DNA of 64,000 bases, from contig NZ_SEMC01000002.1 of the NCBI RefSeq assembly GCF_004153195.1, positions 248,001 to 312,000 of the forward strand, given 5' to 3'. The first letter of the stretch is position 1, and the number at the start of each line of letters is the position of its first letter. Shown in pieces: positions 1 through 64,000 of the stretch. Below the pieces are notes generated by a model, which ran no database searches, was not told where the DNA came from, and saw nothing but the letters and a program-made list of their open reading frames with translations. The position numbers and the translations under genes are program-made. The stretch comes from Sporolactobacillus sp. THM19-2 (GTDB lineage Bacteria > Bacillota > Bacilli > Bacillales > Sporolactobacillaceae).

Positions 1-50
1 CGTGATCATGGAATGAGAATCCATTGGCTTAACCACTTGCCCAACGCCCT
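1..50 (-). tRNA. tRNA-Glu(CTC), 5' part only, cut by window start
   Basis: Read on the minus strand, this is the 5' half of a tRNA. It shows an acceptor strand, a D arm with GGC/GCC stem and AAGTGGTTAA loop, and an anticodon arm ATGGA/TCCAT closing a seven-base loop TTCTCAT. U33 and A37 are in place, so the anticodon reads CUC, which decodes the Glu codon GAG. The variable region begins and then the window ends, so the T arm and 3' end are not visible. The D arm resembles Bacillus tRNA-Glu. Glu(CUC) is uncommon in Bacilli, where UUC usually reads both codons. Confidence 0.6.
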
Positions 51-120
51 ATCATATACCCTATTAAGGGCACGACAAGGATTATAGCATACATGACCCT
101 CATTTTTCAAGTCCCGGATT

Positions 121-771
121 TTATTTTTCCGTTACGATTTTAACGCCTGAGCTTGCGCCAATTCTTGTTGCCCCGGCAGCGATCATCGCTTCAGCTTCCT
201 TCCTGGTATGGATACCGCCGGCTGCTTTAACACCCGCGCGTGCCCCGACAGTCCTGCGCATCAGCGCCACATCTTCAACAGTTGCCCCGCCGGTTGAAAA
301 TCCGGTTGAGGTCTTTACATAATCCGCACCGGCCTGAACTGCCAGTCTGCAGGCTTTTTCCTTTTCTTCGCGGGTAAGCAGACACGCTTCAATAATCACT
401 TTGACCAGCACTTTTCCCTTCGCTGCCCGGACAACGGCTTTAATGTCATCAAGGACCCTGTCCTCGCGGCCACTTTTCAGCGCGCCGATATTGATGACCA
501 TGTCAACTTCGTCCGCACCATTCTGCACGGCATCAGTCGTCTCAAACGCTTTCGTCTGAGCCGTTCCCGCCCCAAGCGGGAAGCCGATGACCGTACAGAC
601 ATGGACATCTGATCCGGCAAGCTGTTGTGCTGCAAGGCTGACCCAGTAAGGATTAACACAGACCGAGGCAAAACCGAAGCGTCTGGCCTCCCCGGTCAGT
701 TTCTCAATATCCTTCTCTGTGACATCTGCCTGAAGTGCCGTTTGATCGATATATTTTGCCAGATTCCCCAT
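121..771 (-). CDS. deoC: Deoxyribose-phosphate aldolase
   Basis: DeoC cleaves 2-deoxyribose-5-phosphate to glyceraldehyde-3-phosphate and acetaldehyde in deoxynucleoside catabolism (cytosolic class I aldolase, TIM barrel). The family signature is clear: the [11 protein letters not shown] strand near the middle carries the first catalytic-site lysine, YVKTSTGF carries the Schiff-base lysine, and VKAAGGI follows. Length is about 216 residues, normal for the family. An ATG six codons upstream overlaps the ribosome-binding site AAGGAG, so the start is placed at the ATG nine bases after that site. It is the last gene of a deoB-pdp-deoC group, separated from pdp by about 220 bp of repeated DNA. Confidence 0.95.
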
Positions 772-794
772 CTGAAATCGCTCCTTCAATTGCC

Positions 795-996
795 TTTATC
801 CCACATGAACCGCATGAACGGGCAGGTCCACTTCAGGGTCATGGGAGTAAACAAACATGCCCGGGTGGAGGATCACTGCCCGCAGCAGCCTGATGGGTTG
901 GTTCAACGAACAATCAGTGGCGGATGCGCGCAGGCAAAAAACGAGGGCGTCCTGTGCATCCGAAAAGCCCACTACTTATTGAAATTTCACTTTATT
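795..996 (-). repeat. Structured 3'-UTR intergenic repeat, copy A
   Basis: About 200 bp, read on the minus strand. It starts at the pdp stop codon (GAATAAAGTGAAA...) and fills the pdp-deoC gap. It matches the element at 13804-14003 through shared blocks: AATAAAGTGAAA at the start, TGATTGTTCGTTGAA in the middle, and CCCGTTCATGCGG near the end. It can fold: plus-strand 921-927 pairs with 956-962 (7 bp), flanked outside by 911-920 with about 969-981. The equivalent inner helix of the other full copy has different bases but still pairs. Confidence 0.75.
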
Positions 997-2293
997 CAGT
1001 AATAATCCGGTGAATCAGTGGCGGCTCGGCAGACTCTGGTCCGATCTCAATTGCCTGATAGAGTCCGGCTTTCACCTCATCGATCGTCTCGGTGTCGGTA
1101 TGAATCGTCAGCAGCGCGTCTCCCTTTCGAACCTGATCACCTATTTTCTTATGCAGTACGATGCCGGCATCATAATGAATGGCATCCCCCTTTGCCGCTC
1201 TTCCTGCGCCCAGCTGCATCGCGGCCAGACCGATCCTCTTCGCATGCATCGCTGTGATCCGCCCTGAAGACCGTGCCGGAAGGTCAATCTGGTATTTAGC
1301 AGACGGTAAGAGCTCAGGATGATCGATCACATCAGGATCCCCGCCCTGATTGACGATAAAGCTTCTGAACTTCTCCAGTGCCCGGCCGTTCTTCAGTGAC
1401 GCCTGTAGTCTCCTGCGCGCTTCATCTGCATCTGATGCGGCACCGGCGAGCATGACCATTAAACTGCCCAGTGTCAGAACCAGCTCTTTCAGATCTTCCG
1501 GGCCGCGTCCTTTCAGTGTGTCAATCGCTTCTTTAACTTCCAGCGCATTACCGACTGCAAAACCAAGCGGCTGCGACATGTCTGTAATCACTGCCGCCGT
1601 TTTCTTTCCGACATGCTGCCCGATATGAACCATTGTTTCCGCAAGACGCGCAGCGCCCCTTTCATCTTTCATAAACGCGCCGTTACCCATTGTGACTTCC
1701 AGAACAATGGCATCGGCCCCGGCAGCTATTTTCTTACTCATGATCGAACTTGCGATCAGCGGTACGGACTCAACCGAGCCAGTCACATCACGGAGTGCAT
1801 ACAATTTTTTATCGGCCGGTACAAGGGCACTGCTCTGACCCGTCACGGCAATCCGGTTGTTATTGACCAGTTCGACGAAGCGTTCAGGGGTCAGTTCAAT
1901 ATGAAAACCGGGTATTGATTCGAGTTTATCTATTGTACCCCCTGTAAAACCAAGACCGCGTCCGGTCATTTTAGCCACCGGCACCCCGACTGACGCAACC
2001 AGAGGAGCCAGAACGAGCGTCGTCTTATCACCGACGCCCCCGGTTGAATGCTTATCAACCTTAATACCCTGAATACCGGAGAGATCAACTGTTTCACCGG
2101 AATGAACCATAGCCAGGGTTAAGGCCGCAATCTCTCTGTCTGTCATATCTCTGAAATAGACAGCCATTGTAAAGGCGCTCGCCTGATAATCGGGAATTGT
2201 GCCATTGACATAACCATCAATGAAAAAACGAATCTCCTGCGGTGTCAGTTCATATCCGTCTCTTTTTCTAGTAATGATATCGACCATACGCAT
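992..2293 (-). CDS. pdp: Pyrimidine-nucleoside phosphorylase
   Basis: Phosphorolysis of uridine, thymidine and deoxyuridine to the base and (deoxy)ribose-1-phosphate, which DeoB then converts to the 5-phosphate. The 433-residue length fits the family. The glycosyltransferase-family-3 phosphate-binding signature [18 protein letters not shown] lies near residues 80-97, and the N terminus [13 protein letters not shown] is typical. A GGAG site precedes the ATG. It lies 15 bp after deoB, so the two are co-transcribed. Its TAA stop is the first part of repeat copy A. Confidence 0.95.
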
Positions 2294-2308
2294 GTGATCA
2301 GCTCCGTT

Positions 2309-3502
2309 TCATTTCAGTTCTCCGAGAAAACTGCGACCCGTTTTCGGAAGCGGCACAGCAAAATTTTCAGCTACCGTGGCACCCATATCAGCAAAGGTTT
2401 CCCGGACAGGCAGCGCTGCTCCTTCCGAAAAACGGGGTGAAGTCACAAGAAGCGGGACGTATTCACGTGTATGGTCCGTGCCTCTGAAGCCGGGATCATT
2501 TCCATGATCGGCTGTGATCATCAGCAGATCATCAGGCTGCAGTCTTTCCAGCACATCGCGAAGCTGATGATCAAAGGCTTCAAGTGCTCTGCCGAATAAA
2601 ACAGGTTCCCGGCGATGTCCGTATTTGGCGTCGAAGTCAACAAGATTGGTAAAACTGAGTCCATGAAAATCCTGCTCAAGCACACGTATCAGACGATTCA
2701 TTCCATCTTCATTGCTGACGGTGTGCCAGCCCTTCTTTATCCCGTGCCCGCTGAAAATATCATTAATCTTACCGATAGCGAGCGTATCAACCCCTGCTTC
2801 AAGCAGGCTGTCCAGTACTGTTTTCCCTGACGGCTCCAGCGTCAGATCGCGCCGGTTCGCCGTCCGCTCGAAACGGTCTGCCCGATCACCGATGTACGGC
2901 CTTGCGATCACCCGACCAAGGCGGTACGGTTCATCAATCGTCAGTTTGCGGCTATAAGCACAGATATCATAAAGTTCCTCAAGCGGGATGATATCTTCAT
3001 GTGCGGCAATCTGCAGCACAGAATCTCCCGAGGTGTAAACAATCAGTTCTCCGGTTTTCATCTGACGCTCGCCAAATTTTTTAATAATTTCCGTTCCGCT
3101 TGCCGGTTTGTTCCAGATCACCTTTCTGCCACTGTACTTCTCGATTTTTTTTATCAATTCATCAGGAAATCCATCAGGAAACGTATGCAGAGGAGTCATG
3201 ACGGGCAGCCCCATCATTTCCCAGTGGCCATCCATGCTGTCTTTCCCTGCGGAAACTTCATGCATTTTTGTAAAAAAGGCGACGGGATGCTCCTGAACCG
3301 TTACCCCCCTGATCGGTTTGTCCGGTCGAATGTTGGAGAGTCCCAGCTTCTCCAGCTCAGGGACGTTTAAGCCTCCCATTGCTTCTGCAGTATGCCCCAG
3401 TGTGTCGCAGCCTCTATCGTGATACTTTTCCGCGTCCGATGCTTCGCCAATACCCACCGAATCCAGCACAATAATATGGATCCTTCTGAATTGATCTGCC
3501 AT
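2309..3502 (-). CDS. deoB: Phosphopentomutase
   Basis: Interconverts (deoxy)ribose-1-phosphate and -5-phosphate, linking nucleoside phosphorylase to DeoC or the pentose phosphate pathway. It belongs to the alkaline-phosphatase superfamily with two metals. Metal-binding segments are visible: [10 protein letters not shown] near the N terminus, DGHWEMMG, and [20 protein letters not shown] near the C terminus. The start is placed at the ATG five bases after AGGAGG, giving about 397 residues. An in-frame ATG 14 codons earlier also has an AAGGAG some 12 bases upstream, so a slightly longer product is possible. First gene of the deo group. Confidence 0.95.
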
Positions 3503-3593
3503 ATGTTCCTCCTGTATATGCATCGGGCAGCATGGCCCGATCATTTTATTTTTTCACTCCTTCATATTTTACTCTAACCGGAAAAAAGCCGCA

Positions 3594-3628
3594 AAAAGGC
3601 TCCGGAACTGGCAGGCCCGGAGCCTTTT
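3594..3628 (-). terminator. Intrinsic terminator after the panE-like gene
   Basis: A 12-bp stem AAAAGGCTCCGG/CCGGAGCCTTTT with an 11-base loop, followed on the minus strand by T-rich sequence. It separates the panE-like gene from the deo group. Confidence 0.85.
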
Positions 3629-3634
3629 CATGGA

Positions 3635-4606
3635 TTAACCGGCACTGGCTTTGACAGGATCATCATATTTTCGCGAAGCTTCCTTGAGATGAACAAGATC
3701 AACCAGCATCGAGTGATAAGGCGCTTTCAGTCCATGCTTTTCAGCCAGACGGACAATGGCTCCATTGATGTAATCTACCTCGGTCGGTCTGTTGGTTGAC
3801 ATATCCTGATGCATCGACGGATAATGCAGCGGGTTGGAAACTCTTGAAACATACATGACCTGTTCCACCAGTTCATCCCGCGTCACTTCCAGTTTGATAC
3901 CTTCAGCATCCGTTGCTTCATACGCTTCATAAATCAGCCTTCGGGACATTTCCTCCGCATTCTTATAGGCCGCAAACTGTCCCATCTTAATATTCATTAA
4001 CGTACACAGCGTGTTCACCACAGAATTGAAAACCAGTTTGGTCCAGACGGTCCCCAGATAATCTGTCTTTACAGTCGGATGCATCAGCGCTTTCTCCATT
4101 TCATCGGCCACTTTATAAATAAAGGCATCCGGTTTACCTTCTCTTCTGACGATGTGGACATGACCCGTCCCACGCTTGCCGACAAAGTCCACTTTTCCCG
4201 GTCCCTTCATGACGGTTGCGATCATGGCTGTTCCGGCAATGATCTTTTCCTTGTCCACAAACTGAGCAATATATTCAGCGCCGCCAAAGCCGTTCTGATT
4301 GGTCAGAACATAGGTGTTTTTCCCGATAAAGTGGCGGCAGCGTTCCATCATTTCGACCGTATGCATGTCTTTAATAAAGACAATGGCGAGTTCCGGCGTT
4401 TCGTGGTATTCCTCAGGATAAGAGACTCTGACTGGAACCAGATGGGGGTTTGCTCCGTCTCGGGTAACCACCACACCCCCATTTTTCTTAATGGCTTCAA
4501 CATTTTGTTCCCATGTGTCAACAAACTGGACATCATTCCCTGCTTCCTGCAGCAGGACACCATATCTCAGGCCCATGGCACCCGCTCCAATGACAACAAT
4601 CTTCAT
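3635..4606 (-). CDS. panE: 2-dehydropantoate 2-reductase (ketopantoate reductase) family protein
   Basis: 323 residues. The N-terminal Rossmann fold shows GAGAMG at residues 7-12. Family catalytic positions are present: WTKLVFN with Lys190 (matching the essential Lys of E. coli PanE) and RPTEVDYING with Glu276. PanE reduces ketopantoate to pantoate with NADPH for pantothenate/CoA synthesis. Many Firmicutes carry paralogues acting on other 2-keto acids, so the substrate is not certain, and no panB or panC is nearby. AAGGAG precedes the ATG by 10 bases. The gene stands alone between two terminators and sits behind a structured leader with its own promoter and a terminator just before the start. 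Confidence 0.75.
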   Translation of the reverse strand: MKIVVIGAGAMGLRYGVLLQEAGNDVQFVDTWEQNVEAIKKNGGVVVTRDGANPHLVPVRVSYPEEYHETPELAIVFIKDMHTVEMMERCRHFIGKNTYVLTNQNGFGGAEYIAQFVDKEKIIAGTAMIATVMKGPGKVDFVGKRGTGHVHIVRREGKPDAFIYKVADEMEKALMHPTVKTDYLGTVWTKLVFNSVVNTLCTLMNIKMGQFAAYKNAEEMSRRLIYEAYEATDAEGIKLEVTRDELVEQVMYVSRVSNPLHYPSMHQDMSTNRPTEVDYINGAIVRLAEKHGLKAPYHSMLVDLVHLKEASRKYDDPVKASAG

Positions 4607-4645
4607 TCTGTTTCGTCTCCTTTTTCTTATATTTTTGAGAAAAAT

Positions 4646-4678
4646 AAAGCCCCATCCCGTAACTTTGGATGGGGCTTT
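4646..4678 (-). terminator. Terminator-like hairpin in the leader of the panE-like gene (possible attenuator)
   Basis: A 12-bp stem AAAGCCCCATCC/GGATGGGGCTTT followed on the minus strand by ATTTTT. It lies about 40 bases upstream of the panE-like start codon and downstream of a promoter, so it would stop transcription before the gene unless it is prevented from forming. The 5' arm CCCC could instead pair with the GGGG just before it, next to the outer stem of the upstream structure. Confidence 0.75.
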
Positions 4679-4682
4679 TCGG

Positions 4683-4793
4683 ACCCCGTACAGATGCGAA
4701 CAGGACCCGGCAGAGTATCATCGATTTCAGATGATCTTTGTCAGGTCCTGACTAATCAACAAGACTCGATTTTCGCTTTTTTCTGTACGGAAC
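4683..4793 (-). promoter_or_regulatory. Structured leader RNA, riboswitch-like, before the panE-like gene
   Basis: On the minus strand an 8-bp outer stem CCGTACAG (4783-4790)/CTGTACGG (4686-4693) encloses two things: a small hairpin GCGAAAATCG and a long arm. The arm has a 7-bp helix (4744-4750 with 4701-4707), an asymmetric 8x9 internal loop, and a 6-bp helix ATCATC/GATGAT with a seven-base loop. It is followed directly by an intrinsic terminator. No T-box AGGGTGG motif and no common riboswitch consensus was recognised. The architecture of promoter, closed multi-arm structure and terminator is that of a transcription-attenuating cis-RNA; the ligand is unknown. Confidence 0.55.
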
Positions 4794-4836
4794 ATAACAA
4801 ACATCCCTTGTGAAACAATTTTTAGTGAGTGTTGTT

Positions 4837-4865
4837 ATTTTAACCAGAAAGTAATGGTTTGTCAA
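4837..4865 (-). promoter_or_regulatory. SigA promoter of the panE-like gene
   Basis: TTGACA, a 17-base spacer, then TAAAAT on the minus strand: a near-consensus promoter. It lies right after the ldhD terminator, so the panE-like gene is transcribed independently with a leader of about 220 nt. Confidence 0.8.
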
Positions 4866-4902
4866 TAAAAAAGATTAAGAATATTTGCATGAGCAAAAAA
4901 AC

Positions 4903-4928
4903 GGCTGGACCTGTATTCAGGTCCAGCC
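4903..4928 (-). terminator. Intrinsic terminator of ldhD
   Basis: An 11-bp perfect stem GGCTGGACCTG/CAGGTCCAGCC with a four-base loop, followed on the minus strand by GTTTTTTT. Confidence 0.95.
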
Positions 4929-4947
4929 AGGATTATCCGGATAATTT

Positions 4948-5973
4948 TTATTTTTTCGCAGGTTCAGGAAGCTTGACTTCTGCTCTGCCAAGGTCCCCGC
5001 CGTTGAGTGCCTTGTTAAAGTTATCGTAGCTGGTGGAGATCATGTTGGAAACTGCTTCGTCAGTCATAGCGGCAACATGCGGCGTAATCAGGACTTTCGG
5101 ATACAATTCGACAAGTTCTTTGATCGTTGCGTCGGGGAATGTTTCACCCTTGGAGAAGTCCTTACCGAAGAAACGGGCTTCATCAGTCAGAACGTCTGCA
5201 CCGAATCCTTTCAGTTTGCCGCTCTTGATCGCCTTGACAACAGCCGCTTCATCAACCAGTTCACCACGGGCTGTATTAACCAGAATAGCACCGTCTTTCA
5301 TTTTGCTGATGAAGTCATCGTTAACAAAGTTCTCGTTCTTTCCAGGGAAGTAGGGGAGGTGCAGGCTGACAATATCCGACTCAGCAAGCAGGTCATCCAG
5401 TTCCTTGAATTCAACCAGTTTCTTGGCAAAATCACTCTGGAAAATATCATAGCCCAGCAATTTTGCACCGAGACCCTTGTACAATTCAGCCTCTACGCAA
5501 CCGATGTGGCCTGTGCCGACAATACCGACTGTGCTTTTACGGATTTCGTGGCTGAACATTGTTTCCGTCACTTCGAAATTCAGCTTTGCTGTTCTGCCGG
5601 TTGTATAAACCGTGCTGCGGCTCAGGGATGTCCCGAGCGATACAGCCAGTTCAGCAATAGCGTTCGGAGAATATGCCGGAACGCGGGCAACCACCTGACC
5701 GAAGTCTGCAGCAGCCTGAAGATCAATGTGGTTAAATCCGGCTGTACGTGTGAAAACATATTTAATTCCGAAATCTTTGAATTTCTTCAGGTTTGCACGG
5801 TCAGCCAGGCAGTTAACGAAGAGCAGCACTCCGTCAAAACCCTTTGCGAGATCACCGTTATCAGCAGTCAGAAGATCATTGACCAGTTTTACTTCATAAC
5901 CATATTTGTTCAGTTCACCATACAGGTGTTCTTCGTAAGGTTCAACGCCATACGCAATGATTTTAAAAGCCAT
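4948..5973 (-). CDS. ldhD: D-lactate dehydrogenase
   Basis: NAD-dependent reduction of pyruvate to D-lactate, the terminal fermentative step. The protein has 341 residues of the D-2-hydroxyacid dehydrogenase family. The NAD-binding motif GTGHIG is at 153-158, with Asp176 ending the second strand (NAD preference). The catalytic triad is Arg236 (NTARGE), Glu265 (LTDE) and His299 (TPHVAAMTDEA). The sequence strongly recalls the D-LDH of Sporolactobacillus, the main basis for the organism guess. Monocistronic: own promoters, a Rex-like site upstream and a strong terminator downstream. The start follows a GGGAGG site. Confidence 0.95.
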   Translation of the reverse strand: MAFKIIAYGVEPYEEHLYGELNKYGYEVKLVNDLLTADNGDLAKGFDGVLLFVNCLADRANLKKFKDFGIKYVFTRTAGFNHIDLQAAADFGQVVARVPAYSPNAIAELAVSLGTSLSRSTVYTTGRTAKLNFEVTETMFSHEIRKSTVGIVGTGHIGCVEAELYKGLGAKLLGYDIFQSDFAKKLVEFKELDDLLAESDIVSLHLPYFPGKNENFVNDDFISKMKDGAILVNTARGELVDEAAVVKAIKSGKLKGFGADVLTDEARFFGKDFSKGETFPDATIKELVELYPKVLITPHVAAMTDEAVSNMISTSYDNFNKALNGGDLGRAEVKLPEPAKK

Positions 5974-6060
5974 GCCTAAACATCCTCCCAGAATTTTTAT
6001 TCTTCACCCGACGCTTCTGAGCACCGGGCTGTAAGCACCTTCACCTGTGAAAACCATGCT

Positions 6061-6078
6061 ACGTGATCGCCTTCACAA
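6061..6078 (-). promoter_or_regulatory. Rex-like operator upstream of ldhD
   Basis: Minus strand TTGTGA-N6-TCACGT matches the Rex consensus TTGTGA-N6-TCACAA at 10 of 12 fixed positions. It sits just downstream of a candidate -10 (TATTAA, 6081-6086; -35 TTGGAA, 6103-6108; 16-base spacer), where a repressor would block initiation. Rex is the NADH-sensing repressor of fermentation genes in Firmicutes, so control of ldhD by NADH/NAD is a reasonable inference. Confidence 0.5.
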
Positions 6079-6080
6079 GA

Positions 6081-6108
6081 TTAATAATGAGCCGTCTCTA
6101 CATTCCAA
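6081..6108 (-). promoter_or_regulatory. Proximal candidate promoter of ldhD
   Basis: TTGGAA, 16 bases, TATTAA on the minus strand. A moderate match, made more credible by the Rex-like palindrome immediately downstream. Confidence 0.4.
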
Positions 6109-6188
6109 GACCAGTCAGTATTTACCGGCTGCTTTTATTCTTCTCCAGTAAGGAAAAAAATATCAGAAAGCAACCCTCTACAGTAAAA

Positions 6189-6217
6189 ATTATACCATCG
6201 ACCTTATCAGGCAGCAA
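6189..6217 (-). promoter_or_regulatory. Distal candidate promoter of ldhD
   Basis: TTGCTG, 17 bases, TATAAT on the minus strand, about 215 bases upstream of ldhD. The stretch 5974-6445 holds no gene; it contains the two promoters, the Rex-like site and the terminator of the upstream lipoprotein gene. Confidence 0.6.
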
Positions 6218-6337
6218 TGAATCACAACGGATTAAAAGTGATGTTTTTGTGAAAATCGGGCTGTTTTTTGTCCAGCTAATCCGGCTTCTGAAATAAAATT
6301 TGAAACGATACCAACAGATCCCCTGAGGCATGAACAA

Positions 6338-6362
6338 AAAAAAACACGCCGTTGTGTTTTTA
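6338..6362 (-). terminator. Intrinsic terminator of the lipoprotein gene
   Basis: AAAAACAC/GTGTTTTT stem with a short loop, followed on the minus strand by a run of T. Confidence 0.75.
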
Positions 6363-6445
6363 ATTTGAATCCCATTCCTCTCATTATTAAAATAATGAGT
6401 TTCCTGGAGGTTACGAATAATAAAACATCCGGTGGCGTATGCCGG

Positions 6446-6964
6446 TTAATGGGTCAGTTCCTTATATTCGTTGCTGACAATATCAAGCTTTGTCACCCTG
6501 CCGCTGTCTTTATCGTACCGGAAAAAGCCAATGGAAGGCGCGGTAGAAGGATCTGCAGCAGGGTCATCGGAATGATTTTCCCGGAGTTCAATAGAATAAA
6601 AGGCCCCGTCATCCTGCACTTCCGCATAGACCTGATCCAGTGTATATCCCGCAGCCTGAACAACCGCCTCCAGTGCGTTCTGCTTCTCAGATTTGCCTGA
6701 ACTTGAACTTACCGACTCACCCTCAGATGAGGCAGCCGTTTGCTCTTCAGAGGATGAAGCTTCGGAAGCGGCGGACTGATCCGAAGATGAAGCATCGGAA
6801 GAAGCCGAACGATCCGGAGAGATCCCTTCAGATGAGGAGCTCTTCACCGTGGATGATGTCTGATCGCCGGTGGCAGATTCTCCGTCACGCGTCTGCGTGT
6901 CGGCCGCACAGGCGCTGAGCATCAGCATAGCTGCCGCTGACAGGACAATAATGATTTTTTTCAT
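6446..6964 (-). CDS. Ser-rich secreted lipoprotein of unknown function
   Basis: About 172 residues. A signal peptide MKKIIIVLSAAAMLML ends in the lipobox LSAC, so the mature protein should be a membrane-anchored lipoprotein. Residues of roughly 25-95 are a low-complexity linker dominated by Ser, with Ala, Glu and Asp. The C-terminal 75 residues form a small folded-looking domain (YTLDQVYAEVQDDG ... GFFRYDKDSGRVTKLDIV) that recalls other small Bacillales lipoprotein C termini but is not assigned. The start is the ATG eight bases after GGGAG; an in-frame GTG three codons earlier overlaps that site. It has its own terminator. Confidence 0.75.
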   Translation of the reverse strand: MKKIIIVLSAAAMLMLSACAADTQTRDGESATGDQTSSTVKSSSSEGISPDRSASSDASSSDQSAASEASSSEEQTAASSEGESVSSSSGKSEKQNALEAVVQAAGYTLDQVYAEVQDDGAFYSIELRENHSDDPAADPSTAPSIGFFRYDKDSGRVTKLDIVSNEYKELTH

Positions 6965-6973
6965 AAGAACCAC

Positions 6974-7277
6974 TCCCGTCGGTTAAATAGGATTTCAAGG
7001 CGTTTCGTATCGCGTCCTCTGTGCTGCAGGCAGCCCGGTCAGTATTCCAGTATTCCGGATAACCCGGATAACCGATCTATCAGGAACAGATGACAGCTGT
7101 TTCAGCGCATCTATGTAAAGAGACAGACCCTTGCCTGTGCTCAGGTGATTATCGGATGTGCACCGGCTGAATTGCTCCCCGTCCGCATTTTCCAGAGTAA
7201 ACAAGGTTCTCTTTCAGCAGAACGCCAGTACGCCAAAGAGACGCTTATCTTTTACATCGGCCTGATGCCCCTGATTT
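6974..7277. other. Intergenic stretch with no recognised gene
   Basis: About 300 bp between the lipoprotein and aminotransferase genes. Short open frames exist on both strands, but none has a convincing start site or a recognisable product. Confidence 0.5.
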
Positions 7278-8489
7278 TCAAGCCTGACCGCTCCGTTCCC
7301 GGATCTGCCGATACTCCGCTGCCAGTTTTCTGAACGCGGGAAGCGACCGTCTGACCTTTTCTGTCGACATGCAGTAGGCCATTCGGAAATAACCGGGGCA
7401 TCCGAAGCTGTCCGCCGGAACCAGGATCAGATCATATTTGAGAGCGCGTTTACAAAAAGCAACTGCATCCTCTTCCGGAGCTTTAGGGAACATATAAAAG
7501 GTCCCGCCCGGTTTTACACACGAGAAACCGAGGCCGGTCAGTTCATGATAAAGGATGTTCATGTTGGTTTCATAAACCGACAGGTCGGCAGTCAGATCAG
7601 CCACCTCCGCCACAGCCAGCTGAATAATCGAAGGCGGACAGTTATGGCCGATCCCTCTTGAAATCTGACCGCACATCTCAACGATCAGCTTGGCGTCACG
7701 GCAGGCGGGGTTAACTGCGACATATCCGATCCGCTCCCCCGGAAGCGAGAGTGATTTACTGAATGAGTAACAGGTAATGCTGTTGTGGTAAAATCCGGCC
7801 ACGTAGGGTGCATCAACTCCCTTAAAGACAATCTCCCGGTACGGTTCATCTGAGATCAGGTAAATATCATGGCCATATTCCCTCTCCCTGTCCTCGAGGA
7901 ATGCGGCCAGCTTCTTAATGGTCTCTGTTGAATAGGTGATGCCGGACGGATTGTTCGGTGTATTAATCAGGACAGCCATCACTTTTGATGAGAACATTTT
8001 TTCAAACTCTTCGAAGTTGATCTGAAAAGTCTCGGTATCCGGTGGAACAATCTTCAGAACCGCCCCGGTCTTATTGACATAGGGATTATACTCCGGAAAA
8101 TAGGGGGCGAAGGTGATCACTTCGTCACCGGGGACCGTGACCGCGCGCAGGGCATGAGCAACTGCTCCCGCCGCCCCGGAAGTCATAAAGATATGCTCCT
8201 TCCGATACTCCAGTCCGAAACGTCTCCTTAATGAAGCAGCTATTTTCTCCCGTACTGATGTAATCCCGAGGCTCGGACTGTAGCCGTGTACAGCCACCGG
8301 ATCATGACTCGTCGCCAGTTCCACCAGTTTATCGGTAAAAGCCTGCGGAACCGGTACGGAAGGATTACCGATCGTGTAATCGAAGACATTCTCCCGGCCA
8401 ATCTCTTCTGAGCGCCGCGTTGCGTATTCGGCCAGTTCACGAATAACTGATTTCTTCCCGATCATGGCTTTATATTCCTGATTGATCAT
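7278..8489 (-). CDS. Class I/II PLP-dependent aminotransferase
   Basis: 403 residues, fold-type I aspartate-aminotransferase superfamily. The PLP lysine is in SFSKSLSLPGERIGY. Other family landmarks are GYSPSLG, NTPNNPSG (cofactor/substrate site), SDEPYREIVF (PLP-interacting Asp and Tyr), and FRMAYC with the carboxylate-binding Arg. It most likely transaminates an aspartate- or aromatic-type amino acid; the exact substrate cannot be read from the sequence. GAGGAG lies eight bases before the ATG. It stands alone on the minus strand. Confidence 0.85.
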   Translation of the reverse strand: MINQEYKAMIGKKSVIRELAEYATRRSEEIGRENVFDYTIGNPSVPVPQAFTDKLVELATSHDPVAVHGYSPSLGITSVREKIAASLRRRFGLEYRKEHIFMTSGAAGAVAHALRAVTVPGDEVITFAPYFPEYNPYVNKTGAVLKIVPPDTETFQINFEEFEKMFSSKVMAVLINTPNNPSGITYSTETIKKLAAFLEDREREYGHDIYLISDEPYREIVFKGVDAPYVAGFYHNSITCYSFSKSLSLPGERIGYVAVNPACRDAKLIVEMCGQISRGIGHNCPPSIIQLAVAEVADLTADLSVYETNMNILYHELTGLGFSCVKPGGTFYMFPKAPEEDAVAFCKRALKYDLILVPADSFGCPGYFRMAYCMSTEKVRRSLPAFRKLAAEYRQIRERSGQA

Positions 8490-8594
8490 TTTTTTGTCTC
8501 CTCTGCCCTTTTAATTCGGTTCTTATGCTATTATACCTGTCTTCGGGCAACCCTGGGAAGTCCGCAGCGGATATCTGAGGACAGAGAGGACAGA

Positions 8595-8637
8595 CACGGG
8601 CAGAAAACCCCCACGGATTGAAGTTTCACTTTATTAC
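8595..8637 (-). repeat. 3'-UTR repeat, copy C (short)
   Basis: About 43 bp on the minus strand: AATAAAGTGAAACTTCAATC followed by CGTGGGGG and CTGCCCGTGTC. It corresponds to the first part of copies A and B. It starts three bases after the stop codon of the glycosyltransferase gene 8641-9753, in the same orientation as that gene. The rest of the element is missing or diverged beyond recognition. Confidence 0.6.
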
Positions 8638-8640
8638 AGG

Positions 8641-9753
8641 TTACCGCGAGGGGTGAGGAGGTTGATCAGGAACAGAAAATGGGGTGATTTTTAATATCTC
8701 CCGGTACACATCCGGTAATTCCTTCAGTGTACATCCTGACAACATGTTCATGCTTTTAGCCACCACGTCTGCACCGATAACCGGGACCGTACGGCATGTT
8801 TTTGTAAAATGCGCTTTCTGACTCATCAGCTCGGCGATACGGACCTCCAGATCCCGCGGTGTCATCCGATTGTCGGCCAGACAGATATCCGAACCGGTCA
8901 AATCACGGAGCATCTTGTTTTTCGCTTCACGCTCCTTTGTATCCGCAGGCAGAGCAAGAAGCGGCGTCCCTGTCGAAATACAGTCCATCAGGATGCCCAT
9001 CCCGGGCTTACTGATAACCAGATCCGCCGCATGAATCAAATTCCGTCCGTTAGCGAATAAAGGGGCCCGGACCCTGTCATCATGAAACATAAAGTCCCCG
9101 CCCTCAAGCTGGCCGCCGATCACAATCCGGTACGGCCGCACATGAATCTGATCGATTTTTTTGTACCATTCATTGATGAATTTATATCGGAAACGCCCGG
9201 CTCCCCCGCCCATCTGGATGAGGATAAAAGGCTCGTCTTTCTGAAGACCCAGCCTTTTCTTCACTTCTTCCGGTGATTGAGTAATATCCCGCGCGATGAT
9301 CGGAATCGGCACATAACAGGTGGACAGCTGAGGAACATATTCCGGTTGCAGGATGTTGATGTGGAAAAAGATATCCGTGGATTCCCGGGCAATCCCGCGG
9401 ATCTGTCGTTTGAACTTTCTGGCCTGCTCCGTATCCTCTTCTGAGTCGAAAAGATCACTGTGGTAAACGCCGCCGATAACCGGCCCGGTACCGGTACGTT
9501 CCTTTTTCAGAAAGCGTATTTCATCCCTCCAGTCATGCATGACCAGGCCGGCATTCAGAAGCGTTTCAGCCTTCTTCTGAGGGTTGATATAACGCTCGAT
9601 CTTTCCGTGTGTGAAATTTGAGTGAAGCCATTCATGTGACTTTTTAAAAGCGTAGACGGTTACCGGTTCATCACTGATCTCCGCAAACCGGGCAAGATTA
9701 GCCACACACTTATTCAGATGGCCCAGATTCCGCCCCACAACATAGTGAATCAC
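8641..9753 (-). CDS. GT-B glycosyltransferase, GT28/MurG-like
   Basis: About 370 residues. The N-terminal GT-B half opens with VGRNLGHLNKCVANLARFAE. The C-terminal half has the nucleotide-sugar-binding style of MurG/GT28 proteins: ILIQMGGGAG, then HAADLVISKPGMGILMDC and GTPLLALPADTKERE. It probably transfers a sugar from a UDP-sugar in cytosolic glycan assembly; donor and acceptor are unknown. Upstream in-frame codons overlap the ribosome-binding site GAAGGAG, so the start is placed at the GTG six or seven bases after it. Divergent from the polysaccharide operon starting at 9979. Confidence 0.75.
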   Translation of the reverse strand: MIHYVVGRNLGHLNKCVANLARFAEISDEPVTVYAFKKSHEWLHSNFTHGKIERYINPQKKAETLLNAGLVMHDWRDEIRFLKKERTGTGPVIGGVYHSDLFDSEEDTEQARKFKRQIRGIARESTDIFFHINILQPEYVPQLSTCYVPIPIIARDITQSPEEVKKRLGLQKDEPFILIQMGGGAGRFRYKFINEWYKKIDQIHVRPYRIVIGGQLEGGDFMFHDDRVRAPLFANGRNLIHAADLVISKPGMGILMDCISTGTPLLALPADTKEREAKNKMLRDLTGSDICLADNRMTPRDLEVRIAELMSQKAHFTKTCRTVPVIGADVVAKSMNMLSGCTLKELPDVYREILKITPFSVPDQPPHPSR

Positions 9754-9794
9754 ACCGAACACTCCTTCCTCTGTCAATCTGCTTTTTCTATCCT

Positions 9795-9822
9795 ATGATT
9801 CGTCTCGTCTGATGCATACACT
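9795..9822 (+). promoter_or_regulatory. Possible SigE-type (mother-cell) promoter
   Basis: ATGATT, 14 bases, CATACACT. The -10 agrees with the SigE consensus CATACANT; the -35 is a weaker fit. It would drive the operon 9979-13808, whose last product resembles the spore-coat protein CotSA, which is why a mother-cell promoter is plausible. Confidence 0.3.
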
Positions 9823-9978
9823 TATGGACTGCCGCTCAGAGAAAAATTGCAGGATCAGATGCATCACGGACCTGACGGGGGAACATTTCCGGATGGTCAT
9901 GAATACAGTTATGATGAACTTTCCTGCGTGCACAGAGTTGAAACCAGGCAGGAAAAATTGCGGAAACGGGGGCGGGTT

Positions 9979-10761
9979 ATGCCATTTATTCGTTTAAAAT
10001 GCGGTCTGGATTCCCGGCAATTAGCCGACCGGTTGAAGTATCTGCCGGAGATCATTGAACTTCAGCTGACTGAAGAAGATTTACAGAAGCCGCAGGAATT
10101 GCTGGATACCCTTTTTCAGTTAAAACAGGCGGGGATCAAAGTCTATTTACATCAGCCCGTGACCTGCAGGCAGATCAGGCTGGACATCATGAGCCGGAAT
10201 CCGGAAATCACCAGCTATTATCAGTGGTCATGCAGGCGCCTTGCCGATTTGTGCCGGCGGGCAGACGTTTTATGCGTGATTCATGCACACTACTCCCGAT
10301 CCGAAAGTTCGCTTCTCAGCGGCCGTTCTGCGAGTCGAAACATGAGGACCCGTATTGAAAAGCTGGTTCAGAACGACGGCGACTGTTTTCTCTGGGAGAA
10401 CACAACAGCCGGCCTGTTCTCTTTTGCCAACCCGTATGCCCTCTCCGAAATCATTGAGCCGCTGCATCTCGCACTCTGCCTGGATATCAGCCATGCCTTC
10501 ATTTCTTTAAAAGGGAGCAACCGCAGGCTGAAGCAAGTGACAGAACAAGTCGAGAAGCAGGTGCGTTACTTCCACCTTGTCGACAGTGCAGGCAAACGAC
10601 ATGATGCCCTGCCGCTGGGCAAGGGAAAAATTGACTGGATCAATCTGAAACCTCTTTTGATACACAAAGATTTTATCTTTGAAATCGGCTTAAAAGATAA
10701 CAATGACTGCCGGCCGATGATTGAAAGTGCACAGTATTTCAGCCGTTTACCTTCTGCCTGA
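9979..10761 (+). CDS. TIM-barrel sugar phosphate isomerase/epimerase-like protein
   Basis: About 260 residues, AP-endonuclease-2/xylose-isomerase-like TIM barrel. Segments that carry metal-binding residues in this superfamily are visible in order: VIHAHYS, FLWENTT, LCLDISHAF, RYFHLVDSAG, RHDALPLGKG and FIFEIG. The chemistry cannot be decided from sequence; sugar epimerisation or isomerisation is the family norm. The start is the ATG after a G-rich site (GGGGGCGGG) rather than an upstream ATG lacking one. It leads a run of glycosyltransferase genes, so a role in making or trimming an unusual sugar is inferred. Confidence 0.65.
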   Translation: MPFIRLKCGLDSRQLADRLKYLPEIIELQLTEEDLQKPQELLDTLFQLKQAGIKVYLHQPVTCRQIRLDIMSRNPEITSYYQWSCRRLADLCRRADVLCVIHAHYSRSESSLLSGRSASRNMRTRIEKLVQNDGDCFLWENTTAGLFSFANPYALSEIIEPLHLALCLDISHAFISLKGSNRRLKQVTEQVEKQVRYFHLVDSAGKRHDALPLGKGKIDWINLKPLLIHKDFIFEIGLKDNNDCRPMIESAQYFSRLPSA

Positions 10762-10805
10762 CTGGCGACATGCGATGCAAAAAATACGGAAAGTGGTGAT
10801 ATCCC

Positions 10806-11909
10806 GTGCGCAAGGTAGCCGTCATACGGAACTGGTTCTTACCCATCAGTGAGACATTTATCTATTCAGAATTAATTGATTTGAAAACCTACACGTCGGT
10901 GGTCTGCTGCAAGAAAGAAATGAATCGGAAAAATTTCCCTTTTGATCCGGTTTTCATCTACAGGACGACAGATGAATTAAAAGAGATCCTCGCAAGAGAA
11001 CAGGTCGATCTGATTCACGCACGGTTCGGTGTAACGGGAGCCGAGCTGCTGGATATCCGGCAGGAACTGGACATCCCTGTACTGACTTCATTCCATGGCT
11101 TTGATCTGCCGACGAATGTCCGATCGATGGAAAAGTATGATGGACGTCTGGAGCAGCTGTTTTCCGAAGGGGATGCCTTTACGGCAACCTCAAATAACAT
11201 GAAAAAGATTCTGGTGAAGTACGGGTGCCCGAAACAGAAAATACACGTTCATCACAGTGGCATTAACATCAAACAATTTCCATTCCGGCATACCCCCGTC
11301 CCCATAGATGGATCGATCACCCTCCTTTCTGTCGGACGGCTTGTGAAAAAAAAGGGGATGAAGTACCTGATCGAAGCCTTCCAGAAGGTGCATCGCGAGT
11401 TCCCTGGCACCAGACTGCGCATTGTCGGCGATGGCAAGCTGCGTTCCGATCTGGAAAATCTGGTCAAAGGACTCAAATTAGAACATGCCGTTACTTTTTC
11501 GGGTGCTCTGTCATATGAAGATATTGTCAGGGAAATGCAACAAGCCCACTTGTTTGCACTGGCCAGCACCAGAACACCTGATGGAAATCAGGAAGGGATA
11601 CCCAATGTATTAAAGGAAGCCATGGCATCCGGACTGCCTGTCGTCTCAACAAAGCATGCGGGCATTCCCGAACTGGTAAGAAACAGAGAATCCGGGATTC
11701 TTGTCCCTGAAAAAGACCCGGATGCGCTTGCCGAATCACTGATCTGGCTGATCCGTCACCCGGACCGGTGGCGTAAGATGGCAAAAAAAGGAAGAAAGAC
11801 GGTAAAGCGGCAGTTCAATGCCGAGCGCCAGATCGACGAACTTGAACGCATTTATGATTCTGTTCTTGAAAAAGGGAACATGCAGGGAAAGGAGCGCACC
11901 GATGACTGA
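10806..11909 (+). CDS. Glycosyltransferase family 4 (GT-B)
   Basis: 367 residues. The C-terminal Glycos_transf_1 domain has SVGRLVKKKGMKYLIEAF (donor-binding loop), RIVGDGKLRSDL, and the EX7E region EGIPNVLKEAMASGLPVVST (about residues 260-280). This is a retaining transferase using a nucleotide sugar, acting in the cytosol on a growing glycan. The likely start is GTG with a weak upstream site. It follows the TIM-barrel gene by 45 bp and overlaps the next gene by 8 bp, so the four genes form one operon. Confidence 0.85.
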   Translation: MRKVAVIRNWFLPISETFIYSELIDLKTYTSVVCCKKEMNRKNFPFDPVFIYRTTDELKEILAREQVDLIHARFGVTGAELLDIRQELDIPVLTSFHGFDLPTNVRSMEKYDGRLEQLFSEGDAFTATSNNMKKILVKYGCPKQKIHVHHSGINIKQFPFRHTPVPIDGSITLLSVGRLVKKKGMKYLIEAFQKVHREFPGTRLRIVGDGKLRSDLENLVKGLKLEHAVTFSGALSYEDIVREMQQAHLFALASTRTPDGNQEGIPNVLKEAMASGLPVVSTKHAGIPELVRNRESGILVPEKDPDALAESLIWLIRHPDRWRKMAKKGRKTVKRQFNAERQIDELERIYDSVLEKGNMQGKERTDD

Positions 11910-12660
11910 AATCAGTGTCATCATCCCAACTTATAACCGCGGAGCTTTTACTGTCGCGGCAGTGAAAAGCGTATTAGCCCAGTCTTACAGCGATTATGAG
12001 ATTATTGTGGTAGATGACGGCTCAACAGACGATACCCGTGATCTGTTAAAAGCTTTTGGAGATAAAATTCGCTACATTTATCAGGAAAATAAAGGGCCTT
12101 CTGCTGCACGGAATGCCGGGATCCGTCTCGCCAGAGGCAACTATATCGCCCTCTGTGATTCCGACGACCGGTTCCTGCCGGATAAACTGGAAAAACAGAT
12201 GGCCTTCATTCACGAACACCCTGAGTGCCGTTTTCTTTACAGCTGGTACTATAATGTCAATGAAAAAGGCAAAAGAACCAAGCTGCGTAAACCCCTTACC
12301 TGTAAAAGCCGGGAGCATCTGCAGTATTGCCTTTTTTCACGTAAATTTACCATCCGGACATCGACACTGCTGGTTCATAAAGCCTGCTTTGACAAAGCCG
12401 GACTGTTCAATGAAGACTACTGGTATTCCCAGGACTGGGATATGTGGCTGCGGCTTGCTGAGTATTACCGCGGTTACTGTCTTGAAGAACCTTTGTGTGA
12501 ATACTGGCTTCACGGTGAGAACCGAAGCAGTCTGAGCATCCGGATCCACCATCCGGAAATACGGGATCATACCCTGGCATTATATGGCTGGGACGATAAG
12601 CGTCTGATCGAACTGGACAAAAAATACGGGAAGAAAAAAAGTAAGGGGAAAGCGCGATGA
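11902..12660 (+). CDS. Glycosyltransferase family 2 (GT-A)
   Basis: 252 residues. Starts MTEISVIIPTYNRG with IIVVDDGSTDDT and the DXD-type motif CDSDDRF; NKGPSAARNAGI is typical of GT2. Later SQDWDMWLRLAEYY is the catalytic-base region. An inverting transferase, probably adding a sugar to a lipid-linked or surface glycan. The start ATG overlaps the end of the preceding gene and has AAGGAG upstream. Its stop overlaps the next start (ATGA), so translation is coupled. Confidence 0.88.
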   Translation: MTEISVIIPTYNRGAFTVAAVKSVLAQSYSDYEIIVVDDGSTDDTRDLLKAFGDKIRYIYQENKGPSAARNAGIRLARGNYIALCDSDDRFLPDKLEKQMAFIHEHPECRFLYSWYYNVNEKGKRTKLRKPLTCKSREHLQYCLFSRKFTIRTSTLLVHKACFDKAGLFNEDYWYSQDWDMWLRLAEYYRGYCLEEPLCEYWLHGENRSSLSIRIHHPEIRDHTLALYGWDDKRLIELDKKYGKKKSKGKAR

Positions 12661-13808
12661 AGATCGCCTTCATCTGTTCCGACCGGGGGCCGTGTCCACC
12701 GGTTAAAGGGGGAGCCATCCAGCTTCTGATTTCAAAGATTGCTCCGCTGATTGCCCGATCTCACGATGTGACCGTGTTTTCCATTACCGATCCGGCACTC
12801 CCTGTCCATGAAAAGTCCGGCGGAGTGACCTGGATCCGCTTTGACCGGTCTGTTTTTTTTCCGCACGTCTGTGAAAGCATCAGAGCTGGGGCATTCGATC
12901 TGATCCAGGTTTATAACCGTCCCGGGTGGCTCGCTGAACTTCGCCAGGCTGCGCCTGATGCCCGGCTTTTCCTGTCTCTGCATAATCTGATTTACGACAC
13001 GCTGAAAATGGATCGTCACCTTGCGGCAGGCTGTTTGCAGGAAGCCGATCAGGTGCTGACTGTCAGCCGGTTTGTTGCTGAGGATACGGTCGCGAAATTC
13101 CCCGGACTTGAAGAAAAAACACATGTCCTTTATACAGGGGTGGATACAAACGAGTATGCACCTGTATGGTCTGAGAAAGGGAAGGAATGGCGGAACCAGA
13201 TCCGGGCGCGTTATCAGATCGCCGGTGATGAACGGGTACTGCTCTTCGTCGGAAGACTGGTATCTGAGAAGGGCTGCCACCTGATTCTGGAAGCCATGAA
13301 GGAACTCTCTGAAACATCCGGCCGGGTCAGATTACTCATCGTCGGAAGTAAATGGTATGCGGACGATGCACCGAGCGGCTATATTGAGAAACTGAAACAG
13401 GCAGCCGATGAACTCGAGGAGCGAGTGGTCTTCACATCCTATGTTCCTGTTGAGGAAATTCCGAAATATTTTGCCGCATCAGATATCTTTATTTGTCCCT
13501 CCCAGTGGAAGGAACCGCTCGCACGCGTACACTATGAAGCGATGGCTGCCGGCCTGCCCGTCGTCACCACCGCACGCGGGGGAAATCCGGAATTATTTCT
13601 GAACGATGGAGCTGCAAAGATCATCAGGCGTTATAAGGATCCCCGAGCCTTCGCACAGGTGCTGAACCCGCTGCTGGCCGATCCGGATCTGGCCGATCAA
13701 ATGGGCCGGGCCGGAAGATCAAAAGTGGAAGAAATCTATAATTTTCAGCGGGTCGCAGATGAACTGGAAACCTTGTATCAGACTGTTACGAAAGTGGCTG
13801 AGAAATAA
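12657..13808 (+). CDS. CotSA-like glycosyltransferase family 4, probable spore coat protein
   Basis: 383 residues. The N terminus MKIAFICSDRGPCPPVKGGA, the QVYNRPGW segment, FLSLHN, LYTGVDTNEYAPVW, FVGRLVSEKG and SQWKEPLARVHYEAMAAG closely follow the plan of B. subtilis CotSA/YtcC. CotSA is a spore-coat-associated glycosyltransferase. With GalU, UDP-glucose dehydrogenase and epimerase genes next door, a role in spore-coat or surface polysaccharide synthesis is likely. Last gene of the operon; its TAA stop is the first part of repeat copy B. Confidence 0.8.
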   Translation: MKIAFICSDRGPCPPVKGGAIQLLISKIAPLIARSHDVTVFSITDPALPVHEKSGGVTWIRFDRSVFFPHVCESIRAGAFDLIQVYNRPGWLAELRQAAPDARLFLSLHNLIYDTLKMDRHLAAGCLQEADQVLTVSRFVAEDTVAKFPGLEEKTHVLYTGVDTNEYAPVWSEKGKEWRNQIRARYQIAGDERVLLFVGRLVSEKGCHLILEAMKELSETSGRVRLLIVGSKWYADDAPSGYIEKLKQAADELEERVVFTSYVPVEEIPKYFAASDIFICPSQWKEPLARVHYEAMAAGLPVVTTARGGNPELFLNDGAAKIIRRYKDPRAFAQVLNPLLADPDLADQMGRAGRSKVEEIYNFQRVADELETLYQTVTKVAEK

Positions 13809-14003
13809 AGTGAAACGTCAATCAGTGGGGGGGTTATGGACGCAGGACGTGCCCGTGCAGGCGTTGCGACAGGGCGTCCTCACTTTCAGCCGGCGTCATC
13901 CCCGCTGATTGTTCGTTGAATCCATCGGGCTTCTGCGACCCAGGCCTGTTCGCTCATCCCCACGACCCTGAGAGAGGGTACGCCCGTTCATGCGGGATAA
14001 ACC
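13804..14003 (+). repeat. Structured 3'-UTR intergenic repeat, copy B
   Basis: About 200 bp beginning inside the stop codon of the CotSA-like gene (AAATAAAGTGAAAC). Homologous to copy A over its length. A 12-bp helix 13819-13830/13900-13911 (one G-U pair) encloses a second helix 13839-13843/13893-13897. A second domain follows with CGGGC/GCCCG and a small CCCTGAGAGAGGG hairpin. Base changes in the inner helix relative to copy A keep the pairing, which suggests selection for an RNA fold. Confidence 0.75.
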
Positions 14004-14011
14004 GAATAAGG

Positions 14012-14043
14012 AAAAACGGATCCGCACCCGGAACCGTTTTTTG
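14012..14043 (+). terminator. Intrinsic terminator of the glycosyltransferase operon
   Basis: AAACGGATCCG/CGGAACCGTTTT stem (one mismatch) with a short loop, followed by TTTT. It lies directly after repeat copy B. Confidence 0.7.
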
Positions 14044-14134
14044 TTTTATAAATTTTTGCGGAAAACAGCATCAGAAAAACTAAGCCTCTGGCGGCGCTGC
14101 GATCTGCCGGCCGGAAAAGCTTTTTTTCAATCAA

Positions 14135-14950
14135 TTATTTTCCCTTGTGATCTGCATGCTGCCGGTACATCTGCCGCTGTAAATCAATGTACTCTTTTTC
14201 AGAGGCCACATCAAATCTTTGTCCCGAAATCACCTTACCATAGCAGGGCTGTGCAGCCAGCAGTTCCTGGATCCCGGCGGTTAACTGAATCTCTCCTCCG
14301 TGATCAGGCTGAACCTTTTCCAATGCAGCCATAATCTCCGGAGTAAAAACATATCTGCCGATGATCGCATGGCTGGACGGCGGATTCTTCTGAGGTTTTT
14401 CCACGACCCCTTTAATAGCAAAAAGATCATTCCGAATCGGATCACCGTCAATCACACCATAATTTTTCAACTGCTCTTCTTCGACTTCTTTCAAACCGAT
14501 AACAGAGCCATGCTCTTCCTGATAAACATCGATCAACTCTTTGATTCCTTCGCCAATAACCAGATCATCCGGGAGCAGGACGGCAAAAGGATCATTCCCG
14601 ATAAAATGCTGACCCAGACGGATCGCCTGCCCCAGCCCTCCGGCAAACGGCTGGCGCGTATAAAGAATCTGAACGTCAGGACGTTTCACTTTAGACAGTA
14701 AGTGTAACTTGTTCGCCCTTTGCAGATACATTTCAAGTTCAAGCGACTCATCAAAATAATCTATGATCATATTCTTGGAACGGGAAACAATCATCAGAAT
14801 CTGCTCGATGCCTGCAGAGACGGCTTCTTCCACAACGTACTGAATAGAGGGTTTGTGATGAATCGGAAACATTTCCTTAGGGATGACCCTGGTAATCGGA
14901 AGACTTCTTGTACCATATCCGGCAGCAGGGATAATCGCTTTCCTGACCAT
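14135..14950 (-). CDS. galU: UTP--glucose-1-phosphate uridylyltransferase
   Basis: Makes UDP-glucose from UTP and glucose-1-phosphate. 271 residues, nucleotidyltransferase (GT-A-like) fold: KAIIPAAGYGTRSLPIT (UTP-binding loop), PKEMFPIHHKPSIQYVVEEA, LGQAIRLG, FAVLLPDD (metal Asp) and GVVEKP. The neighbouring UDP-glucose dehydrogenase matches the B. subtilis ytdA-ytcABC arrangement, so this is probably the ytdA-type paralogue dedicated to coat/surface polysaccharide rather than the housekeeping gtaB. A GGGGGG site precedes the ATG. Divergent from ugd. Confidence 0.92.
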   Translation of the reverse strand: MVRKAIIPAAGYGTRSLPITRVIPKEMFPIHHKPSIQYVVEEAVSAGIEQILMIVSRSKNMIIDYFDESLELEMYLQRANKLHLLSKVKRPDVQILYTRQPFAGGLGQAIRLGQHFIGNDPFAVLLPDDLVIGEGIKELIDVYQEEHGSVIGLKEVEEEQLKNYGVIDGDPIRNDLFAIKGVVEKPQKNPPSSHAIIGRYVFTPEIMAALEKVQPDHGGEIQLTAGIQELLAAQPCYGKVISGQRFDVASEKEYIDLQRQMYRQHADHKGK

Positions 14951-15147
14951 TTGTGTTCCCCCCTTCTTTGCCAGAATGCTATATCTTATTCGCAGGCATA
15001 CAAGCGGTCACTGCGTTTTCCTCTTTTTCATAAATTCACTGCAAACAGGCGATTCCAACCCTGTATTTAGACGATTGTACGGGACAATCCGCAGCTTTGA
15101 TTAATATGATAACTCGTAAACCACGCGTTAAAGGGGCTGTTGGAAAC

Positions 15148-16437
15148 TTGGATATCTGTATAATCGGTGCCGGCTATGTTGGCCTGACATCGGCAGCGGT
15201 ACTGGCCGAGCTCGGTCATCATGTGCGTTGTCTGGATACAGACAGTGAAAAAATCAAAGCCTTAACATCCGGTGAGGTACCTTTTTTTGAACCGGGTTTA
15301 AAAGAAATGATTCAAAGAAATCATGCGCGTCTGAGCTTCAGTGTACCCGAAGCCGGAATTCTGAATCAATATCCCGTCGTTTTTATTGCTGTCGGGACAC
15401 CTTCTGCACCATCCGGTCAGGCAGATCTGACCTATGTCCGATCCGTTATCGATTTCATTGCCGGTGAACTGACCACCCGCAAAACGATTATCACAAAAAG
15501 TACCGTACCACCGGGGACCAACGAATGGATCTGCCGGACATTGAAAAATAAAGGCGTGGATCCGCAATTATTCGATGTCATCTCCAATCCTGAATTTTTA
15601 AGGGAAGGCAGCGCTATTTCCGACACCGTCCATCCGGACAAAATCGTTGTCGGAAAGCGTGAAGAGGATCACAGGTCTCTGCCTGTTATTGAGGCCATCT
15701 ATCAGAAAATTGATGCCCCGTATGTTGTGACCTCCTTAACCGGAGCGGAACTGATTAAATATACGTCAAACGCCTTTCTGGCTGCCAAAATTTCGTTCAT
15801 TAATGAAATTGCGCGAATTTGCGACGCATTTGAAGTAAACATTGAGGATGTGGCCAGAGGTATCCGAACAGACCCGCGCATCGGTCCGCATTTCCTCCAG
15901 GCGGGTATCGGCTATGGGGGATCGTGTTTCCCGAAGGACGTCCGTTCACTCGTGTATAACGCCGGGCTGAAGAACGTAGACCCTGTCCTTCTGCGTGCTG
16001 TTCAATCCGTCAACCACTCGCAGATTGATGTCTATCTTGACAAACTGCGTTCAGCACTCCCGGATCTGTCCGGAAAGAAAGTGACTGTGCTGGGTATTGC
16101 TTTCAAGCCAAACACGGACGATACACGCTATTCGCCCGGTGTGGCTCTGATTCAAAAGCTCAGCGAACTCGGCTGCACGGTCAGCGCATATGACCCTGAG
16201 GCGAAACTGCCGGGCCCGCCGGTGCCCCATGTCAGTCAGGTGAGCGAGATCAAGACAGCCGTCGAGAAAGCTGATGCCGTCGTGATCGCGACCGACTGGG
16301 AAGAATTTATCGATCTGGACTGGGCAGAGATCAAAGCAAAGATGAATGGCGATCTGATCCTTGACGCCCGCAACTGCATTGAACCCGACACGATCCGGAA
16401 AAAGGGCCTGCGCTATCTGGGCGTGGCAAGGCCATGA
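15148..16437 (+). CDS. ugd: UDP-glucose 6-dehydrogenase (YtcA/TuaD family)
   Basis: Oxidises UDP-glucose to UDP-glucuronate with two NAD. About 429 residues. ICIIGAGYVGLTSAA (Rossmann motif) near the N terminus, then KSTVPPGT, NPEFLREGSA, the hinge SNAFLAAKISFINE, and GIGYGGSCFPKDV with the catalytic Cys; AFKPNTDDTRYSP is in the C-terminal domain. The start is placed at a TTG 11 bases after AAAGGGG because it aligns with family N termini; an ATG 14 codons earlier lacks a good site. Overlaps the epimerase gene by 4 bp. Confidence 0.9.
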   Translation: MDICIIGAGYVGLTSAAVLAELGHHVRCLDTDSEKIKALTSGEVPFFEPGLKEMIQRNHARLSFSVPEAGILNQYPVVFIAVGTPSAPSGQADLTYVRSVIDFIAGELTTRKTIITKSTVPPGTNEWICRTLKNKGVDPQLFDVISNPEFLREGSAISDTVHPDKIVVGKREEDHRSLPVIEAIYQKIDAPYVVTSLTGAELIKYTSNAFLAAKISFINEIARICDAFEVNIEDVARGIRTDPRIGPHFLQAGIGYGGSCFPKDVRSLVYNAGLKNVDPVLLRAVQSVNHSQIDVYLDKLRSALPDLSGKKVTVLGIAFKPNTDDTRYSPGVALIQKLSELGCTVSAYDPEAKLPGPPVPHVSQVSEIKTAVEKADAVVIATDWEEFIDLDWAEIKAKMNGDLILDARNCIEPDTIRKKGLRYLGVARP

Positions 16438-17381
16438 ACATTCTTGTAACCGGCGCTGCCGGATTCATCGGTTCCCATCTTTGTGAAAAACTGGTTCAGA
16501 ATGAGCAGGTTCATGTGACCGGAGTGGATACCTTCATCGGTCCGACCCCTCCGTCTTTAAAAAAAGCTAATCTGACCAGGCTGGAAAATCATCCGCGTTT
16601 TACGCTGTTGCACGAAAATCTGCTGACAGCGGACCTGGAACGCCTGCTGGATCACGTTGACATCGTCTATCATCTCGCCGGCATGCCCGGCGTCCGCTCC
16701 AGCTGGGGGAAGGACTTTGATCCCTATGTGACAAACAATATTCAGGTAACGCAGCGACTGCTTGAAGCTGCCAAAAATCAACCACTGCAGAAGTTTATTT
16801 ATGCCTCGACCTCGTCCGTGTACGGAGATAAGCAGGGGAAAGTGGCGGAGGACACGAGCCTGACACCTCTTTCCCCTTATGGGCTGACCAAACTGGCCGG
16901 CGAGCATTTATGTTATGTCTATCGTAAGAGCTTCGCTGTTCCTGTAATTACTGTACGGTTCTTTACGGTCTATGGACCGAGACAGCGGCCCGATATGGCC
17001 TTTCATCGCTTTATCAGGCAAATTCTGACAGACGATACGATCACGCTGTACGGCGACGGACATCAGTCAAGAGATTTTACGTATATCGATGACTGTATCG
17101 CGGGTCTTTCTGCAATGGTTGATAAGGACGGTCTGATTGGAAAGACGATAAATATCGGCGGAAAAGAACGGGCAACGATCAATGAAACCCTCGCCATCAT
17201 CGAACAGCTGACAGGGAAAAAAGCGGCAATCGAATATTTACCGGCACTCCGCGGAGAACCCAAACACACATGGGCTGATATATCAAACGCTCAGACGCTT
17301 CTGGATTACGACCCGAGAGTAGCGCTCAGAGAAGGCCTTGCCTGCGAAATTGCCTATATCCGTTCTGCTTATGCCTTATAG
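16434..17381 (+). CDS. NAD-dependent sugar epimerase/dehydratase (YtcB-like, UDP-glucuronate epimerase type)
   Basis: 315 residues of the extended SDR family: GAAGFIGSHL (NAD motif) at residues 7-16, YASTSSVYG, the catalytic SPYGLTKLAGE (YxxxK), RFFTVYGPRQRPDMA, and DGHQSRDFTYIDD. Translationally coupled to ugd (ATGA overlap), so it most likely acts on UDP-glucuronate or its product. It corresponds by position and sequence style to B. subtilis YtcB. Followed by a terminator. Confidence 0.85.
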   Translation: MNILVTGAAGFIGSHLCEKLVQNEQVHVTGVDTFIGPTPPSLKKANLTRLENHPRFTLLHENLLTADLERLLDHVDIVYHLAGMPGVRSSWGKDFDPYVTNNIQVTQRLLEAAKNQPLQKFIYASTSSVYGDKQGKVAEDTSLTPLSPYGLTKLAGEHLCYVYRKSFAVPVITVRFFTVYGPRQRPDMAFHRFIRQILTDDTITLYGDGHQSRDFTYIDDCIAGLSAMVDKDGLIGKTINIGGKERATINETLAIIEQLTGKKAAIEYLPALRGEPKHTWADISNAQTLLDYDPRVALREGLACEIAYIRSAYAL

Positions 17382-17390
17382 ACGACACCC

Positions 17391-17411
17391 AACCGATTCT
17401 CAGAATCGGTT
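17391..17411 (+). terminator. Intrinsic terminator after the epimerase gene
   Basis: AACCGATTCT/AGAATCGGTT stem, very short loop, then TTTGATTTT. Confidence 0.7.
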
Positions 17412-17457
17412 TTGATTTTAGCGGAAAAAAGGCCGGAAGCATGACGCTTACCCTTTT

Positions 17458-18192
17458 TCAATAGTCCACGCTTTCCAGATATAAGCCGCGCGCTTCTGCC
17501 AGCCGCCCGGTCCGATTTCTTTTTTTTGCCTTCAGGATTTCAGGAACCTGATCCGGGTCAAGCCGGCAGAGCCCCGCTTCGATCAATGAACCGACTATTT
17601 TCCTGACCATGTTATAGAGAAAACGATTACCACAGATCCGGATCTGGATCAGACCGTCCTGCTCTTCAATGTTCAGAGACGTGATCCGGCAGACAGACGA
17701 CTTTTTCTTTGATTTTGCATTTGAATAAGCGGTAAAATCATGCTCCCCGATAAAAAAAGAGGCTGCCTTCTGCATCCTGCCCAGATCCAGTTTCTCCGGA
17801 ATATGCATGCTGTATTTTCGCAGAAACGGATGTGAATAATCCCCGTTCCAGATCTTATACAGATAGGTTTTTCCTTTGGCATGATAGCGTGCGTGAAAGC
17901 GTTCAGGAACCCTGGTGATGCGCGTGATACTGATATCTTCCGGCAGATAATGATTGAGAAAATTCTTGATCCCGTCTCCCGTCTGAGGGGTGTCCAGCCT
18001 GACATTTGCGACCTGTCCCAGCGCATGGACCCCGGCATCGGTCCGGCTGCTTCCGACTATTTCCACTGGCCTGCCTTCAAGCTGCGACAGAGCCTGTTCA
18101 ATTTTCCCCTGAATCGTTTTTTCCTCTGCGCCGAGACGCTGCCAGCCTTTATATCGCCCGCCGTCATATTCAATCATCAATTTATAGTTCAT
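17458..18192 (-). CDS. truA: tRNA pseudouridine(38-40) synthase
   Basis: Isomerises uridines 38-40 in the tRNA anticodon arm. 244 residues. The catalytic aspartate is in SSRTDAGVHALGQ near residue 53. Other TruA landmarks are MIEYDGGRYKGWQR at the N terminus, RFHARYHAKGKTYLY, and RFLYNMVRKIVG. It overlaps the 3' end of the DUF2075 gene by 11 bp on the same strand. This is not the usual ribosomal-protein neighbourhood of truA. Confidence 0.95.
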   Translation of the reverse strand: MNYKLMIEYDGGRYKGWQRLGAEEKTIQGKIEQALSQLEGRPVEIVGSSRTDAGVHALGQVANVRLDTPQTGDGIKNFLNHYLPEDISITRITRVPERFHARYHAKGKTYLYKIWNGDYSHPFLRKYSMHIPEKLDLGRMQKAASFFIGEHDFTAYSNAKSKKKSSVCRITSLNIEEQDGLIQIRICGNRFLYNMVRKIVGSLIEAGLCRLDPDQVPEILKAKKRNRTGRLAEARGLYLESVDY

Positions 18193-19438
18193 AACCGGAT
18201 GTCCGCCGCCTTTGTAAGGATAACAGCCTGTGCCTTAATTTCGGATCGCTGGCATACAGGTATAAACCGCGTACACCACGCGTCATCAGTACATTGATTG
18301 AATTCAGAATGATCCGTTCTTTGATTTGATCCGGGCTGTCAAGATCTGAGCGATTGACAAAAGCTGCCTGGTCCTGATATTTATCAATATCGATCAAGAG
18401 CCTGTCCCGCCCCTCATCATAAGAAACCGACGGTCCGAGAATCACTCCGACGTAATTCAGATCAAACCCCTGAACCGTGTAAACGGAGCCGACTTCATCA
18501 ATCGTGTCCTCTCTTTCCGCCCATGCCTTTTTCGCCGTCGGTTTATAGCGATCCCATCGGCACACGAAATTTTTCTCCCGGATAAAATAGTCCCTGCCAT
18601 CCAGTTTATATGGGTAATCATACGTCGCGACCATCCGGGAAAGGTGAACCCGCGCATTTTTTTCCTTGATGGCGTGGTACATGTCCCCCGGATCAGCAAA
18701 AGTACGAAAATCAAACGCCTGTTTTTCAGGAAACGGAACAATCTTCTTATGTACGAACTGATCAATCCATTTCAATACATCTTCATGGGCATGCATTCTG
18801 AATTGCCGCGTCAGGGAACAGGACACCGTCGGATATTGACCGATGATCTCCTGAAGAGAGGACGTGCTCCAGTGACTTTTCAGCTTCAATACCTGCTTCT
18901 CGTCGAAAACCATCACAACCACCCGGCTGAGTTTCAGTATTTCTTCCAGCTGATTGTTCTGATAAAAACGGTTATATTTATCGCTTTTCGTAAGTAGTAA
19001 ATGTGCTTCATCGATCAGCACAATATCCGCACGGGCTGCCTTTTTATGCATTTGATTAATAAAGGTGGTCGGCCTCTCAAAGTCTTTTTTCCGGACATGT
19101 TTCAGCTTTTCAGAAATGTTCCTGTAAAGTTTTAACATTTCCGGGTGATTCACAATCAGACGGTTATCTGTCTGATACAGCGGGCCTGCGACATCGCTCC
19201 GGGACTGTGTCTGAATCTCGTTAAAAACCGTGTTCAGCAACACACTCTTGCCGGTCCCCGCATCCCCGTGAATGACGAATACCGACGCTTTCCGGCCCGA
19301 TACATGCGCCCTGCAAAATTTGATAATTTTATCTTTCAACGTTTTCTGTTCTTCTGACAGCGTCCTGAACGGAGAAAGTTTAACGATCGATGCGTTTTCA
19401 CGTTCCCGCTGAACGGCCTTGTTATCTGAAAGGTGCAT
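18182..19438 (-). CDS. DUF2075 (Schlafen group 3-like) DNA/RNA helicase-type ATPase
   Basis: About 418 residues. Walker A GDAGTGKS at residues 58-65, Walker B IVLIDEAHLLL around 145, a Q/R-type motif LTRQFRMH, and motif-VI-like VYTVQGFDLNYVGVI with LLIDIDKYQDQ. This is the DUF2075 arrangement of superfamily-1-like NTPases. Substrate and role are unknown; relatives are often discussed with nucleic-acid stress or defence. The start is the ATG seven bases after AGGAG. It lies upstream of truA with an 11-bp overlap, and divergent from an SDR gene. Confidence 0.75.
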   Translation of the reverse strand: MHLSDNKAVQRERENASIVKLSPFRTLSEEQKTLKDKIIKFCRAHVSGRKASVFVIHGDAGTGKSVLLNTVFNEIQTQSRSDVAGPLYQTDNRLIVNHPEMLKLYRNISEKLKHVRKKDFERPTTFINQMHKKAARADIVLIDEAHLLLTKSDKYNRFYQNNQLEEILKLSRVVVMVFDEKQVLKLKSHWSTSSLQEIIGQYPTVSCSLTRQFRMHAHEDVLKWIDQFVHKKIVPFPEKQAFDFRTFADPGDMYHAIKEKNARVHLSRMVATYDYPYKLDGRDYFIREKNFVCRWDRYKPTAKKAWAEREDTIDEVGSVYTVQGFDLNYVGVILGPSVSYDEGRDRLLIDIDKYQDQAAFVNRSDLDSPDQIKERIILNSINVLMTRGVRGLYLYASDPKLRHRLLSLQRRRTSGYEL

Positions 19439-19546
19439 ATTTCGTCTCCTGCAAACACATATTATTACCGATTTTAACACAGAAAAGCCATTTATTCGAA
19501 AAAGTAACCTGAGACGAACCATAAAATAATTGAAAGAGGGAGTTAC

Positions 19547-20440
19547 ATGAGCATTCAGTCACCTGTTGAAAATCCAAAGAAGCTTTATACCTCTGGCACC
19601 TATCCGAAACAGGAACAGGCAAGGCCCGGACTTCAGTCAAAAATGATTCCGGTACCTGACTGTGGTGAAAAAACCTATAAGGGATCCGGACGTCTGCAGG
19701 GACGAAAGGCACTGATTACCGGCGGCGATTCAGGGATTGCCCGGGCGGCAGCTATTGCTTATGCCCGCGAAGGAGCGGATGTGGCCATCCACTATTTGCC
19801 TTTCGAACAGCCGGATGCTGATGAGGTTAAAACGCTGATTGAGGAAGCCGGTCAGAAAGCCGTTCTTATTTCCGGGGATTTATCTGATGAGGCCTTTTGC
19901 AGAAAAATGGTGGAAACCGCTCAAAAAGAACTCGGCGGTCTTGATATTCTGACACTTGTTGCCGGCGTCCAGCAGGCCTATAAAAGCTTCGAAGACGTGG
20001 AAACAGATATGCTTCGGAAAACATTTGAAGTCAACGTCTTTTCCATGTACTGGACGGTGAAAGCCGCGCTGCCCTTTTTGCCAAAAGGCTCCGCCATTAC
20101 AACCACATCGTCGATACAGGCTTACGCGCCAACGCCGGACCTGATCACCTATTCACCGACAAAAGCCGCCATTGTTAATTTCACTAAAGGACTGGCTGCC
20201 GAACTCGCTCCCAGGGGCATCCGTGTCAATTCAATCGCTCCCGGTCCGATCTGGACACCCCTGCAGATCTGTGGCGGGCAGCTCTCCGGGAACATTCCGA
20301 AATTCGGCCACGAGACGCCTTTCAAACGTGCCGGCCAGCCGGCCGAGCTTGCCGGGACCTACGTCCATCTTGCCTCCAATGAAGCAAGTTACATCACCGC
20401 GCAGGTCTTCGGCATCACCGGTGGCTTACCGATTGCCTGA
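19547..20440 (+). CDS. SDR family oxidoreductase (YhxC/YdaD/YghA-like)
   Basis: 297 residues. A long N-terminal extension ([12 protein letters not shown] ...) precedes the Rossmann domain, as in the YdaD/YhxC group. The cofactor motif reads GGDSGIARA where the family normally has [17 protein letters not shown] supplies Ser and YSPTKAA the catalytic Tyr-xxx-Lys. Probably an NAD(P)-dependent alcohol/aldehyde oxidoreductase; the substrate is unknown. AGAGGGAG precedes the ATG. It has its own terminator. Confidence 0.85.
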
Positions 20441-20449
20441 GTTACTGAA

Positions 20450-20482
20450 AAAACTGTCATTCGCAGAGGATGACAGTTTTTT
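20450..20482 (+). terminator. Intrinsic terminator of the SDR gene
   Basis: AAAACTGTCAT/ATGACAGTTTT perfect 11-bp stem, followed by TT and A/T. Confidence 0.88.
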
Positions 20483-20629
20483 ATTCCACTTTCCGGATCT
20501 TTAAGGCTTTCGCTACTTCATGAAAAGCGGGAAAAGGGCGTCGTTCGGCCACTAAGCTGTACCTGCTTCAAACGATGCTGGCGGTTGAAGGCTAAGGGTT
20601 CGGAGCGCTCATAACAGGCGTCCGGTCGC

Positions 20630-20825
20630 AATAAGCGGAAATTTTCCGGTTAAGTGCAGAATAAAAAGGGTTTCAGAGTATCATAAGCGGAATTTTTCCG
20701 GTTACGCATTGAAAAATCCTCTATTTCCACATTTTCCGAGTCAATAGACGGAATTCCTCCGTTTATTGAAGCTCGCGTTTACCCTTTATTACTAAGTTAA
20801 ACGGAATTTTTCCCCCTGATTTAGG
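20630..20825 (+). repeat. Four-palindrome intergenic element, copy 1
   Basis: Four imperfect palindromes of about 22-25 bp, of the type ATAAGCGGAATTTTTCCGGTTA, start at about 20631, 20683, 20744 and 20798 (steps 52, 61, 54). The third is AATAGACGGAATTC followed by CTCCGTTTATT. The whole block aligns with the reverse complement of 38998-39192, including AGTCAATAG(A/G)CGGAAT. It follows the SDR terminator and contains no gene. Confidence 0.7.
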
Positions 20826-21239
20826 GAACCACCTGTCAGCAATGCCAGACCTTTTTTCTGCGCAAATCATCTGTCCAAAGTGTTGAAATGCGGAAGTCGA
20901 ACAGATCAAGCCGATCATCTCATGACGGTCCGTACACTGCTTCAACGTTTTCTAAATACCGATCAAGAAAAAGCACCATCCTTCGATGACGTGACAGCTG
21001 CGCACGACCAACGGTATGGAAACGCCTGGATGAGGCATTCCGACGTTGGAGTGCGTCAACCGAATATTCCTCAATCGGAACTCAGTGACCCGCCTTAAAT
21101 GAAAAACAGCGGGGGGATCGCCGTGATTTGGTCATGACAGATCATGGAAAGTGGAGGGTGCAATAACTCCAGGAGCAGCATCAAAATCGAAAGTGACCGC
21201 TTTTATCAGGGACTGACCCTGGTTCCCCAATGGCCGGTA
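20826..21239. other. Intergenic remainder, no recognised gene
   Basis: About 410 bp. An open frame at 20880-21098 (plus) has no recognisable product and no convincing start site. The stretch may be decayed DNA like the one at 39 kb, but nothing can be named. Confidence 0.4.
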
Positions 21240-21488
21240 TTAATCAAAATCATTTTCTTCCTCTATTTTTATGATTCTCCCTGACCTTGCAAGAATCTCC
21301 ACTTCGAATATTCTGTTTTCCGGTGTTAGAATGAAAACTTCATAAATCAGCATACCATTTTCTAAATCCATATCTACATGCAGAATTGTCCCAGGTACAC
21401 GCTGAAGGGCAATTTCCTGAGCTTGTTGCATTGTAATTCTTTGCCTGTACATCGGCGTCGGATTATCATGATAAAAATTTTCATACAC
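21240..21488 (-). CDS. PepSY-domain small protein
   Basis: About 82 residues: ITMQQAQEIALQRVPGTILH followed by VDMDLENGMLIYEVFILTPENR-type strands, the classic single PepSY domain, thought to act as a small binding or inhibitory module. No signal peptide is visible, which is unusual because many PepSY proteins are exported. The perfect AGGAGG lies inside an upstream ATG-led frame, so the start is taken as the GTG nine bases after it. Confidence 0.7.
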   Translation of the reverse strand: MYENFYHDNPTPMYRQRITMQQAQEIALQRVPGTILHVDMDLENGMLIYEVFILTPENRIFEVEILARSGRIIKIEEENDFD

Positions 21489-21655
21489 TGAAAATTTCCT
21501 CCTCATTAAAAGATTCAACCCATTTATCCATATGTATCCGACAAATTTTTGGTGCAACAAAAAAGCCCCTGTCATGTGGACTTTTTATTTTGATTCCATT
21601 TAATGTTTTGAATAGGTTCATACACCAAAAGTATGTGATTTAAGGAGAGGAAGTC

Positions 21656-21715
21656 ATGACACCATTTAAAGGGGATTTAGCCGGAAAGGTAGAAGCGTCA
21701 AAGACATTGAGATGA
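21656..21715 (+). CDS. Possible 19-codon small ORF
   Basis: An ATG eight or nine bases after a strong AAGGAGAGG site opens MTPFKGDLAGKVEASKTLR and a TGA stop. The last codons lie in the 5' arm and loop of a 13-bp hairpin. No homologue is recognised; the good ribosome-binding site is the only support. Confidence 0.3.
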   Translation: MTPFKGDLAGKVEASKTLR

Positions 21716-21729
21716 ACTTTGACGCTTCT
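21691..21729. terminator. 13-bp hairpin after rlmH
   Basis: AGAAGCGTCAAAG/CTTTGACGCTTCT. It lies 10 bases past the rlmH stop (minus strand) and also overlaps the end of the small plus-strand ORF. Neither side has a strong T run, so terminator function is uncertain. Confidence 0.45.
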
Positions 21730-21738
21730 TAACAGTGC

Positions 21739-22218
21739 TCACTTATGATACGGTTCTCCCCGGATAATCTTAAACGCCCGGTAAATCTGTTCGATCAGGA
21801 TCAGACGCATCAGTTGATGAGGAAAGGTGAACGCTGAGAAGGAAAGTTGAAAATCAGCGCGATGCAGGACCTCATCACTCAGCCCGTTTGACCCGCCGAT
21901 AACACATGTAATATCGCTGTGTCCGTATGTAGCAAGTTCACCGATTTTTTTTGCGAAATCTTCTGAAGACAGCTGCCTGCCCTGTATGGCGAGGGCTATG
22001 ACATAGGTCTGAGCGGGAATCTTCTTTAGCAGACGATCCCCTTCTGCCTGTTTAATCTGCCTGATCTCAGCCTGAGATAATGTTTCCGGTGCCCTTTCAT
22101 CGGCCACTTCGGTAATCGATACACGAGCATATGAACGCAGCCGTTTACTGTATTCTTCAATGCCCAATCTGAAATATTTTTCCTTTAGTTTCCCTACACA
22201 AAGAATATGGATATTCAC
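21739..22218 (-). CDS. rlmH: 23S rRNA (pseudouridine-1915-N3)-methyltransferase
   Basis: SPOUT-family methyltransferase acting on 70S ribosomes (former YydA/YbeA). 159 residues, the usual length. Landmarks: [20 protein letters not shown] near the N terminus, [11 protein letters not shown] (SAM-binding knot region), and the C-terminal [20 protein letters not shown], which is nearly invariant. Located beyond htrA as in other Bacillales. Confidence 0.97.
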
Positions 22219-22243
22219 AACTTATCCCAACCTTATACATGAG

Positions 22244-22627
22244 TTATACACAGAACTTATGCACATATCCACAGGCACTATCCACATTATGTATGGAATC
22301 AGGCGTTTGCTACGACATATGCCTGTCGAAAAAAGTCAAACTCTGTCCCCCTGTGGATAATTGCTCCCTGGTTCATGAGCAAAATGGTTTTTATCGTTTT
22401 CTTAAACCGTTTTGAGCAGAGACTGCCCTGTCACATAGATCCTGCATATAGGGGAAATGACTGATCTCACACATCATCTCTGCATCAGGCGGCCTTTATT
22501 GCAATATGCACACATCTTTTTCATTTTAGCACAGGATTCTGAAATTTTTTTGCAGTTATCAACTGTTTGCTACCGATTGTGCATAACTTGTTTATAAGTC
22601 AGGCACTTCATCCACAGGTTATCCCCA
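22244..22627. promoter_or_regulatory. DnaA-box cluster between rlmH and htrA
   Basis: Matches to TTATNCACA: 22244 (TTATACACA), 22257 (TTATGCACA), 22265 and 22278 (8/9), 22352 (TGTGGATAA), 22578 (TGTGCATAA), and near matches at 22608 and 22619. The 550-bp gap holds no gene. B. subtilis also has an origin-proximal DnaA-box cluster upstream of yydA (rlmH), reported to modulate initiation; this looks like the equivalent site. Confidence 0.75.
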
Positions 22628-22721
22628 CGCAGCCCATTTTGCAAAAAATCATTTGAATTCAGAAGCCCCGAAGAAAGGGGAGTACCGCACAGTAAATCTG
22701 ACGCTGAAATTTTAAAAAAAA

Positions 22722-22746
22722 TAGCCTCCGGTTTAACCGGGGGCTA
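22722..22746 (-). terminator. Intrinsic terminator of htrA
   Basis: TAGCC/GGCTA and CCGG/CCGG stem around TTTAA, followed on the minus strand by TTTTTTTT. Confidence 0.85.
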
Positions 22747-22769
22747 CCTGTTATTTCATTCTATGTTGA

Positions 22770-24011
22770 TCAAGAAAAGGTCTTGCTTCCAAGCTTCAGC
22801 TGTGTACTGTGTAATCTACCGGCACGGTAGTATTTAATATTGACCGTCTGACCGGCATGAAGATGTGTATACATATACGTCGAGAACTCGATATAACTTT
22901 TTATTTTATGGTTCTCGATCTGAGTGATTACATCTCCAGGTTCCAGTCCGCTCCTTGATGCCGGACTCCCCGTCTGGACATCCGTAACAACCAGACCTTG
23001 TTTCACATTACCGGGGAGCTGGAGCTGACTTGCCTCGTCTGCAGGTACGAGCGACAGGTCCACAATACTGATTCCGAGCATTGGCCGCTGTATTTTACCT
23101 GTTTTTTCAAGCTGGCTGATTACGGGTTTTGCCGTATCGATTGGAATGGCAAAACCGATGCCTTCGACAGAACCGTCACTGCTTGATCCGGTTGATGCAA
23201 TTTTCGATGAATTAATACCGACCACCTGTCCGGCGATATTAACCAGCGCTCCGCCACTGTTTCCGGGGTTAATCGCCGCATCGGTCTGCAGGACCTGTGC
23301 TTCCATTGATGTACTGTTCGTTTCCACAGGAATCGTCCGGTTGGTCGAACTGATGATACCTTCCGTTACCGATCCGGAAAAACCGAGCGGATTCCCGATG
23401 GCAATGGCCGTTTCCCCGCGTTTCAGTGCTGAAGAGCTCCCGAATTCTGCAATGGTTTTAATATTGGATGAAGGAATACGCAGAACGGCCAGATCGTAAA
23501 GCGCATCTTTCCCCAGAACCTTAGCTTCCACCTTGTCATTATCGTTCAGCCGAACCTCGACTCTGCTGGCACCGGAAACGACATGATTGTTCGTTACAAT
23601 ATAGGCGTAGGGTCCGGCCCGTTTATAAATAATGCCTGAACCGATACCGGTTTCCGTATACTGATTATCGAAAAAATTAGCCTGTTGCAGGTTAATTACG
23701 GCAACGACAGCCGGAGACACCTTATCAACTGCATCAGTAATCCGTGACGTGACGTTTACCCTGACATCGCGATTAATCGACGGATTTAACGTATTCGTTG
23801 TATTCTGATCTGTTGAACCGGTCGTCACTGAATAAGGCAGAATGCCCAAATCGGAGAGTACCGGTGCGAAGATCAAAAAGCAAACCATACCGACAACTGC
23901 GCCGATAAAGCCGGCAAGGAACCAGGCACCCCGTCCTCTCCCGCCTCTTCGTGCGGGTCGTGAACCGTTGTCTGGTCTCTCATTTGGGTGGTCCTCATCA
24001 TAAAATCCCAT
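22770..24011 (-). CDS. htrA: Membrane-anchored serine protease, HtrA/DegP family
   Basis: 413 residues. A Gly/Arg-rich cytosolic N terminus, one membrane segment (about residues 28-50), a trypsin-like domain with His in VTNNHVV, Asp in LYDLAVL and Ser in NPGNSGGALV, then a C-terminal PDZ domain (GLEPGDVITQIENH). It degrades misfolded exported proteins. Last gene of the wal region, corresponding to B. subtilis yyxA/htrC, separated from walJ by 179 bp. Confidence 0.95.
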   Translation of the reverse strand: MGFYDEDHPNERPDNGSRPARRGGRGRGAWFLAGFIGAVVGMVCFLIFAPVLSDLGILPYSVTTGSTDQNTTNTLNPSINRDVRVNVTSRITDAVDKVSPAVVAVINLQQANFFDNQYTETGIGSGIIYKRAGPYAYIVTNNHVVSGASRVEVRLNDNDKVEAKVLGKDALYDLAVLRIPSSNIKTIAEFGSSSALKRGETAIAIGNPLGFSGSVTEGIISSTNRTIPVETNSTSMEAQVLQTDAAINPGNSGGALVNIAGQVVGINSSKIASTGSSSDGSVEGIGFAIPIDTAKPVISQLEKTGKIQRPMLGISIVDLSLVPADEASQLQLPGNVKQGLVVTDVQTGSPASRSGLEPGDVITQIENHKIKSYIEFSTYMYTHLHAGQTVNIKYYRAGRLHSTQLKLGSKTFS

Positions 24012-24190
24012 ACCGATAATCCTCCTCTACTCACATTGCTATCAGAATCGAAAGGCGCATCCTCGATTTATCCTTTAAGCTTAATGTAGCACCAATCACT
24101 ATTCTTATGAAAATTATGTGACTATTTTTATAAACATCAAAAACAGCGGATGTTTTCCCAAAGGATCTCCGTATACAGGATCATTTAAAC

Positions 24191-24979
24191 CTACATCGCC
24201 TTCAAATCCGTCGCATGCTCCGGATCCGTATCATAAAGGCTCAGATCCCGCCCAATACGGAGCCCCTGATCTTCAAGGCGCTGCCCGACGCTCATTCTGG
24301 CCAGTTCTTTCATATTATTGTCCCGGCTCAGGTGGGCCAGATACACGCTCTTCGTCCGATTACCCAGTACCTCTGTCAGCGCAATCCCTGATTCATCATT
24401 GGATATATGACCGGTATCCCCCAGAATTCTCCGCTTAACACTCCAGGGATACCGACCCATCATCAGCATTTCCGTGTCATGGTTCGCTTCGATCACATAA
24501 GTATCTGAATCTCGGATTAATCCTTTGATATGATCGGAAACATAGCCAAGATCTGTGAGAAGCGTCATCTTTTTACCCTGGTCATGAATCACATAGAACA
24601 TGGGATCCGCGGCATCATGCGACACTGAAAAAGATTCAATATCAAGATCTCCGAAACTTTTTACCGAATTGGCACGAAAGGTAAACTTCTGCTCAACCGG
24701 AATGCGGCCAATCGTCGACGCCATTGCCTGCCAGGTTTTTTCATTGGCATAAACCGGTGTATGAAAACGCCGGGCGAAAACACCTAACCCGCGCACATGG
24801 TCACTGTGCTCATGCGTAACCAGTATGGCATCGATATCTTCCGCTTTTTTCCCTATTTCACCCAGAAGGGCAACCATCTTCCTGCCACTCAGTCCGCAGT
24901 CAATCAGCAGTTTATGCTGCTGCGTTTCAATATAAAGTGAATTTCCTGTACTTCCGCTCGCAAGTACGCTGTACTGCAT
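24191..24979 (-). CDS. walJ: Metallo-beta-lactamase-fold exonuclease-type protein WalJ
   Basis: About 262 residues. ASGSTGNSLYI at the N terminus and the metal motif VTHEHSDHVRGLG (HxHxDH), followed by further His/Asp ligands (FSVSHDAADP, ANHDTEML, HLSRDNN), define the YycJ/WalJ family. It has been linked to coordination of division and replication and to DNA repair in Bacillus. An ATG seven codons earlier is inside the ribosome-binding region, so the later ATG is used. Lies 63 bp after walI. Confidence 0.93.
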   Translation of the reverse strand: MQYSVLASGSTGNSLYIETQQHKLLIDCGLSGRKMVALLGEIGKKAEDIDAILVTHEHSDHVRGLGVFARRFHTPVYANEKTWQAMASTIGRIPVEQKFTFRANSVKSFGDLDIESFSVSHDAADPMFYVIHDQGKKMTLLTDLGYVSDHIKGLIRDSDTYVIEANHDTEMLMMGRYPWSVKRRILGDTGHISNDESGIALTEVLGNRTKSVYLAHLSRDNNMKELARMSVGQRLEDQGLRIGRDLSLYDTDPEHATDLKAM

Positions 24980-25042
24980 GGTCTGTCTTCCTCTCTCCAC
25001 GGCCTGTCCCCTCAGGCCGCTTTCTCATCTGTCTGTTTCAGA

Positions 25043-25849
25043 TTATTCGATGGACTGAAGATTACCCGAAACAGCGTTAATAAAATATTCAGAAGTTCCC
25101 TGTTTCGTCTTGACATGAATACTCCAGGCCGGGATAAAAATAAGAGGATCCGATCCGGCATCACCAACCAGATTTACGTAACCAAGTTCTATCCCGGTAA
25201 TGCGCGGCTGCTCATTATCCAGAAGGTCTGTTGAATTCCCCAGATTACTAATTGCACGAGCTGCACTGATCACATCAACCGTATTGGACTTTTTAAAAGT
25301 AAAATAACTTTGCCTGTAGCCGGTGATCTGGTTATCGGTCACGGTGAACTCAAGCATTTGCACATTGCTGCGTTTACTGATGAACACCGGTCGCCCATCG
25401 TACAGCTGAGCATAGTCCATTGTTCCGGTTTCCTTATTCGACTGCCAGTATGTATAGTTCTGACCCTGGTAAACAAGATTCAGAAGACGTTTCTGCAGTT
25501 CGATGCCGTTCGATTGAGCTTTAACCGGCTGATCGAATGTGCTGTGCAGCTGCATGCCGTCATCCTCTATGCCGACTTTCTGACGGACCGTTGCGCCGGT
25601 CGGATTAACCAGATTGGTCACATTTTCCTTTTCTTTCGAAAAATCTGTTCGTGTCCCTCTGAGAAAAGTTACATCCTGCGGTGTCGAGGGCAATTCTGTT
25701 TCAATTCGAAATGAATTAGTCCCGGTTGTCGATCCGGCTGGCCCTTCCATTCCTTCATCCTGCTGTCTGAGATAAAGTTCAAAGATCAGGAAGGCATCCA
25801 GAAGGAGAAAGCAGATGATAAAGATCGATTTTGTCTTACTCCAGTTCAT
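25043..25849 (-). CDS. walI: Regulatory membrane protein WalI (YycI)
   Basis: About 268 residues. A short cytosolic start MNWSKTKSIF, a single membrane segment IICFLLLDAFLIFELYL, then an extracytoplasmic domain. YycI with YycH binds WalK in the membrane and restrains its activity. Translation is coupled to walH (4-bp overlap), and AAGGAG lies 11 bases before the ATG. Confidence 0.93.
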   Translation of the reverse strand: MNWSKTKSIFIICFLLLDAFLIFELYLRQQDEGMEGPAGSTTGTNSFRIETELPSTPQDVTFLRGTRTDFSKEKENVTNLVNPTGATVRQKVGIEDDGMQLHSTFDQPVKAQSNGIELQKRLLNLVYQGQNYTYWQSNKETGTMDYAQLYDGRPVFISKRSNVQMLEFTVTDNQITGYRQSYFTFKKSNTVDVISAARAISNLGNSTDLLDNEQPRITGIELGYVNLVGDAGSDPLIFIPAWSIHVKTKQGTSEYFINAVSGNLQSIE

Positions 25850-27180
25850 GGTGCATCCTGCTCCTTCGTTTGATTCAGCTGGGGCGGGGTGATCGTTTCC
25901 GTTGCAGAATACCACTGACCGCCAATCTTATAAAACCAGTCCGGCATCGCCTTTAAAGAATGAATACTCTCAGATTTTGGATTATTTACCCTGTAGCCAA
26001 TCGCCATATCCTGAATATTATGGATGGATACCGAGGCCCTTCTCAGTTTATCAAGTATATCCTGTCCGGATTCCAGTGTCACTTCCCCTGGTGCATCAAT
26101 GCGTGTTAAAGTCAGAAGTGTTCGGTCGAAATGATAGAGTTCCTGACTTTTCCAGGTCAGTTCCATCATCGTTAAATACATGTTGGGGTAATATTCTGTA
26201 TTATAAAGCATATAATCGCCAAGCAAAATGCGGAAATCAACGGTATTCTGTTTTCCTTCGTTCGATATGGAGAGTCCATCGTACATAAAATCATCGGTCC
26301 ACGCTTTGTATTTATTAATAAAATCAAAACTGTGGACAATGGGATCTGATATCGCTTCGTTACCGCCACTGATTCCCGGGTTGACATACTGAAGAATGGT
26401 CGATGTTGTCTCCAGCTGACTTGCCCAGTCGGTATACGCATTCTTATCCCTGGAACGGACAACATTTCTGGGATCGGTAAAAAGGACGGGAATGAAGGAT
26501 TCCGCCGGCGTTTTTTCAAAGTACAACACAACCGGCCTAATGGTCGTTTCTTCATCAGGCAGATAAGTGATCTTTCGATTGAATGAAAATTTGCTGAACG
26601 TTCTGTTCTCACCTTTGGAAAAAAGGGTATTCAGACGGCGAGTATCGACTTTACCAACAAGTGCGGTAAACTGATCGCGCCCATTTTCTGAACGAAATAC
26701 CGCCATAAGTCCGGATTCAGACCCGGGGGTATACAGCTCGACTCGATCTACCATAACGTGTTTCGGAATCTCTTCTTCATCCTGATCAAAATGGAAGACC
26801 TTTTTCAGGGTATCGCCGGTAAGTGGAGCCGGAAATATAATTTCATAAGAAGTGGAGCCATTCTTTTTCAGCGGCGGCTTCTGTCTGGCATTGGGCACGA
26901 CCTGACTGAATTCTGCCGACAGATAGACATTATAGACCGGCGTGATTTCACTGCTCCTGTCCTTTCCCATCACCTCATTTCCCGTGTGCTCCAGAGCAAG
27001 CGACGGGCGCACAACATCGGTTAAACGACGTGCTTCTGCAATGGAGACCGTGGTCGCCGACGTCGAAGGACCCTGATATTTTTGAAAATCCGCCTTGTAA
27101 AACCAGATATTCCAGGTCATAGCAACACTGGCAAGGACGAGAATGGCCAATAGAATAGATTTAAAGGTTTCTCTGTTCAT
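25846..27180 (-). CDS. walH: Regulatory membrane protein WalH (YycH)
   Basis: 444 residues. One N-terminal membrane segment (about 8-26: SILLAILVLASVAMTWNIW) and a large extracytoplasmic domain; partner of WalI in controlling WalK. The start overlaps the walK stop by 4 bp. Position and length agree with YycH. Confidence 0.93.
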   Translation of the reverse strand: MNRETFKSILLAILVLASVAMTWNIWFYKADFQKYQGPSTSATTVSIAEARRLTDVVRPSLALEHTGNEVMGKDRSSEITPVYNVYLSAEFSQVVPNARQKPPLKKNGSTSYEIIFPAPLTGDTLKKVFHFDQDEEEIPKHVMVDRVELYTPGSESGLMAVFRSENGRDQFTALVGKVDTRRLNTLFSKGENRTFSKFSFNRKITYLPDEETTIRPVVLYFEKTPAESFIPVLFTDPRNVVRSRDKNAYTDWASQLETTSTILQYVNPGISGGNEAISDPIVHSFDFINKYKAWTDDFMYDGLSISNEGKQNTVDFRILLGDYMLYNTEYYPNMYLTMMELTWKSQELYHFDRTLLTLTRIDAPGEVTLESGQDILDKLRRASVSIHNIQDMAIGYRVNNPKSESIHSLKAMPDWFYKIGGQWYSATETITPPQLNQTKEQDAP

Positions 27181-28988
27181 TGTTCACCCTCCTGGTCAAG
27201 AGGAAGAATAAAGTGGATGGTTGTCCCATGATTCCACTCACTCTCCGCCCAGATATCTCCACCCTGCGCTTCAATCATTTCCTTTGCAATGGCCAGGCCG
27301 AGACCTGTACCTCCCAGTTTTCGGGACCGGGCACGATCCACACGGTAAAAACGGTTGAAAATTTTCGTCAGATTTTCTTTCGGAATACCAACGCCCTGAT
27401 CTTTAATCATGGTCCTGATCTTGCGTCCTTTTTTGATCACTGCAAAAGTAATGATCCCGCCATCCGGCGAATACTTCATGGCGTTAGAGATAATGTTATC
27501 AATCACCTGTGTCAGTTTATCCCGGTCAATCTGAACAAAACAGGGACCTCCCCGGGGAAATTTCCTGACAAATTGTATATTTTGATTCTTCGTCATTTCG
27601 AATCGGTCAATAATCTGTTCGCAGAAAGTAATATAATCCGTACGTTGCAGATTGAGCTTGTAATCCTTTGAATCCAGCCGCGACAATTGCAGCAGGTCGC
27701 GGACCAGACGGATCATGCGTTCAGTTTCCCGCTGGGTGACATCAAGAAACTTGGCCGCGAGCCGCTCATCTTTTACAGCCCCATCCTGAAGCGCCTCCAG
27801 ATAACTTTTCATCGTCGTCAGAGGCGTTCGCAGTTCATGCGACACATTGGCAACAAACTCGCGGCGTTCCATATCAACCTGCTCCTGTTCCGTGACGTCA
27901 TGAATAACGGCAATGAGCCCGCTGGTCAGGCCATTCTCTTTTTTTATCACGGAAAAATTGGCCCTCAGGAGTATCGTATCTGTATCTGTGCTGAAATCCA
28001 GGACAATCGAATCCGTCAGATTATACAGATCCATGATCTTATAATCTTTGCGGATTTTGAGCAGATCAAGAATGGAATTGCCTGTCACGTCATGGCGATA
28101 CACACCCAGGAGATCCTCTGCCCGGTTATTCATCAAAATGACGTTGCCTTTGCGATCGGTTGCGATGACCCCATCGGTCATATAGGTCAGGACAGACTTT
28201 AACTTCCTTCGTTCCGATTCGGTGTTTGCCGTTGCTTCACGTAATTTTGCCGTCATGTTATTAAATGAAGCCGCCAGCTGTCCAATTTCATCTTTTTCCG
28301 TCATTTCCACTTTTCGATTAAAGTTTCCCTGCGACACGGCGAGAACCTGTCGCTGCATCTGTACAAGTGGCTTCGTGACGGTTCTGGACAGAAAAAAGCC
28401 AAGAACGGCCGTCACAAGAAGGGAGAAAATAGTCGCTGCAGCGAGGATCTGATTGATTTCCCGCAGCTGATCGTAAACTCCTTCAAAACTTTTTTCCACA
28501 TAGAGCACGCCATAATGCTGATTTCCCACCACGATGGGGACAGTGACAATATTAACGCGCTCACCACTGCTGCCATTAGTCATTCTGTATCGGTTTGTCG
28601 ATGTCGCGCGAAGGTCCTGCAGAATCAGGCTGTTTGTTGTCGTTTTCCCAACAGCACTTTGGTTGTCCGCTGCGACAATGACCCGGTTCTGATCAATCAC
28701 TTCGACTTCCCGGAAGTCACTGTCCAGATCAGAAAACTGGCTGCTGATCTGATCTGAAAGATTCGACGGACTCGTATCTGTATCTTTGTTTTCTCTCAGG
28801 ACCTCACTGATATTCGCGGCGATCAGGTTGCTCTGGCTGACCAGCGTCTCTTCAAAACTATCGAGCTGCATCGTTTTCAGGCGATCAGTGAAATAAACAC
28901 CAATTAACTGCATGGCCAGAAGAATGAGCAGGGTGTAAACGAGTACAATTTTAAATTGAATCGATTTAAAAAAACCGACTTTATTCAT
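27177..28988 (-). CDS. walK: Sensor histidine kinase WalK
   Basis: 603 residues. TM1 (about 13-33), an extracytoplasmic sensor domain, TM2 (about 180-203), HAMP ([15 protein letters not shown]), PAS ([20 protein letters not shown]), HisKA with the phosphorylated His in [20 protein letters not shown], and HATPase ([35 protein letters not shown]). It phosphorylates WalR, the essential regulator of cell-wall hydrolases. Overlaps walR and walH by 4 bp each. Confidence 0.97.
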
Positions 28989-29701
28989 TCCGACTTCTCC
29001 TGGTCAGGGGCATTGAGATAATATCCGACGCCCCGTCTGGTCACAATCCACTCCGGCCGGCTTGGGTTGTCTTCTATTTTTTCGCGCAGACGCCTGACCG
29101 TGACGTCGACCGTGCGGACATCACCAAAGTAATCGTAACCCCAGACCGTCTGAAGCAGGTTTTCTCTGGTCATGACCTGACCAATATGTTCAGCGAGATA
29201 ACGCAGCAATTCAAATTCCCGGTGGGTCAGTTCAATGACCTTACCCCGTTTGGTGACGACATAAGCATCCAGATGAATAACCAGGTCACCGATTTCAATA
29301 TTATTCTCCCTGCCCTTCTTCTGTTCACTTGATTCAGCCTTGTGCCGCCTCAGATTGGCTTTCACCCGGGCAATTAATTCACGATTGCTGAACGGTTTTG
29401 TGACATAGTCATCGGCCCCCATTTCAAGCCCGAGGACCTTGTCGATTTCCGAATCTTTCGCCGTCAGCATAATGATTGGCATGGTATATTTTTTTCGTAT
29501 TTCACGACAGACTTCCATTCCGTCTTTTACCGGCAACATCACATCCAGCAGGACCATATCCGGATGCTCCTGTTCCACCTTCTCGAGTGCTTCGCCGCCA
29601 TCATAAGCACAGACGACCTGATACCCTTCTTTTTCAAGATTAAACTGCAGGATATCTGCAATTGGCTGCTCATCATCTACGACTAATATCTTGCTGTCCA
29701 T
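28985..29701 (-). CDS. walR: Response regulator WalR
   Basis: 238 residues. Receiver domain with acidic pocket VDDEQ, phosphoacceptor Asp in VLLDVMLP and Lys in [11 protein letters not shown], then an OmpR/PhoB winged helix ([44 protein letters not shown]). Controls autolysin and wall genes; usually essential. First gene of the walRKHIJ operon, with GAGGAGG upstream. Confidence 0.98.
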
Positions 29702-29923
29702 TCCGGTGAACCTCCTCTGTCTTCATTTTTTTATCGTTTTATTTTCTATTTTAATCATCTATCAATCACTCAGCTGCTTCAGGTATCCGCCTCCGGTAAC
29801 AGAATTCCGGATCGGGGATCCTTCCATGTTCCCACTCATTTTACCATAATCATTCCGGGGCTGTCATAACGCCTCCGGTGGCTGCATCCTTCTGAACCTT
29901 TTATACAACATTTAAGGACAAAC

Positions 29924-29956
29924 AAGACCTCCGGATCCTGATGATCCGGAGGTCTT
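29924..29956 (-). terminator. Terminator of the tRNA cluster
   Basis: A perfect 14-bp stem AAGACCTCCGGATC/GATCCGGAGGTCTT with a five-base loop, followed on the minus strand by GTTTGT. Confidence 0.88.
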
Positions 29957-30001
29957 AAATTGTTCCGAAGGCATTCACGCCATATTATGTCCGATGAAAC
30001 A

Positions 30002-30074
<73 letters not shown>

Positions 30075-30087
30075 ATATGTAATAATG

Positions 30088-30160
30088 CGGGTCCGAGCGG
30101 ATTTGAACCGCCGATCTCCTGCGTGACAGGCAGGCATGTTAACCACTACACCACGGACCC
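30088..30160 (-). tRNA. tRNA-Asp(GTC)
   Basis: Cloverleaf starting GGGTCCGTGGTGTAGTGG, anticodon loop CTGTCAC (GTC), GGTTCAAATCC T arm, ending CGGACCCG. Member of a three-tRNA cluster. Confidence 0.95.
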
Positions 30161-30165
30161 ATTAA

Positions 30166-30239
<74 letters not shown>

Positions 30240-30355
30240 ACAATAAAATCTGATTGCCCTTTTGCGGCACAGACAATATTGTACCATCCCAGGATAAGAA
30301 TAGCAAGCTTTTTATCAGCACCTGTTTCTCTGCCTGCAATCAGATTCATCTTTCT

Positions 30356-31642
30356 TCAGGCAAAAACACTGCGCACTTCAATTGTCTGCGACCGGTCGGG
30401 GCCAACAGAAAAGAGGGATAACGGCACTTCGGACAACTGAGAAATGCGTTCCATATAGTGACGCGCATTCTGCGGCAGATCAGAAAGTGAACGGGCTCCC
30501 GTGATGTCTTCCGACCAGCCCGGCATTTCCTCATAAACCGGTTTGCAGGCCGCCAGAACCTTCAGGCTTGCCGGAAACTCATGGATCACTTCGCCGTTAT
30601 ATTCGTACGCCTTGCAGATCTTTACTGTCTCAAGCCCGGTCAGCACATCGACACAGTTCAGTGACAGGTCCGTCAGTCCGCTGACGCGGCGGGAATGACG
30701 CAGAACAACCGTATCCAGCCAGCCGACCCGGCGCGGCCGGCCCGTCACGGTTCCATACTCATGACCCGTCTCACGAATCCGGTCACCAGTGGCATCGGTC
30801 AGTTCAGTAGGAAACGGACCGTCACCCACGCGTGTTGTATAAGCCTTTGCGCAGCCCACAACATGATTAATCTTTGTCGGGCCAACACCGGCGCCTATGG
30901 TCACACCCCCGGCAACCGGATTGGAAGAGGTCACAAAAGGATAAGTCCCCTGATCGATATCCAGCATGCAGCCCTGCGCCCCTTCAAACAGCACGCGCCG
31001 CCCGGCATCCAGTGCTTCATTCAGGACTGCCGAAGTGTCACAGACGAGGTGACGCAGCCGCTCGCCATAGGCCAGATATTCACCATAAATATCGTCAATA
31101 TTAAAGCCATCGCTCTCATACATTTTTTCAAGCAGGCGATTCTTCTGGGCCAGATTCCTTAACAGTTTTTCTCTGAACGTCTCCGGTTCAAGTAAATCGG
31201 CCATTCGGATCCCGGTTCTCGCCGCTTTATCCATGTAAGCCGGCCCGATCCCTTTCTGAGTCGTTCCTATTTTTGATGCACCTTTTCGTTCTTCTTCAAG
31301 AATATCCAGCCTGATATGGTAAGGCAGTACGATATGCGCGCGATTACTGATGCGCAGATGATCAGTCGATATGCCCCTTTTCTCCATGTAGTCCAGTTCG
31401 TTGCAGAGCGATTTCGGATTGATCACCATGCCATTACCGAGAACGCAGATTTTTTCAGAATACAGGATTCCTGACGGCATCAGTCTTAATTTATACGTTT
31501 TGCCATTCCAGACGATCGTGTGACCGGCATTGTCGCCTCCCTGATAACGGGAAACCACTTCCGAATTTTCCGAAAGGTAATCCGTAATCTTTCCTTTTCC
31601 TTCATCGCCCCACTGAGCACCAACAACAACTACAGAAGACAT
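30356..31642 (-). CDS. purA: Adenylosuccinate synthetase
   Basis: Joins IMP and aspartate using GTP, the first committed step to AMP. 428 residues. [18 protein letters not shown] at the N terminus holds the GTP P-loop and catalytic Asp; GDNAGHTIV holds the catalytic His; [18 protein letters not shown] is the second PurA signature. It stands between dnaB and the tRNA cluster, as in other Bacillales, 285 bp from dnaB. Confidence 0.98.
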
Positions 31643-31927
31643 CCATCCAGCCCCCTATTTCATCCTTAAAAATTTAAAATATCTGTCCCAGTCTGCAACT
31701 TGTTTATACATCCGGTAAATTTCGGGCATCAAAGATCCCTGTTCAGTCTAACAGGTCTCCTCTGTATAAGTCAATGCAAAATACGAACATTTGTATTTAA
31801 AAAACCAAATTCGTTCGGATTTATTACGAAGAAAAGGTGCCTGCCGACAAGTCTCTGACCCCCGGCAGTAGCTTCCGCAAAAATTTCATATTTCATTTTT
31901 GTACATTCAAAAAGCAGATAAAATGAC

Positions 31928-33295
31928 TTATGCACCACGGGGAATGTCGTCCTGATGTTTCCTGTCAATATTGACAAACTTATTGTATTCCTTAATAAAA
32001 GCCAGCTCGACGGTGCCTACCGGACCATTACGCTGTTTGGCAATTATAATTTCGATAATGTTTTGTTTTTCGCTTTCTTTATTGTAATAATCGTCCCGAT
32101 AGAGAAAAGCGACGACATCGGCATCCTGCTCGATACTGCCTGATTCGCGGATATCGCTCATCATGGGGCGCTTGTCCTGACGTGCTTCTACACCTCTTGA
32201 GAGCTGTGACAGGGCAATGACCGGCACATCCAGTTCACGTGCCATAGCTTTTAGTGTCCGGGAAATCTCGGACACTTCCTGCTGCCGGTTTTCCTGGCGA
32301 TGCATGCTGCCTGTCCCCGTAATCAGCTGAAGATAGTCAATGATCACAAGATCCAGTCCTTTTTCCTGCTTAAGTCTCCGGCATTTTGCCCGTATATCAT
32401 TAACCCGGATCCCCGGTGAATCGTCAATATAGATTCCGGCACGCGACAGGCTGCCCATCGCCATTGTCAGTTTTTGCCAGTCATCATCTTCAAGGTTTCC
32501 TGTACGCAGCTTCTGGGCATCGATATTTCCTTCAGCACAGAGCATACGCATGGCCAGCTGACGGGCGCCCATTTCCAGACTGAAAATCGCTACATTGGCA
32601 TCACTTTTCGTGGCCACATTCTGAGCAATATTCAAAGCAAAGGCCGTCTTACCTACGGATGGGCGGGCGGCAACAATAATCAGATCACTTTTCTGAAAGC
32701 CGGCAGTCATCCGGTCCAGTTCCATGAATCCCGTTGGTGTTCCCGTCACATCGTCTTTACGACTGTGCAATGCTTCGATATTATCGTATGTTTCGATCAG
32801 GACATCTTTGATCGGGCGGAATTCACCGGCCCGCTTCCGTTCGGAGACTTCAAGGATCTCCCGTTCGGCATCGTCAACGATCGTCTCCACATCATCATCC
32901 CGGGTATAGCCATCGGAAACGATGTGTGTGGCTGTACGGATCAGCCGGCGGAGCAGTGATTTTTCCGCAACAATATGACAGTAGTATTCAATATTTGCTG
33001 CTGTCGGCGCTGAACCGGCTAAATCCGCAAGATAGGAGACCCCGCCAACTTCTTCGAGGTGTTTCCCTGTCTGCAGAGCGTTGGTCACTGTGACAACGTC
33101 AACCGGCTCATTTCGATCAGACAGACTCAGCATAACGGAAAAGATCAGCTGATTGCCGGTATGGTAAAAATCCTCGGGAACGAGAAGCTCTGAAGCTGTG
33201 ACGACAGCCGCGGGTTCCAGAAATATGGCACCCAGCACCGCCTGCTCCGCTTCCGTATTGTGCGGAGGAGTCCGGTCAGCAAATAAATCACTCAT
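31928..33295 (-). CDS. dnaB: Replicative DNA helicase
   Basis: Hexameric 5'-3' helicase of the fork (called DnaC in B. subtilis). 455 residues. N-terminal domain begins with PPHNTEAEQAVLGAIFLEP; RecA-like domain has Walker A AARPSVGKTAFALNIAQN, DLVIIDYLQLI (Walker B), and SQLSRGVEARQDKRP. Lies 69 bp after rplI and is probably co-transcribed with it. Confidence 0.97.
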   Translation of the reverse strand: MSDLFADRTPPHNTEAEQAVLGAIFLEPAAVVTASELLVPEDFYHTGNQLIFSVMLSLSDRNEPVDVVTVTNALQTGKHLEEVGGVSYLADLAGSAPTAANIEYYCHIVAEKSLLRRLIRTATHIVSDGYTRDDDVETIVDDAEREILEVSERKRAGEFRPIKDVLIETYDNIEALHSRKDDVTGTPTGFMELDRMTAGFQKSDLIIVAARPSVGKTAFALNIAQNVATKSDANVAIFSLEMGARQLAMRMLCAEGNIDAQKLRTGNLEDDDWQKLTMAMGSLSRAGIYIDDSPGIRVNDIRAKCRRLKQEKGLDLVIIDYLQLITGTGSMHRQENRQQEVSEISRTLKAMARELDVPVIALSQLSRGVEARQDKRPMMSDIRESGSIEQDADVVAFLYRDDYYNKESEKQNIIEIIIAKQRNGPVGTVELAFIKEYNKFVNIDRKHQDDIPRGA

Positions 33296-33364
33296 TTTCT
33301 TTCTCCTCCCTTAAGCACCCACTCTCAGGTCTTGAAGCATGAAAAAAATATTGTTTCAGACATT

Positions 33365-33808
33365 TTACTGTTCTTGCACATGTACCTTAACCTTTGCTGT
33401 TACATCCGGATGCAGTTTCAGCGGAACATCCGTGTATCCAAGTGAACGAATCGGCTCAGCGAGGTCGATCTTTCTTTTATCAATGGTAATATCCATCTTT
33501 TTCAGTGCCTGCGCAATTTGTTTACTCGTGATCGAACCGAACAATCTGCCTCCTTCACCTGATTTTGCCTGCAGTTCAACGGTTATTTTTTCGATTCTTG
33601 CTTTCAAAGATTCAGCTTCCTGACGTTCTTTTTCTTCATTCTGTTTCTTTTTCCTCTTTCTTGCAGCAAGCCGGCTCAGACTGCTTTTATTTGCCGGGAC
33701 AGCCAGATTCTGCGGAAACAGATAATTGCGGGCATAGCCTTCCGAGACCTCTTTGATTTCGCCTGAACGGCCCTTTCCTTTCACTTCTTTAACAAAAATG
33801 ACTTTCAT
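33365..33808 (-). CDS. rplI: 50S ribosomal protein L9
   Basis: 147 residues: [20 protein letters not shown] and [14 protein letters not shown] form the L9 N-terminal signature, then the long central helix and the C-terminal domain with [12 protein letters not shown]. Its start directly abuts the gdpP stop, so the genes are coupled. Confidence 0.97.
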
Positions 33809-35785
33809 TTATGACAAACCCCCTTCAATATAACGGTCAATCGCCTGTTTCACTTTTTCTTCCGCCGATGAGACGCTCTCGTGTTCGAGCTGTGTCGCAG
33901 CAGTATTTAAATGTCCGCCGCCCCCAAGACTCTCCATGATGATCTGGACATTCATATCACCGAGCGAACGGGCACTGATACCCACTTTTCCATCCTCTCT
34001 CATACCGATGACAAAGGAGGTCCTGATTCCTTCCAGCATCAGCAGTGTATCTGCTGTCTGGGCAAGGAGCACCTGATCATAGGTCTTGTCCTGATCACCG
34101 GTCACAATTGCGACTTTCGGGCGATAGATCTTTGTCCTGTGGATGAGTGCGGCACGCTGGTTAAACTGCTCAAGATCGTCACTTAAAAATTTCTGAACAA
34201 GAATTGTATCTGCGCCATGTGCCCGAAGATATGAGGCTGCATCAAATGTACGAAACCCTGTGCGGAGGGTGAAATTCTTCGTGTCAACGGCAATACCGCC
34301 CAGCATCGCTGTCGCTTCAATGACGTCAAGTGGACGCTCATTCGACTGATACTCCAGCAGCTCCGTCACCAGTTCCGATGTCGACGAGGCATAGGGCTCC
34401 ATATAAACCAGGACAGGATCTTTTACAAATTCCTCAGCGCGCCGATGATGATCAATCACAACCACCCGGTGAACATCATCAAGCAGTGTCCGGTCGACGA
34501 CCATCGACGGCCTGTGCGTATCTGCAACAATCACGAGCGTCCGCCTGGTGACTTCGGCATGGGCCTGCTCTGCAGAGATGAAGCTTGTCCACAGATTTTT
34601 GTGCTTTTTTATTTCGTCAAGCAGTCGGGCAACACCTGTGACATTCTTCTGACGATCCATCACTATTTTCGCACTCCGGCCGTTGGCATGGGCAATTTTC
34701 AACAATCCGATGCAGGAACCGATGGCGTCAAGATCCGGTGCCTGATGGCCCATAATCATCACCTGATCGCTTTCCAGCATCAGTTCGGACAGAGCATGGG
34801 AGATGACCCTGGCACGGACACGGGTCCTTTTTTCAATCGGGTTAGATTTTCCACCATAAAACTTCACATTTCCGTCCGGCCTTTTAATCACGGCCTGGTC
34901 ACCGCCACGACCCAGTCCGAGGTCAAGTGCCGACTGACTGTACGTACCCAGTTCCTCAAGTGATTCTGCACCCGCCCCGACACCGATACTGAGTGTCAAA
35001 GGAATATGACTTAATGGTACCGTGACTTTACGTACCTGATCAAGAATGGAAAAATGATCTGCTTCTACATGTTTGAGCAGTTTTTCATTCATCACCGCAA
35101 GAAAGCGGTCAGAGGCAGTACGGCGCAAATAGATCCCGTAATGCTGTGCCCAGGCTTTAATCAGGGAAGTCGCTTCATTATTGATTGTGCTCCTGACCTG
35201 ATCCTCCAGCCCCTGTGTCACTTCGTCATAATTATCAAGAAAAATAAGGGCCAGAACCGATTGTTCGTTATAATAATTCTTCTTAATTTCAAGAACATCA
35301 TTGATATCGGTAAAATAGAGCAGACGGTCATCCCGTCTCAGCCGTACCCTGTACTTCCTGTCCCTTATCGTAAGAATATCCGAGTCTTTATCCGACAAAA
35401 TGAGTTGATTAATCTCACCTGAAATATCATCAAGGGCTTTGCCTATGTGCGTCGTGTGACTTCCGGCAATGGTGTCCATTTCCGGATTGCACCACTCGAT
35501 CTCTCCTGTATCATCGTACAGGATAATACCAATCGGCATTTGCAGCAGTGCCTCACCTCCGACTTTTTTCAGTCGGTAAGAGAGTCCGGCAACATACTCA
35601 ATCAGTTCTTTATCAAATTGCGTTTCATTAAAAATAAACCAGGTGATGGCAAGGGCAAGAATAACCAGTCCGGCCAGAGCAAGCATCCAGTTCAGGAACG
35701 CCGTGAATGTGATAAAGAGAAGACACAGCACACCCAGGATAATAAGCAGGTCGCTGCGCCATCGATGTTTAAATTTATTTGACAC
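33809..35785 (-). CDS. gdpP: Cyclic-di-AMP phosphodiesterase GdpP
   Basis: Hydrolyses c-di-AMP to pApA, setting potassium and wall homeostasis. 658 residues: two N-terminal membrane segments (about 13-50), a PAS-like domain, a degenerate GGDEF domain (no canonical GGDEF; LGLGRGGDQAV is present), then DHH/DHHA1: MGHQAPDLDAIGS, VIVADTHRP, VVIDHHRR and GGGGHLNTAATQ. Order yybS-gdpP-rplI is conserved in Firmicutes. Confidence 0.96.
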   Translation of the reverse strand: MSNKFKHRWRSDLLIILGVLCLLFITFTAFLNWMLALAGLVILALAITWFIFNETQFDKELIEYVAGLSYRLKKVGGEALLQMPIGIILYDDTGEIEWCNPEMDTIAGSHTTHIGKALDDISGEINQLILSDKDSDILTIRDRKYRVRLRRDDRLLYFTDINDVLEIKKNYYNEQSVLALIFLDNYDEVTQGLEDQVRSTINNEATSLIKAWAQHYGIYLRRTASDRFLAVMNEKLLKHVEADHFSILDQVRKVTVPLSHIPLTLSIGVGAGAESLEELGTYSQSALDLGLGRGGDQAVIKRPDGNVKFYGGKSNPIEKRTRVRARVISHALSELMLESDQVMIMGHQAPDLDAIGSCIGLLKIAHANGRSAKIVMDRQKNVTGVARLLDEIKKHKNLWTSFISAEQAHAEVTRRTLVIVADTHRPSMVVDRTLLDDVHRVVVIDHHRRAEEFVKDPVLVYMEPYASSTSELVTELLEYQSNERPLDVIEATAMLGGIAVDTKNFTLRTGFRTFDAASYLRAHGADTILVQKFLSDDLEQFNQRAALIHRTKIYRPKVAIVTGDQDKTYDQVLLAQTADTLLMLEGIRTSFVIGMREDGKVGISARSLGDMNVQIIMESLGGGGHLNTAATQLEHESVSSAEEKVKQAIDRYIEGGLS

Positions 35786-35844
35786 GTCTATTCAGCTCCT
35801 GAGGCCCATATTCCGCCTGTTTCGCATGATTCATTTTCCTTACT

Positions 35845-36789
35845 TTACTGTTTCCCGCGGATACGTTTGCGCAGGTTGAAACCAAGGTCAATTATACCCA
35901 ATATCCACACCAATTGCAGCAGTGGAAAACTGAAAATCAGAACAACGACTGTTATGAGGATGGGTACGGCAATGGGCACTTTTTTCACGTACATAAAATA
36001 AAAAATAAAACTCAGCCCCTGGATAGCAAGTAAAATCTGGAACACAAACTCTATATTAATCAGGGCCGTATAGAATGATGTTCCAGACTCAGCCGGCACG
36101 AATAACTGGATAACCAGGACGAACAGATAAAGCCAGATCAGACTCCTCGGAACCTGCCATGTCCGAAAAGGGATCCATCCGGGGACATCCACCTTCAGCA
36201 ACCTGAGAAGGGGAAGGGCGATCAGCTCAACAATAAGCGAGTAAAAAACGCCGATCATGACGAGCAATGAGGGCGCCAGATAACCCAGATAATCCAGCTG
36301 GTTTCTGTAAAATTCAAGCAGTTTCCCTTTATCCTGATTCAGAAGGGAGCCGAACTGATTCAGTGAAAGTTCAATAGACTGCGACGCAATGTCTTTAAAT
36401 GCCGTAATGGGATTGAATTTCATGACAAGTACGGAAAAGGCCAGATACAAAATCAGAACGGCAATACTGGCAAGACTTCCTCCCAGAAGGACGGCAAATG
36501 CGGGCTTCTTACGATGAATAATCTCTCCCATGACACACCCAATGATCATGAAAAAGTTTGGAATGACAGCTCCCGGTCCAGGCAGAATAATAAGCAGGAC
36601 CGCCGCTGCAGCAATGAACCCGGCCAATCCATATGGCCAGCTAAATTTTGCTGTGAGATACATGAGTGGAACCGGTATCAGCCAGATTGTCAGCAAAGAG
36701 ACAGCTGGCACATATACCGTTACAATCAGTAACAGACTCAGAAACAAGAGTGTCAAAAGCCCATGAAACAGGGCGTTTTTATTCTTCAT
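35845..36789 (-). CDS. YybS-family (DUF2232) multi-pass membrane protein
   Basis: 314 residues, about eight hydrophobic segments, with conserved-looking stretches such as MIIGCVMGEIIHRKK and LDYLGYLAPSLLVMIGVFYS. Corresponds by position and type to B. subtilis YybS. The function is not established. Lies 59 bp upstream of gdpP on the same strand and is probably in the same transcript. Confidence 0.85.
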   Translation of the reverse strand: MKNKNALFHGLLTLLFLSLLLIVTVYVPAVSLLTIWLIPVPLMYLTAKFSWPYGLAGFIAAAAVLLIILPGPGAVIPNFFMIIGCVMGEIIHRKKPAFAVLLGGSLASIAVLILYLAFSVLVMKFNPITAFKDIASQSIELSLNQFGSLLNQDKGKLLEFYRNQLDYLGYLAPSLLVMIGVFYSLIVELIALPLLRLLKVDVPGWIPFRTWQVPRSLIWLYLFVLVIQLFVPAESGTSFYTALINIEFVFQILLAIQGLSFIFYFMYVKKVPIAVPILITVVVLIFSFPLLQLVWILGIIDLGFNLRKRIRGKQ

Positions 36790-36973
36790 TATCAGGCACC
36801 TCTGTACAGGAACGGACGTACAACATAACCATTTTACTGGCAGTCTGCTACGGGATCTAAACGAGCCATTTCCTGGAATGATCAGGCAGATTAACGGATA
36901 CTGCCCATAAGTTTCATTATAATATAAAAACAGGACCGATTGGAAGCCTTACGAAGAGGGCGATTCCTCTGCC

Positions 36974-37002
36974 TTGTCTTTTCTCTGTATCATGTGTATA
37001 AT
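36974..37002 (+). promoter_or_regulatory. SigA promoter of the CDF exporter gene
   Basis: TTGTCT, 17 bases, TATAAT. Transcription would start near 37009, leaving a leader of about 230 nt before the CDF start codon. Confidence 0.65.
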
Positions 37003-37008
37003 AGTCTC

Positions 37009-37230
37009 GATAATATAATTAAGAAAGCGTTTTACATGAAGCCCGTCGCCGGTATGAAATACTGAAGCGGGTGTTTTTACGTTCCGACCGTTTGTCGGCA
37101 ATTCTGGAGAGCTGATGCCGTATGTATGCGGATATGAATAAATATAAACAAAATATATCTTTTAAAAGACAATTCGAAATCGGATTGTCTTTTATGATGA
37201 ATAATTTGCCTCAGGCAAACTTTGTGAGCG
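37009..37230 (+). promoter_or_regulatory. Long hairpin-rich leader before the CDF exporter gene
   Basis: The leader holds a hairpin at about 37038-37080 (GCCCG/CGGGT with inner GGTAT/ATACT) followed by TTTTT. Next come short hairpins CCGAC/GTCGG and CCGTA/TGCGG, then a second terminator-like hairpin AAAAGACAAT/ATTGTCTTTT at about 37167-37196. Two termination-type hairpins before a metal exporter suggest attenuation. It does not show the yybP-ykoY or NiCo core sequences that I know. Confidence 0.4.
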
Positions 37231-37242
37231 GGGTGAATAATC

Positions 37243-38175
37243 ATGCCCTATGAAGGTCCAAAAGCCCTGTTCGCCGCATGGGTCAGCCTGATCAGCAACT
37301 TTTTTCTGACTGTGATCAAGATTGTCTTCGGTATCTTTTTCCACAGTACCGCACTCGTCGCCGACGGTGTTCATAACGGAGGGGATGTGATCGCGTCTGT
37401 CGCAACCATTGGATCAATGAAATGGTCGAACCATCCCGCCGACATCGAACATCCTTACGGGCATGGCAAGGCGGAAGATATCTCTTCTGCCTTTGTTGCT
37501 CTGATACTCATTGCTGCTGCAGCATTTCTGATCTTTGATGCCGTCAGGGCCCTTTTCGAACCGGCTTCACCCGTCAGCGTGTGGGCGTTTGCTGCAGCTG
37601 CTGTCTCTGCTGTCTGGAAGTGGTTCCTGTATATTTATACAAATAAAGCAGCTTTAGCTTATCACAGCAAAAGCCTGCGGGCGACTGCTTCTGATCATCT
37701 GGCCGATATCTATGCCTCATCTGCCGCTGCCGTCGGACTGGGTATCGGATGGATCGGTCAGATTCTGGGATTGCCTTATTCACATTATTGCGACCCTGTT
37801 GCCGGCATTGTCGTTTCTTTTCTCGTACTGAGAATTGCTGTGATTATGATAAAAAAAACGACCAATGTGCTTATGGACAGCAGTGTCGATGAAAACATAC
37901 AGGAAAAGTACAAAGCGGTCTTTCTTTCTTTTCCGGAAGTAAAAAAGATCGATATTCTGCGGGCAAGGGAACACGGTAACGTTATCCTGATTGATGCCCA
38001 GATCCGTCTGCCCGCCTCCCTGAATATTCAGGAAGGTGACGACATTACAGAGGAGATTCGCAAAAAAATCATGGCGAAATTTCCTGATGTAGAAGAAGTC
38101 CTGATCCACATCAATCCCTGGTATGAGGGAAAGAAAATTGTCGAACCCGATTCTGTTCCTGATTTAAAAAAATAA
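37243..38175 (+). CDS. Cation diffusion facilitator family metal exporter
   Basis: 310 residues. Six predicted membrane segments (among them ALFAAWVSLISNFFLTVIKI, ALILIAAAAFLIFDAVRAL, YCDPVAGIVVSFLVLRIAVI). Metal-site motifs: LVADGVHNGGDV (HxxxD) in TM2 and ATASDHLADIYAS (HxxxD) in TM5. The C-terminal cytosolic domain (about 205-310) ends with DVEEVLIHINPW. This is the CDF plan, closest in style to manganese-exporting MneP-type proteins, but Zn, Co or Fe cannot be excluded. Start preceded by a GCGGGGTG site. Confidence 0.88.
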   Translation: MPYEGPKALFAAWVSLISNFFLTVIKIVFGIFFHSTALVADGVHNGGDVIASVATIGSMKWSNHPADIEHPYGHGKAEDISSAFVALILIAAAAFLIFDAVRALFEPASPVSVWAFAAAAVSAVWKWFLYIYTNKAALAYHSKSLRATASDHLADIYASSAAAVGLGIGWIGQILGLPYSHYCDPVAGIVVSFLVLRIAVIMIKKTTNVLMDSSVDENIQEKYKAVFLSFPEVKKIDILRAREHGNVILIDAQIRLPASLNIQEGDDITEEIRKKIMAKFPDVEEVLIHINPWYEGKKIVEPDSVPDLKK

Positions 38176-38247
38176 TCATTATCCGATGACACACCGATAT
38201 ATTCTACAGGTGATAAAGAATCAAATTATGAACAGAAGGTGCAACTG

Positions 38248-38709
38248 ATGTCATCAGATACAACAACCCACGTCGCCCTTACCTTACTCATCGGCGACAT
38301 AACAGTCGGACTCCTGATACGTGACGTTCGGGAAATTCTTGAACCCATTCCTGCAATTGATGTTCCGGTCACGCATCCCTGTTTTGCAGGACTGATTCTA
38401 AACAGAGGCGAAGTGCTTCCTCTGTTCGATCTTTCCGGACTGTTAGAGGCGGGATATTCCCCTGCACTGAAGCCGGAGGATAAAAAATACATCATCTGCC
38501 AGTCTGCTTCCGGGGCCTGTGCCCTTGAAGCAGACGCTGTCCGGGACACGATTTCCTTTTCTTCTGAACAACTATATGCCTGTGATCTGCCCCTCCGATC
38601 AAAAAAGGTCCTCCTGAAGGATAAAGAACTACCGCTTTTAGACAGTGGCGCTGTCATGGCGAACATCAGCCGGCTGAATCAATCCGTCAGAAAAAGTGCC
38701 GGATATTAA
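38248..38709 (+). CDS. Stand-alone CheW-like domain protein
   Basis: About 153 residues: LTLLIGDITVGLLIRDVREIL, followed by VTHPCFAGLILNRGEVLPLFDLSG, matches the CheW domain (coupling of receptors to CheA, here LILNRGEVLPLFDL equals the xxxxRGxxxPVxDL core). The N-terminal start is the ATG eight bases after AGAAGG. No che genes are adjacent, so it may be a motility coupling protein or a CheV/CheW paralogue with another job. Confidence 0.75.
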   Translation: MSSDTTTHVALTLLIGDITVGLLIRDVREILEPIPAIDVPVTHPCFAGLILNRGEVLPLFDLSGLLEAGYSPALKPEDKKYIICQSASGACALEADAVRDTISFSSEQLYACDLPLRSKKVLLKDKELPLLDSGAVMANISRLNQSVRKSAGY

Positions 38710-38763
38710 AGAGAACCTGTTGACCGACAAGCTGCAGACGCGGCCAGTGACCCGGCTTTTCTC
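38707..38763 (+). repeat. Short post-stop repeat, copy 1
   Basis: Begins at the stop codon of the CheW-like gene and runs TAAAGAGAACCTGTTGACCG, then CAGACG and GGCCAG, to CGGCTTTTCT. It matches 41256-41311, which also begins at a stop codon. Confidence 0.5.
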
Positions 38764-38997
38764 AACCGTCTATCCGTCATACTTCTTAAGAAATGGAAAG
38801 CTGATTGCAATGTGGATTAAAAGGGATGATAAGGAATTCTGAAATTATTTTCTCCCAAAACAGGGGAAATTCTGAAGTCGTATGATCAAAAATCAGGGAC
38901 GATCGGGGAAATTTATCCCAACATGATGAAAAATACAGGTGGAGGTTTCCTGAGATGTGCTCTTATCGGTTGGGGGATCAGTTAAGCGCATGGTCAG

Positions 38998-39192
38998 ATG
39001 AATAGACGGAAAAATTCCACTTACTCGGTAATTAAATTTATGAATAACTAAAATAGGCGGAGAGATTCCGCCTATTGACTAGAGAAACGGGATAAAGGAG
39101 CTTTTTGCCTGGCCTAATCGGAAAAGTTCTGCTTATCTCCCCTCCGAAAAGCGTGCCGTTCTGCCCCTAACCGGAAAGTATCCGCTTATTTT
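38998..39192 (-). repeat. Four-palindrome intergenic element, copy 2 (inverted relative to copy 1)
   Basis: Palindromic units start at about 39002, 39053, 39114 and 39167 (steps 51, 61, 53), the best being AATAGGCGGAGAGATTCCGC at 39052-39071, which continues CTATT. The reverse complement aligns along its length with 20630-20825, with the same unit order and spacing. Part of a gene-free stretch 38710-39951. Confidence 0.7.
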
Positions 39193-39244
39193 ACTTTTTG
39201 CTCTAAGCACAAAACATCCTATTTAAAAGAAAGTGGGATGAAAG

Positions 39245-39640
39245 CTCTCCAAGACGGGACATAGCCTATGGCTACTTTCGAAGGGTTCACAATACGCTGA
39301 AGAAGATTGGCCCGGCCAAACGGTAAGGACTCACCTGTAAGGGGCCAGCCTCATGCCTGATTACTCAGGGTATGAGGGGGTCATTTTCCGACAATCGGCG
39401 TGTCTTCACGCCTGTTGATCGGGCGAACTATAAGCGGCAACGGCTCTACAATAAACGGACAGCCGTTGAGCGAGTCAGCAGTCGGCTGGGCGCTTCCCCC
39501 GGTTTTGAAGTGCACACAATCCGTGGCATGACAAAAATGCATATCCGATGCGGACCGGCTCTCTCGTGATGCTGGCAGGCTCTGGAACGTATCAAAGAAA
39601 AACAATCGGAAAAAATGAGAAGCCGGGTTACCGTCTGAAA
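39245..39640 (+). pseudogene. Decayed transposase C-terminal fragment (DDE type)
   Basis: The plus strand encodes RRVFTPVDRANYKR, RLYNKRTAVERVSSRLG and HTIRGMTKM, the pattern seen at the end of DDE transposases (KRTAVER...SRLK...VRGLKKV). After a stop/frameshift near 39560, another frame continues LVMLAGSG, as expected for the next family segment. No full-length frame, no N-terminal half and no inverted repeats are visible. Confidence 0.65.
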
Positions 39641-39642
39641 AG

Positions 39643-39700
39643 TTATCCACATGTGGATAACCCCATCACCAGCCATTTTAAAAACCAAAATTGTGGATAA
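39643..39700. promoter_or_regulatory. Three perfect DnaA boxes
   Basis: TTATCCACA (39643-39651) and TGTGGATAA (39652-39660) are joined back to back as an 18-bp palindrome; a third TGTGGATAA is at 39692-39700. All three match the consensus fully. They lie about 20 kb from dnaA in otherwise decayed DNA. Confidence 0.7.
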
Positions 39701-39870
39701 CAGGAGCCGTCTGCCTTTTTTCAGCTCATTCGGGAATCACTTCAAAAATCATGAGAAAATCTAACAAAATCAGCAGGCAAAGCTTTGACAATGCGAAAAA
39801 TAACGGATTCCTGTTTGAGATAAAAAAGAAAAAATCAACATCGTAAAAAGTTCGAAACAGAACAAACCCG

Positions 39871-39899
39871 TTGACTCTTTTCCTGATGAAGTCTATACT
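39871..39899 (+). promoter_or_regulatory. SigA promoter of the HD-domain gene
   Basis: TTGACT, 17 bases, TATACT, about 50 bases before the start codon. Confidence 0.75.
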
Positions 39900-39951
39900 G
39901 ATCAGAATTATTTATTCAGAGTACACAGACATGATATGAAAGGGGGAATTA

Positions 39952-40602
39952 ATGATGGGCATTCATAAATATTTTCAAAGCCTTTCGGACCTGGAAGGTA
40001 TTTATCGCTGCCCGGGCGTTTTCAAGTATCAGGAGCATTCCGTTGCCAGTCATTCTTTTAAAGTCGCGACAATCGCTCAGTTTCTCGCGACAGTAGAAGA
40101 TCAAAGCGGTCACACGGTAGACTGGAAAAAAGTCTATGAACGGGCTATTAATCATGATTATTCCGAACTGTTCACAGGGGATATTAAAACCCCGGTCAAA
40201 TATGCACTCCCTAAATTAAGAGAGCTTTTCTCTCAGGTGGAAGGGTCCATGACACAGGAATTTCTGGATCATCAGTTTCCTCCTGAATTCAGGAAAGTCT
40301 ATGAAAGCCGATTTAAAGAAGGAAAAGACGATTCACTCGAAGGACGCATCCTGTCCGTTGCTGATAAGATCGATCTGCTTTATGAAGCATACGGCGAAAT
40401 ACAGAAGGGAAACCCTGAGCCCCTGTTTTTCCAGATTTATCAGGAAGCTCTGTCCTCGATTATCAAATTCAGAGAAATGCCGTCAGTCTCCTATTTTATC
40501 CATGTGATCCTGAAAGAATTGATTGAAGAGGAAACAACCGAGCAGAAACGGATCAAAGAAATTACGACAAATCTGCTTTCTGAAAACAAAGATAACCCCT
40601 GA
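39952..40602 (+). CDS. HD-domain hydrolase, YfbR-like 5'-nucleotidase type
   Basis: 216 residues. His/Asp metal motifs: YQEHSVASHSFKVATIAQ near residues 26-43 and the HD doublet in AINHDYSELFTGDI (about 66-80), then GRILSVADKIDLLYEAYGEI. This matches YfbR/YpgQ-style HD phosphohydrolases, which act on deoxynucleoside 5'-monophosphates or similar. Two tandem ATG codons follow a GGGGG site; either may start. Confidence 0.75.
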   Translation: MMGIHKYFQSLSDLEGIYRCPGVFKYQEHSVASHSFKVATIAQFLATVEDQSGHTVDWKKVYERAINHDYSELFTGDIKTPVKYALPKLRELFSQVEGSMTQEFLDHQFPPEFRKVYESRFKEGKDDSLEGRILSVADKIDLLYEAYGEIQKGNPEPLFFQIYQEALSSIIKFREMPSVSYFIHVILKELIEEETTEQKRIKEITTNLLSENKDNP

Positions 40603-40611
40603 GGCTTCTTC

Positions 40612-40640
40612 TTGCTTCCATTACGGTTCTCCCCTATCAT
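40612..40640 (+). promoter_or_regulatory. SigA promoter of the DUF420 gene
   Basis: TTGCTT, 17 bases, TATCAT, about 45 bases before the start codon. Confidence 0.6.
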
Positions 40641-40685
40641 AGAAAGTGAGATTGAATGTTAATCTGAAAGTTAAGGAGAGTCATA

Positions 40686-41258
40686 ATGGATAAAAGGATA
40701 CAAAGAGCAGACACTGAACGCATACATGACAAAAAAGGGAAGAATTACGCCCTCCCGATCATCACTTTCGCAATCCTTGCCAATGTCGCCATTTTGCTGT
40801 TGTTTTTTGCACCATTTATTGGCTATCAGGGGAAAGTGAACGACGATATTTATATTCTTCCTAAACTTAACGCCGTATTTAACAGTTTTACCTTTATTTT
40901 TCTTGTCGCCGCACTTATTGCCATTAAGAAAAAAAGGATTAATCTGCACCGCGGATTTATTCTTGCTGCCTTCACGACAACCTTTCTGTTCCTTTTGTCA
41001 TATCTTTCCTTTCATTTTATTGCCCCGCCTGCACACTTCGGCGGTACCGGACCGGTTCGCCCGATTTACTTTTTTATTCTGATTACGCACAGTACACTTG
41101 CCGCCCTGGTTGTTTTCCTTGCTCCGTTTGCAACGGTCTGGGGCTGGACGATGCAGGTGCGAAAGCATAAACGGATTGTTCGCTGGACCATGCCAATTTG
41201 GCTCTATGTCAGCCTGACAGGCGTCGTTGTCTATCTGATGATGGCTCCTTATTATTAA
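40686..41258 (+). CDS. DUF420 membrane protein (CtaM/YozB-like)
   Basis: 190 residues with about five membrane segments, starting at ALPIITFAILANVAILLLFF. HRGFILAAFTTTFLFLLSY and ITHSTLAALVVFLAPFA carry the conserved His residues of the DUF420 family. B. subtilis CtaM/YozB of this family is needed for heme-copper oxidase maturation. No oxidase genes are nearby, so a role here is inferred only. AAGGAG precedes the ATG. Confidence 0.82.
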   Translation: MDKRIQRADTERIHDKKGKNYALPIITFAILANVAILLLFFAPFIGYQGKVNDDIYILPKLNAVFNSFTFIFLVAALIAIKKKRINLHRGFILAAFTTTFLFLLSYLSFHFIAPPAHFGGTGPVRPIYFFILITHSTLAALVVFLAPFATVWGWTMQVRKHKRIVRWTMPIWLYVSLTGVVVYLMMAPYY

Positions 41259-41311
41259 GGAACATTGCTGACCGGCAAACCGCAGACGCCGCCAGAGGAT
41301 TCGTTTTTCTG
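41256..41311 (+). repeat. Short post-stop repeat, copy 2
   Basis: Begins at the stop codon of the DUF420 gene: TAAGGAACATTGCTGACCGG, then CAAACCGCAGACGCCGCCAG and TTTTTCT. About three quarters of positions match 38707-38763. Confidence 0.5.
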
Positions 41312-41320
41312 ATACTTTAA

Positions 41321-41357
41321 AAAAGCAGCGGCAGCCTTTTTGGCTGCCACTGCTTTT
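41321..41357. terminator. Bidirectional terminator between the DUF420 gene and rpsR
   Basis: A 16-bp stem AAAAGCAGCGGCAGCC/GGCTGCCACTGCTTTT with one mismatch and a five-base loop, with T runs in both directions. It serves two convergent genes. Confidence 0.92.
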
Positions 41358-41365
41358 TTATCTGT

Positions 41366-41596
41366 TTATTCCGCTGTATAGGGAAGCAGGGCCATCTGAC
41401 GGGCGCGTTTAATCGCTCTGGTCAGCTGACGCTGGTACTTCGCACTGGTTCCTGTTACACGACGGGGCAGGATCTTTCCTCGCTCGGAAATGAACCTTCT
41501 CAGCAGATCAACATCTTTATAATCAATATAAGTAATGTGATTTACTGTGAAATAGCATACTTTACGGCGTTTACCGCGAGATCTGCGCATACCCAT
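41366..41596 (-). CDS. rpsR: 30S ribosomal protein S18
   Basis: 76 residues, basic: [13 protein letters not shown] and [20 protein letters not shown] with [19 protein letters not shown] are S18 signatures. Cys-containing N terminus (a single Cys, so not the zinc form). AGGAGG lies nine bases before the first ATG. Third gene of rpsF-ssb-rpsR. Confidence 0.98.
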
Positions 41597-41632
41597 ATCC
41601 GTGCACCTCCTCTTTTATTCGTCGGATGCCTG

Positions 41633-42154
41633 TCAGAACGGCAGATCATCATCCGATATATTGATTGGTTTGCTGTCATTTGCGAAGGGATCGTCAAAAG
41701 AAGGGGCATTCTGATCACTGTTGCCATTTTCATTCGGGCGCCTCGCTTGTTGTTTCTGCGAGGCGTAGCCGTTATGATCTCCTGTGGGGGCAGGAGCGGC
41801 ATTCCCTCCGTTATTAGTACCATTGTGTCTTGCACCCTTGGGTTCAAGAAACTGAACACTGTCGGCAACGACTTCGGTCACATATACTCTCCGGCCTTCA
41901 TTATTTTCATAATTGCGTGTCTGGATCCGTCCGTCGACACCAGCCAGACTTCCTTTGTTCAGGAAATTCGCCACATTCTCTGCCTGTCTGCGCCAGACAA
42001 CTACCGGAATAAAATCTGCTTCACGTTCACCCTGCTGATTTGAAAACGGACGGTCCACAGCAAGGGTAAAACTTGTTACAGCCACTCCATTTGGTGTATA
42101 ACGGAGTTCCGGAGTTTTGGTAAGCCGTCCGACAAGCACGACCCGATTAATCAA
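41633..42154 (-). CDS. ssb: Single-stranded DNA-binding protein
   Basis: 173 residues. OB fold [20 protein letters not shown] and [18 protein letters not shown], a Gly/Asn-rich linker, and the acidic protein-docking tip ISDDDLPF. Coats ssDNA and recruits replication and repair factors. Between rpsF and rpsR as in most Bacilli. Confidence 0.98.
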
Positions 42155-42176
42155 CAGAATCCCCCCGATTCCTGTT

Positions 42177-42482
42177 TTATTTTACTTCTTCCGGCTTGCG
42201 TTCGTCTTTAATGGTCATAAATCGAATGACATCATCATTGATTTTCACAAGACGATCAAATTCATTAATTGCTTTATTGTCGGCTGTTACAAACAAATCA
42301 ACATAGACACCGGTATTATAATCATTGATCTCATAGGCCAGTCGGCGTTTGCCCATTTCCTTGACATCATTGATTTCGGCGCCATTATCCGTCAGGATGG
42401 AAGCAACCTTTTCCTTAACGGCTTTTTCCTGATCGTCTTCCAGATCCGGACGCAGGATGTACAGTATTTCATATTTGCGCAC
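42177..42482 (-). CDS. rpsF: 30S ribosomal protein S6
   Basis: About 101 residues from a GTG start six or so bases after [23 protein letters not shown] and [21 protein letters not shown] are S6 landmarks. An upstream frame extension lacks a start site and is not used. Pairs with S18 in the 30S platform. First gene of its operon. Confidence 0.97.
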
Positions 42483-42555
42483 GATTTTCACCTCCCTTTG
42501 GACTAAGCGGCCCCTCAACGGAGCAGAGAGCAAGTTTACTCACTCATAGATTGAA

Positions 42556-42584
42556 ATGATAGCATACTTTATCTATCAATGCAA
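42556..42584 (-). promoter_or_regulatory. SigA promoter of rpsF-ssb-rpsR
   Basis: TTGCAT, 17 bases, TATCAT on the minus strand. The roughly 65-base leader contains GCTCC/GGGGC hairpin arms followed by CGC. This might be the S6:S18 autoregulatory leader known from Firmicutes, but I cannot confirm its consensus. Confidence 0.65.
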
Positions 42585-42759
42585 GAAAAATTGGGCGGTC
42601 GATTCTGTCGTGCCGGGTATTCTCATCGTTGTGTTGTTTTGCTGTAAACGGTGCAACCTTTCATATCTCATTTTGTCGTCGTTTTTTACGTGCTTTCTGG
42701 TGCTCATGGCAATCATCTCGATGCTTGCCACTATGGATGAGGTATTCGTCCGGAACGAA

Positions 42760-43704
42760 TCAGCCACTGCCTTTACTCAGTGAACCGGTCGGATCGAAAT
42801 CGGCGACTTCTTCCCGCCACATCTGTGCATTTACACGCAGCATCCGGAGAAACGCCTGCAGGGCAGAGGACAGCCACTTTGATTGATGATAGACGAGCTG
42901 GGTCGCCACCGGAACGATATCGTCCTGCCACGGCAGAACGACCAGTCTGTTTTGCCTGATTTCTGATTTCACCGTTACATAGGGCAAGTACGCAATGCCG
43001 AGTCCGCACATGACACACTGTTTGATTGCTTCGATATTCCAGAATTCCAGATCGGTCCTGACAGGCGCTCCGCACCGGTTCATGTAACTTTCAAACAACT
43101 CCCGATAGCGGCAACCCGGCTCCGTTGAAAGAATGGGCTCTTCCTGGAGATCGGCGGGCCGGAGCCGCGCCGATTTCGTTAACGGATGCTGTGGCGGGGC
43201 AATCAGCACCATCGGTTCGCGAACGAGCACTTCCGTGTGAAGATCGGGAAACGTTGCTTCTTCCTGCAGGAGAAAGGCAACATCCAGTTCACCATTTTTT
43301 GCTTCCTCTCTCAGTTGCTGGCACATCCCCGGCTTCAAAATGATTTTCACATGGGGATAGCGCCTGCGGTACGCGTCAATCACTGCGGGCAGTCGATAAG
43401 CAGCGAGTGATTCCGGGGCTCCGATCACGATCTTTCCGGACGGAATGCCGCTTTCTTTTGTCTGTGCCAGAGCCGAATCGTGCAGCGCAACGATTTGGCG
43501 GGCATAAGGGAGCAGCCGCTTTCCTGCCTCAGTCAGTGTAATTTTTTTACCGAGCCGGTTAAACAAAGGTATCCCGATCTCCGCTTCCAGCCCCTGTATT
43601 TGTGCCGTTATGCTTGACTGTGCGTAGCCAAGGCTGTCGGCAGCCCGGCTGAATCCCCTGACGTCGGTCACCGTGATAAACGTCTGCAGCTGGCGTATCT
43701 CCAC
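42760..43704 (-). CDS. LysR family transcriptional regulator
   Basis: About 314 residues. N-terminal winged helix VEIRQLQTFITVTDVRGFSR then AADSLGYAQSSITAQIQGLE, followed by the two-lobed LysR effector domain (GKIVIGAPESLAAYRLPAV ... CGLGIAYLPY). The start is the GTG nine bases after AAGGAGG; upstream in-frame sequence belongs to the promoter region. Divergent from an APC-type permease, so it probably controls that gene in response to the transported compound. The LysR family usually activates a divergent target. Confidence 0.9.
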   Translation of the reverse strand: MEIRQLQTFITVTDVRGFSRAADSLGYAQSSITAQIQGLEAEIGIPLFNRLGKKITLTEAGKRLLPYARQIVALHDSALAQTKESGIPSGKIVIGAPESLAAYRLPAVIDAYRRRYPHVKIILKPGMCQQLREEAKNGELDVAFLLQEEATFPDLHTEVLVREPMVLIAPPQHPLTKSARLRPADLQEEPILSTEPGCRYRELFESYMNRCGAPVRTDLEFWNIEAIKQCVMCGLGIAYLPYVTVKSEIRQNRLVVLPWQDDIVPVATQLVYHQSKWLSSALQAFLRMLRVNAQMWREEVADFDPTGSLSKGSG

Positions 43705-43732
43705 GTGATGAGTCCTCCTTCCGCTTGTTTCA

Positions 43733-43765
43733 TCGAAATTATCGATCGTTTTATTCGAAATTATC
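43733..43765 (+). promoter_or_regulatory. Candidate LysR operator (two direct repeats)
   Basis: TCGAAATTATC occurs at 43733-43743 and again at 43755-43765, 22 bases apart (about two helical turns), upstream of the permease -35. The spacing suits binding of a LysR multimer on one face of the DNA. Confidence 0.5.
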
Positions 43766-43776
43766 CGTTTTACCGA

Positions 43777-43806
43777 TTGAAAACCCACTGTTACACTTAC
43801 TATATT
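43777..43806 (+). promoter_or_regulatory. SigA promoter of the permease gene
   Basis: TTGAAA, 18 bases, TATATT, just downstream of the paired TCGAAATTATC repeats. Confidence 0.6.
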
Positions 43807-43851
43807 GCGAAAGATGAAAAGGTTCAAGAAAAAACAGGGGGGATGAAAGAC

Positions 43852-45108
43852 ATGCGGAAGAAAAAAATCGGCCCGATCCTGCTGAGCGGACTGATCATCG
43901 GTCCGATTCTCGGATCCGGCATCATCATTCTTCCACCGCTGATCTTCCGAACGATCGGAGATTACGCGCTCGTAGCCTGGCTTCTGACGATGATCGTCAG
44001 TTTTGTGTTTGCTGCCGTGTTTGGCAGATTGTACATTCGGTTTCCAGGTGATTCAGGGGCGGCGCAAGCCGTCGAACAGGCGCTCGGCAAACCGTTTCGA
44101 AATCTCGGTGCCATGTTTCTGATCATCGCGGTATGTCTTGGGCCGATTGCCGTGCTGAGCACCGCTTCGGATTATCTCAGCCTGTGGACCGGAAAAGACA
44201 GTCCCTTTATCTTATTAGCGTTGCTGATGCTTGTCTATGCGGGCGTTTCGATGAGCATCACGTCGCTGGGCAGGCTTTCGCTGATCCTGTCCAGTTCGAT
44301 TACCGTACTCCTCGTCAGCGGTGCCCTCCATTCCCTGCTGTTCGCCCGCGGACGCATCGACTTTTCGACGCCGTTCCAGCTGCCGGCTTTTGGCTACAGC
44401 CTGCTGCTCCTGTTCTGGTGCCTTGTCGGATGGGAGGTTATCGGCAACTACACCGGAGAAGTCAGACAGCCGAAAAAAACGATTCACCGGGCAATTATAT
44501 TTAGCTGTCTTGTTATCGCCGTTGTCTCGCTGACCGTCGCGGCGGCTGTGCAGTGGGTGGATCCGGAAAAGCTTCATGTTCCCGTCAGCGGAAAACTGGA
44601 TCTCATTCTTAGCTCTCTTTTCGGCTCCCGGGCAAAACCGTTGATCGCCCTGATCACGGCCGCGTTATGTTTGAGCACCGTTATAATGGTCATCGGCGGC
44701 GTCTCCCGGCTTATCGCTGCTCAAGCCGACAAAGGTATCTTTCCGGCGCCTCTTGCTTATCGGAATAAAAAAGGTGTACCCGTTGCCGCGCTCAGCGTTA
44801 TGTTCTCCGTCCACCTGACAGTTTTTCTGCTGGCCGAGTTGCGGCTGATCACCCTCGTTCAGATCATCGCCATCGCCAACACATTTTTTCTCGGCAATGC
44901 TTTTCTCGGCCTTGTGGCAGCTTTTCGCCTTCTGGAGGAAAAATGGATACGATGGAGCTCTGTTTTTCTTGGTATCGGCCTTCTGTCACTGCTGATCTTC
45001 ACAGCTAAATGGGTGCTCGTCGCAATCGTCGGAATGACCGTCTGGACATGGCTTCGCACAGTACATGCCAGGCATCCTGCCTCTTCCATCCGGAAAAAAG
45101 AACATTAA
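43852..45108 (+). CDS. APC superfamily amino acid transporter (YjeH-like)
   Basis: About 418 residues with roughly 12 membrane segments. The first, LLSGLIIGPILGSGIIILPP, carries the APC helix-breaking GxG motif; GWEVIGNYTGEVRQPKK corresponds to the conserved loop after TM6. Resembles YjeH-type amino-acid exporters/permeases; the substrate is not determinable. An ATG nine bases before this one lies directly against the GGGGGG site, so the later ATG is preferred. Confidence 0.8.
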   Translation: MRKKKIGPILLSGLIIGPILGSGIIILPPLIFRTIGDYALVAWLLTMIVSFVFAAVFGRLYIRFPGDSGAAQAVEQALGKPFRNLGAMFLIIAVCLGPIAVLSTASDYLSLWTGKDSPFILLALLMLVYAGVSMSITSLGRLSLILSSSITVLLVSGALHSLLFARGRIDFSTPFQLPAFGYSLLLLFWCLVGWEVIGNYTGEVRQPKKTIHRAIIFSCLVIAVVSLTVAAAVQWVDPEKLHVPVSGKLDLILSSLFGSRAKPLIALITAALCLSTVIMVIGGVSRLIAAQADKGIFPAPLAYRNKKGVPVAALSVMFSVHLTVFLLAELRLITLVQIIAIANTFFLGNAFLGLVAAFRLLEEKWIRWSSVFLGIGLLSLLIFTAKWVLVAIVGMTVWTWLRTVHARHPASSIRKKEH

Positions 45109-45390
45109 AAGAAAGGACGGGGTCGTAGCGCTGGCGTAAGCAGAACGACGGATGCCAGCAATCGCTCTATTGTATGAAAATAAGCAGTTAAAAATCAGCC
45201 GCCGATAAACATCGGATCGCAACCGGCAATGTCTTTTCTTTTTCGGTTTGTCCCCGACCTTGCAACGACAGATCGATGCTTATTTTCGCCGCGCTTCATC
45301 GAGTATCCGCTTTCTTAAACTGGTAAAAACGGGCACGGATGGAAACAGCAGCGGATCTGTTATTGGTCTGCTAAAAAAGTTGACCCGATG

Positions 45391-45993
45391 TCAGAGAACG
45401 AGCGTCCCGTTTTCGAACAGAATCATGAACCCGAGTGCGACGAAAACGACCGGAACGATGAACTTTTCATATTTTTCAACGGTTTCTGAAACGCCTCTGA
45501 TCGCGGTCAGGCTGCGGCTGAAGGCAAGCAGAACTGCCGCCATCAGATAATAGATCACAATAGTAAGAACGAGATCAAACAAATTTAAAGTGGTAAATAG
45601 CGGAATATATACCCCGAGATTATCGCCGCCCGCTGCCAGTGAGATGGCGGTAACACTCAGAGCCAGTTTGCTGAATCTATGGCTTGATTCAATGATTTCC
45701 TCTTCTTCGCCTTCGTCGTCTTCCCCGCCGCCGAACCAGACTTTCAGCCCCAGATACATCGGCACGAAGCCGAGCAGGCCGACCCATCGCTGCGGCACAT
45801 AAGCGAGGCCGAATGCCGCCAGCACGCTGACCACAAGTAAAACAGTAATTCCTGCATATTGTCCGAGCGCGATGTCTCTTGTCGCGCCTTTTTTCTTCTT
45901 AAATTCCGAAAAAAGGACGACTAATATAATCACGTAATCGATGCTTGTCGCGATAAAAGAAAAAACGGCCGACAGAATCGTGGACATCACCAT
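45391..45993 (-). CDS. CadD-family cadmium resistance transporter
   Basis: 200 residues, five or so membrane segments: FSFIATSIDYVIILVVLF at the N terminus, ITVLLVVSVLAAFGLAYVP, an acidic cytosolic loop GGGEDDEGEEEEI, then LSVTAISLAAGGDNLGVYIP (the LysE-superfamily GDNxxVYxP motif) and the C-terminal pair. This is the CadD/Cad family, which exports cadmium or other cations. The GGGAGGAG site lies seven bases before the ATG. No CadC-type regulator gene is adjacent. Confidence 0.85.
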   Translation of the reverse strand: MVMSTILSAVFSFIATSIDYVIILVVLFSEFKKKKGATRDIALGQYAGITVLLVVSVLAAFGLAYVPQRWVGLLGFVPMYLGLKVWFGGGEDDEGEEEEIIESSHRFSKLALSVTAISLAAGGDNLGVYIPLFTTLNLFDLVLTIVIYYLMAAVLLAFSRSLTAIRGVSETVEKYEKFIVPVVFVALGFMILFENGTLVL

Positions 45994-46654
45994 GCCTCAG
46001 CTCCTCCCAGATTGATTGTGAAAAGCACAGTGGAAAAGGTTTCCGTATCACAGAATTCAGTCATGCAGACTACGTTGATTGTTTGTTATGCCTCCCTTGC
46101 AATCGGAACCGGATCAGGCGGCTTACATAAAGGCGCAAGGCCCGACGGACACACAACCATAAAGCGCGCTGGGGAACTGAATGCCCGCCGCCTGTTTTTT
46201 GAGACGCATTTCCGGAAAACATGAGATATTTTTCAACGGCTGAATCATCCGAAAGTCCATCGGATAAGACGCACTTTCTTCATTCAGCATTTTCACAGAT
46301 GCCTGACGGACGTTCTGTCGTCGTCGGTCAGCCGATAGCGGCAGCAGATCCTGTTTTCGTTGTTACCTTTTTGCTCGAGAAGGAAGGCATGTGTCAGGGT
46401 TTTCTCGGAATCTCGCATCAGACAGAAGATGAAACTTTCTGAAAATGTACACCCGCCAGATGGCCGGCGCACTGCGCTTACCCCTCCTGAGTCAGCACTT
46501 CACGTCAGCCAAACAGGTGCTCTCAGTACCGCGTCAGGTACGTTCAGAGTTTCTCCACCTGTTTGATCCGCTCATCCTCATCCAGCTGGCTTTCATACGT
46601 ATCCAGTAAGGCCACGGTCTTTCTGATCCTTTTCCCGAATCGCCACGCGCTACT
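45994..46654. other. Gene-free stretch between cadD-like and ychF
   Basis: About 660 bp. Several short overlapping open frames on the plus strand have no recognisable product. On the minus strand near 46560-46640 one frame reads TVALLDTYESQLDEDERIKQ before a stop, perhaps the tail of a decayed gene. Nothing can be named. Confidence 0.4.
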
Positions 46655-47755
46655 TCAGACATTAAATCTGAAGTTGACGATATCGCCGTCCTGCATCACA
46701 TAATCCTTGCCTTCCAGGCGCAGGTGTCCCTGTTCTCTTGCTGCCGTTTCCGATCCGGCTGAAATCAGATCATCATATGAAACGATCTCCGCGCGGATAA
46801 ATCCCCGTTCAAAGTCCGAATGAATGATTCCTGCGGCCTGTGGCGCTTTTGTTCCCCTTCTGAACGTCCAGGCACGTACTTCCTTTTCGCCCGCTGTAAA
46901 GTAAGTCGCCAGCCCCAGCAGCTGATAAGATTTCGCAATCAGTCGGTCAAGGCCGGAAGTTTTAAGCCCCAGATCCTGAAGAAAAGCCTGTTTTTCATCG
47001 GGATCCAGCTCGGCGATTTCCGATTCAATACGGGCTGAAATAGCAATGACTTCAGCACCGTCTTTTTCTGCATAATCTTTGACTGCCCGGACATGAGGAT
47101 TCTCATCTGGTTTGGCCACATCGTCTTCTGAGATATTTGCGACATACAGAACAGGTTTTCTGGTCAGCAGGTTAAACGGCTTAATAGCTGCTTCCTCTTC
47201 ATCCGTTAAATCAACATGACGGGCCGGCTTCCCTGCATCAAAAGCCGCTTTCAGCTTATTCAAAGCGGATAATTCAATGATCGCCTGTTTCTCTTTCTGA
47301 TTGGCAAGTTTCTGGACCCGGTCCAGACGCTTAGTAATCTGTTCCAGATCCGCCAGAATTAATTCGAGATTGATTGTTTCTATATCATCAATCGGATCGA
47401 TCTTGCCGGTTACATGTGTAATATTTTTATCATCAAAGCAGCGAACAACGTGAGAGATGGCATCAACCTGACGGATATTCGCCAGAAACTGATTGCCGAG
47501 TCCTTCACCTTTGCTTGCACCCTTCACCAGCCCTGCAATATCAGTAAACTCAAATGTTGTTGGAACTGTACGTTTCGGATGATACATTTCCGTAAGCTGA
47601 TCCAGCCGGTTATCCGGTACACTCACAATCCCGACATTCGGTTCAATGGTACAAAATGGATAATTCGCCATCTCCGCACCCGCCTGTGTAATGGCATTAA
47701 ACAGTGTTGATTTGCCAACATTCGGCAGGCCGACGATTCCTGTTGTCAAACTCAT
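46655..47755 (-). CDS. ychF: Redox-regulated ribosome-associated ATPase YchF
   Basis: 366 residues, OBG-type P-loop protein: GIVGLPNVGKSTLFNAIT (G1) at residues 7-24, FTDIAGLVKGASKGEGLGNQFL (G3), the ATP-specific NISE-type G4 region (YVANISEDD), and the C-terminal TGS domain (ARAWTF-like VRAWTFRRGTKAPQAAG ... DYVMQDGDIVNFRFNV). ATPase rather than GTPase in characterised homologues. Confidence 0.97.
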   Translation of the reverse strand: MSLTTGIVGLPNVGKSTLFNAITQAGAEMANYPFCTIEPNVGIVSVPDNRLDQLTEMYHPKRTVPTTFEFTDIAGLVKGASKGEGLGNQFLANIRQVDAISHVVRCFDDKNITHVTGKIDPIDDIETINLELILADLEQITKRLDRVQKLANQKEKQAIIELSALNKLKAAFDAGKPARHVDLTDEEEAAIKPFNLLTRKPVLYVANISEDDVAKPDENPHVRAVKDYAEKDGAEVIAISARIESEIAELDPDEKQAFLQDLGLKTSGLDRLIAKSYQLLGLATYFTAGEKEVRAWTFRRGTKAPQAAGIIHSDFERGFIRAEIVSYDDLISAGSETAAREQGHLRLEGKDYVMQDGDIVNFRFNV

Positions 47756-47885
47756 GAATAGTCACTCCCCGGATCACAAGATCCCTGTTTCATTAATCAC
47801 GTTCGTCTGTTTCTGACCATTGCACGGTCCTCATCAGGTACAGACCCTGTCTGAAAGTCCAGCCGGTTCCCCATAAAAATGAGGA

Positions 47886-48110
47886 TTAATCTGCATTTTT
47901 CTGATTTTCATCGGCTCCGTGTTCCAAAACTTTTTTAATCTTTTTCTGAAACTCTGCTCTGGGCATCATCACACTGTGCCCGCACCCCAGGCATTTAATG
48001 CGTATATCTGCACCCATGCGGATGACTTTCCATCGGTTCTCTCCGCAAGGGTGTACCTTCTTCATTTCAACTATATCATTCAGATCGAACGCTATCCTCG
48101 GTTTGGCCAT
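47886..48110 (-). CDS. DUF951 family small protein (YyzM-like)
   Basis: 74 residues: FDLNDIVEMKKVHPCGENRW and MGADIRIKCLGCGHSVMMPR. The Cys and His residues (HPCG, CLGCGH) suggest a small zinc-binding fold. Corresponds to B. subtilis YyzM between ychF and yyaC; the function is unknown. The start is the ATG nine bases after GAGGAGG. Lies 37 bp after glyS on the same strand, so probably expressed from the same T-box-controlled transcript. Confidence 0.88.
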   Translation of the reverse strand: MAKPRIAFDLNDIVEMKKVHPCGENRWKVIRMGADIRIKCLGCGHSVMMPRAEFQKKIKKVLEHGADENQKNAD

Positions 48111-48147
48111 AAATTCATTCCTCCTCGGATACAGGATTTCTCCTGTT

Positions 48148-49530
48148 TCAGAATGCTGTTTTCTCACTGATAAATGAGGCGACATCTTCTATTGGCAGAC
48201 GCACCTGTTCCATTGTGTCACGATCACGTATCGTCACTTTACCGTCCTCCTGTGAATCAAAGTCATAGGTGACGCAGAACGGTGTTCCGATCTCATCCTG
48301 CCGGCGATACCTTTTACCGATCGAACCTGTCTCATCGTAATCAACCATGAAGTCCTTCGCCAGCTGCTGATAAATGGCCCGGGTTTTTTCACCCAGCTTC
48401 TTCGAGAGAGGAAGAACCGCTGCTTTATAAGGGGCCAGTGCCGGATGAAAATGGAGAACGGTCCGGCTCTCCTTATCATTAATTTCCTGCTCCTCATAGG
48501 CCTCAGTAAGGAAAGCCAGCGTCACACGGTCAGCACCAAGTGAAGGCTCAATGACATAAGGAATGTATCTTTCATTATTATTCTGGTCAATGTAATGAAG
48601 ATCTTCTCCGGAAACATCCATATGCCGGCGCAGGTCATAATCCGTGCGTGAGGACAGACTCGACAGTTCTCCCCAACCGAACGGAAAGAGATATTCAATG
48701 TCAGTCGTTGCATTACTGTAATGCGGCAGTTCCTCTTTTTCATGATCACGCAGCCTGAGGTGATCCGGTGAAACATTCAGTGATTTCACCCATTCATAGC
48801 CAAACGTACGCCAATATTGAAACCATTTTTTATCATCACCCGGTTTGCAGAAAAATTCCAGTTCCATCTGTTCAAACTCACGCGTTCTGAACGTAAAGTT
48901 ACCCGGTGTGATTTCATTTCTGAACGCCTTGCCGACCTGTCCGATCCCAAACGGTATCTTTTTCCTCATGGTTCGCTGGACGTTTTTAAAATTCACAAAG
49001 ATACCCTGAGCCGTTTCCGGACGAAGAAAAATTTCATCTTTTTGTGTTTCGGTTACCCCCTGAAAGGTCTTAAACATCAGATTAAATTGCCGGATTTGTG
49101 TAAAATCATGTTCTCCGCATTCCGGACACTTGATGCTGTGTTCTTCAATCAATCGTTCCATGGTTGAAAAATCCAGTCCGTCAACCGGTCCGGGCAGCTT
49201 ATCGGCTGGAATATATTCTTCAATCAGTTTATCCGCACGGAAGCGGGATTTGCAATTCTTACAGTCAATCATTGGATCATTAAAGTTTTTGACATGTCCT
49301 GAGGCTTCCCACGTTTTCGGATTCATCAGGATGGCGGCATCCAATCCAACATTGTACGGTGATTCCTGTACAAATTTTTTCCACCAGGCCTTTTTTACAT
49401 TATTTTTCAGCTCCACACCAATCGGCCCGTAGTCCCAGGTGTTTGCCAGGCCCCCGTAAATTTCAGATCCTGGGAAAATGATGCCTCGCTGTTTCGCCAG
49501 CTTAACGACTTGCTCCATTGATTCTGCCAT
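48148..49530 (-). CDS. glyS: Glycyl-tRNA synthetase, single-chain alpha2 type
   Basis: 460 residues, class II synthetase of the eukaryote-like/homodimer kind: [20 protein letters not shown] then [19 protein letters not shown] (motif 1 region), [16 protein letters not shown] and [16 protein letters not shown] (motif 2), [12 protein letters not shown] (motif 3). The C-terminal anticodon-binding domain follows. This differs from the two-subunit GlyQ/GlyS enzyme of B. subtilis. Expression is governed by the T-box leader upstream. Confidence 0.96.
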
Positions 49531-49556
49531 CTATTTTGCTCCTTTTCATCAAATAT

Positions 49557-49800
49557 AAATAAGCTCTCATCCAAAGGCCAGTCTGACCCAGGGACGAGAG
49601 CTTTTATCTGCTCACGCGGTTCCACCCTAATTGATGCTATGAAAGCACCCACTCTAAAAGAGAAGCGAGACTCAGGAACGCCTTCTCCGGTGCTCTCCAG
49701 CCAGGTTCTCACCCTTCCTGGTTCTCTGTATGGATGCTTCTTCCGGATACTCTTTTCCTTCATTGTCTGATATAGATTCAGGGATTTCACCTGATTGTTT
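49557..49800 (-). promoter_or_regulatory. Glycine T-box riboswitch of glyS
   Basis: On the minus strand the universal T-box sequence AGGGTGGAACCGCG is at 49615-49628. A terminator AAGCTCTCGTCC/GGATGAGAGCTT (arms 49592-49603 and 49561-49572) follows, ending in ATTTATATTT. Stem I has ACCAGG/CCTGGC at its tip with a GGGTGAG loop and, below it, GAAGGCG, in which GGC at 49680-49682 is the likely specifier codon for glycine. Uncharged tRNA-Gly would promote read-through. A candidate -10 TATACT lies further upstream. Confidence 0.92.
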
Positions 49801-49862
49801 TCGATTTATAGTATAGCCTATTTTCTAAAAAAATGATACCCGCTGAATTTTTTCATTGATCA

Positions 49863-49892
49863 TGTATAAGCTTTAAAAATCTGCCGTATACT
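49863..49892 (+). promoter_or_regulatory. Possible forespore (SigF/SigG-type) promoter of yyaC
   Basis: TGTATA, 17 bases, GTATACT. The -35 agrees with the GTATA/TGTATA type used by forespore sigma factors; the -10 fit is partial. yyaC is a sporulation gene in B. subtilis, which supports the reading. Confidence 0.35.
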
Positions 49893-49919
49893 TTACTACA
49901 CCAATAAGGAGCGAAAACT

Positions 49920-50546
49920 ATGAATCTGAGAACAAACAGCGCATTCATGAAAAACCGGCAGGAAGCTTTTTGTTATATCCATCCCGATGCCCATGTTTCT
50001 CTTGTCTCCGCCATAAACAGGCATCTGCCAAAAGAAGCGGACGCTTATTCTATTGTCATTGTCTGCATCGGGACGGACCGTTCAACAGGGGATGCTTTGG
50101 GACCGCTGGTGGGGATGCATCTCCGGCAATATACTCTGAATAATACACATATATATGGCACTCTCGATCAGCCGGTACACGCCGTCAATCTTCAGAATAC
50201 CATGGAGGAGGTACAGGCGATGCATGATCATCCGTTTATCATCGCTGTCGATGCCTGCCTTGGCCACCGGCATCATGTAGGAAAAGTCTGTGTTTCTGAA
50301 GGACCTGTCAGACCCGGATCAGGAGTAAATAAGAAGCTTCCCCCCGTCGGCGATATGAATATCACCGGCATCGTCAACTTAAGCGGGTATATGGAGTATG
50401 CCGTTCTGCAAAACACACGACTCAGCCTCGTCATGAAACTTTCCAGGGCGATTAGTCGCAGTCTATATATTGCTCTCTTTTCCCGGGAAAAACGATCGAT
50501 ATTGACAGGCAGGGCGTTTTCCGATGATTCAGCACATTCCTTATGA
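49920..50546 (+). CDS. yyaC: Spore protease-like protein YyaC (DUF1256)
   Basis: 208 residues. VIVCIGTDRSTGDALGPLVG and FIIAVDACLGHRHHVGKV match the DUF1256/YyaC family, which shares its fold with the GPR spore protease and hydrogenase-maturation peptidases. It marks a spore former. AAGGAG lies before the ATG. Convergent with spo0J; the two coding ends overlap by 6 bp. Confidence 0.93.
   Translation: MNLRTNSAFMKNRQEAFCYIHPDAHVSLVSAINRHLPKEADAYSIVIVCIGTDRSTGDALGPLVGMHLRQYTLNNTHIYGTLDQPVHAVNLQNTMEEVQAMHDHPFIIAVDACLGHRHHVGKVCVSEGPVRPGSGVNKKLPPVGDMNITGIVNLSGYMEYAVLQNTRLSLVMKLSRAISRSLYIALFSREKRSILTGRAFSDDSAHSL
50478..50491. promoter_or_regulatory. Candidate Noc-binding site inside yyaC
   Basis: TTTTCCCGGGAAAA matches the Noc-binding consensus ATTTCCCGGGAAAT at 12 of 14 positions and keeps the whole central palindrome. 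noc itself is about 2 kb away. Confidence 0.5.
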
Positions 50547-51401
50547 GGGATGATTGATCAGTTCCAGCAGGCGGTACAGATCGTCTGCTGAGTAGTAGTC
50601 CAGTTCAATCTTTCCTTTTTCCCCTGCTCTTGCCGGTTTTATTTTTACCGAGGTACCCAGTCGTTCACGAATTCCGTCCACCTTTTCTTTCAGTTCCGGA
50701 GGCATGGTCCATGTTTTTTTCTTTGATGTTTCACGTGAAACATGATGATTGAGTTTTTGAATCAGTGCTTCAAGCTGACGCACATTTAATTGCTCTTTAA
50801 GGACTTTATTGACAACCGGAATCAGTTGCTTTTTATCTTTCAAACCGACAAGTGCCCTGCCATGGCCCATGGAGAGTTTTCCTTCCTCAAGTAATTTCTG
50901 AACTTTCCCATCCAGTTGCAGCAGGCGCAGCTGGTTGGCCACATGCGGTCTGCTTTTACCCAACTTTTTTGCCAGTTCTTCCTGTGTCAGCTTCAATCCA
51001 TCGAGCAGTTTCTTGTACGCTGTTGCTTCTTCAATTGGATTCAGATTTTCCCGCTGCAGATTTTCAATCAGGGCAATCTGCATCATCTCATTATCTGATA
51101 GTTCTTTAATGACGACAGGAACTTTCTTGAGGTCTGCACGTTTTGCCGCGCGAAAGCGGCGTTCTCCGGCAACGATGTCATAACCTTTGATACTTTTTCT
51201 GACCACAAGCGGCTGAATGATTCCATGCATTCTGATCGACCGGGCGAGCTCATCCAGTCCCGCCTCATCAAATTGTTTTCTTGGCTGGTATGGATTGGGT
51301 CTGAGATCTTCCAGGGCAACACTTTCCACTGCATTGTCCAGATCACCTGAAAATGCAGTGGGGAAGAAGGCATCAAGTCCTTTCCCCAAAGCTTTAGTCA
51401 C
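50541..51401 (-). CDS. parB: Chromosome partition protein ParB (Spo0J)
   Basis: 286 residues. N-terminal ParB/CTPase domain with LRPNPYQPRKQFDE, GIIQPLVVRKS and VAGERRFRAAKRA (CTP-binding C-motif), then the HTH LTQEELAKKLGKSRPHVANQ that reads parS, and a C-terminal dimerisation domain. Loads at parS and spreads as a CTP-dependent clamp. A perfect parS site lies inside this gene. Overlaps soj by 8 bp. Confidence 0.97.
   Translation of the reverse strand: MTKALGKGLDAFFPTAFSGDLDNAVESVALEDLRPNPYQPRKQFDEAGLDELARSIRMHGIIQPLVVRKSIKGYDIVAGERRFRAAKRADLKKVPVVIKELSDNEMMQIALIENLQRENLNPIEEATAYKKLLDGLKLTQEELAKKLGKSRPHVANQLRLLQLDGKVQKLLEEGKLSMGHGRALVGLKDKKQLIPVVNKVLKEQLNVRQLEALIQKLNHHVSRETSKKKTWTMPPELKEKVDGIRERLGTSVKIKPARAGEKGKIELDYYSADDLYRLLELINHPS
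50727..50742. promoter_or_regulatory. parS site 1 (within spo0J)
   Basis: TGTTTCACGTGAAACA, an exact 16-base consensus parS palindrome, located within the spo0J coding region as in B. subtilis. Confidence 0.97.
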
Positions 51402-52155
51402 CAGTCATCACTTCCTTTGCAAAATCAAGATAAACCTCTGCACCTCTTGAGCGGGAATCATAGATAATGATCGGCTTGCCATGACTGGGCGCTTCACTCA
51501 GGCGGACATTACGCGGGATAATTGTGTGAAAGACATGATCCTGAAAGTACTTTTTCACTTCCTGGATCACCTGCAGTCCCAGATTAGTTCTGGCATCCAG
51601 CATAGTCAGCAAGACGCCTTCAATGGCCAGATGATGATTCAAATGTTTCTGTACTAACCGTACGGTATTCAGCAGCTGACTCAGTCCTTCCAGCGCATAA
51701 TATTCGCACTGAACCGGAATGATGACTGCGTCCGAAGCAGTCAGGGCATTAATGGTCAAAAGACCCAGAGAGGGTGGGCAATCTATGATGATGTAATCAT
51801 ATGTATCTTTTACTTTATCCAGCGCCTTTTTTAACCGAACTTCGCGTGAAATGGTCGGAACAAGTTCGATTTCTGCTCCGGCCAGCTGAATGGCTGAAGG
51901 AAGTACATCCATATTCTCAATGGCCGATGGCTTCACAACACCCGCCACTTCGGTTTCTTCAACAAGGACATCATAGACACATTCATCCACTTCCCCTTTG
52001 TCCACACCCGAACCGCTTGTTGCATTTCCCTGAGGATCAGTATCAACAAGCAGGACCTTACAGCCAAGTGTCGCAAGACAGGCGCTCAAATTAACAGCTG
52101 TAGTGGTTTTGCCGACACCGCCTTTTTGATTGGCAATAGCCAGAATTTTACTCAC
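51394..52155 (-). CDS. parA: Chromosome partition ATPase ParA (Soj)
   Basis: About 253 residues. Deviant Walker A ANQKGGVGKTTTAVNLSACL, VDTDPQGNATSG (switch I region), and YIIIDCPPSLGLLTINAL (switch II). Soj regulates DnaA and works with Spo0J in origin segregation. The start is taken as GTG before AGTAAAATT, preceded by an AGGTG site; an in-frame TTG six codons earlier is less likely. Operon with spo0J. Confidence 0.96.
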   Translation of the reverse strand: MSKILAIANQKGGVGKTTTAVNLSACLATLGCKVLLVDTDPQGNATSGSGVDKGEVDECVYDVLVEETEVAGVVKPSAIENMDVLPSAIQLAGAEIELVPTISREVRLKKALDKVKDTYDYIIIDCPPSLGLLTINALTASDAVIIPVQCEYYALEGLSQLLNTVRLVQKHLNHHLAIEGVLLTMLDARTNLGLQVIQEVKKYFQDHVFHTIIPRNVRLSEAPSHGKPIIIYDSRSRGAEVYLDFAKEVMTGD

Positions 52156-52328
52156 ACTTACACCTACTCTCAAATCTCGATTGCTATCTTTTATTTTACC
52201 ATGAAAAGATCAATCGATGATCATTATTATTGAATCACAAAAATATCCAGCAAAGGGCTCGTCAGAATCTTTGCCGGATCACTCATTGTTCACTATTCAG
52301 TTCACAGATTCATCGTTTGATCAGATGT

Positions 52329-53192
52329 TCATTTATTTTTTGGAATTTTGATTGTAAATTGATAAAAGTCGCCCATATCCTCTTCTTCCGTATTAATTGG
52401 CATACCCGAACGGGTCACCATGTGTACGGATTGACGGATTGTATTTACGGCGATTCGGGTATCCCTGCTCAAGGATTGTCGCCTTTGTTTGCGGTTTTTC
52501 TTCTCGTTCTTTCCTTTACCTTCTTCAAGAAGCTTTCTTACACGAAATTCTGTCTGTTTGACGTTCAATTGTTTCTCCAGAATATCTTTCAGAAGCTTTT
52601 CCTGTTTCTCCGGATCTTTCAGAATAAGTAAAGCACGGGCATGACGTTCTGTAATCTTTTTTTCTAATATAGAGCTTTGAACGGATGAAGGTAATTTAAG
52701 CAACCTTAATTTATTGGCAATGGTGGACTGCCCCTTCCCCAGTTGCTGAGCCAGTCCCTCCTGTGTTAACCCGTTGATATCCATTAATCGTGCATAAGCC
52801 ATTGCTTCTTCTATAGCTGTCAGTTCTTCTCTCTGGAGATTTTCTATTAATGCAATGGAAGCCGTCTGGTCTTCGTCAAGATGCTTAATGATGGCGGGAA
52901 TCTTTTCCCACCCCAGATAAGAGACCGCACGCCAACGTCTTTCTCCTGCGATAATTTCAAAATGATCCCCTGAAGGGCGCAACACAATGGGTTGTATGAC
53001 ACCATGTTCCCTAATGGTAGCTGCCAATTCCCGCAGTTTTTCTTCATTAAAAATGGAACGCGGCTGATACGGATTTGGAACAATTTTATTTATTTCTATT
53101 TCCTGTACGTGGGTCTCATCATTTTCACTGTGAGTGAATGTAGCACTGTCTTCATGATCCTGATTAAAAAGATGAGATAAAGAATGTTTCAT
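52329..53192 (-). CDS. noc: Nucleoid occlusion protein Noc
   Basis: 287 residues, ParB paralogue: [35 protein letters not shown] (CTP-binding) and the [23 protein letters not shown]. The N-terminal 35 residues form a charged tail starting MKHSLSHLF, which fits the membrane-binding amphipathic N terminus of Noc. Prevents Z-ring assembly over the chromosome. Located between soj and rsmG as in B. subtilis. Confidence 0.94.
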
Positions 53193-53271
53193 TTTGACAC
53201 CACCCTTTTACGGCCGCCTTTTATCTATTTCGGCTGCACAGCTTTGAATTCCTTCCGGCAATTAACCCCAA

Positions 53272-53287
53272 TGTTTCACGTGAAACA
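53272..53287. promoter_or_regulatory. parS site 2 (between noc and rsmG)
   Basis: TGTTTCACGTGAAACA, an exact consensus palindrome in the 95-bp noc-rsmG gap, ending one base before the rsmG stop codon. Confidence 0.97.
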
Positions 53288-53995
53288 TCACAATGGCTTC
53301 CTGGAAGGCGTTCCAGGCTTTCTTGGGTATTTTACAGGCGTTGTGCCTGTTTTTTTAATAAAAACAAGGGTCCTCTTACCGGCAAGATCAGGCAGATCCA
53401 GAGAAACGGATCGCTGAAGTGTTCCGCCGAGCTCATGGAGAGCATGGTCAGAACTGGAGATCTCCTGACTGGCATTTGCTCCTTTAAGAGCAATGAATGT
53501 CCCCCCTGTCCGATTGAGGGGCAGACAATATTCACAGAGTACAGAAAGAGGCGCCACCGCCCGGGCAGTCACAATATCAAAAGACTCACGAATACCCCTC
53601 CTGTGTGCAAACATTTCTGCACGGTCATGGTAGAGCCGGACATCATTCAGATTCAGTGTCCCTGTCAGTGATTCAATGAAAGACAGCCTTTTTTTCAGGG
53701 CATCAACCAGGGTCAGTTTAAGCCCGGGGTACATGATTTTCAAAGGAATCCCGGGAAAACCCGCCCCCGAACCGACATCACAGAGTGTCATGCCGCTACT
53801 GAAGGGAAAATAAAAGGCCGGTGTCAGTGAATCATAAAAATGTTTCACCGTGACCTCTTTTTCTTCGGTAATTGCTGTAAGATTCACTTTCTGATTCCAT
53901 TTTACAAGTTTCTGGAAATACAGGTCAAATTGTTTTTTCTGAACTTCAGAAAGCTGCAATCCCTGATTTGACAGTATTGATTCGAGATATTTCAT
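53288..53995 (-). CDS. rsmG: 16S rRNA (guanine-527-N7)-methyltransferase
   Basis: About 235 residues. DVGSGAGFPGIPLKIM is the SAM-binding motif; LVDALKKRLSFIESL and TARAVAPLSVLCEY are typical RsmG segments. The start is the ATG five bases after GGAGG, since the upstream TTG overlaps that site. Downstream of mnmG by 18 bp. Confidence 0.96.
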   Translation of the reverse strand: MKYLESILSNQGLQLSEVQKKQFDLYFQKLVKWNQKVNLTAITEEKEVTVKHFYDSLTPAFYFPFSSGMTLCDVGSGAGFPGIPLKIMYPGLKLTLVDALKKRLSFIESLTGTLNLNDVRLYHDRAEMFAHRRGIRESFDIVTARAVAPLSVLCEYCLPLNRTGGTFIALKGANASQEISSSDHALHELGGTLQRSVSLDLPDLAGKRTLVFIKKTGTTPVKYPRKPGTPSRKPL

Positions 53996-54013
53996 TTGTT
54001 CCTCCAAGAGCTG

Positions 54014-55906
54014 TCAGCCGGTTGTTTTCGCCAGTCTGCCCTGTTCCAGATAAACCAGCAGAATGGCAATATCGCTCGGATTCACGCCGGAAACCCGTGA
54101 AGCCTGACCTACCGATATCGGACGGACTTTGCTTAATTTCTGTCTGGCCTCCGTAGCCAGCCCGTCAATTACCTCATAGTCGAGATCCTGAGGGATCTTT
54201 TTCTGTTCCATGCGTTTCATTTTTTCTACCTGCTGCAGTTGTTTATTAATATAGCCCTCATATTTTATCTGAATCTCGACCTGCTCACCAACTTCTTCGG
54301 GAATCTGGTTCCCGTCATCCGGCAGCAGAGTGACCAGATCATGGTAATCGAGTTCCGGTCTCTTTAACAGTCGGTCAGCTCTGATGGGTTCCCGAATTGC
54401 TGTTGCACCTTTTTTCGCAAGCAACGCATTCACTGCTTCAGAAGGTTTGACAGTCAAAGAAGCAAGGCGTTTTCTTTCGTGTTCAATCATCTGTTTCTTT
54501 CTCAAAAATCTCTGATACCGTTCTTCAGGGATTAAACCAATTTGATGACCGAGCTCCGTCAGACGCAGATCTGCATTATCATGACGGAGAAGCAGGCGAT
54601 ATTCTGCACGTGAAGTCAGTAAACGATAAGGTTCCTTTGTCCCTTTGGTGACCAAATCATCAATTAGCACACCGATGTAAGCCTGCGAACGGTCAAGAAT
54701 AATCGGATCCAGACCAGATGCTTTACGTGCTGCATTAATGCCGCCCATCAGCCCCTGCCCGGCTGCTTCTTCATATCCGGATGTCCCGTTAATCTGACCA
54801 GCCGTAAAAAGTCCTGAGATTTTTTTTGTCTCAAGCGACGGCCACAGTTGCGTCGGAACAAGAGCATCGTATTCGATAGCATACCCCGGACGCATCATTT
54901 CCGCGTGTTCCAGCCCGGATATGGACTCCAGCATCTTTCGCTGAATCTCCTCCGGCAGGCTCGTCGACAGACCATCAACGTATACTTCTCTTGTTTCCCG
55001 TCCTTCGGGTTCAAGAAAAAGCTGATGACGGCTTTTATCACTGAAACGGACAATTTTCGTTTCAATTGACGGACAGTATCTTGGTCCGGTACCGACGATG
55101 GCACCGGAGTAAATGGGAGAACGGTCCAAATTATCATGGATGATCTGATGAGTCACAGGATTGGTGTACGTCAGCCAGCAGGGAATCTGATCTTTGACAA
55201 ATTGCTTGGTATCATAGGAAAATGCAAGAGGCCGCTTATCACCGGGCTGAATTTCCGTTTTGGAATAGTCAACAGTCCGTCCATTAACACGCGGCGGAGT
55301 GCCTGTTTTAAACCGGACCAGATCGAATCCCAGTTCTCGCAGACAGTCCGACAGCTTGACCGAAGCCTGCATATTATTCGGACCACTCTCATATTCCAGA
55401 TCACCGATAATAATTTTCCCTTTCAGATAGACGCCTGTTGTCAGAACAACCGTTTTTGCCAGGTACTTTGCTCCGGTCGCGACTACAACTCCCCTGCAGA
55501 CCCCGTCTTCCACAATCAGTTTTTCTACCATGCCCTGACGCAAGGTCAGATTTTCTGTTTCTTCAATAGTCTGCTTCATGGCACGCTGATAAAGCTGTTT
55601 GTCTGCCTGAGCACGCAGCGCCCGGACGGCAGGTCCCTTTCGGGTGTTCAGCATTCTCATCTGAATATACGTTTTATCTATATTGTGAGCCATTTCACCA
55701 CCAAGTGCATCGACCTCCCTGACCACAACACCCTTGGCCGGGCCGCCGACAGACGGATTGCATGGCATAAAAGCGACGCCTTCCAGACTGATCGTCAGCA
55801 TCAGTGTCTTCGCACCCATCCTTGCTGCTGCAAGGCCGGCCTCAACACCAGCATGTCCGGCACCAACGACAATCACATCATACGTGCCGGCCTGATATGT
55901 TTTCAT
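54014..55906 (-). CDS. mnmG: tRNA uridine-5-carboxymethylaminomethyl synthesis enzyme MnmG
   Basis: 630 residues, FAD protein: [20 protein letters not shown] (dinucleotide-binding) at the N terminus, [15 protein letters not shown] (GidA signature 1), [20 protein letters not shown] (signature 2), and the C-terminal tRNA-binding domain. With MnmE it modifies U34 of several tRNAs. Lies 53 bp after mnmE. Confidence 0.98.
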
Positions 55907-55959
55907 AACTGTTCCACCCTTTTTGATTGATTTAAAAATATCTATTCAAAGGCGCTTTC

Positions 55960-57339
55960 TTATTTTCCAAGGCAAAACTTCGAGAATAATTCATGAATCA
56001 GACTGTCTGAAACCGTGTCTCCCACAATCTCACCCAGAATTTCCCATGTCCTTTTCACATCAATCTGAGCCATGTCGACAGGAATACCCTTCTCTGAAGC
56101 GCGGATCGCGTCAGTGATTGCCGCACGTGCCTTTTTCAGCAAAGCAATATGCCGCGTATTAGAAACGCAGACCTCTTCATTCTGTGAGAGGCCCCGTTCA
56201 AAGAACAGCGAAGAGATTTTGTTCTCCAGTTCGGAGAGTTCCTGATCCTGAGAGAGGGATGTCCGGATAATCGGATTTCCCTCTGCCAGCCGATTGACCT
56301 CTTCCAGTGAAACACCGCAGGAAAGATCCGTCTTATTCAGTATGATAATCGCCGGTGTTCCCTTAATCAACTGAAATAGTTCTCTGTCCCCCTCTGTCAG
56401 GCTCTCGTGATAATTAATCAGGAGCAGAACCAGATCAGCTGAACGAAGGGCCTTCCGCGACCGCTCTACGCCAATCTTTTCCACCACATCCTCAGTCTTA
56501 CGAATGCCTGCTGTATCAATCAGTTTCAGTGGTATACCGTTGATATTCACATATTCTTCTATAATATCACGTGTCGTTCCCGGTACATTGGTCACAATTG
56601 CTTTATTTTCATGCACCAGCTGGTTAAGAAGAGACGACTTACCCACATTCGGCCGACCGATAATTGCTGTAGACAGCCCTTCTCTCAGAATCTTTCCCTG
56701 TCTGGCTGTTGCCAGAATGTGATCAATTTCCTTCCTGACTTTCTTTGAGCGGTCATCGAGCATTTGATTGGTTACGATTTCCGCATCATCATATTCCGGA
56801 TAATCAATATTTACTTCAACCGAAGCCAGAATGTCCAGCAGCTGCTGCCGCAGTTTACGGACCAGTCTGGATAGTTTACCCTCCATCTGATCCATCGCTG
56901 TATTCATTGCCCGGTCTGTTTTCGACCGGATCAGATCCATAACCGCTTCAGCCTGAGATAAATCAATGCGCCCGTTCAGAAACGCCCTTTTCGTAAATTC
57001 ACCGGGTTCTGCCATTCGCACGTCCTGGTCAAGAATCAGTTCCAGAACACGGTTTACACTTGTCATGCCGCCATGACAGTTAATTTCTACAACGTCTTCC
57101 CGCGTATAAGTCTTCGGTTTTTTCATGACCGAAACCATTACTTCATCGACGACGCGTTCTGTGTCCGGATCGATTATTTTACCATAATGAATCGTGTGCG
57201 AAGGAACTGCTGTCAGTCTCTTTTTTCCTTTATACAGCCGATCTGTCGCCTGAATAGCATCAGGTCCGCTCAATCGGACAATACTGATCGCTCCCTCACC
57301 GGCAGGTGTTGAGATGGCCGCAATGGTATCATAATCCAA
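55960..57339 (-). CDS. mnmE: tRNA modification GTPase MnmE
   Basis: About 459 residues. N-terminal formyl-THF-binding domain ([20 protein letters not shown]), helical domain, inserted G domain with [24 protein letters not shown] and NKTD, and the C-terminal FCLGK motif carrying the essential Cys. The long upstream frame lacks a start signal; the TTG six bases after GGGGTG gives the normal family length. The upstream neighbour should be jag but is yidC. Confidence 0.95.
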
Positions 57340-57530
57340 TTTTATCACCCCAATTCTGATAAGTCTCTCTCCCGGATGCAGGTTAGCTGATCCTGTTTCA
57401 AGAGACCACACTACGGCTATGCAAACAGAATCTACACGTCTAAGAACACTTGCCGACTGGCAGGACGCGGGCGCTGCCAGAGGCAACGTTTTTTCAACTC
57501 TTTTTTCCTCAAAAAATTTTATAGTGAGAA

Positions 57531-57555
57531 AAAAGCGCGCTGAATGCGTGCTTTT
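57531..57555 (-). terminator. Intrinsic terminator after yidC
   Basis: AAAAGCGCGC/GCGTGCTTTT stem with a five-base loop, followed on the minus strand by TTCTCAC. It separates the yidC transcript from mnmE in a 247-bp gap where jag would normally lie. Confidence 0.8.
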
Positions 57556-57586
57556 CCCCGAAAACTCTATAGATCTACCCTTGCGG

Positions 57587-58366
57587 TTATTTTTTCTTCT
57601 TTCTGGAGCCTTCAGCCGGTTTCTCTTTGTCATCATGCTTCTCGTAAATAATATACGTCTGGAAGATCATGAAGATATTACCGACAACCCAGTAAAGGGC
57701 CAGTGCTGATGGGAAATACAATGCCGGAATCGCAATCATCAGCGGGAAGACGTAAAGCATCATGGCCATCTGCGGATTCGCGTTCCCCGTTCTGCCCATC
57801 ATGATCTTCTGCTGCAGGAAGGTTGTCGCTGCAGCAATCACAGGCAAGATGTAATAGGGATCAGGGGCACCGAGCTGGAACCACAGAAAAGACTGTGTTT
57901 TAATCTCCGATGTGCGCATGATGGCCTGATAAAAGGCAAACAAAATAGGCATCTGAATCAGGAGAGGCATACACCCGGCGAGCGGATTGATGTGATTTTC
58001 CTGAAAGAGTTTCATCTGTTCTTCCTGAAGCTTGCGCTGCGTATTCTGATCTTTGGAACTGTATTTCTCCTGAAGGGCTTTAATTTTCGGCTGCAGCTCC
58101 TGCATGGCCTGAGAACTTTTGACCTGCTTGGCCATCAATGGCAAAATCACGAGTCGAACAATCAACGTGGTGATAATGATCGCAATGCCATAGCTGTTCC
58201 AGAATATCTTGGCCACTTCAATAATAAACCATGAGAGAGGATATACGAAATAATGACTCCAGAAACCCCCACTCTCTGCGGTAATCGGTTCATTCAAATT
58301 CGTACAGCCTGTGAGCAGCACGACAATCAGAACAAGCAGTCCCGCACCAATTAATCGTTTACGCAA
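57587..58366 (-). CDS. yidC: Membrane protein insertase YidC (SpoIIIJ/OxaA1 type)
   Basis: 259 residues. Lipoprotein signal with lipobox LLTGC, then five membrane segments including [20 protein letters not shown] (with the hydrophilic-groove Arg), [17 protein letters not shown] and [20 protein letters not shown], and a Lys-rich tail EGSRKKKK. Inserts small membrane proteins; the SpoIIIJ type is needed for forespore development. Four bp downstream of yidD. Confidence 0.96.
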
Positions 58367-58370
58367 AATG

Positions 58371-58643
58371 TTACCTCCTCGGTCGATCCGAACGAAATGT
58401 TATCATACCTGTATGTCTGTGTCCGGTTTTTTTTTCCGGCACAGGATCAAAGCCTCCCGGATGAAAGGGCTGACACTTCAGGAGCCTCCTGACTGTCAGC
58501 CATCCACCGCGAATAACGCCGAACCGCGAAAAGGCCTCCAGCGCATATTGTGAGCAGGTTGGGTAAAACCGGCATGAAGGCGGCGTGAAAGGTGATATAA
58601 ATTTCTGATAGATGCGGATCAAAAATATAAAAATATATTTCAT
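58371..58643 (-). CDS. yidD: Membrane protein insertion efficiency factor YidD
   Basis: 90 residues: [20 protein letters not shown] with [29 protein letters not shown] is the nearly invariant YidD core. Overlaps the rnpA stop by one base (TAATG), and is followed by yidC. The yidD insertion between rnpA and yidC is common in bacteria, though B. subtilis has yidD elsewhere. Confidence 0.96.
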
Positions 58644-58999
58644 TATAACTCGTCCTTATGTTCGGCTATTACGCCTGCTTTTCTGAGAACATGCATCAGG
58701 CTGCCCTGCATTTCATGATAGGACATGGTTCGTACCGGACGTCGAGAGATAATAATGTAATCATTTCCAGGCTCCAGTCTGTCTGCCATATCCCGAAAGA
58801 TTTCCTTGATACACCTTTTTATATGATTCCGCATGACAGCATTGCCCATCTTTTTACTCACGGACAGACCCAGCCGTGAACAGGGCTGACCGGGATGCCG
58901 AAGTACGTAGACAACAAACTGTCTGTTGGCGAATGATTTCCCTTTTTTAAAAACAACCTGAAAATCTTCGTTCTTCTTTAGTCTCTGAATTGTCTTCAT
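58643..58999 (-). CDS. rnpA: Ribonuclease P protein component
   Basis: About 118 residues. [21 protein letters not shown] and the RNR-type motif [16 protein letters not shown] identify RnpA, which helps the RNA subunit bind precursor tRNA. The start is the ATG six bases after GGAGG; an earlier ATG overlaps the site. Lies 245 bp after rpmH. Confidence 0.97.
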
Positions 59000-59214
59000 T
59001 TTGTCCCTCCAGTGGGACATCATTTTACCCTGTGTAGCATATTAATCATAGATCATCGAACTAAGAAATAACTGTCACCTCATTGCGTTATTGCCTGTCC
59101 CGCATGACCTGATGAAGAAAAACCGGCCCGCAGGCAAGCCCCTGACGCATCCGGGGGGTTCAGTTTTTCAACCCTTTTTCTTTTCGTAAAAATTTCAAAC
59201 TCTATTATAGTGTG

Positions 59215-59244
59215 AAAAAAACCACTGCAATGCTGACAGTGGCT
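59215..59244 (-). terminator. Intrinsic terminator of rpmH
   Basis: AGCCACTG/CAGTGGTT stem followed on the minus strand by TTTTTTC, directly after the rpmH stop. Partial read-through probably feeds rnpA, though a TATAAT lies just downstream as a possible rnpA -10. Confidence 0.8.
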
Positions 59245-59385
59245 TTACGCAGACAAAACTTTCCTTCCCTTGCGCCGGCGGTTTGCCAGAATCTTGCGGC
59301 CCTTTGCTGTCGCCATTCTCGCACGGAAACCATGCACTCTTTTTCTGCTGCGTTTATTTGGTTGATAGGTACGCTTCACTTTCAT
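59245..59385 (-). CDS. rpmH: 50S ribosomal protein L34
   Basis: 46 residues: [20 protein letters not shown] and [19 protein letters not shown], the standard L34. GGGAGGTG precedes the ATG; an upstream extension of the frame lacks a start site. Marks the left side of the origin region. Confidence 0.98.
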
Positions 59386-59491
59386 ACACCTCCCATACAA
59401 ATCGATAAATAAAATCGGTGCCTCGTTCAAACATATAGGTCGGATCTCATTTTATCCATTCATTATTCTCTAATCAAAACCAGTCTGACTT

Positions 59492-59520
59492 ATTATAATT
59501 ATTTTTTTTGTGAAAGTCAA
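59492..59520 (-). promoter_or_regulatory. SigA promoter of rpmH
   Basis: TTGACT, 17 bases, TATAAT on the minus strand, about 110 bases before rpmH. Confidence 0.8.
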
Positions 59521-59565
59521 CCGTCCTTCCAGGACGCCACCGTCCTGAAATGCGTCCCCACCTTC

Positions 59566-59901
59566 TGTGGATAATTATTTCTCCTCCTTCGATTTTTTTC
59601 ACGTTTTATCGACATGTACCTAACAAATTACCAGGCTGTGTACAACGCCCATGTGCAAAAGTTATTCACTGTGGATAACTTTTGGCGATCATTGCTTTAT
59701 CGGTGCTTTTTTGATATGATCATAGTACTTGAATCCGTCGAAAAGTCCGTTAATGCACAGATTTATCCACTGCCTGTGGATAAATCTTCAAGACGTTTAG
59801 CACAGATGTTAGTTGTTTTATCCACAGGTTGTTAACATCTGTTGATAACTTCAATCTGTTCGACAAAATACGCATTTTTCAACTGCACATTTTGTGGATA
59901 A
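59566..59901. promoter_or_regulatory. oriC part 1: DnaA boxes upstream of dnaA
   Basis: Consensus or near-consensus boxes: TGTGGATAA at 59566, 59670, 59775 and 59893; TTATCCACA at 59818; TTATTCACT at 59662, TTATCCACT at 59763 and TGTTGATAA at 59840. Several form head-to-head pairs. They flank the dnaA promoter, giving DnaA autoregulation as in B. subtilis. The rpmH-dnaA gap (640 bp) has no gene. Confidence 0.92.
59692..59720 (+). promoter_or_regulatory. SigA promoter of dnaA
   Basis: TTGCTT, 17 bases, TATGAT, lying between DnaA-box pairs at 59662-59678 and 59763-59783, so box occupancy should repress it. Confidence 0.65.
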
Positions 59902-60025
59902 GCAAAAAAAGCAGGGTATACAGGTGAAAGCAGTGAATCGTCCGCAGGCTGTGTGATCATCCAGTCTGACTGTTGGCGTTTGCTTTTTTTATGTATTTCA
60001 TCAGACAAGGGGGGGCCGCAAAGCA

Positions 60026-61459
60026 TTGAACAACCTGAAAGAAATATGGGATCAGGCACTGATCATCATTAAAAAGAAACTTAGCAAACCCAGTTTTGAG
60101 ACATGGCTTAAAGAAACTCAGGCACAGGCTGTAAACGGACAAAACATGATTATCAGCGTCCCGAATGAATTTTCACGCGACTGGCTGGAAGAACATTATT
60201 CCCGTCTGATTTCAGATATACTTATGGAAATAACTGGAATTCGCTACAGCATCCAGTTTGTTATCCCGCAGAAAAATAAAGGGAGCCTCGGTCATAAAAA
60301 GGGAAACAGCACAACTCCAAAAAGAAAGAGTGAGCCGGCGAACTTCAGTCAGAGAAACAGCCCCGGGCACCCTGTTGAGCGTTCCGGTGCAACTGATCGA
60401 AGAAGTCTCGATGAGATTAATAACAGTATGCTGAATTCAAAAAATACATTTGAAACCTTTGTCATCGGATCCGGAAACCGTTTTGCTCATGCCGCTTCTC
60501 TGGCAGTCGCCGAAGCGCCGGCAAAAGCCTATAACCCGCTTTTTATCTACGGCGGGGTCGGACTGGGAAAAACGCACCTGATGCATGCGATCGGACACTA
60601 TGTAATCGAACATAATCCGGCCGCTCGCGTTGTTTACCTGTCTTCTGAAAAATTCACTAATGAATTTATTAATTCCATTCGTGACAATAAAACGGTGGAA
60701 TTCCGTAATAAATACCGGAACGTTGATGTCCTGCTCATAGATGATATTCAGTTCCTCGCCGGAAAAGAACAGACACAGGAAGAGTTTTTTCATACATTTA
60801 ATGCGCTCCATGAAGAATACAAACAGATTGTCATCTCAAGCGACCGGCCGCCGAAAGAAATTCCGACACTGGAAGACCGTTTGCGTTCCCGGTTTGAATG
60901 GGGGCTGATTACAGATATCACCCCGCCTGATCTTGAGACCCGTATTGCTATTCTAAGAAAAAAGGCAAAAGCAGAAGGTCTGGATATACCCAATGAGGTC
61001 ATGATCTATATCGCCAATCAGATCGACACCAATATTCGTGAACTGGAAGGCGCCCTGATCCGTGTCATCGCTTTTTCATCACTGAACAATGAGGATATCA
61101 GCGTCGATCTTGCGGCAGAAGCGTTGAAAGATATTATTCCTTCTGCCCGGCCGAAGCAAATCACGATCCAGGATATTCAAGTGGCTGTCGGTGCTGAATA
61201 TCATCTGCGTCTGGAAGATTTTGCAGCAAAGCGCCGGACTAAGTCCATAGCCTTTCCAAGACAGATTGCCATGTATCTTGCCCGTGAACTGACGGATTAT
61301 TCGCTTCCGAAAATCGGTGAAGAATTCGGGGGCCGTGACCATACTACGGTTATTCATGCTCATGAAAAAATCACAAAACAATTATCTGTCGACCGTGAAC
61401 TTCAGAAAAAAGTCAATGGCTTAATTGACCAGCTGAAATCTCCAGCAAGAGTCCAATAG
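60026..61459 (+). CDS. dnaA: Chromosomal replication initiator protein DnaA
   Basis: 477 residues. Domain I ([21 protein letters not shown]), a linker to about 130, domain III AAA+ with Walker [14 protein letters not shown] and Walker [17 protein letters not shown], the DnaA-specific initiator helix, and domain IV with [14 protein letters not shown] that reads DnaA boxes. The start is TTG, after the long AAGGGGGG site about 10 bases upstream. First gene of dnaA-dnaN-yaaA-recF. Confidence 0.98.
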
Positions 61460-61491
61460 CTTGCGGATGGGGTACCAGTCATACACAGGAC

Positions 61492-61614
61492 TGTGCATAA
61501 CAGTAAATAACAGTATTCATTTTATCCACAGTTTATGAACAGGTGGATAACTGTGCTTTTCACGGTAGAAGCCATTTACCCACAAATCCACAGGTCTTAC
61601 TACTATGATTACTG
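61492..61614. promoter_or_regulatory. oriC part 2: DnaA boxes plus DnaA-trio, probable unwinding site
   Basis: Between dnaA and dnaN: TGTGCATAA (61492), TTATCCACA (61522), GGTGGATAA (61542), TTACCCACA (61576) and AAATCCACA (61584). The last is followed after a GGTC spacer by plus-strand triplets TTA CTA CTA TGA TTA CTG (61597-61614), the complement of the 3'-GAT-type DnaA-trio repeats that DnaA engages to open DNA. A/T-rich sequence up to dnaN follows. Confidence 0.8.
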
Positions 61615-61650
61615 TATCTTATTTCTTATAACATATTGGGGGAAAGAATC

Positions 61651-62835
61651 ATGCAAGAAATGCAAGACACGAATCAGGGCACAACACTGACAATGCATGT
61701 CAGTGTTCAGAAAAACAGGCTTGCTGAAGCCGTAAGCCAGGTGATGAAGGCTGTCTCATCAAAAACCACCATTCCTATACTCACAGGCATTAAAATTTCA
61801 GCAGATCCTGACGGCATTCGACTGACAGGAAGCAATTCCGATATTTCGATCATGTCCTTTATCCCTGCTGAAGATCAGGATCAGGAAGCAGCTGTTATCG
61901 ATACGCCGGGAAGTGTCGTTCTTCCGGGACGTCTTTTTTCCGAAGTGGTTCGTAAATTCCCCAATGATAAAATTCTTATAGAGTCAGACAGCCGCCAGAT
62001 TACTAAGATCACCTCAGGTTCTTCTGAATTTAACTTAAACGGACTTGATCCGGAGGAATATCCGAATCTGCCGGTCATCAATGAGAAAAAAGTCATCAGT
62101 ATCCGAAAAGACCTTTTACGTGACGTCATCAGACAGACCGTTTACGCTGTATCCGTATCAGAAACGCGCCCGGTTCTGACCGGTGTCAAATGGAGTCTGA
62201 AAAACGGGAGACTGGCTTGTGTCGCAACGGACAGTCACCGCCTGGCACAGCGGTCTGTCCCGGTTGCATCCGGAAGCGCAGCTGAGGAATCCAGAGATGT
62301 TGTCATCCCCGGCTCAAGTTTAACTGAACTGGTAAAGCTTCTGGATGATAACGATGACGAAAATGCAGACCTTGTAATGACATCAAATCAGATCCTGTTT
62401 CAATTGAATAATGTCCAATTCTACTCCCGGATCCTGGATGGAAATTATCCGGATACGTCGCGGTTGATTCCTCAGGACAGTAAAACGACGCTCACCCTTC
62501 CAACCAGAGGACTATACCAGGCGATCGAACGGGCTTCCATCCTGGCTAAGGAGGAACGGAACAACATTGTGAAACTCCGGGCGGAGGATGGACACGTTGA
62601 AATTTCTTCCCAGTCCCTGGAACTGGGCCGCGTTTTTGAAACGTTACAGGTTGAAGAATTTGAAGGAGAGCCGATGCGTATTGCGTTCAGTGCCAAATTC
62701 ATGATGGACGCCCTGGGGAAAATTGATGACAGTAATGTACGTATTTATTTTGTCGGTCCCATGCGTCCGATTATTATCCGTCCGATCGGCGATGATAATA
62801 TTCTGATGCTGATTCTTCCCATCAGAACTTTTTAA
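61651..62835 (+). CDS. dnaN: DNA polymerase III beta subunit (sliding clamp)
   Basis: 394 residues, the ring-shaped processivity clamp with three repeated domains; the C-terminal IRPIGDDNILMLILPIRTF is typical. The conserved start (usually MKFTIQKDRL) appears here as MHVSVQKNRL at residue 15. The protein therefore has about 14 extra N-terminal residues if translation begins at the ATG four bases after GGGGGAAAG. The internal ATG has no ribosome-binding site. Confidence 0.96.
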   Translation: MQEMQDTNQGTTLTMHVSVQKNRLAEAVSQVMKAVSSKTTIPILTGIKISADPDGIRLTGSNSDISIMSFIPAEDQDQEAAVIDTPGSVVLPGRLFSEVVRKFPNDKILIESDSRQITKITSGSSEFNLNGLDPEEYPNLPVINEKKVISIRKDLLRDVIRQTVYAVSVSETRPVLTGVKWSLKNGRLACVATDSHRLAQRSVPVASGSAAEESRDVVIPGSSLTELVKLLDDNDDENADLVMTSNQILFQLNNVQFYSRILDGNYPDTSRLIPQDSKTTLTLPTRGLYQAIERASILAKEERNNIVKLRAEDGHVEISSQSLELGRVFETLQVEEFEGEPMRIAFSAKFMMDALGKIDDSNVRIYFVGPMRPIIIRPIGDDNILMLILPIRTF

Positions 62836-62861
62836 CCGTTGAGGAAAAAAAGTGAGGCGAA

Positions 62862-63086
62862 ATGATGAAAACAGTCAGACTGAAGGTCAATGAGGCCTTC
62901 ATCACACTGGGTCAATTGCTTAAACTTGAAGGCATCATTCAAACAGGTGGCGAAGCCAAATATTTTCTCTCATCGACAGAAGTTTATGTCAATGGAGATC
63001 ATGAAATGCGCCGCGGGAAGAAATTAAGGGATGGCGACCTGATCAGAGTGCCCGGAATGGGTGAATTTGTCATCAGTCGTTCATGA
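62862..63086 (+). CDS. yaaA: S4-domain RNA-binding protein YaaA (RlbA)
   Basis: 74 residues: [40 protein letters not shown] is the S4-like fold. In Bacillus this small protein sits between dnaN and recF and is linked to ribosome assembly. 26 bp after dnaN and 16 bp before recF, in one operon. Confidence 0.93.
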
Positions 63087-63102
63087 GGGGGATTGCCCCG
63101 CG

Positions 63103-64000
63103 ATGATACTTAAATCAATTGAATTAACAAATTTTAGAAATTATGACAGGCAGAAACTGTCTTTTTCGCCAATGGTCAATGTTTTTCTGGGAGAAAATGC
63201 ACAAGGGAAAACCAACCTTCTTGAAGCTATATATGTTCTCGCCCTGGCCAAATCCGTGCGCACCTCCCATGATAAAGATTTAATCAAATGGGATGAAGAT
63301 TATGGTAAAATAAAGGGAAGAGTGGCCAGGCGCGGAGATATTTTCCCCCTTGAACTGATTATTTCCGGAAAAGGCAAAAAGGCGCGTGTCAATCATCTTG
63401 AAAAAAGGCGTCTCAGTGAATATGTCGGCAATTGTAATGTTGTCATGTTTGCCCCTGAGGATCTGAATCTGGTCAAGGGCAGCCCTTCTGTCCGCAGAAG
63501 ATTTATCGATATGGAAATGGGACAGATCGCTCCCGTCTATCTACATCTCCTCAGTGACTACCAGAAGGTGCTGCAACAGAGGAATGCTCTGCTCCGGGAT
63601 GAGATGCGGCAGAAAAAAGGCCGGGATTCACTGCTGGATATTCTGACAGAGTCCATGATAACCCTGGCGTCGGAAATCGTCAGGCGCAGGCTGAGCTTTG
63701 TCTCCCGGCTGAATAAATGGTCTTCGGCAATTCATTCGGAAATCAGTGACGGGCGGGAACAGCTGTCACTTGTTTATGAGTCTTCCGTCCACGACGTATC
63801 AATAGACAGCGAACAGTCAAAAATAGAAGAAGCTTACAAGAACAGTTACCGGCGTTTAAAACAACGTGAGCTGGACAGAGGATCTACCCTGTTCGGTCCG
63901 CACAGAGATGATCTGCAATTCTTTGTCAACGGGCGTAACGTACAGACATTCGGTTCCCAGGGGCAACAGAGGACGGCCGCCCTTTCTGTCAAGCTGGCAG
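63103..64000 (+). CDS. recF: DNA replication and repair protein RecF, 5' part, cut by window end
   Basis: About 299 codons visible, open to the last base. Starts [19 protein letters not shown]; Walker [20 protein letters not shown] is at residues about 29-47, and [20 protein letters not shown] and the GPHRDD motif appear further on. SMC-like ATPase loading RecA at gaps. The GAGGGGG site precedes the ATG. The C-terminal end (signature and Walker B) is outside the window. Confidence 0.97.

Follow-up and report, generated by a model that had tools for sequence, protein, structure and literature searches.

A probable small non-autonomous mobile element, inserted at ATAAA and resembling bcr1, in Sporolactobacillus sp. 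THM19-2

In the window analysed here, that is, the whole stretch of 64,000 nucleotides from Sporolactobacillus sp. THM19-2, a structured repeat occurs three times, in each case at or near the stop codon of a gene. A preliminary description of these repeats left two possibilities side by side, an RNA-level role in the 3' untranslated region (UTR), such as protection of mRNA 3' ends, or a spreading structured element. Which of the two do the repeats represent? All three were recovered where they had been placed, copies A and B as full-length elements and the third as a left-end piece (table 1), and it is the idea of a spreading structured element that our data support. We interpret the repeats as a small non-autonomous mobile element with the fixed target ATAAA, with a probability of roughly 0.83. 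The closest known kind is bcr1 of the Bacillus cereus group, characterized by a TTTAT motif, to which we liken it by description and not by sequence.

Table 1. Positions of the repeats and neighbouring features in the window
Feature	Position	Strand	Remarks
deoC	121-789	minus	Downstream of copy A
Copy A	995-795	minus	Full-length, diverged two-hairpin element; ATAAA at 995-991 and 799-795
Additional loop sequence, hairpin I of copy A	922-961	minus	GGATGC...GCATCC helix
Pyrimidine-nucleoside phosphorylase gene	992-2293	minus	TAA stop inside left ATAAA of copy A
Left-end stub, about 35 nt	8634-8600	minus	Nucleotide HMM 28.7 bits, E 8e-7
Glycosyltransferase gene	12657-13808	plus	TAA stop inside left ATAAA of copy B
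Copy B	13805-14001	plus	Full-length, diverged element; ATAAA at each end
Hairpin I insert of copy B	13839-13904	minus	RF01690-like, under the gathering score
Terminator-like inverted repeat and T-run	14017-14044	plus	Directly after copy B; read by eye

The repeat is a fixed unit of about 157 bp with asymmetric ends and two conserved hairpins, and ATAAA is both its first and its last 5-mer. The right 5-mer was ATAAA in 143 of the 160 copies matched to the last position of the model; for the left end, among 224 copies whose match starts at model position one, the corresponding figure of 217 is biased, most loci having been fetched with patterns that contain the left ATAAA. Beyond this 5-mer, 114 copies revealed hardly any additional target consensus. 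As to composite transposons with an enzyme of their own, a reading that we rejected, one pair of element ends lying 300-5000 bp apart was found (L118).

With a covariance model for which 38 copies other than A and B were used, copy B was detected in the window at 75.4 bits (E 9e-18) and copy A at 53.0 bits (E 6e-12). The stub, which begins 6 nt beyond the stop of the ORF at 8641-9777, was not among the matches of this model up to E 1. Copy A is flanked by the pyrimidine-nucleoside phosphorylase gene on one side and deoC on the other, while copy B separates the glycosyltransferase gene from a nucleotidyltransferase gene convergent with it. A pattern scan for terminators reported 13891-13907 on the plus strand, inside copy B, and 14030-14017 on the minus strand, but not the plus-strand terminator-like repeat that follows copy B.

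The evidence for mobility comes from empty sites and tandem copies. At the junction of copy L014, 12 congeners align across in one piece, and one of them (G002) carries a single AATAAACC at the orthologous empty site. It is the only one of these 12 sites in which ATAAA is visible by alignment; in G010, another congener, some 120 other bases occupy this position. Since one ATAAA is present at the empty site and tandem copies have one ATAAA in common, the repeat behaves as an element that is mobile and non-autonomous and has a fixed target. The site of copy A is likewise empty in all five congeners that could be aligned (G010, G009, G012, G011 and G005), where the end of the phosphorylase gene is followed by deoC; in G009 and G010, as judged by eye, the phosphorylase ends at the same codon without the element. 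In the conspecific genome G429, copy A is letter-identical, the stub is also present and copy B shows an internal length difference, while two dimers of the window's genome are single copies. No fresh insertion between these two genomes was found among the eight queried sites, all of which are filled in both.

Covariance-model matches at E<=0.001 number 66 in the window's genome and 73 in G429, counts that include a few antisense echoes, and none were obtained in any of 13 other species of the genus searched, first with a strict pattern and afterwards with the covariance model. Sixty-six matches against none in 13 sister species amount to an invasion within one genus, so that the mobilising enzyme should be findable by comparison. 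Of 398 genomes from the class, 34 contain relatives of the element. Among plasmids, the diverged copy L016 matched one record and an intact copy four records at 1e-5; blastn of an intact copy against 72,556 plasmids at E<=10 gave six. Carriage by phages or viruses finds no favour in our data, as none of 50,697 phage records matched L016 (E<=1e-5) and no viral contig contained an exact 21-mer of the element.

As to how the element moves, an enzyme supplied in trans may recognise the hairpin ends and insert the element into ATAAA sites, perhaps in the form of folded single-stranded DNA, in the manner of IS200/IS605-type (HUH) elements. Surviving copies would then be intergenic or lie in 3' UTRs or operon spacers; wherever an ATAAA overlaps the TAA stop of a gene, the copy would start at the stop, and its transcription would be incidental. 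We clustered 994 ORFs lying within 2 kb of copies and recognised no transposase by eye in the 14 largest families, a survey that may have overlooked a transposase that is rare or falls outside the clusters, since only these clusters were viewed and no family library was used. The genome of the window has one Y1_Tnp match, around which we saw no element-like ends by eye. Regarding replication, 22 copies in genome G175 point with the fork and 50 point against it (p 0.0013), while in G429 the numbers are 23 and 24. Fork orientation therefore does not fit one single-strand route, and we rejected lagging-strand insertion because of this inconsistency.

REP/RAYT and IS200/IS605-derived palindromic elements are non-autonomous, with subterminal hairpins, no inverted terminal repeats and a fixed short target. 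The element described here has all these features in common with them (for REPs and RAYTs, see PMC3733652), but it is longer, no Y1 transposase was recognised beside its copies and its fork-strand preference is inconsistent. A classical miniature element (MITE), mobilised by the DDE transposase of an insertion sequence and having terminal inverted repeats as well as a target duplication, would also be short and non-coding, and the ATAAA at both ends and the single ATAAA at the empty G002 site could be read in this way. The ends, however, are not mutual inverted repeats (GTGAAACTTC versus CCCGCATTAA, read inward and compared by eye), the 5 bp are almost constant among the ends counted, which those of an ordinary target duplication would not be, and no insertion sequence with a DDE transposase and the same ends was recognised beside copies. 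Such an origin appears improbable to us.

Is the element, then, bcr1 itself, a B. cereus group repeat that is present in other Bacillales as well? According to the cited descriptions, bcr1 is an intergenic mobile repeat of 147-167 bp with a TTTAT motif and 11 to 130 copies per genome (PMC6542083, PMC2267715). The present element agrees with this description in length (~147-167 bp), foldability and its intergenic multicopy habit. The motif, which is ATAAA when reversed, the size, the multicopy presence between genes and the mobility all favour an identity with bcr1 proper (PMC6542083, PMC2267715), and likeness extends to bcr1-bcr3, the group A BCR repeats, as far as these are portrayed there as non-coding, foldable and mobile in behaviour, with similar copy numbers (PMC6542083, PMC2267715, PMC3446304). 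On the other hand, the first BCR element does not, according to PMC6542083, occur outside the B. cereus group, and none of the six plasmid matches (72,556 plasmids, E<=10) is labelled as belonging to that group, though bcr1 on plasmids is reported in the same source. Our element shows no such restriction: at least 119 loci lie in other named Bacillales, in records of at least 18 genus names that are, as labelled, outside the B. cereus group, and it forms composites with a nested Rfam module, both of which set it apart from bcr1. We therefore regard identity with bcr1 proper as conceivable but doubtful. As a type, however, a repeat hitherto described from the B. cereus group only is extended here to many genera of Bacillales.

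The two hairpins of the element are conserved across the family. In 112 copies, 35 of 38 pairs have changed on both sides, against 13.7±2.3 in shuffles, none of 500 of which reached as high a value; the covariation score is 0.187 for true partners and at most 0.036 for slid partners. Both helices of the element are thus supported by covariation, and the compensatory change proposed in the preliminary description is borne out. Wobble pairs are strand-specific (84 G-U versus 14 A-C cells, or 46 versus 14 without one invariant U-G pair), although this count is partly biased because RNAalifold permits G-U when choosing the structure. The minimum-energy structures of the two full copies do contain the inner helices, GGAUGC/GCAUCC in copy A and GACGC/GCGUC in copy B, but neither copy is more stable than its dinucleotide shuffles (z -1.02 with 28 of 200 shuffles as stable for A; z -0.38 with 70 of 200 for B). 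An intact Neobacillus copy gave z -7.75, with none of 200 shuffles as stable. Folding stability has been lost in copies A and B. Moreover, the inner helix sits in the extra sequence of the hairpin I loop, so that not much can be learned from it about the entire 200-bp unit.

A functional RNA element, retained at stop codons and oriented like the gene for the protection or regulation of mRNA 3' ends, would account for the strong covariation and for the excess of copies whose left end falls on a stop codon. This excess is real: 20 of 234 intact left ends lie at offset -4 from a stop codon, compared with 63 out of 1967 for non-coding ATAAA sites (Fisher 3e-4), which exceeds what the supply of ATAAA alone predicts. 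That copies begin at stop codons, as first noticed in the window, is therefore upheld, with much of the link explained by the TAA contained in the target ATAAA. Without the window's genome and G017 the figures become 11 of 188 versus 55 of 1685 and are no longer significant (p 0.09). Transcription of bcr repeats also speaks for an RNA role, about half of the B. cereus bcr copies being reported as transcribed, within UTRs and operons (84 of 165 and 62 of 155; PMC3446304). On the other side, the orientation bias seen in the window disappears with larger numbers: among 266 distinct copies, 120 are sense to the 3' end of the upstream gene and 116 antisense to the 3' end of the downstream gene (p 0.85), and in the window's own genome 26 are sense and 19 antisense (p 0.37). 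On these counts we reject an orientation-specific 3'-UTR function. Furthermore, 38 of the 266 copies lie in spacers between divergent genes, A and B fold like shuffles, the element is absent from all 13 sister species, and in B. cereus mRNA decay is reported to correlate with bcr3 only (PMC3446304). Protection of mRNA 3' ends thus gains no positive support, given the lost stability of A and B, the sister species and the five congeners in which the gene pair around copy A does without the element. We consider a functional 3'-UTR element quite unlikely and return to the mobile element, many copies of which in this host contain a second repeat, one that is listed in databases as a small RNA.

Many copies harbour an insert that reaches the gathering score of the Rfam family Bacillaceae-1 (RF01690); the likeness concerns this module within the element and not the element itself. 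The inserts scored 36.5 bits in L020 of the window's genome, 80.7 in L060 of G017 and 85.0 in L132. The gathering score was reached by 8 of 15 loci in one set (one of eight from the window's genome, six of six from G017, and L225), by 10 of 16 in another (six of six from G175, four of six from G019, none of four from G429) and by 6 of 10 in a third, five of these lying inside the carrier by coordinates (L132, L164, L069, L121 and L120). In the window itself nothing reached it, copies A and B included; the insert of copy B attained 25.6 bits (E 0.011), the gathering score being 35. The module is nested in three arrangements and in both orientations: in the loop of hairpin I, or between the hairpins in one orientation or the opposite one. 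RF01690 is itself a high-copy family, and its label of sRNA gene is doubtful because up to dozens of copies occur per genome.

We tentatively propose, without much confidence, that a bcr1-like carrier repeatedly captures a mobile Bacillaceae-1 module that is not an sRNA gene, that the composites spread between genera, and that transcribed AGGAY hairpins scatter predicted CsrA-binding sites. If a curated sRNA family were indeed a mobile repeat module, sRNA annotation across the group would be affected. It is a further step to suppose that the module, through AGGAY loops on the plus strand of the element, supplies predicted CsrA-binding hairpins and that the composite serves to spread CsrA sites in mRNAs. 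CsrA has been proposed to bind Bacillaceae-1 in its reverse complement (PMC4333381), csrA is present in 38 of 38 relatives, and inserts passing the RF01690 threshold have AGGAY on the plus strand of the carrier in L020, the sole passing locus among eight from the window's genome, in six of six loci from G017 and in the four of six from G019 that pass. The module is nevertheless reversed in G175 (six of six tested), in Lentibacillus L121 and in Sporosarcina L164, and the second loop reads AGGGC, not AGGAY, in several copies of the window's genome (by eye). Presence of csrA does not discriminate, since 11 genomes without RF01690 matches have it too. A role in spreading CsrA sites seems very improbable.

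Pneumococcal BOX elements are modular mobile hairpin repeats made of combinable parts. The modular hairpin build is alike in our element, though the host group is unrelated and the likeness is one of description. Similarly by description only, Bant-1 (72 bp) and Bhal-1 (74 bp), stem-loop repeat families of Bacillus, are intergenic hairpin repeats with a length near that of the Bacillaceae-1 module (PMC2267715). By eye, the insert in the loop of copy A looks related to the Bacillaceae-1-like inserts that other copies carry, but shortened.

We found that the repeat family recognised in the preliminary description holds: copies A and B, both diverged, belong to one family and are full-length, whereas the copy at 8.6 kb represents only its left end (table). 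The covariance model (CM, R1) that matched them was trained on 38 copies, neither of these among them. The element consists of ATAAA, GTGAAACTT, hairpin I (CAATCAGTGGGGG...CCCCCACTGATTG), TTAGTTGAAC, CAATCGGGC, hairpin II (ACGGGCAGT...CCCAC...GTGGG...ACTGCCCGT), TAATGCGGG and a second ATAAA. Intact copies outside the window measure ~157 bp (the 150-159 bin holds 78 of 163 two-ended copies) and reach CM scores as high as 185.6 bits, the top ones belonging to R1's own training members. ATAAA was present at the left end in 217 of the 224 copies whose match starts at model position 1, a figure biased by fetching patterns that include the left ATAAA for most loci, and at the right end in 143 of the 160 copies matched to the last position, a figure less biased in this way. 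Beyond ATAAA, the one preference seen in the flanks of 114 copies is a weak one for purine at the base immediately upstream; by eye, the two ends have no mutual inverted-repeat relation. In minimal copies of 51-54 bp (loci L079, L080, L113, L114, L118, L129, L141 and L156) the left end joins the right end directly, as if the G-runs of hairpins I and II had recombined.

Copies of the element and other repeats in the window
Feature	Position	Strand	Observation
Copy A	995-795	minus	CM match 53.0 bits
Copy B	13805-14001	plus	CM match 75.4 bits
8.6-kb copy			first ~35 nt of element only
Hairpin II match	38998-39075	minus	weak CM match to hairpin II alone, 12.8 bits, E 0.19; probably chance
AGCATCAGAAAAACTAAGCCTCTGGCGGCG... 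repeat	14067-14096 and 41287-41316		inverted pair, 90%; follows copy B
TGTTTCACGTGAAACA palindrome	50724-50743 and 53271-53290		20-nt stretch, two copies, 100% complementary
TTTTATCCACA-type repeats	59604-61541		three repeats

The CM matched 66 times in the window's own genome (at least one match being an antisense echo) and 73 times in the conspecific G429 (several echoes), but not once in any of the 13 other species of the genus, scoring being limited to 150 candidates in each genome, which bears out the earlier suggestion of a spreading element. At E<=0.01, we counted 69 matches in the own genome, 74 in G429, 109 in Terrilactibacillus sp. S3-3 (G017, CP129291.1), 111 in G019 and 118 in G175. 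The assignment of G017 to its record is backed by 1600 compared bases, all identical, and places the window's host in the same family, probably Sporolactobacillaceae. At the site of one own copy, L014, the joined flanks align in one piece across the junction in 12 congeners; one of these (G002) retains one AATAAACC, and no clear ATAAA was seen in the other 11. In the thirteenth congener, G010, these flanks are parted (L264) by ~120 bases of other sequence without a CM match, perhaps another repeat. The copy A site lacks the element in all five congeners aligned. All eight own sites queried in G429 are filled, so that no insertion difference was seen between the two genomes; two tandem dimers of the own genome, each with one ATAAA shared between its units, correspond to single copies there.

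Of 398 genomes of the class, 34 matched one copy by blastn with two candidates scored per genome; at genus level the figure was 21 of 145. A pattern scan yielded at least 119 loci in named genomes. The matches listed include Bacillus, Cytobacillus, Niallia, Peribacillus, Neobacillus, Lysinibacillus, Sporosarcina, Psychrobacillus, Oceanobacillus, Ornithinibacillus, Virgibacillus, Lentibacillus, Natronobacillus, Cerasibacillus, Paucisalibacillus, Fredinandcohnia, Terrilactibacillus and two records labelled Paenibacillus sp. Part of the element also lies in a plasmid record labelled Klebsiella grimontii (L392, CP079755.1:221561-221652), which may reflect mislabelling, a mixed assembly or a transfer.

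The structure is conserved across the family. In 112 aligned copies, fitted to the structure and including some antisense echoes, 93.7% of pair cells hold standard pairs, both sides have changed in 35 of 38 pairs (shuffles 13.7, sd 2.3; 0/500 reached this) and the covariation score is 0.187 versus at most 0.036 with slid partners; a MAFFT alignment of 38 copies, not structure-fitted, still gave double changes in 19 of 38 pairs. The compensatory change first claimed from copies A and B stands family-wide. Conservation of the structure is not visible in the window's copies themselves, whose fold z-scores are -1.02 (A) and -0.38 (B), against -7.75 for an intact Neobacillus copy. Since G-U cells outnumber A-C cells (84 versus 14, or 46 versus 14 minus one invariant U-G pair, an excess somewhat inflated by an RNA energy model that favours G-U), the plus strand is suggested to be the folding strand, as RNA or single-stranded DNA.

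An orientation along the preceding gene, as had been proposed, did not survive a larger sample. ORFs of at least 90 aa were called, the longest taking precedence, at 203 loci with 266 distinct copies. The gene to the left had its 3' end in sense orientation in 120 cases, and the gene to the right had its 3' end antisense in 116 (p 0.85); the counts were 26 and 19 for 47 copies of the own genome (p 0.37), 11 and 5 for 18 copies of G017 (p 0.21), and 83 and 92 for 201 copies elsewhere (p 0.55). The start at stop codons fared better. The stop's TAA lies inside ATAAA (offset -4) at 20 of 234 intact left ends, compared with 63 of 1967 non-coding ATAAA sites from the same loci (Fisher 3e-4), an excess seen in the own genome and G017 (9/46 versus 8/282, 1e-4) and less clearly outside them (11/188 versus 55/1685, 0.09); offsets of -4 to +10 gave 41/234 versus 122/1967 (3e-8). 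The coincidence is nevertheless in large part built in, because the target ATAAA itself contains TAA, and the excess beyond ATAAA supply could include genes truncated by insertion. The stop at copy A looks natural, since the phosphorylases of congeners G009 and G010 terminate at the same codon.

As for the enzyme involved, 994 ORFs lying up to 2 kb from copies were clustered, and no transposase was recognised by eye in the 14 largest clusters. A single Y1 transposase match exists in the own genome, within an IS605-like remnant around which the element's ends were not seen by eye. Copies matched at 60 bits or more, excluding those close to origin and terminus, are oriented 22 with versus 50 against the fork in G175 (p 0.0013) and 23 versus 24 in G429, counts that do not fit a uniform lagging-strand preference. 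A single-strand mechanism recognising the hairpins is still rated the likeliest insertion route, at a probability of roughly one in three.

Some carriers contain a nested module related to Rfam RF01690 (Bacillaceae-1). On the opposite strand, the insert of copy B matches it weakly, at 25.6 bits against a gathering score of 35. This score is reached in one of eight own loci given (L020, 36.5), none of four G429 copies, all six in G017 and in G175, four of six in G019 (L050, L374, L375, L377) and five of ten further named loci (L069, L121, L132, L164, L120), as well as in L225, whose carrier-like context was judged by eye only. By eye, the module occupies three arrangements. It sits within the loop of hairpin I in own copies, G019, L120 and L132, and between the hairpins in G017, L069 and again L132, in both cases with AGGAY on the plus strand of the carrier; in G175, L164 and L121 it lies between the hairpins in reverse. 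The L132 element (727-1004, Bacillus sp. FJAT-29937) seems to carry two such modules, in the hairpin I loop and between the hairpins, the latter alone reaching the gathering score.

Among the 38 relatives, 27 have RF01690 matches at E<=0.01, with a maximum of 99 in G019 (99 candidates scored); copies in relatives (L214-L243) form tandem arrays, some adjoining 16S rRNA genes by eye. The label of sRNA gene sits badly with such a high-copy interspersed repeat. In the excerpts available, Bacillaceae-1 is listed among abundant sRNAs (PMC9029176), is counted eight times in B. subtilis (PMC8208703), and its reverse complement is proposed to bind CsrA (PMC4333381); a description of it as mobile was not found in the literature passages seen, these three included. 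csrA was found in all 38 relatives, including 11 without RF01690. That the module is reversed in several lineages speaks against its having a fixed CsrA role within the carrier. The csrA of G017 matches as two overlapping pieces (C1:2788600-2788760), a pattern expected from a frameshift or an error in assembly.

The published descriptions, as far as excerpted, present bcr1 as an intergenic, mobile repeat with a TTTAT motif, 147-167 bp long, with 11 to 130 copies, in the B. cereus group only (PMC6542083, PMC3446304, PMC2267715). Our element resembles bcr1 as described, including in length, and may share ancestry with it, but occurs in named genomes of at least 18 genus names. Six short strings of the element had no occurrence in the open-licence papers searched, where PMC2267715 alone appeared relevant, by title and start of abstract, to such repeats outside that group. 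The stem-loop families Bhal-1 (74 bp, B. halodurans) and Bant-1 (72 bp, B. anthracis), known here by their table entries (PMC2267715), could represent a related hairpin repeat described earlier.

Other repeats were observed in the window (table). The AGCATCAGAAAAACTAAGCCTCTGGCGGCG repeat is a second small dispersed family, whose letters (query ~376-450) also match at several further sites of the own genome. The TGTTTCACGTGAAACA palindrome is one that we take to be the parS consensus, and the TTTTATCCACA-type repeats resemble DnaA boxes. These DnaA-box-like repeats, together with a switch in GC skew located at 0.66-0.83 Mb in G429, suggest that the replication origin is located in the window.
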